Assembly (NCBI GenBank): GCA_028293565.1
Contig: JAQGON010000149.1
Location: 1 to 40,385, forward strand
Length of the DNA stretch: 40,385 nucleotides
Direction of reading: 5' to 3'
Source: Verrucomicrobiota bacterium
GTDB lineage: Bacteria; Verrucomicrobiota; Verrucomicrobiia; Opitutales; Opitutaceae
Within the stretch, counting starts at the first letter, position 1. Every line of letters starts with the position of its first letter. Positions 1 to 40,385 of this stretch are shown piece by piece. The translations under genes and the position numbers were made by a program. The notes below the pieces were generated by a model. It did no database searches. It saw only the letters and a list, made by a program, of their open reading frames with translations, and was not told the DNA's origin.

Positions 1-24
1 GCCACCAGGCTCGCCGCCCGCTGA
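1..24 (+). CDS. Possible 3' end of an upstream gene
   Basis: Reading from base 1, the frame stays open for seven codons (ending in Leu-Ala-Ala-Arg) and stops with TGA at 22-24. A small ORF follows 35 bases later on the same strand. Nothing can be said about the product; it is listed only because the window edge may cut a real gene here. Confidence 0.2.
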   Translation, partial: ATRLAAR

Positions 25-59
25 GCGTTTTCCGGAGACCACCCTCGTCCCTCACCACC

Positions 60-143
60 ATGATCCCGCTGATTGTCGTGCTTGTGTCACTCGTCCTTTT
101 CACCGCCTACGATTCGTCGGCCTCGCCCTCGAACAAGCCGTGA
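60..143 (+). CDS. Tiny hydrophobic ORF (27 aa), possible small membrane protein
   Basis: An ATG at 60 opens a 27-codon frame ending in TGA at 141-143. The peptide begins MIPLIVVLVSLVLFTAY and ends in a short polar Ser/Pro/Lys tail, so it would be one membrane-spanning helix with a short cytoplasmic or periplasmic tail. A GGAG lies about 20 bases upstream, too far to be a convincing ribosome binding site. Single-helix peptides like this accompany some transporters and oxidases, and the frame just upstream also runs on this strand. I do not recognise a family, and a chance open frame is quite possible. Confidence 0.3.
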   Translation: MIPLIVVLVSLVLFTAYDSSASPSNKP

Positions 144-231
144 GCCGCCGCCGTGCGCCGGGGAGCGCGAGGGCGACGCTTTCGCAGGCCCGGCAACGCG
201 GCGCTTTTTTGCGGCAACCCCTCCGAACCGG

Positions 232-2625
232 CTATGCGCCGCGCAGGGGCTCGTCAGCGGCCGGGCCCTTCCATCGCCAGTTGCGGATCTCGGGGAGATC
301 CTGGCCGTGGCGTGTGATGTAGTCCTTGTGCTCGACGAGTTTTTCCCGGAGCTGCTGCTTGAGATAGGCGCCCTTGGCGCCGGTCTGCGGCAAACGGTCG
401 ATCGCATCCATCGCCAGATGGAAACGGTCGAGGTCGTTCAGCACCGTCATGTCGAACGGCGTCGTGATCGTGCCCTCCTCCTTGTAGCCGCGGACGTGGA
501 TGTTCCGGTGATTCGCGCGGCGGTAGGTGAGGCGGTGGATGAGCCATGGATAGGCGTGGAAGGCGAAGATGACCGGCTTGTCCTTCGTGAAGAGCTCATC
601 GAATTCCTGGTCGCCCAGGCCGTGCGGGTGCTCGGTGTGCGGCTGGAGGCGCATCAGGTCGACGACATTGACGACGCGAATCCTCAGCTCCGGCAGGTGC
701 TCGCGGAGGATCGAAACCGCCGCGAGGGTCTCGAGCGTCGGCACGTCACCGCAGCACGCCAGCACCACGTCGGGCGCGACGCCCTGGTCGTTGCTCGCCC
801 ATTGCCAGATCCCGATGCCGGCGGCGCAATGGCGGACGGCGGCGTCGATCGGCAGCCACTGCGGCGCGGGATGTTTGCCGGCGATCACGACGTTGACATA
901 ATGGCGGCTGCGGAGGCAGTGATCCATCACCGAGAGGAGACAGTTCGCATCGGGCGGAAGATAGACGCGGATCACCTCGGCCTTCTTGTTCACGACCACG
1001 TCCAGGAATCCTGGGTCCTGGTGCGTGAAGCCGTTGTGATCCTGCCGCCAGACATGGGACGAGAGGAGGTAATTGAGCGAGGCGATCTTGTGGCGCCACG
1101 GCAGGCGGGCAGTCACCTTGAGCCACTTCGCGTGCTGGTTGAACATCGAGTCGACGATGTGAATGAACGCCTCGTAGCAATTGAAGAGTCCGTGACGCCC
1201 GGTCAGGAGGTAGCCTTCGAGCCAGCCTTCGCACTGATGCTCGCTCAGCATTTCCATCACCCGTCCGGTCGGTGCGAGGAACTCATCCGCCGGTTCCGTG
1301 GCGGCGTTCCATTGCCGCTGCGTCACCTCGAAAACCGCCTCGAGCCCGTTCGAGACCGTCTCGTCGGGTCCGAACACGCGGAAGTTGCGCTGCGGCTCGT
1401 TCAGCTTCGTCACGTCGCGCAGGAAGCGCCCGAGCACGCGGGTGTCGCCGATCCCGCTCGTCCCCGGACGCGGAACGTCGACGGCGTACCCGCGAAAATC
1501 GGGCAGGCGGAGATCGCGCAGCAGTCCGCCGCCGTTGGCGTGGGGGTTCGCCCCCATCCGGCGCACGCCCTTGGGCGCGAGCTCGGCGAGCTCCGGCCTG
1601 AGGCGGCCCGCCTCGTCGAAGAGTTCCTGCGGACGGTAGCTCTTCAGCCATTCCTCGAGCAGCTGCAGGTGGGCGGGATGCGCGGCGGGGTCGGAGAGCG
1701 GCACCTGGTGCGAGCGGAAATTGCCCTCGATTTTTTTGCCGTCGACGACCTTGGGGCCGGTCCAGCCCTTGGGCGATGCCAGCACGATCATCGGCCAGCG
1801 GGGGCGGTCATGCTGGCCGCCGTTTCGCGCCGCACGCTGGAATTCGCGGATGGCCTCGACCGCCGCGTCGAGCGCGGACGCCATCGCCTCGTGCATCCGC
1901 ACCGGATCGTCGCCCTCGACGAAACACGGCGTCCAGCCATAGCCGCGAAGGAGCTGGTCCAGCTCCTCGCGTGAAATCCGCGCCAGCACGGCGGGGTTGG
2001 CGATCTTGTAGCCGTTGAGGTGGAGGATGGGCAGGACGGCGCCGTCGGTGGCGGGATCGAGGAATTTGTTCGAGTGCCAGGCCGTCGCCAGCGGGCCCGT
2101 CTCCGCCTCGCCGTCGCCCACGACGCAGGCCACGACGAGGTCGGGGTTGTCGAACACCGCGCCGAAGGAATGACTCAAAGAATAACCCAGCTCGCCGCCC
2201 TCGTGGATCGAGCCCGGCGTTTCCGGCGACGCATGGCTCGGGATTCCGCCTGGAAAGGAAAACTGGCGAAACAGCCGGCGAAGCCCGGCTTTGTCCTGGC
2301 TGATGTCCGGATAAATCTCGCTGTAGGAGCCCTCGAGGTAGGTGTGACTCACGACGGCCGGGCCGCCGTGGCCGGGTCCCGACACATAGATCATGTCGAG
2401 ATCGTATTTTTTGATGACCCGGTTCAGGTGCGTGTAGACGAAATTCTGGCCCGGAGTCGTGCCCCAGTGCCCGAGCAGCATATGCTTCACGTCTTCCAGC
2501 GCGAGTGGACGCTGGAGCAGGGGATTGTCGCACAGGTAAATCTGCCCCACCGAAAGATAATTGGCGGCTCGCCAGTAGGCGTCCATCCGTTCGAGGAGAT
2601 CCTTGGTCAGCGTGTTCGTTTTCAT
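232..2625 (-). CDS. xfp: Phosphoketolase (xylulose-5-phosphate/fructose-6-phosphate)
   Basis: This thiamine-diphosphate enzyme splits xylulose 5-phosphate (and often fructose 6-phosphate) with inorganic phosphate into acetyl phosphate plus glyceraldehyde 3-phosphate (or erythrose 4-phosphate). The protein is about 797 aa, the normal family length. Recognisable blocks are the N-terminal YLSVGQIYL segment, the substrate/cofactor loop GPGHGGPA, the ThDP/Mg motif [19 protein letters not shown] followed by [11 protein letters not shown], and a C-terminal block containing [14 protein letters not shown] chose the ATG at 2625 (MKTNTLTKD); an in-frame GTG at 2643 would add six residues. It lies 35 bases downstream of ackA on the same strand, so acetyl phosphate made here would be used directly by that kinase to form ATP. 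Identification is secure; which sugar phosphate is preferred cannot be read from the sequence. Confidence 0.97.
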
Positions 2626-2660
2626 TGTTGGGATTGGCGCCACCTCGGGCGGGCGGCGGA

Positions 2661-3857
2661 TCAGGAGGTGCGCTCCGCGCGGTGGCGGACGACCGCCCGG
2701 GCGATGATTTGCTCCTCGTCGGTTTTCATGGCGCGGACTTTGACCGTCGCGGCGGCGGACGAGATCACCGGGCCGCCCGCTTCATTGCGCGCGCCGTCGA
2801 TCGCGATGCCGAGAAATCCGAGCCCGGCGCAGATCCGGGCGCGCACCGCCGCGGAGTTCTCGCCGACGCCGCCGGTGAACACGAGGAGATCCAGGCCGCC
2901 AAGCGCGGCGGCCTGGGCGCCGATCGCCTTCCTCGCCTGGTAGCAGAAAATCTCGACGGCGACCGCCGCGCGTTCATCGGTGGCTTCGCGGGCCAGCAGG
3001 TCCCGCAGGTCCGCGCTGGTCCCGGAAAGGCCGAGAAGGCCGGACTCGTGGTGGATCATCCGTTCGAATTGGAGCGGAGACATCTGCTGGCTCGAGACGA
3101 GGCGGGAGAACAGACCCGGGTCGAGGTCGCCCGGCCGCGTGCCCATCGGGATCCCGCCGGCGGGAGTGAACCCCATCGTGGTGTCGATGCATCGCCCGTT
3201 TTCCACGGCCGCCAGGCTCGCGCCGCTCCCGAGGTGGGCCAGGATGATGCGCCCCGTGACGGCGGCGGGCTCGTCGAGCCGCGCGAGCTCGCTCATGAGA
3301 TATTCGTACGAGAGGCCGTGAAATCCAAAGCGGCGGATTCCCTCTTTCTCGTAACGCAGCGGAATCGGGAAAAGAAAGGCGCGCCGCGGAAGGTCGCGAT
3401 GGAATGCGGTGTCGAAGCAGGCGACCTGGGGAACGTCCGGAAAATGATCGCGCACGGCGGCGATCAGGCTGATCTCCGCCGGCAGGTGCTCCGGGTCCGC
3501 CGGACTGAGCCGCCGCAATTCGGCGAGCAGGGCGTCGTCGATGCGCGCCGGCGCCCGGTACCGGATTCCGCCGTGAACCACGCGATGGCCGACGGCGGAC
3601 GGACGCCGGTCACCGGTGACGACACGGATTTCCCTCAAGACAATCTCGAGTCCGCGCGCATGGTCAGGCACGCCGGGCAGCGGCCGTTTCGTCGCGGGAA
3701 GCGTCTCGCCCGAGAGTGAAAACTCCGGCGCCTCCTGCCCGATGCGGCCGATTCCGCCGGACGCCAGACGCTTGATGCCGTCTGCGGCAAAGACGGCGAA
3801 TTTCAGGCTCGAGGAGCCCGCGTTGAGAATGAGGAGGAAATCTTGCAGGCGCTTCAA
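2661..3857 (-). CDS. ackA: Acetate kinase
   Basis: Catalyses acetyl phosphate + ADP to acetate + ATP in the cytoplasm. All hallmark segments are present: the N-terminal [38 protein letters not shown], the phosphate-binding AHLGSGAS, the signature around [11 protein letters not shown] with [11 protein letters not shown], and [13 protein letters not shown] near the C-terminus. The frame is open back to a GTG at 3965, but that would add 36 residues unlike any acetate kinase. The TTG at 3857 (Leu37 of the long frame) gives 398 aa, the usual family size, so it is preferred; no strong ribosome binding site is visible for either. It lies between the RND adaptor gene (122 bases upstream from this start) and xfp, and pairs functionally with the latter. 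Confidence 0.95.
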
Positions 3858-3978
3858 GAAGCGCGAAGAACGCGCGGTCTGCAACCCACATGGCAGGCGC
3901 CGGGGCGGCGAGCCGATCTTTTGCGTCGACGGAGCGGCCAACGCGTTGAGGGCAACGCGTTCCACCCGGAGCGCGAAC

Positions 3979-5130
3979 CTAACGGGTCGCGGGGCTCGGC
4001 GCCGGCGCGGTCTTGACCTGGACCGGCGCGTTCGGCTGCAGGAGGTACTGTCCGTCGACTATCACCTTTTCTCCGAGCACCAGCCCCTTCTCGATAAATG
4101 CGAGATCGTTCTCGACGAGCGAAACAGTGACCGGCCGGACGACCGCGCGGGAGTCGGCCGAAACGACGTAGACGAAGGATGCGGCATCGTTTCGCTGGAT
4201 CGCGGCCGCCGGGATGGCCAGATGCGCATCGCTGTGGGAGAGCAGCAGCTTGACGTTGACGAACTGGCCGGGCCACAGCGCCTGGGGCTGGTTGGGAAAG
4301 GTGGCCTTCAAACGGATGGTCCCGCTGACCTGGTCGATCTGGTTGTCGATCGAGTCCAGGGTGCCGCTGGCGAGGACCGCCTTGTTGTCCCGATCGCACG
4401 CGAAGGCCGCGAGCGGCTGCTGCGGCGCGCGGGCAAGCACGGCGGAGCTCAGCACGGCGAAGCTGCGGTCCGGGACGGTGAACACGACGGAGATCGGCTG
4501 GACCTGCTTGATCACCACGATGCCGGTGGTGTCGGACGCCGACAGGATATTCCCCTCGTTGACGAGGCGGAAACCGGCGCGGCCGTCCATCGGCGCGGTG
4601 ATCGTGGTGAACTCGAGCTGGACGCGCGCGTTGTTCACCGCGGCCTCGTCCGCGCTCGCGAGCGCCTTGAGCTGCATCAGCGCCGCGCGATGCTGGTCGA
4701 GGGTTTGCTCGTCGACCAGGGCCTTCAGCTGCAGGTCCCGGTCGAGGACCTTCTGGGCGAAGTCGACCTGCGCCTGGTCCTGGTCGCGCTTGGCCAGCGC
4801 CTGGTCGAGGACGCTCTGGACGGGGCGCGGATCGATCTGGGCGAGCACGTCGCCGCGGTGAACGTCCTGTCCGTCGCGGAACATCAGTTTGATCAGCTTG
4901 CCGTCGACCTGGGGCCGGACGACGACCGTGTTCAGCGCCTGGACGGAGCCGATGCCTTCGAGGTACCGGTTCATCTCGTGCGCGCTCACCGCGACCGCGG
5001 TGACGGCGATGCGCGACTCGTCGCCCTTCGCCGTCCCCGCTTTGGTCCCGGAACGGGAACAGGAGGCCAGCAGCGCCACGGCGAGCAGGCCGGCGAATGG
5101 GAGAAAACGGGGGAGGGACGCGCGTCGCAT
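3979..5130 (-). CDS. RND efflux periplasmic adaptor, lipoprotein (HlyD/AcrA family)
   Basis: The 383-residue protein is the membrane-fusion subunit linking an inner-membrane RND pump to an outer-membrane channel. It begins with a short basic segment, a hydrophobic stretch and a lipobox (LLASC), so it should be exported and lipid-anchored. The order of parts is typical: a barrel-sandwich/lipoyl half (VVRPQVDGKLIKLMFRDGQ), a coiled-coil hairpin rich in Gln, Asp, Ala and Leu (about residues 105-170), the second lipoyl half (APMDGRAGFRLVNEGN), then beta-barrel and membrane-proximal domains. It starts 14 bases after the stop of the pump gene, so the two are cotranscribed. It resembles MdtA-type adaptors. 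No outer-membrane TolC-like gene is visible in the window. Substrate is unknown. Confidence 0.93.
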   Translation of the reverse strand: MRRASLPRFLPFAGLLAVALLASCSRSGTKAGTAKGDESRIAVTAVAVSAHEMNRYLEGIGSVQALNTVVVRPQVDGKLIKLMFRDGQDVHRGDVLAQIDPRPVQSVLDQALAKRDQDQAQVDFAQKVLDRDLQLKALVDEQTLDQHRAALMQLKALASADEAAVNNARVQLEFTTITAPMDGRAGFRLVNEGNILSASDTTGIVVIKQVQPISVVFTVPDRSFAVLSSAVLARAPQQPLAAFACDRDNKAVLASGTLDSIDNQIDQVSGTIRLKATFPNQPQALWPGQFVNVKLLLSHSDAHLAIPAAAIQRNDAASFVYVVSADSRAVVRPVTVSLVENDLAFIEKGLVLGEKVIVDGQYLLQPNAPVQVKTAPAPSPATR

Positions 5131-5144
5131 GATAAAAATCTTCT

Positions 5145-8100
5145 CTAGCCTGCCGTGGTTTCAACGCGCTCGAGGGCAACCGGCGCGCGCGATTTCCGGC
5201 GGCGATCGTTCCACTCGATCAGCCGGTTCATGTAGAGGAAGATCACCGGCACGGTGAACAGCGTCACGAACTGCGAGACGACGAGCCCGCCGATGATCGC
5301 CACCCCGAGGGGCCGCCGCAGTTCGGAACCGGCGCCGGCGCTCACGGCCAGCGGGATCGCGCCGAACAGCGCCGCCATCGTGGTCATCATGATCGGCCGG
5401 AACCGCAGGAGGCACGCGGTGAAGATCGCCTCGGCGGCGGGCTTTTTTTCCTCGCGCTGCAGCCCGAGCGCGACGTCGACCATCATGATGGAGTTTTTCT
5501 TCACGATTCCGACCAGGAGAATCAGCGCGATGATGGTGATGACCGAGAGATCGACGTGCAGCAGGTACATGGCCAGGAGCGCGCCGAAGGTCGCGGAGGG
5601 CAGCGACGACAGGATGGTGATCGGGTGGAGGAAGCTTTCGTAGAGTACGCCGAGGATGATGTAGACCGTCAGGATGGCCGCGGCGATGAGGAGGGGCTGG
5701 CTCGAAAGGGAATCCTGGAAGGCCTTCGTCGAGCCTTGGAACGACGTCTTCATATGCGGCGGGATCTGCACTTTTTTCTCCAGCCCGTGAATCGCCTCGA
5801 CGGCGTCGCTGAGCGACGCGCCCGCCGCCAGATTGAACGACACGGTGACGGTCGGATAGGTCCCGAGATGCCCGATTGTGAGCGGCGTCAGGCCCGGCTC
5901 GACGGTGGTGAACGTGCTCAACGGAATCATCTGCCCGGTTTTCGGCGAGCGGATCTGCAGCGCATCGAGGCTGCGCGCATCGAGCTGCCAGTCCGGCGGA
6001 ACCTCGAGGATCACCTTTCGCTGGTTGAGCGCCGTGTAAAGGGTCGCGATCTGCCGCTGGCCGAAGGCGTCGTACAGGATCTGGTCGATGTTCGCGGTCG
6101 AGATGCCGAAGAGGGCTGCCTTGTCCCGGTCGACGATGACCCGGACCGAGGAGGCGAGGTCCGTGACGTCGCTGCCCACGTCCTGCAGCTGCGGCAGCTT
6201 CTGGAGTTCCTGCTGGTACGTCCTCGTGAAGGCGTAAAGCTCCGCCGTGTCGGAGTCCTGGAGGACGTATTGATAGAGCGTCTTGGAGTAGCCGGCGCCG
6301 ATGCTGACGCTCTGCTGCGCCTTCATGTAAACCTTGACGCCCGGCTCGGTTTTGAATTTTGGCCGCAGCCGGGCCATGACCTCGACCGCGGAGCTCGAGC
6401 GCTGGTTGAACGGCTTCAGGATCATTTTCATCCGGCCGTTGTTGGTCGACGGGTGCGGTTCGACGTAACTGTAGACATTCGCGACGTCCGGGTCGGCGAG
6501 GACGATCTTCACGATCTTCAGGTGCTTCTCGGACATCTCGGCGAACGAGATGTCAGGCCTGGCCTCGGTCGTGATCGAGACGATCCCGACGTCCTGTTCC
6601 GGGATGAAGCCGCGGGGAATGACCGCAAAGAGGAGGGCCGAGCCGGCGCACAGCGCGATCGTCAGGCCAAGCGCGAAGCGCTGGTGCTGGAGGATCCACG
6701 TCAAGCCGCCCCGGTAGGCCGCGAGGAGGCGATTGAAGGCGCGCTCGGTCGCCTGATACAGGCGGCCGTGCGACGAGCTCTTGGGATTCTCCGCGAACAG
6801 GCTCGCCGCCACCGCGGTCTGGGTGAGGGAAATGATCGCGGACCAGACGATGGCCACGATGACCGTCACGGAGAATTCGCGGAAGAGCCGCCCCACGATC
6901 CCGCTCATCAGCAGCAGCGGAAGAAACACCGCGGCGAGCGAGAGCGTCATCGACAGCACCGTGAAGCCGACCTCCGAAGCGCCGTCGATCGCGGCCTGCT
7001 TCTTCGGTTTTCCCATCTCGACGTGCCGGACGATGTTCTCGAGCACGACGACGGCGTCGTCGACCACGAAGCCGACCGAAATGGTCAGGCCCATGAGCGA
7101 GATGTTATCCAGGCTGAATCCGAGCAGGTACATCACCGGGAAGGTCCCGAGGAGGGACAGCGGGATGGAGAGCGACGAGATCACGGTCGCGGTGAATTCG
7201 CGCAGGAAAACAAACATCACGAACGCGACGAGCCCGATGGTGATGGCGAGGGTGGTTTGGACGTCGTGGAACGAGGCGCGGATGGTCTCGGTGGTGTCCG
7301 CGACCACCGCGATCCGCATCGAGGCCGGAGCCGCCGCAATCAATCCGGGCAGCATCGCCTTCACCGCGTCGACCACCGCCGGGATGTCGATGCGCGCCCC
7401 GGTCTGCTTGTGCACGTCGACGATGATCGCGACCCTTTCATTCGACCACCCGGTCACTTTCAGCTCCTCGGTGGATTCGAAGGCCCGGCCCACGTCGCTC
7501 ACCCGGGTCGGCGAACCGTTCCGCCACGAAATCACCTGGTCGTGATAGGACTCGGCCTTGAACAGCTGGTCGTTCGCGTCGATCAGCTGGGTCTGGCCAG
7601 ACCCGGCGAGCGTCCCCTTGGGGGTGTTGGCGGTGGCCGTAGCCAGCGCCGTGCGGACGTCCTCGAGGTCGAGCCCGCGCGCCGCAAGGGCCGTGGGATT
7701 GACCTGGACGCGCACGGCCGGCACCTGGTCGCCGTGATAGTCGACGACCCCGATTCCGGGCACCCGGGTGATGGCGCGCGCGATGACCTCGTCGGCGTAG
7801 CGATAGACTTCCGAAATGGGCATCGTGTCCGACGACACGGCGAGCGAGATCAGCGTGAAATCGTTGGGATTGACCTTCTGGTAGCGCGGCGGGTTGGGGA
7901 GGTCCTTGGGCAGTTCGCCGGCGGCCGCGTTGATCGCCGCCTGCACATCCTGCGCGGCCGCGTCGATGTTCCGGTCGAGGGCGAACTGGATGACGATCTG
8001 CGTGTGCCCGACGGAGTTCGAGGAACTCATCGAGTCGACGTTCGGCACGTTCGCGAGCGCCCGCTCGAGCGGGCCCGCCACGGAGCTCGCCATCGTGTCC

Positions 8101-8270
8101 GCGCTCGCCCCCGGCAGGTTCACCGAGATGCTGATGGTCGGAAAATCGATGTCCGGCAGCGAGGAAATCGGCAGCTGGAAATAGGCGAGCACCCCGAGCA
8201 CGACCAAGCCGAACACCAGGAGAGCGGTGGCCTTGGGGCGCTGGATGAAAGGAAGGGAGAGATTGGTCAC
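5145..8270 (-). CDS. RND multidrug efflux pump, inner-membrane permease (HAE1/MdtB-C type)
   Basis: The 1041-residue protein has the full duplicated RND architecture: TM1 near residues 12-30, a large periplasmic loop, TM2-6, the C-terminal repeat with TM7, a second periplasmic loop, and TM8-12. The proton-relay segment in TM4 is clear (SVGFVVDDAVVVLENIVRH, with two adjacent aspartates). The second half carries the matching ILLVGIVKKNSIMMVDVAL block. The N-terminus (NLSLPFIQRPKATALL) is the usual RND start; the start codon is GTG at 8270 with a GGGA about eight bases upstream. It is proton-driven and exports drugs or other amphiphiles together with the downstream adaptor. First gene of the minus-strand run leading into ackA-xfp, though a functional link to those is doubtful. 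Confidence 0.95.
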   Translation of the reverse strand: MTNLSLPFIQRPKATALLVFGLVVLGVLAYFQLPISSLPDIDFPTISISVNLPGASADTMASSVAGPLERALANVPNVDSMSSSNSVGHTQIVIQFALDRNIDAAAQDVQAAINAAAGELPKDLPNPPRYQKVNPNDFTLISLAVSSDTMPISEVYRYADEVIARAITRVPGIGVVDYHGDQVPAVRVQVNPTALAARGLDLEDVRTALATATANTPKGTLAGSGQTQLIDANDQLFKAESYHDQVISWRNGSPTRVSDVGRAFESTEELKVTGWSNERVAIIVDVHKQTGARIDIPAVVDAVKAMLPGLIAAAPASMRIAVVADTTETIRASFHDVQTTLAITIGLVAFVMFVFLREFTATVISSLSIPLSLLGTFPVMYLLGFSLDNISLMGLTISVGFVVDDAVVVLENIVRHVEMGKPKKQAAIDGASEVGFTVLSMTLSLAAVFLPLLLMSGIVGRLFREFSVTVIVAIVWSAIISLTQTAVAASLFAENPKSSSHGRLYQATERAFNRLLAAYRGGLTWILQHQRFALGLTIALCAGSALLFAVIPRGFIPEQDVGIVSITTEARPDISFAEMSEKHLKIVKIVLADPDVANVYSYVEPHPSTNNGRMKMILKPFNQRSSSAVEVMARLRPKFKTEPGVKVYMKAQQSVSIGAGYSKTLYQYVLQDSDTAELYAFTRTYQQELQKLPQLQDVGSDVTDLASSVRVIVDRDKAALFGISTANIDQILYDAFGQRQIATLYTALNQRKVILEVPPDWQLDARSLDALQIRSPKTGQMIPLSTFTTVEPGLTPLTIGHLGTYPTVTVSFNLAAGASLSDAVEAIHGLEKKVQIPPHMKTSFQGSTKAFQDSLSSQPLLIAAAILTVYIILGVLYESFLHPITILSSLPSATFGALLAMYLLHVDLSVITIIALILLVGIVKKNSIMMVDVALGLQREEKKPAAEAIFTACLLRFRPIMMTTMAALFGAIPLAVSAGAGSELRRPLGVAIIGGLVVSQFVTLFTVPVIFLYMNRLIEWNDRRRKSRAPVALERVETTAG

Positions 8271-8642
8271 GAACAGATTCCCGCGACCGGGCTGACCCCA
8301 ATCGAACCTTCGAAGTTCACCGACCGCACTGGAAAATTCGCCCGATCCTCGCAGATCCTACATTACCGCATCATGACAAGTGCCGGTTTTATTCATTAGC
8401 CCATGCCCGGGAGGAGGTTGCGGTTTTTCAATCGAACATCGAACTTCCAACGCTCAACTTCCAACGTCGAATTCCGATCCGGTGGTACCAAGACATCCTA
8501 TCCGGTGAACCTCGGAACTGCCGCCGCCGATCACGTCAGATTCCGATACAGGTGCATTTGGCGGCGCGGCTCTGGAGCCGCTCAGGAATTCAATGTTGGA
8601 ACTTGAAAGTTGGACATTCGATGTTCGTCCGGAATCCCGCCG
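8271..8642. other. Intergenic region between RND pump and 2HCT transporter genes
   Basis: This 372-base gap lies upstream of the RND pump and downstream of the transporter gene, both minus strand. It contains the 195-bp inverted-repeat element described separately (8433-8627). The remaining 160 bases next to the pump start should hold its promoter, but I could not assign -35/-10 boxes with suitable spacing. A 67-codon open frame (8403-8606) exists only because it translates the repeat and is not called as a gene. Confidence 0.6.
8433..8627. repeat. 195-bp element with 42-bp imperfect terminal inverted repeats
   Basis: The left arm (8433-8474) and the reverse complement of the right arm (8586-8627) match at 35 of 42 positions; both begin CGAACATCGAA and end TTCCAAC..GAATTC. 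Within the left arm, AACTTCCAACG occurs twice with a 14-base period. The 111-base centre is unrelated to the arms and more GC-rich. From memory, translated arms of this kind (NFQRSTSNVEF) recur in annotations of Verrucomicrobiota and related phyla, so a dispersed non-autonomous element is likely. The right arm ends 16 bases after the stop of the 2HCT gene, so its foldback could also act as a transcription barrier. Confidence 0.75.
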
Positions 8643-10007
8643 CTAACTCACCGCCCGAAGCGTAATCAACGCCAGAGTCACCGTGATCAGTCCTCCGATG
8701 CGGGTCGCGATCTGGGCGAAGGGCATCAGCTGCATCCGGTTCGACGCGGTGAGGATCGCGACGTCGCCCGTGCCGCCCTGGCCGCAGCGGCAGGCGGAGA
8801 TGATCGCGGTCTCGATCGGATACAGCTTGATCCAGCGGGCGATGAAAAATCCCGTGGTCACCATCGTCGCGACTGTCGCGAAGATCGTGACCAGATTCGC
8901 CGGGGCGAAGGCGGCGATCAGCTTGTCCCACGGCGTCATCGCCACCCCGATGGCGAAAAGCAGCGGATAGGTCACGGCCGAAGCGAAAAACTTGTACACC
9001 AGCTGCGCCCCGGCCTGCAGCTTGGGCGGCACGCTGTGGGTGAGCTTCGCGACGAGCGCGAGCGCGAGCATCGAGAGCGCCGCCGGGACGACCACCTGGT
9101 ATTTGGAAAAGTAGGACGCCAGGAACATGCCGACGACGTAGAAGGAAATCGCGAGGCTGCCGGCGGCCGCGACGTGGCTCACGTCCATGTGGCCGCTGAT
9201 TTCATCCTTGGCCGGATCGAGCTCGTCCTGCTCGCCGGGCTGGATCTTCCCGTTGCCGGTCAGCCGCGGATATTTTCTTCCGAGGTAGTTCAATCCGCCG
9301 GAAAGCAGGATCGCCACCAGGCTTCCGAACATCACGGGCGGAAGCACCTCGGCGAAGACGTCGCCCTGTTTGAGGTGCAGGATCTCCGCGTAGCCGGTCG
9401 AAAGGGGGATCGCGCCCTCGCCGACGCCGCCGGCCATCACGGGTGTCACGAGGTAGAACAGCGTGTGCCAGGAACCGAGGCCGAGCAGCGTGCCGACGCC
9501 GACGCCGACCAGCGCCGCCAGGATCGACCCGACCGCGATCGGCACAAAGATCCGGACAAAGCCCCGGATCAGGACGGTGCGGTCCATGCCGAGGATGCTC
9601 CCGACGATCACGGCGGCGATGAACAGGTAGAGGAAGTTCGTGCCCTTCGTGAAGTCGGTGATGCTCGTGACCAGCGGGGCGGGCAGGATTTTCTGGTAGG
9701 CGAGGAAGGAGGGGATGAAGGTCGCGAAGATCGCGGCGGCGCCGAAATGGCGGAGCACGGGAAGATGCTTGCCCAGCTCGCCGCAGGTGAAACCGCCGAC
9801 GGCGAGGACCGTCATCATCATGCAGATTTCCCCGGGAAATTTTCCGGGCGCGCACGCGAACCAGATGATGACCGCGAGGAGCACGAAATAAACCGGCAGC
9901 GGAAGAACGCCGATGCGGCGCTCCATCAGCCGCCACCAGCCCTGCGGCCAGAAGGCCGGACGGACTGGACGTGAACCTGGCGCGGGAGCTGGGGATGGGG
10001 TGGCCAT
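8643..10007 (-). CDS. 2-hydroxycarboxylate transporter (CitS/2HCT family), copy 1
   Basis: A 454-residue, strongly hydrophobic inner-membrane symporter. The family signatures are visible in both halves: the re-entrant GGVGEGAIPLSTGYAEIL loop, the C-terminal ACRCGQGGTGDVAILTAS loop, plus MDRTVLIRGF and LPPVMFGSLVAIL. Known 2HCT members carry citrate, malate, lactate or related 2-hydroxy acids with Na+ or H+; the exact substrate cannot be read here. The ATG lies 16 bases after the stop of the histidine kinase gene on the same strand, making regulator, kinase and transporter one operon and suggesting that the two-component system controls uptake of the acid it senses. It is a paralogue of the carrier at 34795-36138. 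Confidence 0.93.
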   Translation of the reverse strand: MATPSPAPAPGSRPVRPAFWPQGWWRLMERRIGVLPLPVYFVLLAVIIWFACAPGKFPGEICMMMTVLAVGGFTCGELGKHLPVLRHFGAAAIFATFIPSFLAYQKILPAPLVTSITDFTKGTNFLYLFIAAVIVGSILGMDRTVLIRGFVRIFVPIAVGSILAALVGVGVGTLLGLGSWHTLFYLVTPVMAGGVGEGAIPLSTGYAEILHLKQGDVFAEVLPPVMFGSLVAILLSGGLNYLGRKYPRLTGNGKIQPGEQDELDPAKDEISGHMDVSHVAAAGSLAISFYVVGMFLASYFSKYQVVVPAALSMLALALVAKLTHSVPPKLQAGAQLVYKFFASAVTYPLLFAIGVAMTPWDKLIAAFAPANLVTIFATVATMVTTGFFIARWIKLYPIETAIISACRCGQGGTGDVAILTASNRMQLMPFAQIATRIGGLITVTLALITLRAVS

Positions 10008-10023
10008 AAATTTTTCGGGGACG

Positions 10024-11499
10024 TCAGGCGGTCCCGGGCGGGATGCCTTGGAGGGAGAGGACGAGGCGGTGCTGGGCGTCGAGTTCCGCGCTCATCGTCC
10101 AGCCCATCGCGGCGGCGTAGGCGGAGGCGAGGGACAATCCCAGGCCGAGGTGAAGGCCGCCGCTGCGGGCGGACTCCTTCCGCCAGAAGCGGTCGAAGAT
10201 TTTTCCGACGTCGTCGGGCGTCAGCTCGGGGGCGGGATTGGCGATTCGAATGGCGGGTTGTCCGCCCTCGTCCAGCACCTGGATGCTGATTTCGCTGCCG
10301 GACGGCGTGTAGTCGACCGCGTTTTCCAGCACGACGTTCAGGATGGCCCGAAGCAGGGAAGGATCGGCCGAGGCGCTGACGGCATCGACCGCGAGGCGGG
10401 CGTTCACTTTCCGTTCGGCGGCGCGCGGGGCGAGGCCCCGCCAGGCGGAGGCGACGACCGCATCGAGGGACACTTTCTCGAACCGCGCCTCCAGCTGGCC
10501 CTGGTCGCCGCGGGCCAGCGCGAGCATGTGCTCGACCATGGTTTCCATCTGGCGGGCAATCGCGAGCGTCTCCTGGTCGGTGGTCGGATCGCGCGACTCC
10601 GGCCACTTCAAGGCGCACTCGGCCATCCCGCGCAGTTCGGCGAGCGGCGTCCGCAGCTCGTGGGCGACGTCGGCGCTGAAACGGCGTTCACGTTCGAAGG
10701 ATTCCTCGAGGCGTGCCATCAAGCCGTTCAACCGGTCGATGATGACATGAAGTTCGGCGGGCGCATCCTCCGTCGGGAAGCGCATCGCGAGGGATCCGGC
10801 GTCGATCCGGGCGACATCCTCGCCCAGGCGGTTCAGCGGCTGGAGCCCGCGACGCAGGATCCGGGGCATGGCCCAGAGGGTCGCGCCCAGGAGCGCGAGG
10901 CCGCAGCCGGCCGTGAGCAGCTCCAGGCGAAGGAGCTTTTCGTCCAGGGCCTCGCGCTCGGCCGCGACGACCACCTGGACTTCATGCGTCGATCGCGTGT
11001 TGGGATCGGCTCCGCCGGTGAGCTGGGGCCGGAAAATGAAACCCACCGCGCGGCTCGGCTCATGGCCGACTTCCAGGTCCCAGACCAGCGGCTTGTCGGC
11101 GCGGTACGTCCGTCGCGGCAGGTCGCCCTTGCCCAGGCTTTCGGAGCGCGCGATCCGCCGGCCGTCGGCGTCCCAGACCTCGAAGTAATTCTTCCGGCCA
11201 TGGTGATGGAATTCCTGCAGAAAGCGGAGATAGGATTCCGGGCTTGGGCCGTTCAGGACCGGCTCGATGTCCGTGATGTCGCCGACGCCGATGAAAAAGG
11301 CCGCGACATCAGTGCGCAGGCCCTCGGGTCCCTCGACGATCAGCGTGCTGACGGCCAGGGCCTTGGCCCGCAGGGCGTCGTCGAACTCCGAGATCGTGCC
11401 CTTGCGCGCCACGATGAAGAGGACCAGCAGCCCGGCGCCCTGCAGCGCGACGAAGACGGCGAGGAGCGCGGTGGTGAGCTGGCGCCGGATCGACTTCAT
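10024..11499 (-). CDS. Sensor histidine kinase, membrane-bound, OmpR-partner type
   Basis: A 491-residue two-component kinase starting at ATG 11499, which overlaps the stop of the response regulator gene by four bases (ATGA). Layout: TM1 about residues 10-32, a periplasmic sensor domain of roughly 130 residues, TM2 about 170-195, HAMP (RRGLQPLNRLGEDVARIDAG), a dimerisation helix with phosphoacceptor His280 in FSADVAHELRTPLAELRG, and an ATPase domain with N-box NVVLENAVDYTPSG and G2 motif HLGLGLSLASAYA. The G1 region reads IRIANPAPEL, with Asn where a DxGxG Asp is usual; this variant is known in some QseC-like kinases. The frame stays open far upstream through the regulator gene, but that is a GC-rich shadow. 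The ligand is unknown; the cotranscribed 2HCT carrier suggests an organic acid. Confidence 0.93.
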   Translation of the reverse strand: MKSIRRQLTTALLAVFVALQGAGLLVLFIVARKGTISEFDDALRAKALAVSTLIVEGPEGLRTDVAAFFIGVGDITDIEPVLNGPSPESYLRFLQEFHHHGRKNYFEVWDADGRRIARSESLGKGDLPRRTYRADKPLVWDLEVGHEPSRAVGFIFRPQLTGGADPNTRSTHEVQVVVAAEREALDEKLLRLELLTAGCGLALLGATLWAMPRILRRGLQPLNRLGEDVARIDAGSLAMRFPTEDAPAELHVIIDRLNGLMARLEESFERERRFSADVAHELRTPLAELRGMAECALKWPESRDPTTDQETLAIARQMETMVEHMLALARGDQGQLEARFEKVSLDAVVASAWRGLAPRAAERKVNARLAVDAVSASADPSLLRAILNVVLENAVDYTPSGSEISIQVLDEGGQPAIRIANPAPELTPDDVGKIFDRFWRKESARSGGLHLGLGLSLASAYAAAMGWTMSAELDAQHRLVLSLQGIPPGTA

Positions 11500-12182
11500 G
11501 CCTCGGCGACGCTGGAAGGCTGGGCCTCCAGGACGTAACCCATTCCGCGGCGCGTGTGGATGAGGGGGGCTTCGGTGACCAGTTTCTTGCGCAGGGCGCA
11601 GATGGCGGAGTCGACGACATTGCTCATCCAGTCGCCCGAGCCGTCGTAAATGTGTTCCTCGATCTCGGCGCGCGACACCACGGTACCGCGGCGGCGCGCG
11701 AGATACTCGAGGAGCAGGTACTCCCGCGCGGTGAGTTCGACGAGCCGGCCTCCGACCCGCACGGAGCGGGCGAGCGAATCGATCACGAGCTCGCCGACCG
11801 CGATCTCGTTCTGCTTCGAGCCATACGCCCGCCGGCAGAGCGCCTGCACCCGGGCGAGGAGCTCCTCGAGCGCAAAGGGTTTCACGAGGTAGTCGTCGGC
11901 GCCCGCGCGCAGGCCCTCGACGCGGTTCGGGATCGTGTCGCGCGCGGTGAGGAGCAGCACGTGGGCGACGCCGCCTTTTTTGCGGTACTCGGTCAGCAGC
12001 GACAGTCCGTCGCGCTTCGGCAGCATGATGTCCAGCACGACGACGGCATAGTTGTTGGTCTCGGCGAGCCACAGGCCCTCCTCGCCGTCGCCCGCGAGAT
12101 CCACGACGTAGCCGGACTTTTTCAAGGCGGTGGTCAGCACGCGCTGCAGGCGGACGGAGTCCTCGACAACTAGGATGCGCAT
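11496..12182 (-). CDS. Response regulator, OmpR/PhoB family
   Basis: The 228-residue protein has a receiver domain (residues 1-120) with the acidic pocket VVEDS, phosphoacceptor Asp51 in VVVLDIMLPKRDG, the switch Thr in LLLTARD and the Lys in DDYLVKPF. A C-terminal winged helix follows (residues 128-220; ELTAREYLLLEYLARRRG, then DSAICALRKKL, ending RGMGYVLE). It overlaps the kinase gene by four bases and is first in the operon with kinase and 2HCT carrier. A divergent unit of secreted Cache-like genes begins 173 bases away, and the space between holds direct and inverted repeats that could be its binding site. It therefore probably controls both units, which is inference. Confidence 0.96.
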   Translation of the reverse strand: MRILVVEDSVRLQRVLTTALKKSGYVVDLAGDGEEGLWLAETNNYAVVVLDIMLPKRDGLSLLTEYRKKGGVAHVLLLTARDTIPNRVEGLRAGADDYLVKPFALEELLARVQALCRRAYGSKQNEIAVGELVIDSLARSVRVGGRLVELTAREYLLLEYLARRRGTVVSRAEIEEHIYDGSGDWMSNVVDSAICALRKKLVTEAPLIHTRRGMGYVLEAQPSSVAEA

Positions 12183-12264
12183 GGGGAAAAGGTAGCGTGG
12201 AGCCGTGAAGGGTCAATCGGCGGCACGCCGTCCGGTGGTCATGCGCGAATCCTAGCAGGCGAAA

Positions 12265-12296
12265 GATGACTGGAGGATGACGGGCCTCATCATCCT
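12265..12296. promoter_or_regulatory. Candidate response-regulator operator between divergent units
   Basis: GATGAC occurs at 12265-12270 and again at 12276-12281, an 11-base period typical of tandem half-sites bound by OmpR/PhoB-type dimers. The second copy also forms an inverted repeat, AGGATGA (12274-12280) with TCATCCT (12290-12296). It lies between the regulator start (12182) and the first secreted-protein start (12356). No biochemical evidence; position and spacing only. Confidence 0.4.
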
Positions 12297-12355
12297 GCCA
12301 TAATGTTCGGTTTGATAGGGTCGCATGGTTGTTCCCCGCCTTCCCCGTTCCCGCC

Positions 12356-12847
12356 ATGAACCGAATCGCCCTCAGCATTGCGTGCGTTGGTCTGGTGGCG
12401 CTGCTCGGATCGAACCCGGCGGCGGCGGCGGAGGGCAAGGCGGCCGACAATCATATCTATGCCCAGCAGCTCGTGACCGAGCTGATGGCGGGAAATTCCG
12501 ATCTCATGGGCGCCGGCCTGCACGCGATCCCGCCGGATGGAACGGAGTATCAGATTGTCGCGCAGCTGCGCGACATCATCGGCCGGAAATCCTCGGAGGA
12601 TGACTTGGAAATCATCAAGCAGGACGCCACGCGGATTTACCCGGACACGCTGGGCGGCGCGCCGAGGATGAAAGCCCTGGCCCCACTGCGCGACCGCGGC
12701 GGACGGATCATCGGGCTGGCCGCGCTCTCCTTCAGGCTCGGGCCGGGCGTCACGAAGCTCGCCGTGCATGCGCGGCTGGACGACATCCTCAACCAGCTGG
12801 CCAGCCGCATTCCGGACCGCGCCGCGCTTTTCCGGCCGGCGCCGTGA
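12356..12847 (+). CDS. Secreted single-Cache-like protein, paralogue 1 of 3
   Basis: 163 residues from ATG 12356, which gives a clean signal peptide (MNRIALSIACVGLVALLG, cleavage near AAAA-EG). The mature part is one small alpha/beta domain: an N-terminal helix with NHIYAQQLVTELM, then GLHAIPPDGTEY, DIIGRKSSEDD, a strand-rich core (LAPLRDRGGRIIGLAALSF) and a C-terminal helix ending IPDRAALFRP. This resembles single-Cache/PAS-like extracytoplasmic ligand domains, an assignment from memory of the fold pattern and not a confirmed family hit. It has no transmembrane or effector domain, so it would act as a free periplasmic binding or sensory protein. Two paralogues and a propeller gene follow on the same strand; the divergent regulator/kinase operon is its neighbour. 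An ATG at 12329 would spoil the signal peptide. Confidence 0.85.
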   Translation: MNRIALSIACVGLVALLGSNPAAAAEGKAADNHIYAQQLVTELMAGNSDLMGAGLHAIPPDGTEYQIVAQLRDIIGRKSSEDDLEIIKQDATRIYPDTLGGAPRMKALAPLRDRGGRIIGLAALSFRLGPGVTKLAVHARLDDILNQLASRIPDRAALFRPAP

Positions 12848-12860
12848 CCGGGACTCCGTC

Positions 12861-13382
12861 ATGAAGTCTCCCCGAATCCTTTTCCGCGCGACCCTGCTCA
12901 TGGCGATCCTCGCGCTGGCGACGGCGCAGGCCGGCGCCCAACCCGCGGCAGCCGCGCCGGAAAAACTCGGCAAGCCGGCGGAAAACCGGATTTACGCCCA
13001 GCAGCTGGTCAACGAGATGCTGGCCGCCAACCCCGACCTGCTCGACGTCGGCCTCCATGCGATCCGGCCCGGCGGCACCGACCTCTATATCATTGCGGAT
13101 GGGTTGGACATCATCGGCCGCAAGGATGCGCCGAACAATCTCGAGATGATGAACCGGGATCAGACGATCCTAGAGCCGCGACTGCTGGGCAAGACTCCGC
13201 GGATGGCGGTGCACACCCCGCTCCGCAACAGTGCCGGCGACATCGTCGGGCTCGCCGTGTTCTCCTTCAAGCGCGGCGACGGCATGGACAAACTCACCGC
13301 CTACGTGCGGTCGGCCACGCTGCTGGCGCAGCTCGCCAAAAAAGTCCCGGACACGGCCAGCCTGTTCCAGCCGGTCCCCTGA
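12861..13382 (+). CDS. Secreted single-Cache-like protein, paralogue 2 of 3
   Basis: 173 residues starting at ATG 12861, 13 bases after the stop of paralogue 1. The signal peptide is MKSPRILFRATLLMAILALA with cleavage likely after GAQ. The domain keeps the shared skeleton: NRIYAQQLVNEML, VGLHAIRPGGTDLYII, DIIGRKD, TPLRNSAGDIVGLAVFSFK and a final helix ending KVPDTASLFQPVP. It is the most divergent of the three in the middle: the HAIPP block reads HAIRP and the DD after the GRK motif is replaced (DAPNN). This suggests a changed ligand pocket. Cotranscribed with its neighbours by spacing. Function unknown beyond the inferred extracytoplasmic sensing or binding role. Confidence 0.83.
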   Translation: MKSPRILFRATLLMAILALATAQAGAQPAAAAPEKLGKPAENRIYAQQLVNEMLAANPDLLDVGLHAIRPGGTDLYIIADGLDIIGRKDAPNNLEMMNRDQTILEPRLLGKTPRMAVHTPLRNSAGDIVGLAVFSFKRGDGMDKLTAYVRSATLLAQLAKKVPDTASLFQPVP

Positions 13383-13407
13383 CCGCCGGCCCTCTCTTTT
13401 TTTCACC

Positions 13408-13938
13408 ATGAACGTTACCTCGTCATTTGCTCGACCGGCTCTCCATTCCCTCGCGGCGGCTGCCATGCTCGCCTTCGGCACGCTCGCTGCGAGCGCGCAA
13501 TCCGCCACCCCGGCCCCGACCTACGGGAAGGCCGCGGACAACCACATCTACGCCCAGCAGCTCGTCCGCGAGGTGCTGGCCGAGAACCTCGACCTCGGCG
13601 GCGTCGGAATCCACGCCATTCCCCCCGGGAAAAAAGAGTACGAGATCGTGGGACAGAACCGCGACCTCATGGGCAAGAAATCCTCGGCGGACGACACCGA
13701 GGTGATCGAGCGCGACGCCGTGAAGGTCTATCCCTTCGTCATTCTCGGGCAGCCGCGCTTCTCGGCGCTCGCCGCGCTCAAGGACAGCGCCGGCAACACC
13801 ATCGGCATGGTGGCGCTTTCGTTCAAGCGCGTCCCAGGCGTCGACCGGCTGACGGTGCACGCGCGCGTCGTGACCATCATGATCCAGCTCGCGGCGAAGA
13901 TTCCCAACCGCGAAGCGCTCTTCCGGCCGATTCCCTGA
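13408..13938 (+). CDS. Secreted single-Cache-like protein, paralogue 3 of 3
   Basis: 176 residues from ATG 13408, 25 bases after paralogue 2. The signal sequence runs to about residue 30 (SLAAAAMLAFGTLAASAQ). Conserved blocks are AADNHIYAQQLVREVL, GIHAIPPGKKEYEIVGQ, DLMGKKSSADD, LAALKDSAGNTIGMVALSFK and KIPNREALFRPIP. It is closer to paralogue 1 than to paralogue 2 in the AIPP and SxDD blocks. The beta-propeller gene follows 44 bases later, so four secreted proteins appear to be made together. No catalytic motif is visible. Confidence 0.84.
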   Translation: MNVTSSFARPALHSLAAAAMLAFGTLAASAQSATPAPTYGKAADNHIYAQQLVREVLAENLDLGGVGIHAIPPGKKEYEIVGQNRDLMGKKSSADDTEVIERDAVKVYPFVILGQPRFSALAALKDSAGNTIGMVALSFKRVPGVDRLTVHARVVTIMIQLAAKIPNREALFRPIP

Positions 13939-13982
13939 ACCCACGAAATTTTTTCTCTCCCCAAAATCACATCGTTAAAATC

Positions 13983-15041
13983 ATGAATAAATCCATCCGT
14001 TCACTGTTCGCGCTCTCGCTGGCGCTGGCTGCCTCGAGCCTCGCGCTCGCCCAGTCCTCCACGGCCGGCCCCTACCGCCTGTCCAGCATCCTCCTCCCCG
14101 ACGTCGGCTCGTCGGTCAAATACTGGGATTATCTCCGGTTCGACGAGGACAGCGGACTGCTCTACGCCTCGCTCGGAAACCATATGTCCGTCATCGACCC
14201 GGCGGCCGGGGCGGTAGTCGGCGACATCGCCGGAATGAAGCGCAACCACGGCGTCGCGCTGGCTCCGAAGGCCGGCCGCGGATTCATTTCCGACGGCGAC
14301 GAAGGCTCGATCGTGATCTTCGACCTGAAGACCTATGCCGTCCTCGGCAAGATCAAGGTCGAGGAGGATGCCGACGGTATCCAGTACGATCCCGTGAGCA
14401 ACAAGGTCTGGGTCGTGTCGGGTGACGCCGCGTCGATCACCGGCATCTCGGCGGACGTCGACCCGGCAACGGGCAAGGCCGACGCCCCGATCGCGCTGGG
14501 CGGCAAGCCGGAGTATTTCCAGGTGGACGGCGGCAAGGCGTACGTGAACCTGACCGACAAGAACGAGGTCGTCGTCGTCGACATTGCGGCGGCGAAGGTG
14601 ACCGCGCGCTGGCCGGTGGCTCCGGGCGGAGCGAACACGGCGATGGCGATCGATTCCGAGCACCACCGCCTGATCCTCGGCTGCCGGAAGCCGCAGAAGC
14701 TTGTCGTGATGGACACCAACGACGGCCACGTGATTTCCGCGCTTGATATCGGAGTGGGCTGCGACGCCACGCTGTACGACGACGGCTACGCCTTCGCCTG
14801 CACGCGGGACGGACACCTGTCCATCGCCAAGGAAACGTCCGCCGGAAACTTCGAAGTCGTCCAGACCCTCGCGACCCGCACCTGGGCCGGCACGATGGCG
14901 GTCGATCCCAAGACCCACACCGTCTATCTGCCGACGGCGGAGTTCGAGCGGCCGCTCACTTCGTTCGCGCGCCTGGACAAGACGATTTCAATCAAGCCCG
15001 ACTCTTTCATGATTCTCGTGGTCAAACGGACAGCGAAGTAG
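13983..15041 (+). CDS. Secreted YncE-like beta-propeller protein
   Basis: 352 residues with a standard signal peptide (MNKSIRSLFALSLALAASS, cleavage after ALAQ). The mature protein is a string of propeller blades with the recurring pattern of a hydrophobic strand, a Gly/Asp turn and a VxDxA or VIDPAAG unit (MSVIDPAAGAVVGDI, IVIFDLKTYAVLGKI, VVVVDIAAAKVTARW, LVVMDTNDGHVISAL), as in YncE/surface-layer-type propellers. Such proteins act in the periplasm as binding scaffolds; none of the sequence points to an enzyme. It is last in the unit with the three Cache-like genes and is followed by a strong terminator at 15086-15125. No clear Shine-Dalgarno precedes the ATG. Confidence 0.88.
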   Translation: MNKSIRSLFALSLALAASSLALAQSSTAGPYRLSSILLPDVGSSVKYWDYLRFDEDSGLLYASLGNHMSVIDPAAGAVVGDIAGMKRNHGVALAPKAGRGFISDGDEGSIVIFDLKTYAVLGKIKVEEDADGIQYDPVSNKVWVVSGDAASITGISADVDPATGKADAPIALGGKPEYFQVDGGKAYVNLTDKNEVVVVDIAAAKVTARWPVAPGGANTAMAIDSEHHRLILGCRKPQKLVVMDTNDGHVISALDIGVGCDATLYDDGYAFACTRDGHLSIAKETSAGNFEVVQTLATRTWAGTMAVDPKTHTVYLPTAEFERPLTSFARLDKTISIKPDSFMILVVKRTAK

Positions 15042-15085
15042 ACCGGGGTTCTCAGGCGCCCTCCCGGGCGCTTGTGACGAGATCA

Positions 15086-15125
15086 CCGGGTGCGCGGCTT
15101 GCCGCGCACCCGGTTTGATTTTTTA
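15086..15125 (+). terminator. Rho-independent terminator after the propeller gene
   Basis: A perfect 12-bp stem (CCGGGTGCGCGG at 15086-15097 pairing with 15102-15113) with a CTTG loop is followed by a T-rich tract (TTTGATTTTTT). It lies 44 bases after the propeller stop codon and closes the four-gene secreted-protein unit. Confidence 0.88.
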
Positions 15126-15274
15126 GGGAAGGAAAACGGCCCCGGCGCCCGGGTGCCGCGAGCTCATAGACATTTTTAATCACTGAGTGAGCGGAATACG
15201 CTTTTACGAACCTTGGGCGGATTCGGTATGATCGGGCGCCCCCTCGATTGACGTCACTCTGAAGCAATCAACGA

Positions 15275-16810
15275 ATGAACCCCATGTCCTCAGCCCCCAC
15301 CTCGCTAAGCCGCCGCCAGTTCCTCCGGTCGGCCGGCGGCATCACCTTTCTCGCCCTGCTGCCGGTCGGCCGCGGGCTGTTTGGCGCGCCCTGGATCAAG
15401 CCGCTGACCATCCCGGTCTTCACCGCGCTGCCGTACATTCAATCCGGGCCCGAGGGGAAGCTCATTCCCGGCGGCGAGATCGCGCGGCTGGCCTGGCAGA
15501 CGGAGCAGCGCGAGGCGCAGTTCGAGGTCGAATTCGGCCGCGACGAACATTACGGCAAGACGGCGACGGTTGCGCGGAGCGCGCGCGACTACCGGGGGAA
15601 GGGCGACAAGGACAGCGTGTTCAACTACGTCTGCTCGTTCACCGGCCTCGTGCTGGGCGTCGAGTACCGCTACCGCGTGCGCTGCAACGGCGAGACGATC
15701 GCGGAGGGCTATTTCACGACGCGCCAGCCGCGCGGGCGCCGGATCCGGTTCGTCGCGTTCGGCGACAATTCGTTCGGCGATCCGAGCGACCGCGCCATCG
15801 CGTATCAGGCCTACCGCAACCACCCCGACTTCATCATGAACACGGGCGACAACGTCTACGATGCGGGCCTGGACACCGAGTACAGCCGGTTCTTCTTCCC
15901 CGTGTACAACGCCGACATCGCCGGCCCGCGCATCGGCGCCCCGCTCCTTCGCTCGGTGCCGTTCTACAGCGTGCTCGCGAACCATGACGTCGCGGGCATG
16001 AACGCGGAGAAGACCCTTTATTTCGCCGACTTCAAGACCGGCGCCGATTCGCTGGCCTACTTCACGAATTTCCATTTTCCGCTGAACGGCCCGGACGCGA
16101 CGGCCTATCCGCCGGTGATGCGCGGCCCGGACGAGCGCATCGCCGATTTCAAGGCCTGCGCCGCCGGCCGCTTTCCGCGCATGGCGAACTATTCCTACGA
16201 TGTCGGCGACGCGCATTTTCTCTGCCTCGACTCGAACACCTACACCGATCCGACGGACGCGGGACTGCAGGCGTGGATCGAGGCCGACCTCGCCGCGACC
16301 GATGCGCGCTGGAAGTTCGTCGCGATGCATCACCCGCCGTTCAACATCGGCGCCCACCACGGCCACGAGCAGCACATGCGGGTCCTCGCGCCCACGTTCG
16401 AGAAGCACGGCGTGAATTTCGTGCTCAGCGGGCACGAGCACAATTACCAGCGCACCCGCCCGATCCGGTTCACGCCGCGCGATGTCGCGAACGCCCACAA
16501 CCTCCACTCGAAGGAGCGGGTCGTGCCCGGCGAGATCAAACTCGACCTGGCGTTCGACGGGGAAAAGCAGACGAAGGCCGACGGCATCATCTACATCACG
16601 ACCGGCGCGGGCGGCAAATACCTCTACGACCCGGAGTATAACAACAATCCCGAGATGTGGGTCATGCCCGGGGACGGCAACCTCTCCTACACGGTGACGA
16701 TGGTCAGCGACCGGCATTCGATCACGGTCTTCGACGTCGAGCGCGACGAGGTGCTGATGCGCCAGGTCGACCAGCACGGCAATGAACTCGACCGCATCCG
16801 CGTGACCTGA
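15275..16810 (+). CDS. Tat-exported metallophosphoesterase, purple-acid-phosphatase-like
   Basis: 511 residues with a twin-arginine signal (SRRQFLRSAGG then a hydrophobic run), so it is exported folded with its metals. Residues about 45-150 look like the fibronectin-type N-terminal domain of purple acid phosphatases. The catalytic domain shows the metal-ligand motifs in order: GDN (163-165), GDNVYD (191-196), NHD (236-238), HH (352-353, in MHHPPFN) and GHEH (386-389, followed by NYQRT). It probably hydrolyses phosphomonoesters or phosphodiesters in the periplasm; whether it is a phosphatase, nucleotidase or PhoD-like diesterase cannot be decided. A second ATG at 15284 is an equally good start. 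It is preceded by a terminator, so it has its own promoter. Confidence 0.9.
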   Translation: MNPMSSAPTSLSRRQFLRSAGGITFLALLPVGRGLFGAPWIKPLTIPVFTALPYIQSGPEGKLIPGGEIARLAWQTEQREAQFEVEFGRDEHYGKTATVARSARDYRGKGDKDSVFNYVCSFTGLVLGVEYRYRVRCNGETIAEGYFTTRQPRGRRIRFVAFGDNSFGDPSDRAIAYQAYRNHPDFIMNTGDNVYDAGLDTEYSRFFFPVYNADIAGPRIGAPLLRSVPFYSVLANHDVAGMNAEKTLYFADFKTGADSLAYFTNFHFPLNGPDATAYPPVMRGPDERIADFKACAAGRFPRMANYSYDVGDAHFLCLDSNTYTDPTDAGLQAWIEADLAATDARWKFVAMHHPPFNIGAHHGHEQHMRVLAPTFEKHGVNFVLSGHEHNYQRTRPIRFTPRDVANAHNLHSKERVVPGEIKLDLAFDGEKQTKADGIIYITTGAGGKYLYDPEYNNNPEMWVMPGDGNLSYTVTMVSDRHSITVFDVERDEVLMRQVDQHGNELDRIRVT

Positions 16811-16915
16811 CCCGGTCCCGCCCCCTTTCCGCCCGTCTGGACGAGAATCCCCGGAATCCCGGGGCCACGTCACGGATCCTGCGGCCCGGAACCTCCCTTT
16901 CTCCATTTTTCACCT

Positions 16916-18136
16916 ATGATCGCTCCGTTGTCCGTCTCTTTTCGCGCCGGCCGCCATTTCCTCCAAATCCCGGGTCCGAGCAACGTGCCCGACCGGATTC
17001 TCCGCGCCATGAACCGCGCCACGATTGACCATCGCGGCCCGGAGTTCGCGCGCCTCGGCGCGGAGTGCCTGGAGGGGATGAAGACGATTTTCCGCACGGA
17101 GGACAACGGCCACGTCTTCATCTACCCCGCCGGCGGCACCGGCGCCTGGGAGGCGTCGATCGTCAACACGCTCAACACCGGCGACCGCGTCCTGATGTTC
17201 GAGACCGGCCACTTCGCGACACTCTGGCGGCGCATCGCCGAGAAATTCGGCCTGAACGTCGACTTTGTGAAGGGGGACTGGCGGCACGGCATCTCCGCCG
17301 CGACGGTCGAGGCGAAACTCCGCGACGACCCGTCACACGCGATCAAGGCGGTGATGTGCGTCCACACGGAAACGTCGACGGGGATCACGAGCAACATCGC
17401 GGAGGTCCGCCGCGCGATGGACGCCGTGCACCATCCGGCGCTCCTGATGGTGGACGCGGTGTCCTCGCTCGCGACCTGCGCGTTCCGCCAGAAGGAGTGG
17501 GGCGTCGACGTGGCCATCGCCGCGTCCCAGAAGGGCCTGATGCTGCCGCCGGGACTGGGCTTCAACGCCGTGAGCGCCAAGGCGCTCGGCGCGTCGCAGC
17601 ATGCGCGGATGCCGCGATCGTACTGGTCGTGGGACGACATGCTCGCATTCAACGACAAGGGTTTTTTCCCGTACACGCCGGCCACCGGCCTGCTCTACGG
17701 GTTGCGCGAATCGATCCGGATGCTCGTGCACGAGGAGGGGCTCGCGCACGTTTTCCAGCGGCACCAGCGGCTCGCCGAGGCGGCGCGCGAGGCGGTGGGG
17801 GCGTGGGGCCTCGAGCTGCTCGCCGAGGACCCGCGGGAATTCAGCAGCGTGGTCACTGCCGTGATGCTGCCCGGAGGCTGCGACGAGGCCGAGTTTCGCC
17901 GCGTCGTCCTGAATAATTTCGACCTCTCGCTCGGCGCCGGGCTGGGCCGGCTCGCCGGAAAGGTTTTCCGCATCGGACACCTGGGCGACTTCAACGACCT
18001 CATGCTGTGCGGCACGCTTTGCGGGGTGGAAATGGGGCTGGCGAAGTTCGGCCTGCCGCCGAAGGAAAGCGGCGTCGTCGCGGCGATGGCCGTGCTCGCG
18101 AAGGTGCCGTCGGCGGTGGCTTCCGGCGCCGCGTGA
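16916..18136 (+). CDS. Serine-glyoxylate aminotransferase-like (class V, PLP)
   Basis: 406 residues of the alanine/serine-glyoxylate transaminase branch of class V aminotransferases. Seen: HFLQIPGPSNVPDRIL near the N-terminus, HRGPEF, YPAGGTGAWEAS, the cofactor-binding DAVSSLA and the Schiff-base Lys206 in AIAASQKGLMLPPG, then the IGHLGD segment near the C-terminus. In serine-cycle and photorespiration-like pathways this enzyme converts serine + glyoxylate to hydroxypyruvate + glycine. The next gene is a large flavin 2-hydroxyacid dehydrogenase, which could supply glyoxylate from glycolate; the two reading frames touch or overlap. The substrate pair is inferred from family resemblance and could instead be alanine-glyoxylate. 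Confidence 0.92.
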   Translation: MIAPLSVSFRAGRHFLQIPGPSNVPDRILRAMNRATIDHRGPEFARLGAECLEGMKTIFRTEDNGHVFIYPAGGTGAWEASIVNTLNTGDRVLMFETGHFATLWRRIAEKFGLNVDFVKGDWRHGISAATVEAKLRDDPSHAIKAVMCVHTETSTGITSNIAEVRRAMDAVHHPALLMVDAVSSLATCAFRQKEWGVDVAIAASQKGLMLPPGLGFNAVSAKALGASQHARMPRSYWSWDDMLAFNDKGFFPYTPATGLLYGLRESIRMLVHEEGLAHVFQRHQRLAEAAREAVGAWGLELLAEDPREFSSVVTAVMLPGGCDEAEFRRVVLNNFDLSLGAGLGRLAGKVFRIGHLGDFNDLMLCGTLCGVEMGLAKFGLPPKESGVVAAMAVLAKVPSAVASGAA

Positions 18137-21100
18137 AGGCCGATCCGATGACGTCCTCGAGCCAGCCAGTCACCGAGGCCAGTGTGCTCGCCCCGGTGGC
18201 GGCGCGCGCGGCCGGCCCGCCGCCGGCGCTGCCGCCGAGCTCCCACGCCGTGCCCGTTGACGGCTTCGCGGAGGCCGCGGCGCTCGAGCGCCTGCTGCGC
18301 GCGACCGTCAAGGGGGAGGTGCGCTTCGACCGCGGCAGCCGCGCCGCCTACTCGATGGATGCCTCGAATTACCGGCAGATTCCCATCGGGCTCGTGATCC
18401 CGCGCGACGAGGAGGATGTGATCCAGGCGGTTGCCGCCTGCCGGAAATTCCGGGCGCCGATCCTGGCGCGCGGCGCCGGGACGAGCCTCGCGGGGCAGGC
18501 GTGCAACGCGGCGGTCGTCCTGGATTTTTCAAAGCATCTCAACCGCATCGTCGAACTCAATCCGGCCGGACGCTACGCGCGCGTGCAGCCTGGAATCGTG
18601 CTCGACACCCTCCGCGACGCGGCGGAGGAGCATTTTCTCACCTTCGGCCCGGATCCGTCCACGCACAACCGGTGCACGCTCGGCGGGATGATCGGCAACA
18701 ACTCCTCGGGGGCCCACGGCCTGATGGCCGGAAAGGTCCAGGAGAACATCGAGGAGATGCGCGTGCTGCTCTACGACGGCACGATCCTGACCGTCGGGCC
18801 GACGACGCCCGCCGAACGGCTGGCCATCGCCGCCGCCGGCGGACGGCGCGGCGAAATCTACCTGCGCCTCGCCGAACTGTGCACCCGGCACGCCGACCGC
18901 GTGCGGAAGCGGTTCGCGCAGATTCCGCGACGCGTTTCCGGCTACAACCTCGACGAGCTGCTGCCGGACTCGGCGTTCAATGTCGCGCGCGCCCTCGTCG
19001 GCAGCGAGGGCACGTGCGCGATCGTCCTCGAGGCGAAGGTCCGGCTGGTGCCGAGCCCGCGGAAGCGATCGCTCGTCTGCCTGGGATACCCGGACGTCTT
19101 CCTGGCGGCGGACGCGGTGGCGGATATCCTGCGGTTCCGCCCGATCGCGCTCGAGGGCTTCGAGGGCGACGTCCTGGCGGTGATGCGGCAGAAAAATTTC
19201 CTGCTCGAAAACATCGCGCTCCTGCCGCCGGGGAACGGCTACCTGCTGGTCGAGTTCGGCGGGGACACCGCCGCGGCGGCGGATGCGGCGGCGGACGAGC
19301 TGGTGGCCTGGCTCCGCTCTAGCCCCGGCGCCCCGAACATCAAGGTCGTGCGCGACCCGGGCGAGGTTTCGCGCATCTGGAAAGTGCGCGAATCGGGCAA
19401 CGGCAGCACGACCGTGATCCCCGGGCTGCCGTCGATCACGCACGAGGGCTGGGAGGATGCGGCGGTTCATCCCCGCGTGCTGGGGCCGTACCTGCGCGAC
19501 TACAAGGCGCTGCTCGCGCGTCACGGCTACCAAGGCTGGTACTACGGCCACTTTGGCGAGGGCGTGGTGCACCAGCGCGTGACCTTCGATCTCGAATCGG
19601 TGGACGGCGTGCGCGGGTTTCGCGTGTTCCTGGAGGAAGCCGCCGACCTGGTGGTCCGCTACGGCGGCTCGATTTCGGGCGAGCATGGCGACGGCCACGG
19701 ACGCGCCTTCCTCTACGAAAAAATGTTCGGCGCGGAACTGGTCGAGGGTTTTCGCGAGTTCAAGCAGATCTGGGATCCGGCGAACGGCCTGAACCCCGGC
19801 AAGCTCGTCGACGCGTATCCGCCCGAGGCGCACCTCAAGCTCGGCGCCGATCACAACCCGCGCCCGGTCAAAACCCATTTCTCGTTCCCCGACGACCTCG
19901 GCTCGCTGGAGAGGGCGACGCAGCGGTGTGTCGGCGTCGGCGCCTGCCGCAAGGCGGACGCGGGCACGATGTGCCCGAGCTATCAGGTCACGCGCGAGGA
20001 GATCCATTCGACGCGCGGGCGGGCCCACCTGCTGTTCGAGATGCTGCAGGGCGAGGTCATCGCGGACGGATGGCGCAGCGAGGCCGTGAAGGACTCGCTC
20101 GACCTCTGCCTCGGCTGCAAGGGCTGCAAGAACGAATGCCCCACGAGCGTGGACATCGCGACGTACAAGGCCGAGTTCATGGCGCACCACTATGAAGGCC
20201 GCCGGCGCCCGCTCAACCATTTCGCCTTCGGTTACATCGACCGGCTGGCGCGCCTGGCCGCGAAGGCGCCTCGCGTGGCGAATTTCCTCGGCACGGCGCC
20301 GCTGATCGGACGCGCCGCGCGGGCGGTCCTCGGCGTGGCCCGGCAGCGGACGCTGCCGAAATTCGCGCCCGAGACCTTCGTGCGCTGGCTCCGGCGGCAG
20401 CCGTCCCGGAACGGCCAGCGCGGGGAGGTGGTGCTCTTCGCGGACACGTTCAACAATTATTTCCATCCCTCCACCTCGCAGGCGGCGTGGGAGGTGCTCA
20501 CGACGGCGGGTTTCCAGGTTCATGTGCCGCAGGCCCAGGGACACCTTTGTTGCGGGCGTCCGCTTTATGACTTCGGTCTGCTCGACGCCGCGAAGCGCTA
20601 CCTCGAGCAGGTGCTGGAGGTTCTCGCGCCGCACATCAAGGCGGGGCGGCCGGTGATCATGCTCGAGCCGAGCTGCGCCAGCGTGTTTCGCGACGAGCTG
20701 CGCAATCTGCTGCCGGATCATCCGCTGGGCCAGGCGCTGCGCCAGCAGACCTTTGCCCTCAGCGAATTTCTGCAGAGCAAGGCGGCGAATTATTCGCCGC
20801 CGCGGCTGCCGGGGCGGAAGGTCCTGCTGCACGGTCATTGTCATCACAAGGCCGTGCTGAAATTCGCCGACGAGGAGGCGCTGCTCCGGCGGATGGGGGT
20901 CGAGTTGAAGACCCTCGACAGCGGCTGCTGCGGGATGGCGGGCCCGTTCGGATTCGAGGAAGAGAAGTTCGAAATCTCGCAGGCGCTCGGCGAGCGCGTG
21001 CTGCTGCCGGCGGTGCGCGCCGCCGCGGACGAGACGATCGTCCTGACCGACGGCTTCAGCTGCCGGGAGCAGATTGTGCAGAACACCGCACGGCAGCCGC

Positions 21101-21219
21101 TGCACATCGCGGAACTGCTGAACCTTGCCCGCCAATCCCAGCCGGTTCCGGAAAACCAGCCGCCGCCTGCACCTACTGGAGGCAGCCGGCCGCCGCCGAC
21201 AGCACCAGGATCAGGATGA
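18133..21219 (+). CDS. FAD-linked 2-hydroxyacid dehydrogenase fused to Fe-S/CCG domains (YdiJ-like)
   Basis: A very large fusion of about 1025 residues, close in size and layout to E. coli YdiJ. Domains in order (numbered from ATG 18148): FAD-binding type-4 domain with pyrophosphate loop LARGAGTSLAGQACN (about 107-121), its C-terminal cap, two cysteine clusters for 4Fe-4S centres (from about 594, CVGVGACRKADAGTMCP, and from about 654, CLGCKGCKNECP), and a C-terminal pair of CCG-type repeats (LCCGRPLYD, EPSCAS, HGHCHHK, SGCCGMAGPFG). Such enzymes oxidise D-2-hydroxy acids (glycolate, lactate, 2-hydroxyglutarate) and pass electrons to the membrane pool. The start may be GTG 18133, giving a four-base GTGA overlap with the aminotransferase gene, or ATG 18148. 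Its 3' end overlaps the convergent chromate transporter gene by 47 bases. Confidence 0.93.
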   Translation: MKADPMTSSSQPVTEASVLAPVAARAAGPPPALPPSSHAVPVDGFAEAAALERLLRATVKGEVRFDRGSRAAYSMDASNYRQIPIGLVIPRDEEDVIQAVAACRKFRAPILARGAGTSLAGQACNAAVVLDFSKHLNRIVELNPAGRYARVQPGIVLDTLRDAAEEHFLTFGPDPSTHNRCTLGGMIGNNSSGAHGLMAGKVQENIEEMRVLLYDGTILTVGPTTPAERLAIAAAGGRRGEIYLRLAELCTRHADRVRKRFAQIPRRVSGYNLDELLPDSAFNVARALVGSEGTCAIVLEAKVRLVPSPRKRSLVCLGYPDVFLAADAVADILRFRPIALEGFEGDVLAVMRQKNFLLENIALLPPGNGYLLVEFGGDTAAAADAAADELVAWLRSSPGAPNIKVVRDPGEVSRIWKVRESGNGSTTVIPGLPSITHEGWEDAAVHPRVLGPYLRDYKALLARHGYQGWYYGHFGEGVVHQRVTFDLESVDGVRGFRVFLEEAADLVVRYGGSISGEHGDGHGRAFLYEKMFGAELVEGFREFKQIWDPANGLNPGKLVDAYPPEAHLKLGADHNPRPVKTHFSFPDDLGSLERATQRCVGVGACRKADAGTMCPSYQVTREEIHSTRGRAHLLFEMLQGEVIADGWRSEAVKDSLDLCLGCKGCKNECPTSVDIATYKAEFMAHHYEGRRRPLNHFAFGYIDRLARLAAKAPRVANFLGTAPLIGRAARAVLGVARQRTLPKFAPETFVRWLRRQPSRNGQRGEVVLFADTFNNYFHPSTSQAAWEVLTTAGFQVHVPQAQGHLCCGRPLYDFGLLDAAKRYLEQVLEVLAPHIKAGRPVIMLEPSCASVFRDELRNLLPDHPLGQALRQQTFALSEFLQSKAANYSPPRLPGRKVLLHGHCHHKAVLKFADEEALLRRMGVELKTLDSGCCGMAGPFGFEEEKFEISQALGERVLLPAVRAAADETIVLTDGFSCREQIVQNTARQPLHIAELLNLARQSQPVPENQPPPAPTGGSRPPPTAPGSG

Positions 21220-21676
21220 CGGGAATTCTTCCGCTCAGCGCCATCGCCAACGCCGCGATGGCGGTGGCGGCGCCGGCCCAGGTGTGGATGAGCGATCCTG
21301 CGAGCCGCACCGCGACCGCCAGCGTCAGCCCGACCACGCCCAGCCCGAGCCCGCGGTTGAAGTCCTGCACCGCGGGATTTTTTTCGATCCGGCTGTAGAA
21401 GGCGGAAACCACCAGGGCGAGGAGCGGCGGCAGGCTCAACGCCGCCAGCGCCAGGAGCGCGCCGAGCCAGCCGAACGTCAGGTAGCCGAGGCTGATGCTC
21501 CACAATCCCGTCGGTCCTGGGCTGACCTGGCCCACCGCGATCGCGGTGGCGAAATCGGAATTCTTGGCCCAGCCGTGGGCGGTCAGGTCCTTTTGAAGGA
21601 AAGGCAGGTTTCCCAGCCCGCCGGTGGAAAACAGGGAGGCCTTCAGGAAGATCCAGAAAAACAGCAGCGGGTTCAT
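21173..21676 (-). CDS. Chromate transporter, short chain, second subunit (ChrA family)
   Basis: 167 residues, one CHR domain with about five to six hydrophobic segments. The family signature FSTGGLGNLPFLQ (degenerate FGGG) and AVGQVSPGPTGLW are visible. Short-chain CHR proteins work as pairs with opposite membrane orientation; the partner is encoded just upstream with a four-base ATGA overlap. The pair is predicted to move chromate or a related oxyanion, though many members are untested. The last 47 bases are also coding on the other strand for the end of the YdiJ-like enzyme. Confidence 0.88.
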   Translation of the reverse strand: MNPLLFFWIFLKASLFSTGGLGNLPFLQKDLTAHGWAKNSDFATAIAVGQVSPGPTGLWSISLGYLTFGWLGALLALAALSLPPLLALVVSAFYSRIEKNPAVQDFNRGLGLGVVGLTLAVAVRLAGSLIHTWAGAATAIAALAMALSGRIPVILILVLSAAAGCLQ

Positions 21677-22293
21677 GCGACGGGTTTTTCAGCCGACGGT
21701 TTTTCCCGGACCGGAAGGACCATCAGGAGCAGCAGCGTCGCGAAGCCCGCCGTCAGAAGAATCAGCACCGGCGAAAAATGGCCGGTGCCCATCAGCGCGG
21801 CGGCGAACGCCGTCACCGCAAAATGGGCGCCGAGTCGGGGACGCCCTTCCTGCCGGGCCTGATTCAGAATGGGGCGCCCCATCCGGGCGCCCGCGGCGAG
21901 ACTGAGGCCGATGGTGGCCGGGAGGATTCCGCGCATCGCGGCCTGCACCATGGGGCGGTCCCGGATCATCGAGAACCCGGCGGTCATCAGCACCGTCACG
22001 GTGGCGCTCGGGAGCAGCATGCCCGTCATCGTCGCGACCAGTCCGGGCCATCCGCGAAGCTTGTAACCCACGAGCGCCGTGAGCTTCACCAGGTTGATTC
22101 CGGGCGAAACCTGCGCCAGCGCCCACGTCCGGATAAACTCCGCCTCCGTCAGCCATCCGCGTTCGGTGCACGCGCGGTGAATCAGATAAAAGGTCGGTGA
22201 ACCGCCGCCGAACGATTGGATTCCAAAGACAAACCAGGTGCCGAACAGCTCGCGCAGCCTCGGAGCGGGCGGGTGGGGCGCGGCTTTCATCAT
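21673..22293 (-). CDS. Chromate transporter, short chain, first subunit (ChrA family)
   Basis: 206 residues, one CHR domain. Motifs are FGIQSFGGGSPTFYLIHR near the N-terminus and ALAQVSPGINLVKLTALVG, followed by hydrophobic helices and a basic tail. Together with the overlapping next gene it makes a split version of the two-domain ChrA chromate carrier. The first residues MMKAAPHPPAPRLRELFG show a second possible ATG one codon in. No regulator of the ChrB/PadR kind lies nearby, so physiological substrate and control are open. Confidence 0.9.
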   Translation of the reverse strand: MMKAAPHPPAPRLRELFGTWFVFGIQSFGGGSPTFYLIHRACTERGWLTEAEFIRTWALAQVSPGINLVKLTALVGYKLRGWPGLVATMTGMLLPSATVTVLMTAGFSMIRDRPMVQAAMRGILPATIGLSLAAGARMGRPILNQARQEGRPRLGAHFAVTAFAAALMGTGHFSPVLILLTAGFATLLLLMVLPVREKPSAEKPVA

Positions 22294-22331
22294 GGGATCC
22301 TGGTTTGGGAAAAGGTTTTCGCCGGGCCCGC

Positions 22332-22389
22332 CTTCGCATCTTGGCGTGTGATCACTGCGGTTGAAACCGCCTCACGCAAAGACGCGAAG
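22332..22389. repeat. 58-bp inverted-repeat element with inner hairpin
   Basis: CTTCGCATCTTGGCGTG (22332-22348) pairs with 22373-22389, whose reverse complement is CTTCGCGTCTTTGCGTG (15 of 17 identical). Between them lies a second hairpin, GCGGTT-GA-AACCGC. The CTTCGCGTCTTTGCGTG end sequence is, from memory, common as a dispersed intergenic repeat in many environmental genomes. It sits upstream of the chromate transporter pair in a 178-base gap. Confidence 0.65.
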
Positions 22390-22447
22390 CCAGGGCGGGT
22401 CGTTTCTCGGCGGCGCCGGATTCTCACACTTAGGTCTCCGCCGTCTT

Positions 22448-22466
22448 CGCGGGCCGTCGGCCCGCG
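22448..22466. other. GC-rich hairpin downstream of the cytochrome c gene
   Basis: CGCGGGCC-GTC-GGCCCGCG forms a perfect 8-bp stem with a three-base loop, six bases past the cytochrome stop codon. No T-tract follows on the minus strand, so it is an RNA-stabilising or weak termination structure, or part of a repeat, rather than a classical terminator. Confidence 0.45.
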
Positions 22467-22471
22467 GCGGG

Positions 22472-23002
22472 TCACTTGGCCGAGGGCAGAGGCTCGTCCA
22501 GCAATTTCACGACCGACGCCGGGAGCTCGTGCGCCTTCGCGACGATCAGGCTCGCCTGCCACATTTCGGTCTCGGAGAGGCTGTCCGAATAACCGGGCAT
22601 GCCGGTCAGGCGGATGCCGTTCTTCACCTTCCAGAAGGATTCGCCGGTGGAATTGTTGGTGACGCCCTTTTCCGGGCCGACCAGCAGGGGTGGCTCGGGA
22701 AACATGCCCTTGGCGATCGGGGAGATCACGGCGGGGCGCGCGGGCTGGCCGTGACAGACGGCGCAGTTCGCCCGATACACCTTCGCTCCGGCCAGCAGGT
22801 TGATCTCGTCCGCCGGCACCGGCGACGGCCTTTCGACCTCGCGGCCCATTGCCTTGTGGATCGCCTTGCTCGCCAGGAAATGTTCGAGCGGCAGGGGCTT
22901 GCCCTTGGTCGCGACGGGCATCCCGCCCATCATCACAAACGCATAAGCCGCCAGGAGCGGGAGACAGATTCCAACGAGCACGCCGACGACGAATTTATTC
23001 AT
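22472..23002 (-). CDS. Membrane-anchored c-type cytochrome, single haem
   Basis: 176 residues from ATG 23002. The N-terminus (MNKFVVGVLVGICLPLLAAYAFV) is an uncleaved anchor or signal sequence. The haem site is C80-A-V-C83-H84 (ANCAVCHG) and the distal Met is probably in TGMPGYSDSLSE, giving a class I cytochrome c domain (about residues 66-165) facing the periplasm. A GTG at 23023 would add seven residues. It stands alone: upstream on this strand is a terminator, downstream a hairpin and repeat. An electron-carrier role is certain in outline; donor and acceptor are not. The nearby flavin/Fe-S dehydrogenase is on the other strand. Confidence 0.92.
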   Translation of the reverse strand: MNKFVVGVLVGICLPLLAAYAFVMMGGMPVATKGKPLPLEHFLASKAIHKAMGREVERPSPVPADEINLLAGAKVYRANCAVCHGQPARPAVISPIAKGMFPEPPLLVGPEKGVTNNSTGESFWKVKNGIRLTGMPGYSDSLSETEMWQASLIVAKAHELPASVVKLLDEPLPSAK

Positions 23003-23057
23003 GGGAGTAAAGGGTGACTGCACCCCCAGCGAAGGCTCAATGGTATTCTAGTTCAAC

Positions 23058-23096
23058 AAAAAACATCCGCCGCCGGTCCCCGCCCTCAGGCGGCGG
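23058..23096 (-). terminator. Rho-independent terminator of the GntR/HDH/SDR unit
   Basis: CCGCCGCC (23067-23074) pairs perfectly with GGCGGCGG (23089-23096), leaving a 14-base loop that contains the SDR stop codon. On the minus strand the stem is followed by ATGTTTTTTG. It therefore ends transcription of the SDR gene and shields the cytochrome gene; the upstream arm is inside the last SDR codons. Confidence 0.75.
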
Positions 23097-23865
23097 TCCA
23101 GCCGCCGTCGACCATGAGGGCCGAGCCGGTCACGAGCGCGGCCGCGTCGCCGGCCAGAAAAACCACCGGGCCCATGATGTCGGCCAGTTCGCCCAGCCGT
23201 CCGAGGGCAATTTTCGCGAGCACCCAGTCCCGGAATTGCGGGTCGTTGAACTGGGTGCGGGTGAGGGCGGTCCGGATGAAGGTGGGGCAGATCGAATTCA
23301 CGCGGATGCCATCCGGGCCCCATTCCCAAGCGAGGGCCTTGGTCATGCCTTCGAGCGCGTGTTTCGAGGCGCAGTAGACGGCGCGCTTGGGGCCGCCCAC
23401 GTGCCCCATCTGCGACGAGACCTGGATGATCGATCCCGGCAGCCCGGCGGATTTCAGGCCCCGCGCCACCTCGCGCGCCATCACCATCGCCGCGTTCACG
23501 TTCAGGTTGAGGACTTCGTCGATGTCGCGGTCCGGGGTCTCGAGCAGGAGCGCGGGCCGGTTCGTGCCGGCGTTGTTGACCAGAATCCGGAAGGGACCGT
23601 GACGCGCGACGAATTCCCGCACCGCGTCAAAATCGGTCACGTCCAGGGTCTGCGCGCCCGCCTTCAGGCCCCGGGAGCGCAGCGCCGCGGCGACCCCTTC
23701 GATCTCCGCGGCGGTGCGCGCGACCAGGGTCACGTCCGCCCCGGCTTCCGCGAGCGCCACCGCCGCCGCCATTCCGAGCCCGCGGCCCGCCCCGGTCACG
23801 AGCGCCTTTCGTCCGTCCAGGCGGAAGGAAGGAGTCGTGGGCAGCGAAGGGTCGTGGGTTTCCAT
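23086..23865 (-). CDS. Short-chain dehydrogenase/reductase, NAD(P)-dependent
   Basis: 259 residues of the classical SDR family: cofactor loop TGAGRGLG (24-31), NNAG (97-100), catalytic Ser near 150-151, Tyr164 and Lys168 (YCASK), and the C-terminal GSALMVDGGW. Arg50 after the second strand (VARTA) would favour NADP(H), though this is weak evidence. Third gene of the unit GntR - histidinol-dehydrogenase-like - SDR, 26 bases after the preceding stop. It resembles gluconate/3-oxoacyl-type SDRs and probably oxidises or reduces a hydroxy acid or sugar acid in that pathway. The real substrate is unknown. Confidence 0.93.
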   Translation of the reverse strand: METHDPSLPTTPSFRLDGRKALVTGAGRGLGMAAAVALAEAGADVTLVARTAAEIEGVAAALRSRGLKAGAQTLDVTDFDAVREFVARHGPFRILVNNAGTNRPALLLETPDRDIDEVLNLNVNAAMVMAREVARGLKSAGLPGSIIQVSSQMGHVGGPKRAVYCASKHALEGMTKALAWEWGPDGIRVNSICPTFIRTALTRTQFNDPQFRDWVLAKIALGRLGELADIMGPVVFLAGDAAALVTGSALMVDGGWTAA

Positions 23866-23891
23866 CGTGGGAGGAAGGGCGGGGACGAGGG

Positions 23892-25208
23892 TCAGGCCGG
23901 CGGCGCCGGCTGATAGAGCGGCACGTCGCGGTGCCCGAAGCGCCGCACGCGCAGGTTCGCCTGCTCGCCGTGCGCGATGAAATTCTCCATGTGGCAGAGG
24001 CGCGAGCAGTATTCGCCCACTTTCGCCGACGCCGCATCCGTCAGGACCTTCTGATAGGTGCAGGTCTTGATGAACTTCCCCACCCAGAGGCCGCCGGTGT
24101 AGCGCGCCGCGCGGTTGGTGGGGAGCGTGTGGTTGGTGCCGATGACCTTGTCGCCGAAGGCGACGTTGGTGCGCGCACCGAGGAAGAGCGCGCCGTAGTT
24201 CGTCATCCGCTCGAGGAAATAGTCGGGATCCTTCGTCATCACCTGCACATGCTCCGAGGCGATCTCATCCGCCTTCCGGACCATTTCGTCGAGCGTGTCG
24301 CACACGATCACCTCGCCGCAGTCGGCCCACGAGATCCGCGCGATCGCGGCGGTCGGAAGCGTCGAGAGCTGCACCTCGATCTCGGCGAGCGTGGCGCGCG
24401 CGAGGGATTCGGAGGTGGTCAGGAGAATCGACGGCGACGTCGGTCCGTGCTCGGCCTGGCCGAGGAGGTCCACCGCGCACAACTCGGCGTCCGCGCTGTC
24501 GTCCGCGATCACCAGCGTCTCCGTCGGCCCGGCGAGGAGGTCGATGCCCACGCGGCCGAAAAGCTGGCGCTTGGCCTCGGCGACATAGGCGTTGCCCGGC
24601 CCGACGAGCATGTCGACGGGCGCGACGGTTTCGGTGCCGAGGGCCATGGCGACGACGGCCTGGACGCCGCCGAGCACGAGGATCTGGTCGGCCCCGGCGA
24701 AATGCATGGCGGCGACGATGGCCGGGTGCGGCGCGCCCTTGTACGGCGGCGCGGTGGACACGATGCGCTTCACGCCGGCGACCTTGGCGGTGAGCACGCT
24801 CATGTGCGCGGAGGCGATCATCGGATATTTTCCGCCGGGGATGTAGCAGCCGACCGCGTTCACGGGGATGTGCCGGTGGCCGAGGACGACGCCCGGGAGC
24901 GTTTCCACCTCGAGGTCGACGAGGGTGGCGCGCTGGCGCTCGGCAAAATTGCGAATCTGCCGCTGCGCAAACTGGATGTCCTCGATCTCCCGCGCCGAGA
25001 GCTGGCCGACCGCGCGCTCGATCTCCTCCTGGCCCAGGGTGAAGCTGGCCGGGTCCCAATGGTCGAGCCGGCGCGAGAACTCGCGCACCGCGTCGTCGCC
25101 GCGCGACTGGATCGCCGCGATCATGGTTTCAACGGTCTGCCGCACTTCGGCGTCGGCGGAGGCCCGGTCGCTGGCGGGCTTCCCGCGGGATTTCAAATTT
25201 CGGATCAT
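23892..25208 (-). CDS. Histidinol-dehydrogenase-family alcohol dehydrogenase (catabolic, HpsN-like)
   Basis: 438 residues starting at ATG 25208, which overlaps the GntR stop by four bases (ATGA). The family oxidises a primary alcohol to a carboxylate in two NAD-dependent steps with one zinc. Conserved: [30 protein letters not shown]-type nucleotide region, [10 protein letters not shown], zinc ligands Gln251 and His254 (GQAEHG), catalytic Glu319-His320 (ASEHVQ), an Asp in [13 protein letters not shown] and a His near the C-terminus ([11 protein letters not shown]). The C-terminal part resembles the catabolic branch (such as sulfopropanediol dehydrogenase HpsN) rather than biosynthetic HisD, and no his genes are near. 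Cotranscription with a GntR and an SDR fits catabolism of an alcohol or hydroxy acid; which one is not known. Confidence 0.9.
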
Positions 25209-26158
25209 GGCTTGATGGGATGGGAGGTGACCGCCTCGAGCTTGCGCACCAGGGAGGAGGCGAGGTGTTGACGGAGAAATCTGGCGGCGCCCTGGCGGTC
25301 GCCGGCATCGATCAGCGAGAGCAGCCGGAGGTGGTCGCGACACTCGCGCACCAGCCGCGCGCGGTCGAGCTTGCTGCGGTATTCGAGCAGCCGCCGCAGC
25401 CGGTTGATGCGGCGGAGGGCGTCGTTGTAGAAGGGATTGTTCGCGCCGGCGATGATGCCCTCGTGAAAGGACGAGCCGATCTCGAAGAGCTCCATCCGCG
25501 TGTACTGCAGGATCCCGCCCCCGAGCATCGCCTGCTGCCGGGCGCGCAGGTCCGCGGAAATTTTCGGCTCGAGCCGGTACCCCGGCTCGAGCAGCGCGGC
25601 GGGCTCGATCACCATCCGGAACCGGTGGCCCTGCTCGTAGGCCTCGACCGAGTCGAGCAGGCTCTGGAATTCCCAGCCCTTGCCGGGCAGCCGGTCGATC
25701 CAGCCTTCGTGCATGATCCGCGTGAGGATCGGGATCAGCCGCGGACGCGAGATCGAATACCGGCGCATCAGCATCGACTCCGTCACGCGGGCGGGGAGCT
25801 GTCCGTCCAGGCGGTCCTCGGCGATCTGCAGGTAGGACCGGTCCTCCGGCGTGGGCTGCTCGGGACCGGCGATCTGGTCGGAATGCTTGGCGAGAAAATA
25901 GCCGCGCTTCGCGGACTTGCCGACGAAGCCGGTGTCCGCGAGGAATTTCAGCGCGGCCCGGGCCGGGGTGCGCGAGACCTTGAGCATCTCCGCCACGCTT
26001 CGCTCGGTCAGATGCGCGCCTGCGGGCAGATTCCGCGCCTTCACCTGCTGCAGGATCTGCATCGCCAGCCGCGTCGACAGCGTGCGCTGCGGCGCCGCCG
26101 ATCCGGGGCGGCCCGGGGCCGCGGCCGGGGCGCGACGTCGTCGGTGGTATTTAGGCAT
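25205..26158 (-). CDS. GntR/FadR-type regulator with two winged helices
   Basis: 317 residues, longer than the usual 220-250 for this family. After a basic N-terminal tail, residues about 27-92 are a GntR winged helix ([19 protein letters not shown], then [19 protein letters not shown] and the wing KRGYFLA). Residues about 105-165 look like a second one ([20 protein letters not shown], then [19 protein letters not shown]). Residues about 175-310 are an all-helical FCD-like ligand domain ([30 protein letters not shown]-like [16 protein letters not shown]). It probably represses its own operon and the divergent dehydrogenase gene, whose start is only 35 bases away, and responds to a pathway acid. 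First gene of the minus-strand unit. Confidence 0.9.
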
Positions 26159-26170
26159 TTACAAATACCA
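26145..26170. promoter_or_regulatory. Candidate GntR operator over the divergent starts
   Basis: TGGTATTT (26145-26152) and AAATACCA (26163-26170) form a perfect 8-bp inverted repeat with a 10-base spacer. It covers the regulator's own start codon (26156-26158) and ends 23 bases before the ATG of the divergent dehydrogenase gene. AT-rich within a GC-rich surrounding. A GntR dimer bound here would block both genes. Inference from symmetry and place only. Confidence 0.5.
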
Positions 26171-26193
26171 AGGTTGGATCACGACTTCGGGCA

Positions 26194-27315
26194 ATGACAA
26201 CTGCAATTTCCGCGACAGGAACGAACGTGCGTCCGAACCGGATTGTGGTTCTCCCCGGGGACGGGATCGGCCCGGAGATCTCGGCCGCCACGCTCGCCGT
26301 GCTCGACGTGGCGAACGAGCGGCTCGAACCCCGCCTGGAATTCGAGACGCACGAGATCGGCCTTTCCCGGCTGGCGAAGGACGGATCCACCTTTCCGAAG
26401 TCCGTGTTCGAGGCGGCGCAGCGCGCGGACGGGATCATCACGGGCCCGGTGTCGCATTCCGACTATCCGGACCGCGCGGCGGGGGGCATCAACGTCTCCT
26501 CGGAGCTGCGCAAGACGCTCGACCTTTATGCGAACATCCGGCCGAGCCGGAGCCGCGAGGGGCTGCCCCACTGGGGCCGCACGGGGATGGACCTCGTGAT
26601 CGTGCGGGAGAACACGGAGGGTTTTTATTCGGACCGCAACATGCACTGGGGGGTCGGGGAGTTCATGCCGACTCCCGATCTCGCGCTGTCGGTCCGCAAG
26701 GTGACCGCCGAAGCCTCGCGGCGAATCGCCCTGGCGGCGTTCGAACTCGCGGCGCAGCGGCGGAAAAAGGTCACGGCCGTCCACAAGGTGAATGTGATCA
26801 AGATCTCGGAGGGGCTCTTCCTCCGGGAGGTCCGCAAGGTCGCGGCCGAATTTCCCGGCGTGAAATACGAGGAGCAGCTCATCGACTCGATGGCGGCGCT
26901 GCTCGTGCGCGACGCCGCGCGCTTCGACGTGGTTGTGACCACGAACATGTTCGGCGACATCATTTCGGACGAGGCGGCGGAATTGTCCGGCAGCCTCGGA
27001 CTGGCGGGCAGCCTGAACGCCGGGGATCATCACTGCATGGCACAGGCGCAGCATGGATCGGCGCCGGACATCGCGGGCAAGGACCTTGCCAACCCGACTT
27101 CACTGATCCTTTCCGCCGCGATGCTGCTCGACTGGCTCGGGCGCCGGAAAAAGGCCACGAGCTACGTTCGCGCGGCGGCGGCGATCACCGAGGCGATCGA
27201 CGAGGCGCTGGTGCAGCCGGCCTCGCGCACGCCGGATCTCAAGGGCACCGTCGGCACGCGCGCGTTCGGCGCCCTCGTGGCGGAGCACGTCCGGCGCAAA
27301 CTGGCGCAGGGTTGA
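26194..27315 (+). CDS. Isocitrate/isopropylmalate-family beta-decarboxylating dehydrogenase
   Basis: 373 residues. Family features are the N-terminal VVLPGDGIGPEI, the substrate arginines in NIRPSRSREGLP, IVRENTEGFYSDRN, the catalytic Lys in AVHKVNVIKIS, the metal-binding aspartates in VVVTTNMFGDIISDEAAEL, and the cofactor loop HGSAPDIAGKDLANP. The enzyme oxidises a 2-hydroxy-dicarboxylate and releases the beta-carboxyl as CO2. Leucine or TCA genes are not nearby, so a catabolic substrate such as malate, tartrate or an alkylmalate (as in TtuC/DmlA) is more likely than isocitrate. Divergent from the dual-winged-helix GntR and followed after six bases by the racemase-fold gene. GTG at 26227 is an alternative start. 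Confidence 0.92.
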   Translation: MTTAISATGTNVRPNRIVVLPGDGIGPEISAATLAVLDVANERLEPRLEFETHEIGLSRLAKDGSTFPKSVFEAAQRADGIITGPVSHSDYPDRAAGGINVSSELRKTLDLYANIRPSRSREGLPHWGRTGMDLVIVRENTEGFYSDRNMHWGVGEFMPTPDLALSVRKVTAEASRRIALAAFELAAQRRKKVTAVHKVNVIKISEGLFLREVRKVAAEFPGVKYEEQLIDSMAALLVRDAARFDVVVTTNMFGDIISDEAAELSGSLGLAGSLNAGDHHCMAQAQHGSAPDIAGKDLANPTSLILSAAMLLDWLGRRKKATSYVRAAAAITEAIDEALVQPASRTPDLKGTVGTRAFGALVAEHVRRKLAQG

Positions 27316-27321
27316 AGCCTC

Positions 27322-28023
27322 ATGAACGCCGCGCCCAGCTCCCCTCCGCGTCCGCGAATCGGTCTGATCCACGCGCTCGCACAATCCCAGCCGCCGGTGC
27401 TGGCGGCCTTCGCCGCGCTCTGGCCCGAGGCCGAGACCTTCAACCTCCTCGACGACTCGCTGGCCCCGGATCTCGCCGCGACGGGGAGCCTGGATCAGGC
27501 GATGATGGACCGGTTCCTGGCGCTCGCGACGTATGCCGCGCAGGCCGGCCCGCGCGAAAGCGCGACCCGGGGAATCCTGTTCACCTGTTCGGCTTTCGGG
27601 CCGGCGATCGAGCGGGTCCAGCGCGTGCTCGGGCTGCCGGTGCTGAAACCCAACGAGGCCGCTTTCGAGCAGGCGCTCGAATCGGGAAAGAAGATCGGAC
27701 TGGTCGCGACGTTTCCCTCTGCGCTGACCCCGATGCTGGCGGAGTTTCGCGCGATGGCGCAGGCCTCCGGCCGGGACGCCACGATCGAGGCGAAGGTCGC
27801 CGACGGCGCGCTGGCGGCGCTGTGCGAGGGCGCTTTGGAAAAACATGACGCGTTGATCGCGGACGCCGCGCAGGCGCTCGGGCCGATGGACGTCCTCGTG
27901 CTCGGCCAGTTTTCCATGGCTCGCGCCGCCGGGCTGGTTTCAGCCCGCACCGGCACGCGGGTGCTGACGACGCCGGAAGCGGCCGTGGCGAAGATGCGCC
28001 GGCTCGTGGGGTCCGGCCGCTGA
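27322..28023 (+). CDS. Asp/Glu-racemase-superfamily protein lacking the second catalytic Cys
   Basis: 233 residues with the two-domain racemase fold: N-terminal RIGLIHALAQSQPPVLAAF, first catalytic Cys89 in GILFTCSAFGPAI, linker KKIGLVATFPSALTPML, and the C-terminal domain with MDVLVLGQFSMARA. In two-base racemases the latter segment carries a second Cys (as in GCTHFP); here the equivalent residue seems to be Gln196. One remaining cysteine suggests a one-base reaction such as decarboxylation, isomerisation or C-C/C-N cleavage rather than racemisation, or a binding role. Six bases after the beta-decarboxylating dehydrogenase gene, so they form a two-gene unit under the divergent GntR. Confidence 0.85.
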   Translation: MNAAPSSPPRPRIGLIHALAQSQPPVLAAFAALWPEAETFNLLDDSLAPDLAATGSLDQAMMDRFLALATYAAQAGPRESATRGILFTCSAFGPAIERVQRVLGLPVLKPNEAAFEQALESGKKIGLVATFPSALTPMLAEFRAMAQASGRDATIEAKVADGALAALCEGALEKHDALIADAAQALGPMDVLVLGQFSMARAAGLVSARTGTRVLTTPEAAVAKMRRLVGSGR

Positions 28024-28115
28024 CCAACAGGGTGGCACGCGTTGTCCCGACGCGTTCGCGGCTCCGGCCGTGTGTTCGCCAGGAAGCCGGGACCAGATCC
28101 GGGGTCGGAAGGGAT

Positions 28116-28227
28116 GGCCGCAAAAAAGCACAAGGGCTCGGTGGCTCCGGATCGAATCTCCCGTGCGCCGATGGGCGCGATGGCAACTCCTTCACAAACC
28201 CCGGAGCCCTTGCGCATTTTTGCGGCC
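28116..28227. repeat. 112-bp element with 24-bp inverted ends
   Basis: GGCCGCAAAAAAGCACAAGG and the next four bases (28116-28139) match the reverse complement of 28204-28227 at 22 of 24 positions. Inside, GGCTCCGG (28143-28150) and CCGGAGCC (28201-28208) give a second, partly competing pairing. The symmetry and lack of coding potential suggest a non-autonomous dispersed element. Confidence 0.65.
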
Positions 28228-28297
28228 AACCTGTCGGCTCACATCCCTAGGGCATTGAGCGCTGGATGGACCCGATGTAAGGGGACAACGCCGCCAC

Positions 28298-28390
28298 CTC
28301 CCGGTAGCAGCCGCCGTCAGGCGGCTGAATGGATTACGCTCGATCGGTCGGGTGCAGCGACGGCCTCCTGACGTCGGCCGCTACCGGGAG
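28298..28390. repeat. 93-bp REPIN-like palindromic element
   Basis: Perfect 11-bp inverted ends CTCCCGGTAGC (28298-28308) and GCTACCGGGAG (28380-28390). Just inside the left end is a 7-bp hairpin AGCCGCC-GTCA-GGCGGCT (28309-28326); the right side has GGCC-N10-GGCC around GACGTC. Two hairpin units facing each other is the layout of REPINs mobilised by RAYT enzymes. No RAYT gene is in the window. Confidence 0.7.
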
Positions 28391-28435
28391 ATATCGGCTT
28401 CGAAAGGTGGGCTGCGTTTCCCCATGATCGGTTTG

Positions 28436-28462
28436 GTTTATCACAGAATATCTAAGATAAAC
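28436..28462. promoter_or_regulatory. Candidate operator of the malonate decarboxylase operon
   Basis: GTTTATC (28436-28442) and GATAAAC (28456-28462) are perfect 7-bp inverted arms separated by 13 bases, in an AT-rich patch 71 bases before the mdcA ATG. T-N-A symmetry of this size suits a LysR-type regulator (MdcR-like). The only LysR gene in the window is at 38095, about 9.6 kb away, so the protein that binds here is not identified. Confidence 0.45.
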
Positions 28463-28533
28463 TTTTACCTCCGCTCCCGTCGTGGGTTAAGATGATCGTC
28501 TACTTTCATGAAGGTGACGAATTAGGAGACTGA

Positions 28534-30198
28534 ATGTCCTCCAAACCGCCAGCTCCCGTTCAACCCCCCCGGTGCTGGACGCTGCGACAGGATGCGAAGG
28601 CGCATCGGCTGGCGCGCGTCGCGCAATGGACGAAGGACCGTGTCCTCGACAGCAGCCGGATCGTCGAGGCGCTGGAAGCGCTGATCGAACCCGGGGACCG
28701 CGTCTCGCTGGAAGGAAACAACCAGAAACAGGCGGATTTCCTCTCGCGGTCGCTCGCCGCGGCGTCGCCGGAAAAACTTCACGACCTCCATCTCATCATC
28801 TCGAACATCAACCGTCCGGAGCACCTGGACCTGTTCGAGCGGGGGATCGCGCGCAAGGTGGATTTCGCGTTCGCCGGCATGCAGAGCCTGCGCGTGGCGC
28901 AGCTGCTCGAGGACGGTAAGCTGCAGATCGGCGCGATCCACACGTACGTGGAGCTTTACGCGCGCATGTTCGTCGACCTGACGCCGAACATCGCCCTCGT
29001 CTGCGCGGAAAAAGCCGATGCCCAGGGCAACCTCTACACCGGCGCGAACACCGAGGACACCCCGACGATCGTCGAGGCGACCGGCTTCCGGCACGGAATC
29101 GTGATCGCGCAGGTCAACGAGCTGACGGACACCCTGCCGCGGGTGGATATTCCCGGCTCGTGGATCGATCTCGTCGTCGTCGCGGACCGCCCCTACGCGG
29201 TCGAATCGCTCTTCACCCGCGATCCGAGGCTGATCAATGACATGCACATTCTGATGGGGATGATGGTCATCCGCGGGATTTATGAGCGGCATGGCGTCAC
29301 CAGCCTGAACCACGGCATCGGTTTCGACACGGCGGCGATCGAACTGCTCCTGCCGACTTACGGGGGAAAGCTCGGGTTGCGCGGGAAAATCTGCCGGCAC
29401 TGGGCGCTCAATCCGCACCCGACCCTGATTCCCGCGATCGAAAGCGGATGGGTCGAGAGCATCCATTGCTTCGGGAGCGAAGTCGGGATGGGGGATTATA
29501 TCGCGGCGCGGTCGGATGTTTTTTTCGTGGGGCGCGATGGCAGCATGCGTTCCAACCGCGTGCTCTGCCAGATGGCCGGCCAGTATGCGGTGGATCTTTT
29601 CATCGGATCGACGCTGCAGATGGACGGCGAGGCAAACTCCTCGACCGTCACGCAGGGGCGAATGGCCGGTTTCGGCGGCGCGCCCAACATGGGTCACAAT
29701 CCCGGCGGGCGCCGCCACGCCAGCCCGGCGTGGCTCAGCCTGATCACGGGGGACAGCCCGGTGATGCGGGGCCGGAAGCTCGTCGTGCAGATGGTCGAGA
29801 CCTTCGCCAAGGGCGGCGAGCCGGCCTTCGTCGAAACCCTCGACGCGGTGGCCGTCGGGAAAAAATGCGGGCTGCCGATCGCCCCGGTGATGATCTACGG
29901 CAGCGACGTCAGCCACGTGGTGACGGAGGAGGGAATCGCGTACCTCTACAAGGCCGACGGCCTGAAGCAGCGCCGCGAAGCGCTGGCCGCCGTGGCGGGC
30001 CTGAGTCCGATCGGACGGCGGAGCAATCCTCGGCGGCTCGCCAAGCTGCGCCAGGACGGGCTGGTGGCGCTGCCGGAGGATCTCGGCGTCGCCCGCTCCG
30101 ACGCGAAGCGCTCGCTGCTCGCGGCGAGGAGCATCGAGGACCTCGTGGCCTGGTCGGGAAATCTTTACAGCCCGCCGGCGAAGTTCCGCAGCTGGTAG
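28534..30198 (+). CDS. mdcA: Malonate decarboxylase alpha subunit (acetyl-S-ACP:malonate ACP transferase)
   Basis: 554 residues, the normal MdcA length. It swaps acetyl for malonyl on the ACP subunit, the first step in the malonate decarboxylase cycle. The protein has the two-part CoA-transferase-like fold of the family: EPGDRVSLEGNNQKQADFLS near residues 50-70, IGAIHTYVELYARMF, NLYTGANTEDTPTIVEAT, and in the second half TLQMDGEANSSTVTQGRMAGFGG-type region followed by HNPGGRRHASPAW, and ENF-like VTEEGIAYLY. A good ribosome binding site (AGGAG, five bases before ATG) and an upstream symmetric site mark it as the first gene of mdcABCDEGH. mdcB follows two bases after the stop. Confidence 0.97.
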   Translation: MSSKPPAPVQPPRCWTLRQDAKAHRLARVAQWTKDRVLDSSRIVEALEALIEPGDRVSLEGNNQKQADFLSRSLAAASPEKLHDLHLIISNINRPEHLDLFERGIARKVDFAFAGMQSLRVAQLLEDGKLQIGAIHTYVELYARMFVDLTPNIALVCAEKADAQGNLYTGANTEDTPTIVEATGFRHGIVIAQVNELTDTLPRVDIPGSWIDLVVVADRPYAVESLFTRDPRLINDMHILMGMMVIRGIYERHGVTSLNHGIGFDTAAIELLLPTYGGKLGLRGKICRHWALNPHPTLIPAIESGWVESIHCFGSEVGMGDYIAARSDVFFVGRDGSMRSNRVLCQMAGQYAVDLFIGSTLQMDGEANSSTVTQGRMAGFGGAPNMGHNPGGRRHASPAWLSLITGDSPVMRGRKLVVQMVETFAKGGEPAFVETLDAVAVGKKCGLPIAPVMIYGSDVSHVVTEEGIAYLYKADGLKQRREALAAVAGLSPIGRRSNPRRLAKLRQDGLVALPEDLGVARSDAKRSLLAARSIEDLVAWSGNLYSPPAKFRSW

Positions 30199-30200
30199 CC

Positions 30201-31106
30201 ATGCAAACCGGGACCAGAACGGAACGGGATTCGGGCGGGACCGCGGTGCGCGACGCGGATGCGGTCCCCGGCTCCGGCGTGCTCGCGGACCTCGCGGTGC
30301 AGGCGTTGCGGGACGAAGCCGTTCTCACGCCGAAGCCCGGCCTGGTGGATCGCCGCGGTTCCGCGGCGCACGACGACATGGACGTCGCGCTGCTGCTGCG
30401 TTCGGCGGATTCCCTCCGGCCCACGTTCGCCGCGATCGCGCGGACGGCGCGGGATCGGGAGCCGTCGGCCGCCCTCCAGGCCTCGCTGGCGGAAATCGGC
30501 CGGGCAGGGGAGCGCGAGATGCTGGACGCGACGGGCGGAGTGAACACCCACCGCGGCGCGATCTGGACGCTCGGCCTGCTGGTGGGCTCGGCGGCGATGG
30601 GTCCGGGGACCGCCGGCGATTGGTGCCGGCGCGCAGCAACTCTCGCGGGACTGCATGACTGCGATCCCGATGCCGCGAGCAATGGCCTTCGGGTGAAACG
30701 TCGCTTTGGTTCGGCGGGTGCGCGCGGCGAGGCGGAGGACGGGTTTCCGCATATTCTCCGGCACGGTCTTCCGACGTTGCGCCGCGTGCGCGCGCAGGGC
30801 GGCTCGGAAACGCGCGCGCGCCTGGACGCGCTGCTGGCGATCATCGCGGAACTGGACGACACCTGTCTTCTCCACCGCGGGGGCCGGGCGGGTCTGGACG
30901 CCGCAAAGCAGGGAGCCCGGCAGGTGCTGTCGGCCGGGGGCGCGGCGTCGGACGCCGGCTTTTCCGTGCTCGTCAATTTTGGCGCCGAGCTGGTTCGCCG
31001 CCGCCTCTCTCCGGGAGGAAGCGCCGACCTGCTGGCGGGCGTGCTGTTTTTGGACGCGTTGGAAAATCTCGGCGAGCCGTCATCCGATGGAAAAACTCAT
31101 TTTTAA
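30201..31106 (+). CDS. mdcB: Triphosphoribosyl-dephospho-CoA synthase
   Basis: 301 residues of the CitG/MdcB family, which makes the precursor of the ACP prosthetic group from ATP and dephospho-CoA. Visible motifs are the N-terminal LTPKPGLVDRRGSAAHDDMD, GGVNTHRGAIWTLGLLV, KRRFGSAGARGEAEDGFPHI and LHRGGRAGLDAAKQGAR. The ATG at 30201 follows the mdcA stop by two bases; the gene's last 20 bases overlap the start of mdcC. The first 30 residues are a low-complexity, probably flexible extension. Confidence 0.95.
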   Translation: MQTGTRTERDSGGTAVRDADAVPGSGVLADLAVQALRDEAVLTPKPGLVDRRGSAAHDDMDVALLLRSADSLRPTFAAIARTARDREPSAALQASLAEIGRAGEREMLDATGGVNTHRGAIWTLGLLVGSAAMGPGTAGDWCRRAATLAGLHDCDPDAASNGLRVKRRFGSAGARGEAEDGFPHILRHGLPTLRRVRAQGGSETRARLDALLAIIAELDDTCLLHRGGRAGLDAAKQGARQVLSAGGAASDAGFSVLVNFGAELVRRRLSPGGSADLLAGVLFLDALENLGEPSSDGKTHF

Positions 31107-31383
31107 ATATCCCGCGGCATCCGAGCTCGTTTCCCGGCGCGCGCATGTTGGCGTCGTCGCGTCGGGCGACATGGAAGTCCTGCTGGAACCTTCCGGTGCG
31201 CCGGGCGCGCGGATCGTCGTGAACACGAGCGTCGATGGCTATCGCCGGACCTGGAAAGGCGTGCTCGACCGTTTTTTCTCCCATTACCGCGGAGCCGCCG
31301 CGATCGAGATCAATGATTTCGGGGCGACGCCGGGAACCGTGCTGCTGCGCCTGGAGCAGGCCGCCGAGAAAAGCCGCCGATGA
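31087..31383 (+). CDS. mdcC: Malonate decarboxylase acyl carrier protein (delta subunit)
   Basis: 98 residues, the standard size. This small protein carries the 2'-(5''-phosphoribosyl)-3'-dephospho-CoA group on a serine in the motif VVASGDMEVLLEP, here Ser26. The C-terminal part NDFGATPGTVLLRLEQA is typical. It starts inside the 3' end of mdcB (20-base overlap) and overlaps mdcD by four bases (ATGA), so translation of the three genes is coupled. The prosthetic group is made by MdcB and attached by MdcG, both in this operon. Confidence 0.95.
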   Translation: MEKLIFKYPAASELVSRRAHVGVVASGDMEVLLEPSGAPGARIVVNTSVDGYRRTWKGVLDRFFSHYRGAAAIEINDFGATPGTVLLRLEQAAEKSRR

Positions 31384-32279
31384 ACCCGGTTCCTCCAAGT
31401 CCCACCGCGCTGGCCGCCGAGCATTTTCTGGCGCGGCAGAGCTTCATCGAGCTGAAGGCCCGCGAACGCGCGGAGCTGCTGGTGGATGCCGGGACCGCGC
31501 GCGAGCTCGCCGGCCCGTTCGACCGGATCTCGTCGCCGTGGCTGGCCGCGCAGGGTCTCGTGCCGCAGGCCGACGATGGCGTGGTGATCGTCCGCGGCGC
31601 GATGAATGCGCGGCCGGTGGTCGTGATTTCGATCGAAGGAGGCTTTCAGGGCGGAAGCATGGGCGAAGTCTCCGCCGCCAAGATCGCCGCGTCACTCGAT
31701 CTCGCGCGGAAGGTCGGTGAGCAAGGCACGCCGATCCCGGCCGTCCTGGTTTTCGAGAGCGGCGGCGTGCGCCTGCAGGAGGCCAACCTCGGGCTCGCGC
31801 TCACCGGGGAGATCCATCGCGCGATGCTCGCGCTCCGCCGGGTCGTGCCGGTGGTCGGGGTGATTCCGGGGATGGTCGGATGTTTTGGCGGCATGGCGAT
31901 CGCGGCGGCGCTTTGCTCGCATCTCATCATGACGCGGGAAGGGCGCCTTAGTCTGAACGGGCCCGAGGTGATCGAACAGGAAGCCGGCCCCGCGGAATTC
32001 GATTCCCACGACCGGAAGCTGATCTGGGAGATCACCGGCGGCGCCCAGCGCTATGCCGCTGGCTTTGCGGACGAACTGGTCGAGGACGACGTGCAAACGC
32101 TGGCGGACGCCCTGCGCGCCGCGCTCGCGCGCGGGGTGCCGGCGCGCCACCGGAGCGAGCGCGTCGGCGAATTCCTGGAGCGCATCGCGCGAATCGATGA
32201 CCCGCTGCGCTTCGACAGCGCCATGCTGCGGGATCTGTTCGCCGGACTCAAAACGGATGAGCGCCACGTCTCACGCTGA
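31380..32279 (+). CDS. mdcD: Malonate decarboxylase beta subunit
   Basis: 299 residues of the carboxyltransferase (crotonase-like) fold. With MdcE it decarboxylates malonyl-S-ACP to acetyl-S-ACP. Recognisable: RQSFIELKARERAELLVD near the N-terminus, VISIEGGFQGGSMGEVSAAK (oxyanion-hole region), LVFESGGVRLQEANLGL, GMVGCFGGMAIAAALCSHLI and LNGPEVIEQEAGPAEFD. The four-base overlap with mdcC and 13-base gap to mdcE keep the subunit genes tightly linked. Confidence 0.96.
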   Translation: MNPVPPSPTALAAEHFLARQSFIELKARERAELLVDAGTARELAGPFDRISSPWLAAQGLVPQADDGVVIVRGAMNARPVVVISIEGGFQGGSMGEVSAAKIAASLDLARKVGEQGTPIPAVLVFESGGVRLQEANLGLALTGEIHRAMLALRRVVPVVGVIPGMVGCFGGMAIAAALCSHLIMTREGRLSLNGPEVIEQEAGPAEFDSHDRKLIWEITGGAQRYAAGFADELVEDDVQTLADALRAALARGVPARHRSERVGEFLERIARIDDPLRFDSAMLRDLFAGLKTDERHVSR

Positions 32280-32292
32280 CGGGAGATTCACT

Positions 32293-33123
32293 TTGAAGAC
32301 CGAATCCATTCCTTCATCTGCGAGCCGCGGGCGCACCTGGTTCGAGGCGCTCTGCGGAGCGTCCTCCGCATCGGCGACGGTGCCGTCGGTCCTGGCCGGG
32401 GATGCCGATCTCTCCGCCGAGCGCGTCCGGTTCATTTCCGTGGTGCCCGATCCCTCGAACCGTTTTCCGCGCGTCCGCAAAGGCGAAGTGGGGGTGGAGG
32501 AGGGCTGGATGATCGCGAAACACGGGCGCGACGTGATCGCCGAAAACACGGAAGCCAAAAGGCCGATCGTCGCGATCGTCGACCTCCCCGGGCAGGCGTT
32601 CGGGCGGCGCGAGGAGATGATGGGCATCTTCCTGTCCTGTGCGGCGGCGGCCGACATGTACGTCGCGGCGCGGATGGCGGGCCACCCGGTCGTTTCCCTC
32701 GTGGTCGGACCGGCCTTCTCGGGCGGGTTTCTCGCCCACGGTTACCAGTCGCACCGGATTCTGGCGCTGGACGACCCGGGCGTTTTGATCCATGCGATGG
32801 GACAGAAGGCGGCGGCGCGCATCACGCGGCATTCCTTGGCGGAGTGGCAGCAGCTGAGCGAAAAAATCCTTCCGATGTCCTACGACATCCACGCCTGCGC
32901 CAAATTGGGGATCGTGCACCAGCTCATCAAGGTCGCGAGCGCCACCGCCCCCGACGCCTCGGATCTCAAGCGCGTGCGCGCGAGGTTGTCCGCGGCCATC
33001 GCCGACGCGCGCGAGGAAATCAACCGTCCCCGCCAGAATGAAACCAAGCCGCTGAGGCACCGGCAGGCTTCGTTCGAAGTCGCGCAGCGCCTCGCGGAAC
33101 AATGGGGCGGGCCCGCGGCCTGA
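32293..33123 (+). CDS. mdcE: Malonate decarboxylase gamma subunit
   Basis: 276 residues; the second carboxyltransferase-fold subunit, partner of MdcD. Features are VVPDPSNRFPRVRKGEVGVEE-type N-terminal region, IVAIVDLPGQAFGRREEMMG, VVGPAFSGGFLAHGYQSHRI, and LDDPGVLIHAMGQKAAARIT. No ATG exists before the conserved part; a TTG at 32293 preceded by GGGAG seven bases upstream gives a normal-length protein and is chosen as start. Rare TTG initiation may lower its translation relative to mdcD. 24 bases separate it from mdcG. Confidence 0.93.
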   Translation: MKTESIPSSASRGRTWFEALCGASSASATVPSVLAGDADLSAERVRFISVVPDPSNRFPRVRKGEVGVEEGWMIAKHGRDVIAENTEAKRPIVAIVDLPGQAFGRREEMMGIFLSCAAAADMYVAARMAGHPVVSLVVGPAFSGGFLAHGYQSHRILALDDPGVLIHAMGQKAAARITRHSLAEWQQLSEKILPMSYDIHACAKLGIVHQLIKVASATAPDASDLKRVRARLSAAIADAREEINRPRQNETKPLRHRQASFEVAQRLAEQWGGPAA

Positions 33124-33147
33124 GAAAAAACTTCCGCCGCCGTCGCC

Positions 33148-33801
33148 ATGTCTCCGACCACGCGCCCGCATGATTTGTTTCGGATCGGTCCGCGCGGGAT
33201 CGCGCCGGTTTTGACCGGAGCTCCCGCGTGGGTCGCCGCGGCGCTGGATCGCGCGCCGTATGTCGTGGCCACGCGGAACCCGGCGCCGGCGCGCATGGCG
33301 GCGGTCGGAGTGCGGGGCGCGTTGCGCGCCGAGCGGTTTGGCGCGGTCGTTTCCCGGGACATCCTGTCGGAGCCGACGACGCCGGAATTCCTGGCGGCGA
33401 CGCGCGCATGGGAAAAATCGCCGCGCCGCAGGGAGATTCCCGCATTCCGGGCGCTCGACGAACTGGCGGCGCGGTTGACGGACTCCGGCTGCGAGTGGGG
33501 TCCGGTGGGAAGCGTCGGTTTCGAACTGGCGACGGGTCGATCGACGGCGACGCCCGCGAGCGATCTGGACCTCGTGCTTTACTGTCCGCAGCGGCTTTCG
33601 AAACGGGCGGCGCTGGAACTGGCGGAGACGATGGTGTCCCGCGAATGCCGCGTCGACATCCTCATCGAGACGCCGGCCGGTGCGGTGTCACTCGCCGATT
33701 TTGCGCAGTCGGACGGCCAGGTTCTGCTCCGGACCTGCCGGGGTCCGCGGCTGGTCGACGACGCTTGGGCGGATCCTTCGCTCACGGCGATATTCCAATG
33801 A
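33148..33801 (+). CDS. mdcG: Phosphoribosyl-dephospho-CoA transferase (holo-ACP synthase)
   Basis: 217 residues of the MdcG family. It transfers the prosthetic group from the MdcB product to the serine of MdcC. The nucleotidyltransferase signature is clear: GPVGSVGFELATGRSTATPA followed by SDLDLVLY, and a later aspartate in ECRVDILIETPAG. The N-terminal PHDLFRIGP resembles the usual PHDLL start. It overlaps mdcH by four bases (ATGA). Confidence 0.94.
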   Translation: MSPTTRPHDLFRIGPRGIAPVLTGAPAWVAAALDRAPYVVATRNPAPARMAAVGVRGALRAERFGAVVSRDILSEPTTPEFLAATRAWEKSPRRREIPAFRALDELAARLTDSGCEWGPVGSVGFELATGRSTATPASDLDLVLYCPQRLSKRAALELAETMVSRECRVDILIETPAGAVSLADFAQSDGQVLLRTCRGPRLVDDAWADPSLTAIFQ

Positions 33802-34727
33802 GCCTCGCCTTCCTGTTCCCGGGCCAGGGGGCGCAGGCGGCGGGGATGTTGCGGGCGTTGCCGCGGCACCCGGCCATCGTCGCGACTCTGGCGGAGGCGA
33901 ACGGGGAATTGAAATGCGCGACCGCCGACCTCGACAGCGCGGATGCGTTGAGTTCGACGGAAGGGAGCCAGATCGCCCTGTTCATTGCCGGAGTCGCCGG
34001 CGCGCGCGCCCTGGCCGCCGAGTCGGTTCGCCCGGATTTTGTCGCGGGGATGTCCGTCGGCGCCTTTGCCGCTGCGGTCGTGGCCGGCGCCCTCGACTTT
34101 CCGTCGGCGCTGCTGCTGGTGCGCACCCGCGGCCGGTTGATGAGGGCGGCGTATCCGACCGGGCATGGCATGGCGGCCGTGGTCGGGCTGAATGAAGGGA
34201 CCGTCGGCGCGCTGGTCGGCGCCGTCAGCACGCCGGCGTCGCCGGTCTACCTCGCCAACGTCAACGCGCCGGACCAGATGGTCATCTCGGGCGCCGATGC
34301 GGCCATCGCCGCGGTGCTGGCGACGGCGCGTAAACGCGGCGCGCGCCGGACGCAGCGGCTGGATGTGACGGTGCCGTCGCACACGCCGCTTTTCCGCGAC
34401 GCGGCGGCGCAGCTGATGAAGGTGGCCGCGACGGTCGCGATGAAGGATGCCTCCATTCCGTACCTCGAAAACCGCGGGGCCCGCGCGATCACCGACGCGG
34501 AGAAAATCCGGGCGGATCTGGCGGGCAACCTGGCGGTGGCCGTCCGGTGGCATGACATGGTGCAGGGCGTGCTGGAACGCGGCGTGCGCGTCCTCGTTGA
34601 AATGCCTCCCGGCGCCACGCTGACCGACCTGGCCAAGGCGTCCTTTCCGGAAACCTGCGCCCTCGCGTTCGAGCGTCAGGACGTGCCGGGGCTCGTCCGT
34701 TCCATCGCGACCAATCGTGCGGGCTGA
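33798..34727 (+). CDS. mdcH: Malonyl-CoA:ACP transacylase of malonate decarboxylase
   Basis: 309 residues of the FabD-like acyltransferase family. It primes the ACP with malonyl from malonyl-CoA so that the decarboxylase cycle can start. Motifs: LAFLFPGQGAQAAGML, nucleophile elbow AGMSVGAFAAA (active Ser within GMSVG), a conserved Arg in LLLVRTRGRLM, ANVNAPDQMVISG and the His in VPSHTPLF. Starts at ATG 33798 within the end of mdcG. Last gene of the operon; the convergent 2HCT gene ends 67 bases further on. No mdcF, mdcL/M or mdcR follows. Confidence 0.95.
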   Translation: MSLAFLFPGQGAQAAGMLRALPRHPAIVATLAEANGELKCATADLDSADALSSTEGSQIALFIAGVAGARALAAESVRPDFVAGMSVGAFAAAVVAGALDFPSALLLVRTRGRLMRAAYPTGHGMAAVVGLNEGTVGALVGAVSTPASPVYLANVNAPDQMVISGADAAIAAVLATARKRGARRTQRLDVTVPSHTPLFRDAAAQLMKVAATVAMKDASIPYLENRGARAITDAEKIRADLAGNLAVAVRWHDMVQGVLERGVRVLVEMPPGATLTDLAKASFPETCALAFERQDVPGLVRSIATNRAG

Positions 34728-34794
34728 GTTTCGGGCGGGGTTTTCACACTCCCGTTCGTCCGCGTTTCAGCGCTCCGACGAAAGCGGCCGTGGA

Positions 34795-36138
34795 TCAATG
34801 AAACCGCGCGAGGGCAATGATTGCGGCGGTGACCGTGATCGCGCCGCCGATGCGGACGGCGACCTGGCCGAACGGCATCAATTCCATCCTTTTTCCGGTC
34901 TCGAGGATGGTGACGGTGCCGGATCCGCCGCGCGCGCAGCGGCAGGCGTTCACGATCGCCAGCTCCACCGGGTACATGTTGATCCAGCGGGCGACGACGA
35001 ATCCGGTTCCCATCATGGTGGCGACCGTGGTGAACATGATGGCGAAATTCGCGACCGTGAAGGCGGCGACGAGCTTGTCCCACGGGGTGATGCCCAGGCT
35101 GTTGATGAAAACCATCGGATAGGTGACGACGACGGCGGTGAAACGGTAGACGAGATGGCTGTCCTGCTGGAATTTCGCGGGCAGCACGCGGAACAGCTTG
35201 AGCAGGACCGCGGCGACCAGCATCCCGATCGGCGCAGGCAGGCCGCACAGTTCCTTCCCGGCCACGCCGATGATGTACAGCGTCACCGCGAAGATGATTG
35301 CCGCACCGATGCTGCGCAGGTCCAGGGACGGGTTGGAGACCTGGGCGCCGTGTTCGGGAAATTCCTCGCGCATGTTCCGCTCGAGCCGGCCGTTGCCGGT
35401 GAGATGTGGAAACCGGCGGCCGATGACATTGAGGAATCCGGTGAGGATCATCGCGATCAGGCTCCCGACGATCACCGGAGGCAGCACCATGGCGTAGGCC
35501 GCGGCCGGCGTCGTGTGCAGGACATCCGCGTAGCCGATCGAGAGCGGGATGGCGCCCTCGCCGATGCCGCCGCTCAGGATCGGGATGATCACGTAGAAAA
35601 ACACATGCCGCGGGTCCTGCCCGAACGCCCAGCCCACGAGCATGCCGGCCGCGACGGCGAAGACGGTGCCCAGGCCGGTGGGAATGACGATTTTCAGAAA
35701 GCACCGGATCAGCGACGAGCGGTCCATGCCCATGATGCTGCCGACGATGATGCACGCGATGTAGAGATAGAGCAGCGCGACGATGCCGGTGAACTCGTTG
35801 AGCGGTTTCGCGATGCTCGCGGGGATCAGGTGATAATGGATCAGGAACGACGGCAGGACGGCGCAGAGGATCGCCGCGCCGCCGATCCGCTTGATGAACG
35901 GAATCCGATCCCCGAGCTCGGCGAGCGCGTAGGCGCCAAGCGCAACGACGGCGATCGTCGAACTGATGTCGATCGTCAGCTTGCCCGTGGCCGCGAGGTA
36001 GGAGACCACGGCGAGGAGGAGAAAATAAATCGGGACCGGGATGATGCCGATCTTAAGCTCCATCAGGCGCCAGAAACGGCTGGCCCATGGGGATGGGGCG
36101 GACTCCGCGGGGGGCGTGGGAACAACCGGGGTGCTCAT
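34795..36138 (-). CDS. 2-hydroxycarboxylate transporter (CitS/2HCT family), copy 2; candidate malonate carrier
   Basis: 447 residues from ATG 36138 (MSTPVV); the frame is open back to 36195. It has the 2HCT signatures of both halves: GGIGEGAIPLSIGYADVL and NACRCARGGSGTVTILETG, with MDRSSLIRCF and LPPVIVGSLIAMIL between hydrophobic helices. It matches the carrier at 8643-10007 along its whole length and is clearly a paralogue, with differences such as HTTPAAAYAM replacing HLKQGDVFAE after the first loop. It ends 67 bases from mdcH on the opposite strand. Since the mdc operon lacks its usual carrier, malonate (or malate) uptake is a reasonable guess; 2HCT proteins known to me carry citrate, malate and lactate. 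Confidence 0.92.
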   Translation of the reverse strand: MSTPVVPTPPAESAPSPWASRFWRLMELKIGIIPVPIYFLLLAVVSYLAATGKLTIDISSTIAVVALGAYALAELGDRIPFIKRIGGAAILCAVLPSFLIHYHLIPASIAKPLNEFTGIVALLYLYIACIIVGSIMGMDRSSLIRCFLKIVIPTGLGTVFAVAAGMLVGWAFGQDPRHVFFYVIIPILSGGIGEGAIPLSIGYADVLHTTPAAAYAMVLPPVIVGSLIAMILTGFLNVIGRRFPHLTGNGRLERNMREEFPEHGAQVSNPSLDLRSIGAAIIFAVTLYIIGVAGKELCGLPAPIGMLVAAVLLKLFRVLPAKFQQDSHLVYRFTAVVVTYPMVFINSLGITPWDKLVAAFTVANFAIMFTTVATMMGTGFVVARWINMYPVELAIVNACRCARGGSGTVTILETGKRMELMPFGQVAVRIGGAITVTAAIIALARFH

Positions 36139-36291
36139 TTTCGCTGAGGAAAGCTTTCGACGACCAATCGGATAACAGGAGGGGAATCCCTCCAAACGGA
36201 CCGGGGTGATCCGCTCCGGGACAAAATAACATGCGCAACATTACCGCTGAATGATGCAACGCCGTTGACGCGAACGGGCCCGGACGGCGGT

Positions 36292-36396
36292 GTAGCACGG
36301 GTCTCCGACCCGTGTGGGCGGACTCTGCTCAACGGAGAACGTCGAGCGCACCCGTTTCGCTCGAGTCCACCTTCACGGGTCGGAGACCCGTGCTAC
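36292..36396. repeat. 105-bp REPIN-like element with 23-bp perfect inverted ends
   Basis: GTAGCACGGGTCTCCGACCC plus GTG (36292-36314) is the exact reverse complement of 36374-36396. Each end also folds on itself (CACGGGTC-TCC-GACCCGTG, 8-bp stem). Two facing hairpins around about 59 bases is the REPIN layout. It lies in the 215-base gap between the aldolase gene and the 2HCT gene, both minus strand, 14 bases past the aldolase stop, where it may weaken read-through. Confidence 0.78.
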
Positions 36397-36410
36397 CGGC
36401 AGGGCGGCAG

Positions 36411-37196
36411 TCAGGGTGCGGGCGACTTGACGGCGGCGATCCGCCGGAGGCCGTCCATGAACAGATCGCAGTCGGTGCCGTAGACGAGGAGCTGGACGCC
36501 GCGCTGCGCGACCCGGCGGCCGACGTCGATCTCGAGCTTCTTGCCGATGCCGCACATGACATATTTGCCGTGTTTGCGCGCGATCCTGATCACGTTGTCG
36601 AGGGCCGCCGCCATCTTGGGATGATCGAAGCTGGTCGCATCGGCCGCCCCGAGCGCGATCGCCAGGTCCGTGGCGCCGATCATCAGCGGATTCAGGCCGG
36701 GCATCGCGGCGAGCGCCTCGAAATCCTCGAGGCTTTCGCGTTCCTCGATCATCGGGATGACCATGACGTCGCGGTTTTCCTCCGCCGCGTAGGTTTCCCA
36801 GTTTCCGCGGGTGTAATTCTTCGCCCGCACCATGGGGCACGCCCCGCGCGTTCCGTCGGGGGAGTACCGCACCGCCTGCACCAGCTCGGCGCAGCTCGCC
36901 CGGTTCGCGTGGGGCAGCACGATGCCCGCCGCGCCGGCGTTGAGGAGACGCGCGATCAGCGCGCGGTCGACCGTGGGCACGCGGACGAACGGAGTGACCC
37001 CCGAGGCTTCGGCGGCGAAGATGATCTGGGCGATCCGCTCGAGGTCGGTGGCGCTGTGCTCCATGTCGATGATCACGAAGTCGGCTCCGGCCGTGGCCAT
37101 CAGCTCGTTCATCAGGGGATGACCGATGAACTGGATCATGCCTCCGACGGTTTTTCCGGCGGCCAGGGCTTCGCGTAGTTTTTTTCGGCTTTGCAT
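36411..37196 (-). CDS. HpcH/HpaI-family class II aldolase
   Basis: 261 residues from ATG 37196 (MQSRKKLREAL), the usual family length; an ATG at 37241 would add 15 residues and overlap the upstream gene. Typical features are GGMIQFIGHPLMNELMATAG, FVIIDMEHSATDL, TPFVRVPTVDRALIARLLNAG, GIVLPHANRA, the catalytic-base region and metal-binding Glu in MVIPMIEERESLEDFEAL, and GATDLAIALG. The family cleaves 2-keto-3-deoxy acids (for example 4-hydroxy-2-ketoheptanedioate, 2-dehydro-3-deoxyglucarate or rhamnonate) to pyruvate plus an aldehyde. Downstream of the secreted NIPSNAP-like gene on the same strand. Substrate unknown. Confidence 0.92.
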   Translation of the reverse strand: MQSRKKLREALAAGKTVGGMIQFIGHPLMNELMATAGADFVIIDMEHSATDLERIAQIIFAAEASGVTPFVRVPTVDRALIARLLNAGAAGIVLPHANRASCAELVQAVRYSPDGTRGACPMVRAKNYTRGNWETYAAEENRDVMVIPMIEERESLEDFEALAAMPGLNPLMIGATDLAIALGAADATSFDHPKMAAALDNVIRIARKHGKYVMCGIGKKLEIDVGRRVAQRGVQLLVYGTDCDLFMDGLRRIAAVKSPAP

Positions 37197-37209
37197 GGGA
37201 TGGAGGTTC

Positions 37210-38061
37210 TCAGGGAGCCGGGGCCAGGATGGCTTCGGCATTGGTGGAGGAAAGGGTCCGCCGGATTCCGGCCTTGGCTTCCGCCGCCTTTTTCCAGGCG
37301 GGATTTTTCAGCAGCTCCTCGCGCGCATCGTCCTTGGCCTGGTCGGAAGCCTGGTACGCCGCGAGGTCCGGAAATTCGCTGACGATGATGGCATCCCACG
37401 TCGCGTGCGAATGATTCTGGTTCAGATAGACGCTGTATCCGGCCAGCACGCCGAGTTCGCGCAGCCGGCCGTATTCCGGCACATAGTAGTCCGTCACGTA
37501 CTGGACATAGCGGTCCGCGGAAGGGGCGCCATATTTCACGATCGTGAACACCGCCTTCGCGTGATCCACGGAAGGATTCTCCGAGCGCACGAGCACGTCG
37601 GTGAGCACGCCCGCCTGCGGGGTCGCCAGCGCCAGCGCCTCCGGCGGCAGTCCGCCGGGCATGGTTCGTTCGATTTTCGTCCACGCCGCCGTGTCCTCGA
37701 AGCGCGCGAAGTCGACGATCAGCGTGACATCGTCCGAGGCCGAATCCGGCACGTAGGAGCTGAAAAGAATCCGGTAGTCCTTGAGCGTTCCGGTTTTCTT
37801 CCAGGCTTCGAACTGGCGCGCACCCCTGGTTTCGAGCCAGGAGCGGAAGGCCGCGCGGTTCCGCGGCTCGATCCGGTAGGTGAGGACGAGGCTGGTGGGC
37901 GGCTCTGGTTTTTCCTCCGCGCGGGCGGGGGCGGGGAGCGCAAGCGGCGCGAGCGCCAGCGCGACGAGCGCGAGGGCGCGGCGCGGCCGGGAAAGAGGCG
38001 AAGCCTTCCTGAACCGGCCGGCGGCTGAATTCCAAAATTTGAGTGTTGCGAACGATGTCAT
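37210..38061 (-). CDS. Secreted protein with NIPSNAP-like (dimeric alpha/beta-barrel) domains
   Basis: 283 residues. A long basic N-terminal region is followed by a hydrophobic run (ALALVALALAPLALPAPARA) that looks like a signal peptide with cleavage before EEKPEPP; the true start may be further in than ATG 38061. The mature part seems to contain two copies of a ferredoxin-like unit, one around VLTYRIEPRNRAAFRSWLE to LIVDFARFEDTAAW, another around AVFTIVKYGAPSADRYVQYV to IIVSEFPDLAAYQ. This is the pattern of NIPSNAP/ABM-type domains, an inference from pattern only. No catalytic residues identified. Divergent from the LysR gene with 33 bases between starts; aldolase gene follows on the same strand. 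Confidence 0.75.
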   Translation of the reverse strand: MTSFATLKFWNSAAGRFRKASPLSRPRRALALVALALAPLALPAPARAEEKPEPPTSLVLTYRIEPRNRAAFRSWLETRGARQFEAWKKTGTLKDYRILFSSYVPDSASDDVTLIVDFARFEDTAAWTKIERTMPGGLPPEALALATPQAGVLTDVLVRSENPSVDHAKAVFTIVKYGAPSADRYVQYVTDYYVPEYGRLRELGVLAGYSVYLNQNHSHATWDAIIVSEFPDLAAYQASDQAKDDAREELLKNPAWKKAAEAKAGIRRTLSSTNAEAILAPAP

Positions 38062-38065
38062 TTGA

Positions 38066-38075
38066 AATTCGAATT
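38066..38075. promoter_or_regulatory. Candidate regulator site between divergent LysR and NIPSNAP-like genes
   Basis: AATTCGAATT is a perfect 10-base palindrome inside the 33-base gap between two divergent start codons (38061 and 38095). LysR regulators usually bind near their own divergent promoter, so it may be part of such a site. Short palindromes arise by chance; confidence is low. Confidence 0.25.
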
Positions 38076-38094
38076 AGCGCTCTCCCCCTACCCC

Positions 38095-38994
38095 ATGGAA
38101 ATTCGTCATCTACGCAGCTTTCTCGCGGTTGCGGAACATCTCCACTTCGGGCGGGCCGCCCAGGAAATTCATCTGAGCCAGCCGGCGCTGAGCGTCCAGA
38201 TCCGGGCGCTGGAGGATGCGATCAGGACGCCGTTGTTCGTGCGGAACCGGCGCCGCACCCTGCTCACGCCCGCCGGCGAGCTGCTGCGCGAGGACGCGCG
38301 CGACATCCTTGCGCGTGTCGAGGTGGCCGGCCTGCGCGCGCAGCGGGCCGACCGCGGGCACGTGGGCATCATCCGCATCGGGATCATTTCCACGGCCGCC
38401 GCGCTGCTGCTGCCGCCGGTCCTGCTGCGCTTCCGGCAGCTCTATCCCGAGGTCGTGTTCGACCTGGAGAACATCCTGACGGCGAAACAGATCACCCATC
38501 TGCAGGAGCGCCGGCTGGACATCGGCTTCGTGCGGATGCCGATCGTCGCCGACGGCATCGACCTGACCCTGATTCATGAGGAGCCTTTCATCCTGATCGT
38601 TCCCGCCTCGCATCCGCTGGCGAAAAAAGCGCATCTCCGGCTGAAGGACCTGGAGGGCGCGGACATGGTGCTCTACACCCGGAACAAGGCGCCGAGCTTC
38701 CGCGACCAGATTGTCGGCATGCTCGACCGGGCGCACATCAAGCCGAATATCATCCAGGAGGCCGGGGAAATGTACACTCTGGTCTCGCTCGTGGCGGCCG
38801 GCCTGGGGATTTCCATCCTCCCGAAGTCGGTGGAACTTTACCGGATCCCGGGCGTGGTCATCCGCGCGCTGCCGAGCCGCCTGCCCCACGCCCAGATTGC
38901 GCTGGCGGCTCATCGCGACAACAGCTCCCCGTTCGTGAGGACGTTCATCGAGTTGGCGAAGTCCATTCACGGGCGGGTCAACCGACGCGGTTGA
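38095..38994 (+). CDS. LysR-family transcriptional regulator
   Basis: 299 residues from ATG 38095, giving the canonical MEIRHLRSFLAVAEHLHFGRAA start. The winged helix occupies residues 1-60 (SQPALSVQIRALEDAIRTPLF, then RRRTLLTPAGELL), and the periplasmic-binding-like effector domain follows (IRIGIISTAAALLLPPVLLRF, LDIGFVRMPI, FILIVPASHPLA, VAAGLGISILPKSV). It resembles CbbR/CatR-like aromatic or organic-acid regulators. Divergent to the NIPSNAP-like/aldolase pair and convergent on the dctA-like gene, with which it overlaps by 17 bases. It could be the regulator of the mdc operon, since none is next to that operon, but nothing in the sequence proves it. Confidence 0.95.
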   Translation: MEIRHLRSFLAVAEHLHFGRAAQEIHLSQPALSVQIRALEDAIRTPLFVRNRRRTLLTPAGELLREDARDILARVEVAGLRAQRADRGHVGIIRIGIISTAAALLLPPVLLRFRQLYPEVVFDLENILTAKQITHLQERRLDIGFVRMPIVADGIDLTLIHEEPFILIVPASHPLAKKAHLRLKDLEGADMVLYTRNKAPSFRDQIVGMLDRAHIKPNIIQEAGEMYTLVSLVAAGLGISILPKSVELYRIPGVVIRALPSRLPHAQIALAAHRDNSSPFVRTFIELAKSIHGRVNRRG

Positions 38995-40276
38995 CGACTT
39001 CCTTGGCGGAGGACGAGCCGATTTCGAGCGGTTCGCCCGCGAGGACGTTCCGGGCGCGGACCCGGTCGAATTCGCCCTCCCAGGTGGCAATCGTCACCAC
39101 GGCAACGGCATTGCCGATCAGGTTGGTGATCGCGCGCGCCTGGGACATGAAGCGGTCGATCCCGAGGATCAGGGTCAGTCCGGCGACGGGGATTGTCTGG
39201 GTGGAGGCGAGCGTGGCGGAGAGCGTGACGAAGCCTCCGCCGGTCACGGCGGCGGCGCCCTTGGACGTCAGCAGCAGCACCATCAGGATCCCGATCTGGG
39301 GGCCGAGCGAAAGGGGAGTGTCCGTGGCCTGGGCGATGAAGACCGCCGCCATGGTCAGGTAGATGGAGGTGCCGTCGAGGTTGAACGAGTAGCCGGCGGG
39401 AACCACGAGCCCGACCAGTGGTTTCGAGCAGCCCAGGTTTTCCATCTTGGCGATCAATCCCGGAAGCGCGGTCTCGGAGGACGACGTCCCAAGCACGAGG
39501 ACCAGTTCCTCGCGCAGGTATCGCACGAAGCGCCACAGGCCGAGCCCGCTCAGGCGCAGGAGTCCGCCGAGCACGACCACGATGAAGACGGCCATCGTGG
39601 CGTAGACGCACGTCATCAGGGAGGCCAGGGCCGTCAGGCTCTTGAGCCCGAATTTTCCGACGGTGAACGCGATCGCGGCGAAGGCGGCGATCGGAGCCAG
39701 TTTCACGATGATCGAGACGACGCCCATCAGGACCTTGAACGCCGTCTCGAGAAACTCCGTCAGCGGCCGGCCCTTGGGGCCGAGCTGGACCAGCGCGGCG
39801 CCGCACAGGGTGGCGACGAGGAGCACCTGGAGAATCTCCCCCGAAGTCAGCGCGCCAGGCAGCGTCGTGGGGATGACGTTCATCAGGTAATCCACGAGCG
39901 TCAGCTTTTTCGCCGGCGTCAGGATGGTTCCGAGGGAGCTCGTGTCCATCAGCGCGGCGTTCGCGTGAATTCCGGCGCCAGGCTTGACCACGTTGACGAC
40001 CACCAGGCCGATCGCGAGCGCGAGCGTGGTGACGACCTCGAAGTAGATCAGCGCCTTCAATCCGACGCGGCCGACTTTCTTCAGGTCGGTCATGCTCCCG
40101 ATGCCCACGACGATCGTGCAGAAGATGATCGGGCTGATCAGCATCGTGACCAGCTTGATGAATGCGTCCGCGACCGGCTTGAGCGACGCGCCGAACGCCG
40201 GCCAGAGGTGCCCGCAGATTCCGCCCAGCACCACGGCCACCAGGACCTGCACGAAGAGATGCCGGAAATATTTCAT
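38978..40276 (-). CDS. dctA: C4-dicarboxylate/proton (sodium) symporter, DctA-like (DAACS family)
   Basis: 432 residues with eight transmembrane helices and two re-entrant loops expected for the family. Signature segments are MLISPIIFCTIVVGIGSM, the serine-rich loop GTSSSETALPGLIAKMENLG, YSFNLDGTSIYLTMAAVFIAQ, SKGAAAVTGGGFVTLSATLA and GIDRFMSQARAITNLIGNAVA. The GIDRFMSxARAxTNLIGN block and NLDGT favour a DctA role (succinate, fumarate, malate) over glutamate carriers. It is the third carboxylate carrier in the window. The 3' end overlaps the LysR gene by 17 bases in convergent orientation. Confidence 0.93.
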   Translation of the reverse strand: MKYFRHLFVQVLVAVVLGGICGHLWPAFGASLKPVADAFIKLVTMLISPIIFCTIVVGIGSMTDLKKVGRVGLKALIYFEVVTTLALAIGLVVVNVVKPGAGIHANAALMDTSSLGTILTPAKKLTLVDYLMNVIPTTLPGALTSGEILQVLLVATLCGAALVQLGPKGRPLTEFLETAFKVLMGVVSIIVKLAPIAAFAAIAFTVGKFGLKSLTALASLMTCVYATMAVFIVVVLGGLLRLSGLGLWRFVRYLREELVLVLGTSSSETALPGLIAKMENLGCSKPLVGLVVPAGYSFNLDGTSIYLTMAAVFIAQATDTPLSLGPQIGILMVLLLTSKGAAAVTGGGFVTLSATLASTQTIPVAGLTLILGIDRFMSQARAITNLIGNAVAVVTIATWEGEFDRVRARNVLAGEPLEIGSSSAKEVVNRVG

Positions 40277-40385
40277 GGGGCGAAAGTGAAATGAGCGCCA
40301 CGGGCCCGGAGGCCCGAAACAGTTCCCGGTCGGCGTGGCGTTCCGCCCGGGATGGAGCCGAAACTCGATGGATTACGCGAGCGGT

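Follow-up and report, generated by a model that had tools for sequence, protein, structure and literature searches.

A divergent cassette in an Opitutaceae genome: a candidate hydroxy-acid degradation locus composed of two modules that are separate elsewhere

The divergent five-gene cassette at 23,086–28,023 of the window (the whole analysed stretch of 40,385 nucleotides from a Verrucomicrobiota bacterium of the family Opitutaceae) is best explained as a composite of two modules that occurred separately in the other genomes read, a reading that we consider somewhat better than an even bet. One module is GntR-IMDH, with or without a racemase-fold protein, and the other is HisD-SDR; together they are a candidate system for hydroxy-acid degradation. 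All five ORFs lie where the preliminary description had placed them, with intact catalytic motifs (Table 1). The best-model Pfam E-values range from 2.6e-137 (PF00815, HisD-like protein) to 7e-14 (PF01177), and the two GntR domains have E-values of about 1e-13 to 1e-12; thus, none of the five genes is a chance ORF. The expected catalytic residues were found in HisD, IMDH and SDR.

Table 1. Features of the cassette and its surroundings (window positions).
Feature	Position	Strand	Remarks
SDR (PF13561)	23086..23865	-	Downstream of the HisD-like gene, its partner
HisD-like Zn/NAD alcohol-to-acid dehydrogenase, G[KR][YF]P[ML]/DK clade	23892..25208	-	PF00815
GntR-family regulator with FCD domain	25205..26158	-	Pfam, two domains
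Candidate operator, TGGTATTT-N10-AAATACCA	26145..26170	.	Perfect palindrome, 8-bp arms, overlaps the annotated GntR start
IMDH-like (isocitrate/isopropylmalate-dehydrogenase family), distinct subfamily	26194..27315	+	AQAQHGSAPDI, DRNM insertion
Asp/Glu-racemase-fold protein	27322..28023	+	PF01177; Cys89 is the single conserved Cys
Imperfect inverted repeat between cassette and mdcA	28112..28231	.	A copy lies on a different contig of this genome
Malonate decarboxylase operon, neighbour of the cassette	28534..34727	+	Models name mdcA, B, D, E, G and H; mdcC was assigned by reading alone

In this genome, both arms are probably under GntR control. The 35-base divergent region of the preliminary description (26,159–26,193) holds when the longest ORFs are taken. 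A GTG at 26,227, preceded by AGGA, brings the IMDH N-terminus nearer to those of its relatives and is the probable real start of the protein, judging from that comparison; with this start, the true gap may be 68 bases. The window holds 34 perfect repeats of 8-bp-arm size, among which only the candidate operator has AT-rich arms. The palindrome as such was found in none of 9 upstream regions of relatives, which also had no shared operator. Scans for sigma-70 promoters and terminators gave no more hits than shuffles, and no site fell in the divergent gap.

The two arms keep separate company in other genomes. Where the HisD is 72% or more identical, an SDR orthologue lies beside it in 12 of 14 loci and a LacI regulator is nearby in 12 of 14. 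HpcH aldolases adjoin some HisD relatives (5 of 44 loci, plus 3 of 13 plasmid loci), which fits diacid or keto-acid chemistry. GntR and the IMDH-like protein, sometimes with the racemase-fold protein, constitute a second unit, located in carboxylate/transporter clusters. GntR relatives (41–50% identity) occur in 8 of 21 IMDH loci, or in 6 of 19 when L023 and L024, themselves IMDH loci reached through the GntR search, are left aside; the racemase fold occurs in 3 of 21. GntR, IMDH and the racemase were in none of the 57 HisD loci examined, and HisD was in none of the 21 IMDH loci, some of which end at contig ends. The lack of joint conservation argues largely against the single pathway suggested in the preliminary description. 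It also supports a rival explanation, to which we give just under an even chance, namely that two unrelated catabolic modules lie side by side, HisD-SDR acting on one substrate and IMDH-racemase fold on another, with shared control either lacking or coincidental. The partners that recur beside the two arms differ, as do their regulator types (mostly LacI versus GntR), and a HisD of the clade is present in at least 4 of the 14 IMDH-bearing genomes on a contig whose length differs from that of the IMDH contig, which agrees with unrelated modules. However, the start codon of hisD and the stop codon of gntR overlap (ATGA), and gntR and the IMDH gene face each other, an arrangement that favours co-function of the arms. 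The joint layout is known from one genome, as judged from the matches listed in the genome scan.

By its motifs, the HisD-like enzyme is in a distinct clade that differs both from HpsN (GRYAH) and from proteins of the histidinol type (DY). It passes the TIGR00069 cut-off for histidinol dehydrogenase (447.3 versus 243.8 bits) and has GKYPM and DK instead of the histidinol-type substrate loop and Asp-Tyr. The Zn ligands, the Glu-His pair and Asp-Lys are kept, and the Lys is the sulfonate-contacting Lys of HpsN. Our motif comparison covered 72 loci, which, apart from the solved HpsN chains, included one HpsN-type protein. The loop G[KR][YF]P[ML] was present in 57 of 57 readable relatives with 60% identity or more, all without the HpsN-type His, and DK in 58 of 58 relatives at that identity. 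One locus at 47% identity has GRYAH/DK and is HpsN-type, and all 13 loci under 45% combine a loop ending in Y with DY. The five-residue loop and one position split three classes across the 72 loci, offering a quick re-annotation test. The roles of HpsN His126 (sulfonate binding) and Lys353 are those given in PMC11382572; the same paper gives the HisD loop as G-S-A-P-L, from which our alignment of the 13 loci under 45% differs (e.g., GKAAY). Members of the clade are named histidinol dehydrogenase in most annotated plasmid records examined, and hpsN in one. A further hisD-like gene of the genome is apparently divided, with one part at the end of contig C225 and the other at the start of contig C80. 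In a limited literature search, which does not prove absence, no paper on the non-HpsN HisD clade or on the IMDH subfamily was evident.

Known separate pathways are an improbable explanation of the cassette. In this alternative, raised in the preliminary description for DHPS and D-malate, HpsN would oxidize R-DHPS and the other arm would serve D-malate or tartrate use. Among solved structures, the HisD-like protein is indeed closest to DHPS dehydrogenases, above all to sulfopropanediol 3-dehydrogenase 8v35, and its gene has a PF13561 SDR as partner; hpsO of PMC11382572 is in that family. However, the position of HpsN His126 is occupied by Met130, and the IMDH-like protein fails the tartrate dehydrogenase model TIGR02089 (211.9 versus a cut-off of 470.4 bits). 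D-malate dehydrogenase presumably falls within that model. Of the sulfolyases expected with HpsN (Xsc, SuyAB or CuyA), the search covered the first two: the genome had no Xsc over the cut-off and no match to PF04295, the family to which we take SuyB to belong. Judging from these residues and gene contents, DHPS oxidation by the cassette is unlikely.

The IMDH-like enzyme has a complete active-site set (R106, R116, R138, Y145, K198, D231, D255 and D259), comprising the three substrate Arg, Tyr, Lys and three metal Asp that we take to be the catalytic residues of PF00180. Several of its relatives lie near Ldh, aldehyde-dehydrogenase, 2-hydroxyacid-dehydrogenase or Hyi/OtnI-like genes. Against the hydroxy-acid reading, two genes near IMDH relatives match sulfonate-pathway models best: one the L-sulfolactate dehydrogenase model (263.8 of 500 bits) and the other the 4-sulfomuconolactone hydrolase model (150.5 of 500 bits), both far below cut-off. 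In 3 of 21 loci (L005, L006 and L026), IMDH has a Hyi-like gene nearby, which prompted us to consider a tartrate-to-hydroxypyruvate route. This route was weakened by the Hyi-like genes of L005 and L006, the pair that was scored, which fall below the hydroxypyruvate isomerase and 2-oxo-tetronate isomerase cut-offs, and by the Opitutaceae genome itself, in which neither hydroxypyruvate isomerase nor tartronate semialdehyde reductase was found over cut-off. Known pathways include the OtnK/OtnC pathway and the ascorbate pathway that uses a PdxA-family decarboxylase.

The racemase-fold protein had been described as a one-cysteine protein, and this is correct in a restricted sense. Of its two cysteines, Cys89 and Cys168, the former alone is invariant in an alignment of 6 proteins, so that a single catalytic Cys is a fair description. 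The best Foldseek match was 2eq5 (E 1.3e-09), with arylmalonate decarboxylase and maleate isomerase also matched, and VIA against 5lfd gave a Z of 21.0 with an rmsd of 2.4 over 205 residues. Alignments to 2eq5 (E 0.0012) and 1b73 (E 0.95), both weak, suggest that the first Cys is the one retained, and Gln196 takes the second catalytic Cys position of 5lfd in a weak profile alignment (E 0.025). Arylmalonate decarboxylase has a single Cys at the second position.

A feed of malonate or a substituted malonate from the cassette to the adjacent malonate decarboxylase is highly improbable. The operon adjoins the cassette on the same strand as the IMDH arm, and mdcA occurs in 1 of 57 related genomes (E<=1e-100), so mdc could have arrived with the cassette. 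However, the malonate link suggested in the preliminary description gains nothing from gene neighbourhoods, as mdcA was in none of the 78 loci (57 HisD and 21 IMDH). Additionally, a 510-bp gap holding a repeat (28,024–28,533) separates the racemase gene from the operon, and IMDH chemistry leads to a 2-oxo acid, not to a malonate.

Horizontal acquisition of the composite cassette is probable, because, of 387 genomes sampled in the phylum, this one alone had a close HisD (E<=1e-150) and this one alone a close IMDH (E<=1e-85). The absence of either arm at these thresholds from the other 386 fits arrival as one unit and speaks against unrelated modules. In the order to which Duganella fentianensis belongs, by contrast, 48 of 349 genomes carry HisD. 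On the other side, distant IMDH homologues (36–43% identity) are present in 5 of the 94 other related genomes. The absence of HisD, IMDH and mdcA in relatives raised the suspicion of a stray proteobacterial contig, against which same-genus DNA matches and shared repeats argue: bases 1–20,000 of the contig, the part queried, have such matches, and the right half has repeats in common with other contigs of the genome. The tetranucleotide profile agreed with that of the genome but was poorly discriminating (correlation of window quarters versus own contigs 0.71–0.77; high-GC proteobacterial loci 0.62–0.68). The cassette has a GC content of 0.688 and a mean correlation with own contigs of 0.63, within the range of short own contigs (0.44–0.65). 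Composition alone gives no foreign mark on the cassette.

If the composite cassette degrades hydroxy acids, its chemistry may be drawn as follows. The HisD-like enzyme would oxidize a terminal CH2OH beside a CHOH of a hydroxy-carboxylate to a 2-hydroxy-diacid with two NAD+, a step that would be the carboxylate counterpart of DHPS to sulfolactate, and the SDR could oxidize or invert a secondary hydroxyl. The IMDH-like enzyme would then oxidize the 2-hydroxy-diacid and release its beta-carboxylate as CO2, and the one-Cys racemase-fold protein may tautomerize or protonate the enediol product. 2-Hydroxy-diacids are among the compounds decarboxylated by enzymes of the IMDH family. The enzyme series of the preliminary description (primary alcohol to acid, secondary-hydroxyl redox and 2-hydroxy-diacid beta-decarboxylation) fits the conserved residues in its classes and chemistry but has partial support as a single pathway, and it is doubtful that the two arms form one route. 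A bolder proposal, which we put forward as a long shot, is that the G[KR][YF]P[ML]/DK clade represents a widespread third functional class of the histidinol-dehydrogenase family, which would convert aldonate-like acids such as tetronates and 3,4-dihydroxybutanoate in one enzyme, by oxidation at their terminal CH2OH, into hydroxy-diacids of the tartrate or malate type. Here, the class would be wired to a diacid-decarboxylating IMDH subfamily, so that C4 acid sugars could be turned into 2-oxo acids without phosphorylation, and the one-Cys racemase-fold enzyme would act on the enediol product. Should the carboxylate reading be true, it would provide an enzymatic link from acid sugars to hydroxy-diacids and a testable substrate class for the IMDH subfamily.

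Among known systems, HpsN (R-2,3-dihydroxypropanesulfonate 3-dehydrogenase, 8v35; PMC11382572) shares with the HisD-like enzyme PF00815, about 48% identity, the Zn ligands, the Glu-His pair, the sulfonate-contacting Lys and an SDR partner. It differs in its loop, GRYAH (G-R-Y-A/S-H motif) versus GKYPM here, and the present genome had neither an Xsc over the cut-off nor a PF04295 match. In a Pfam scan of 19 window proteins, a subset of the window ORFs, no zinc-ADH of the hpsP type (PF08240/PF00107) appeared. Histidinol dehydrogenase is alike in fold and in the TIGR00069 model that the cassette protein passes, but identity to 4g07 is 37% and DK stands here in place of DY. Allantoin, hydantoin and glutamate racemases (5lfd, 2eq5 and 3hfr) share the fold of the racemase-fold protein, which lacks their second conserved Cys and, in the weak alignment, has Gln196 there. 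NAD-isocitrate and homoisocitrate dehydrogenases (6m3s and 3asj) share the PF00180 core and the catalytic residues with the IMDH-like enzyme, whereas the latter has a polar N-x-S-S-E substrate helix, the DRNM insertion and AQAQHGSAPDI replacing E-x-VHGSAPDI.

Gene calls and Pfam matches confirmed the five cassette genes where the preliminary description had placed them, and each of the cassette's enzyme classes is well supported. The gntR and hisD genes overlap in an ATGA, and the SDR gene lies 26 bases after hisD. The locus is real and regular, and its oddity is best accounted for if it is a composite of two recurrent modules.

Features of the cassette and the surrounding window
Feature	Position	Matches and remarks
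Strong hairpin repeat	8433-8639	about 200 bases; repeated in full or in part on several more contigs of this genome
Two 2-hydroxycarboxylate transporters and DctA	8643-10007, 34795-36195, 38978-40276
Five-gene cassette	23086-28023
SDR		best Pfam PF13561
HisD-like protein		PF00815, E 2.6e-137
HisD-like protein, HpsN motif stretch	24800-24860	G-K-Y-P-M
GntR regulator		PF00392 and PF07729
IMDH-like protein	26194-27315	PF00180
Racemase-fold protein		PF01177
Repeat between racemase-fold gene and mdcA	28112-28231	83% copy in L115, on another contig of the same genome
mdc operon	28534-34727	mdcA, mdcB, D, E, G and H by models; mdcC by reading
HpcH-family aldolase	36411-37241	27-35% identical to HpcH aldolases beside HisD in L105, L016 and L109

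Conservation of the two arms together, the neighbourhood check proposed earlier, was not found. Relatives of the GntR, IMDH-like, racemase-fold and MdcA proteins were absent from all 44 genome loci and all 13 plasmid loci of HisD relatives, and neither HisD nor MdcA occurred in the 21 IMDH loci (46-64% identity). Because IMDH is missing from the 57 HisD loci and HisD from the 21 IMDH loci, the joined layout is known only in the window among the matches listed. Among those matches, 4 of the 14 IMDH-bearing genomes do carry a clade HisD (62-75%), on contigs other than that of IMDH, as their differing lengths show. The malonate intermediate suggested by the adjoining mdc operon likewise gained no support from gene neighbourhood, given the same counts for MdcA. 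The operon starts 510 bases past the racemase-fold gene; it looks complete, and of the 57 related genomes searched, 1 has mdcA, the 56 relatives having none at E<=1e-100. For DHPS degradation, the window's own genome gave three weak Xsc matches, none of which passes the cut-off, and no PF04295 match.

Of 387 sampled genomes of the window's own phylum, 1 had clade HisD (E<=1e-150) and 1 the IMDH-like protein (E 1e-85 or better); among 94 other related genomes, 5 had distant IMDH homologues (36-43%). Given how rare the two arms are in the phylum, and that the contig is part of its genome, the simplest history is that the cassette was acquired. The IMDH-like enzyme probably decarboxylates a 2-hydroxy-diacid, and the chances are about even that the HisD-like enzyme forms a compound of this type from a CH2OH-CHOH acid; that both enzymes work on one and the same compound seems doubtful. 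The window contig is a carboxylate-rich region, its transporters and DctA being accompanied by a YdiJ-like dehydrogenase and a BhcA-like aminotransferase, neither of which reaches its cut-off. The HpcH-family aldolase may also belong to the cassette's metabolism.

The IMDH-like protein retains the family arginines, Tyr, Lys and aspartates and scores too low for any of the specific NCBIfam models listed, tartrate dehydrogenase among them (211.9 bits against a cut-off of 470.4). An insertion, DRN[ML]..G.GE, follows the catalytic Tyr in the relatives compared. In the alignment the E-x-VHGSAPDI motif is altered to AQAQHGSAPDI, which the relatives share except L023 (ANAGHGSAPDI); the searches run returned no characterised member of this subfamily. 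GntR relatives occur in 8 of the 21 IMDH loci, two of them reached via the GntR search, and the racemase-fold protein in 3, one of which (L023) was reached in the same way. Some of these loci also share genes for tripartite tricarboxylate transporters, Ldh, aldehyde dehydrogenase, 2-hydroxyacid dehydrogenase, amidohydrolase and cupin proteins, or Hyi/OtnI-like genes. Hyi/OtnI-like genes (L005, L006, L026) and one-Cys racemase-fold genes (L007, L023, L025) co-occurred in 0/21 loci, numbers too few for any conclusion.

Two sequences were used to model the structure of the racemase-fold protein (mean pLDDT 81, pTM 0.80). The model resembles allantoin and Asp/Glu racemases (5lfd: Z 21.0, with an rmsd of 2.4 across 205 residues), and it also matches arylmalonate decarboxylase and maleate isomerase. 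In weak profile alignments, Cys89 aligns with the first catalytic Cys (2eq5, E 0.0012; 1b73, E 0.95) and Gln196 falls on the second (5lfd, E 0.025). With Gln196 aligned at that position and Cys168 not conserved, a two-base racemase mechanism is unlikely; the protein may instead be a one-base tautomerase or lyase.

The HisD module has its own neighbours. An orthologous SDR adjoins HisD in 12 of the 14 loci at >=72% identity (L015, L016, L017, L107, L167, L171-L179; exceptions L107 and L175), a count outside which lie at least two more plasmid matches at this level (H23, H26). Across the 57 loci, an SDR at about >=46% lies beside HisD or within about 1.3 kb in 23 (15/44 genome and 8/13 plasmid loci); the 28 SDR matches among the 44 genome loci include distant SDRs. 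LacI scored in 13 of the 44 genome loci, and HpcH aldolases in 5/44 genome and 3/13 plasmid loci. In the order that includes Duganella fentianensis, 48 of the 349 genomes sampled have clade HisD; going by the HisD counts, the window's phylum is a different one from that of Duganella.

The closest solved chains to the HisD-like protein are DHPS dehydrogenases (8v35, E 1.4e-115), with histidinol dehydrogenases ranking behind. According to PMC11382572, HpsN His126 (in G-R-Y-A/S-H) and Lys353 touch the sulfonate of R-sulfolactate, and HisD has G-S-A-P-L at the His126 motif position. We compared these residues across 72 loci, 58 at >=60% identity, one at 47% and 13 below 45%. G[KR][YF]P[ML] was present in all 57 readable loci of the first group and DK in all 58, and the locus at 47% has GRYAH and DK. 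Since the motif residues differ from both the HpsN and HisD sets, the protein falls, by these residues, into a third class distinct from HpsN as well as HisD. This class is common in sampled Burkholderiales and on plasmids (L015-L020, L105-L111, L167-L210), where most annotations read histidinol dehydrogenase and one reads hpsN. One IMDH-bearing genome (G456) holds both a clade member and an HpsN-type gene. The probable biosynthetic hisD of the window's own genome is apparently divided between the end of G000:C225 and the start of C80.

The interest lies in two uncharacterised subfamilies, the HisD clade and the IMDH, and in a residue test that parts the HisD clade from HpsN and HisD. The HisD-like protein shares with HpsN the Asp-Lys and Glu-His pairs as well as the Zn ligands, but lacks the sulfonate His (GKYPM vs G-R-Y-A/S-H). 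Retention of the Lys without this His points to an anionic group that is not a sulfonate, which we infer would most simply be a carboxylate. Histidinol dehydrogenase differs in turn: the 13 loci below 45% carry DY and a loop ending in Y, itself different from the G-S-A-P-L given in PMC11382572, whereas the HisD-like protein has DK and GKYPM.
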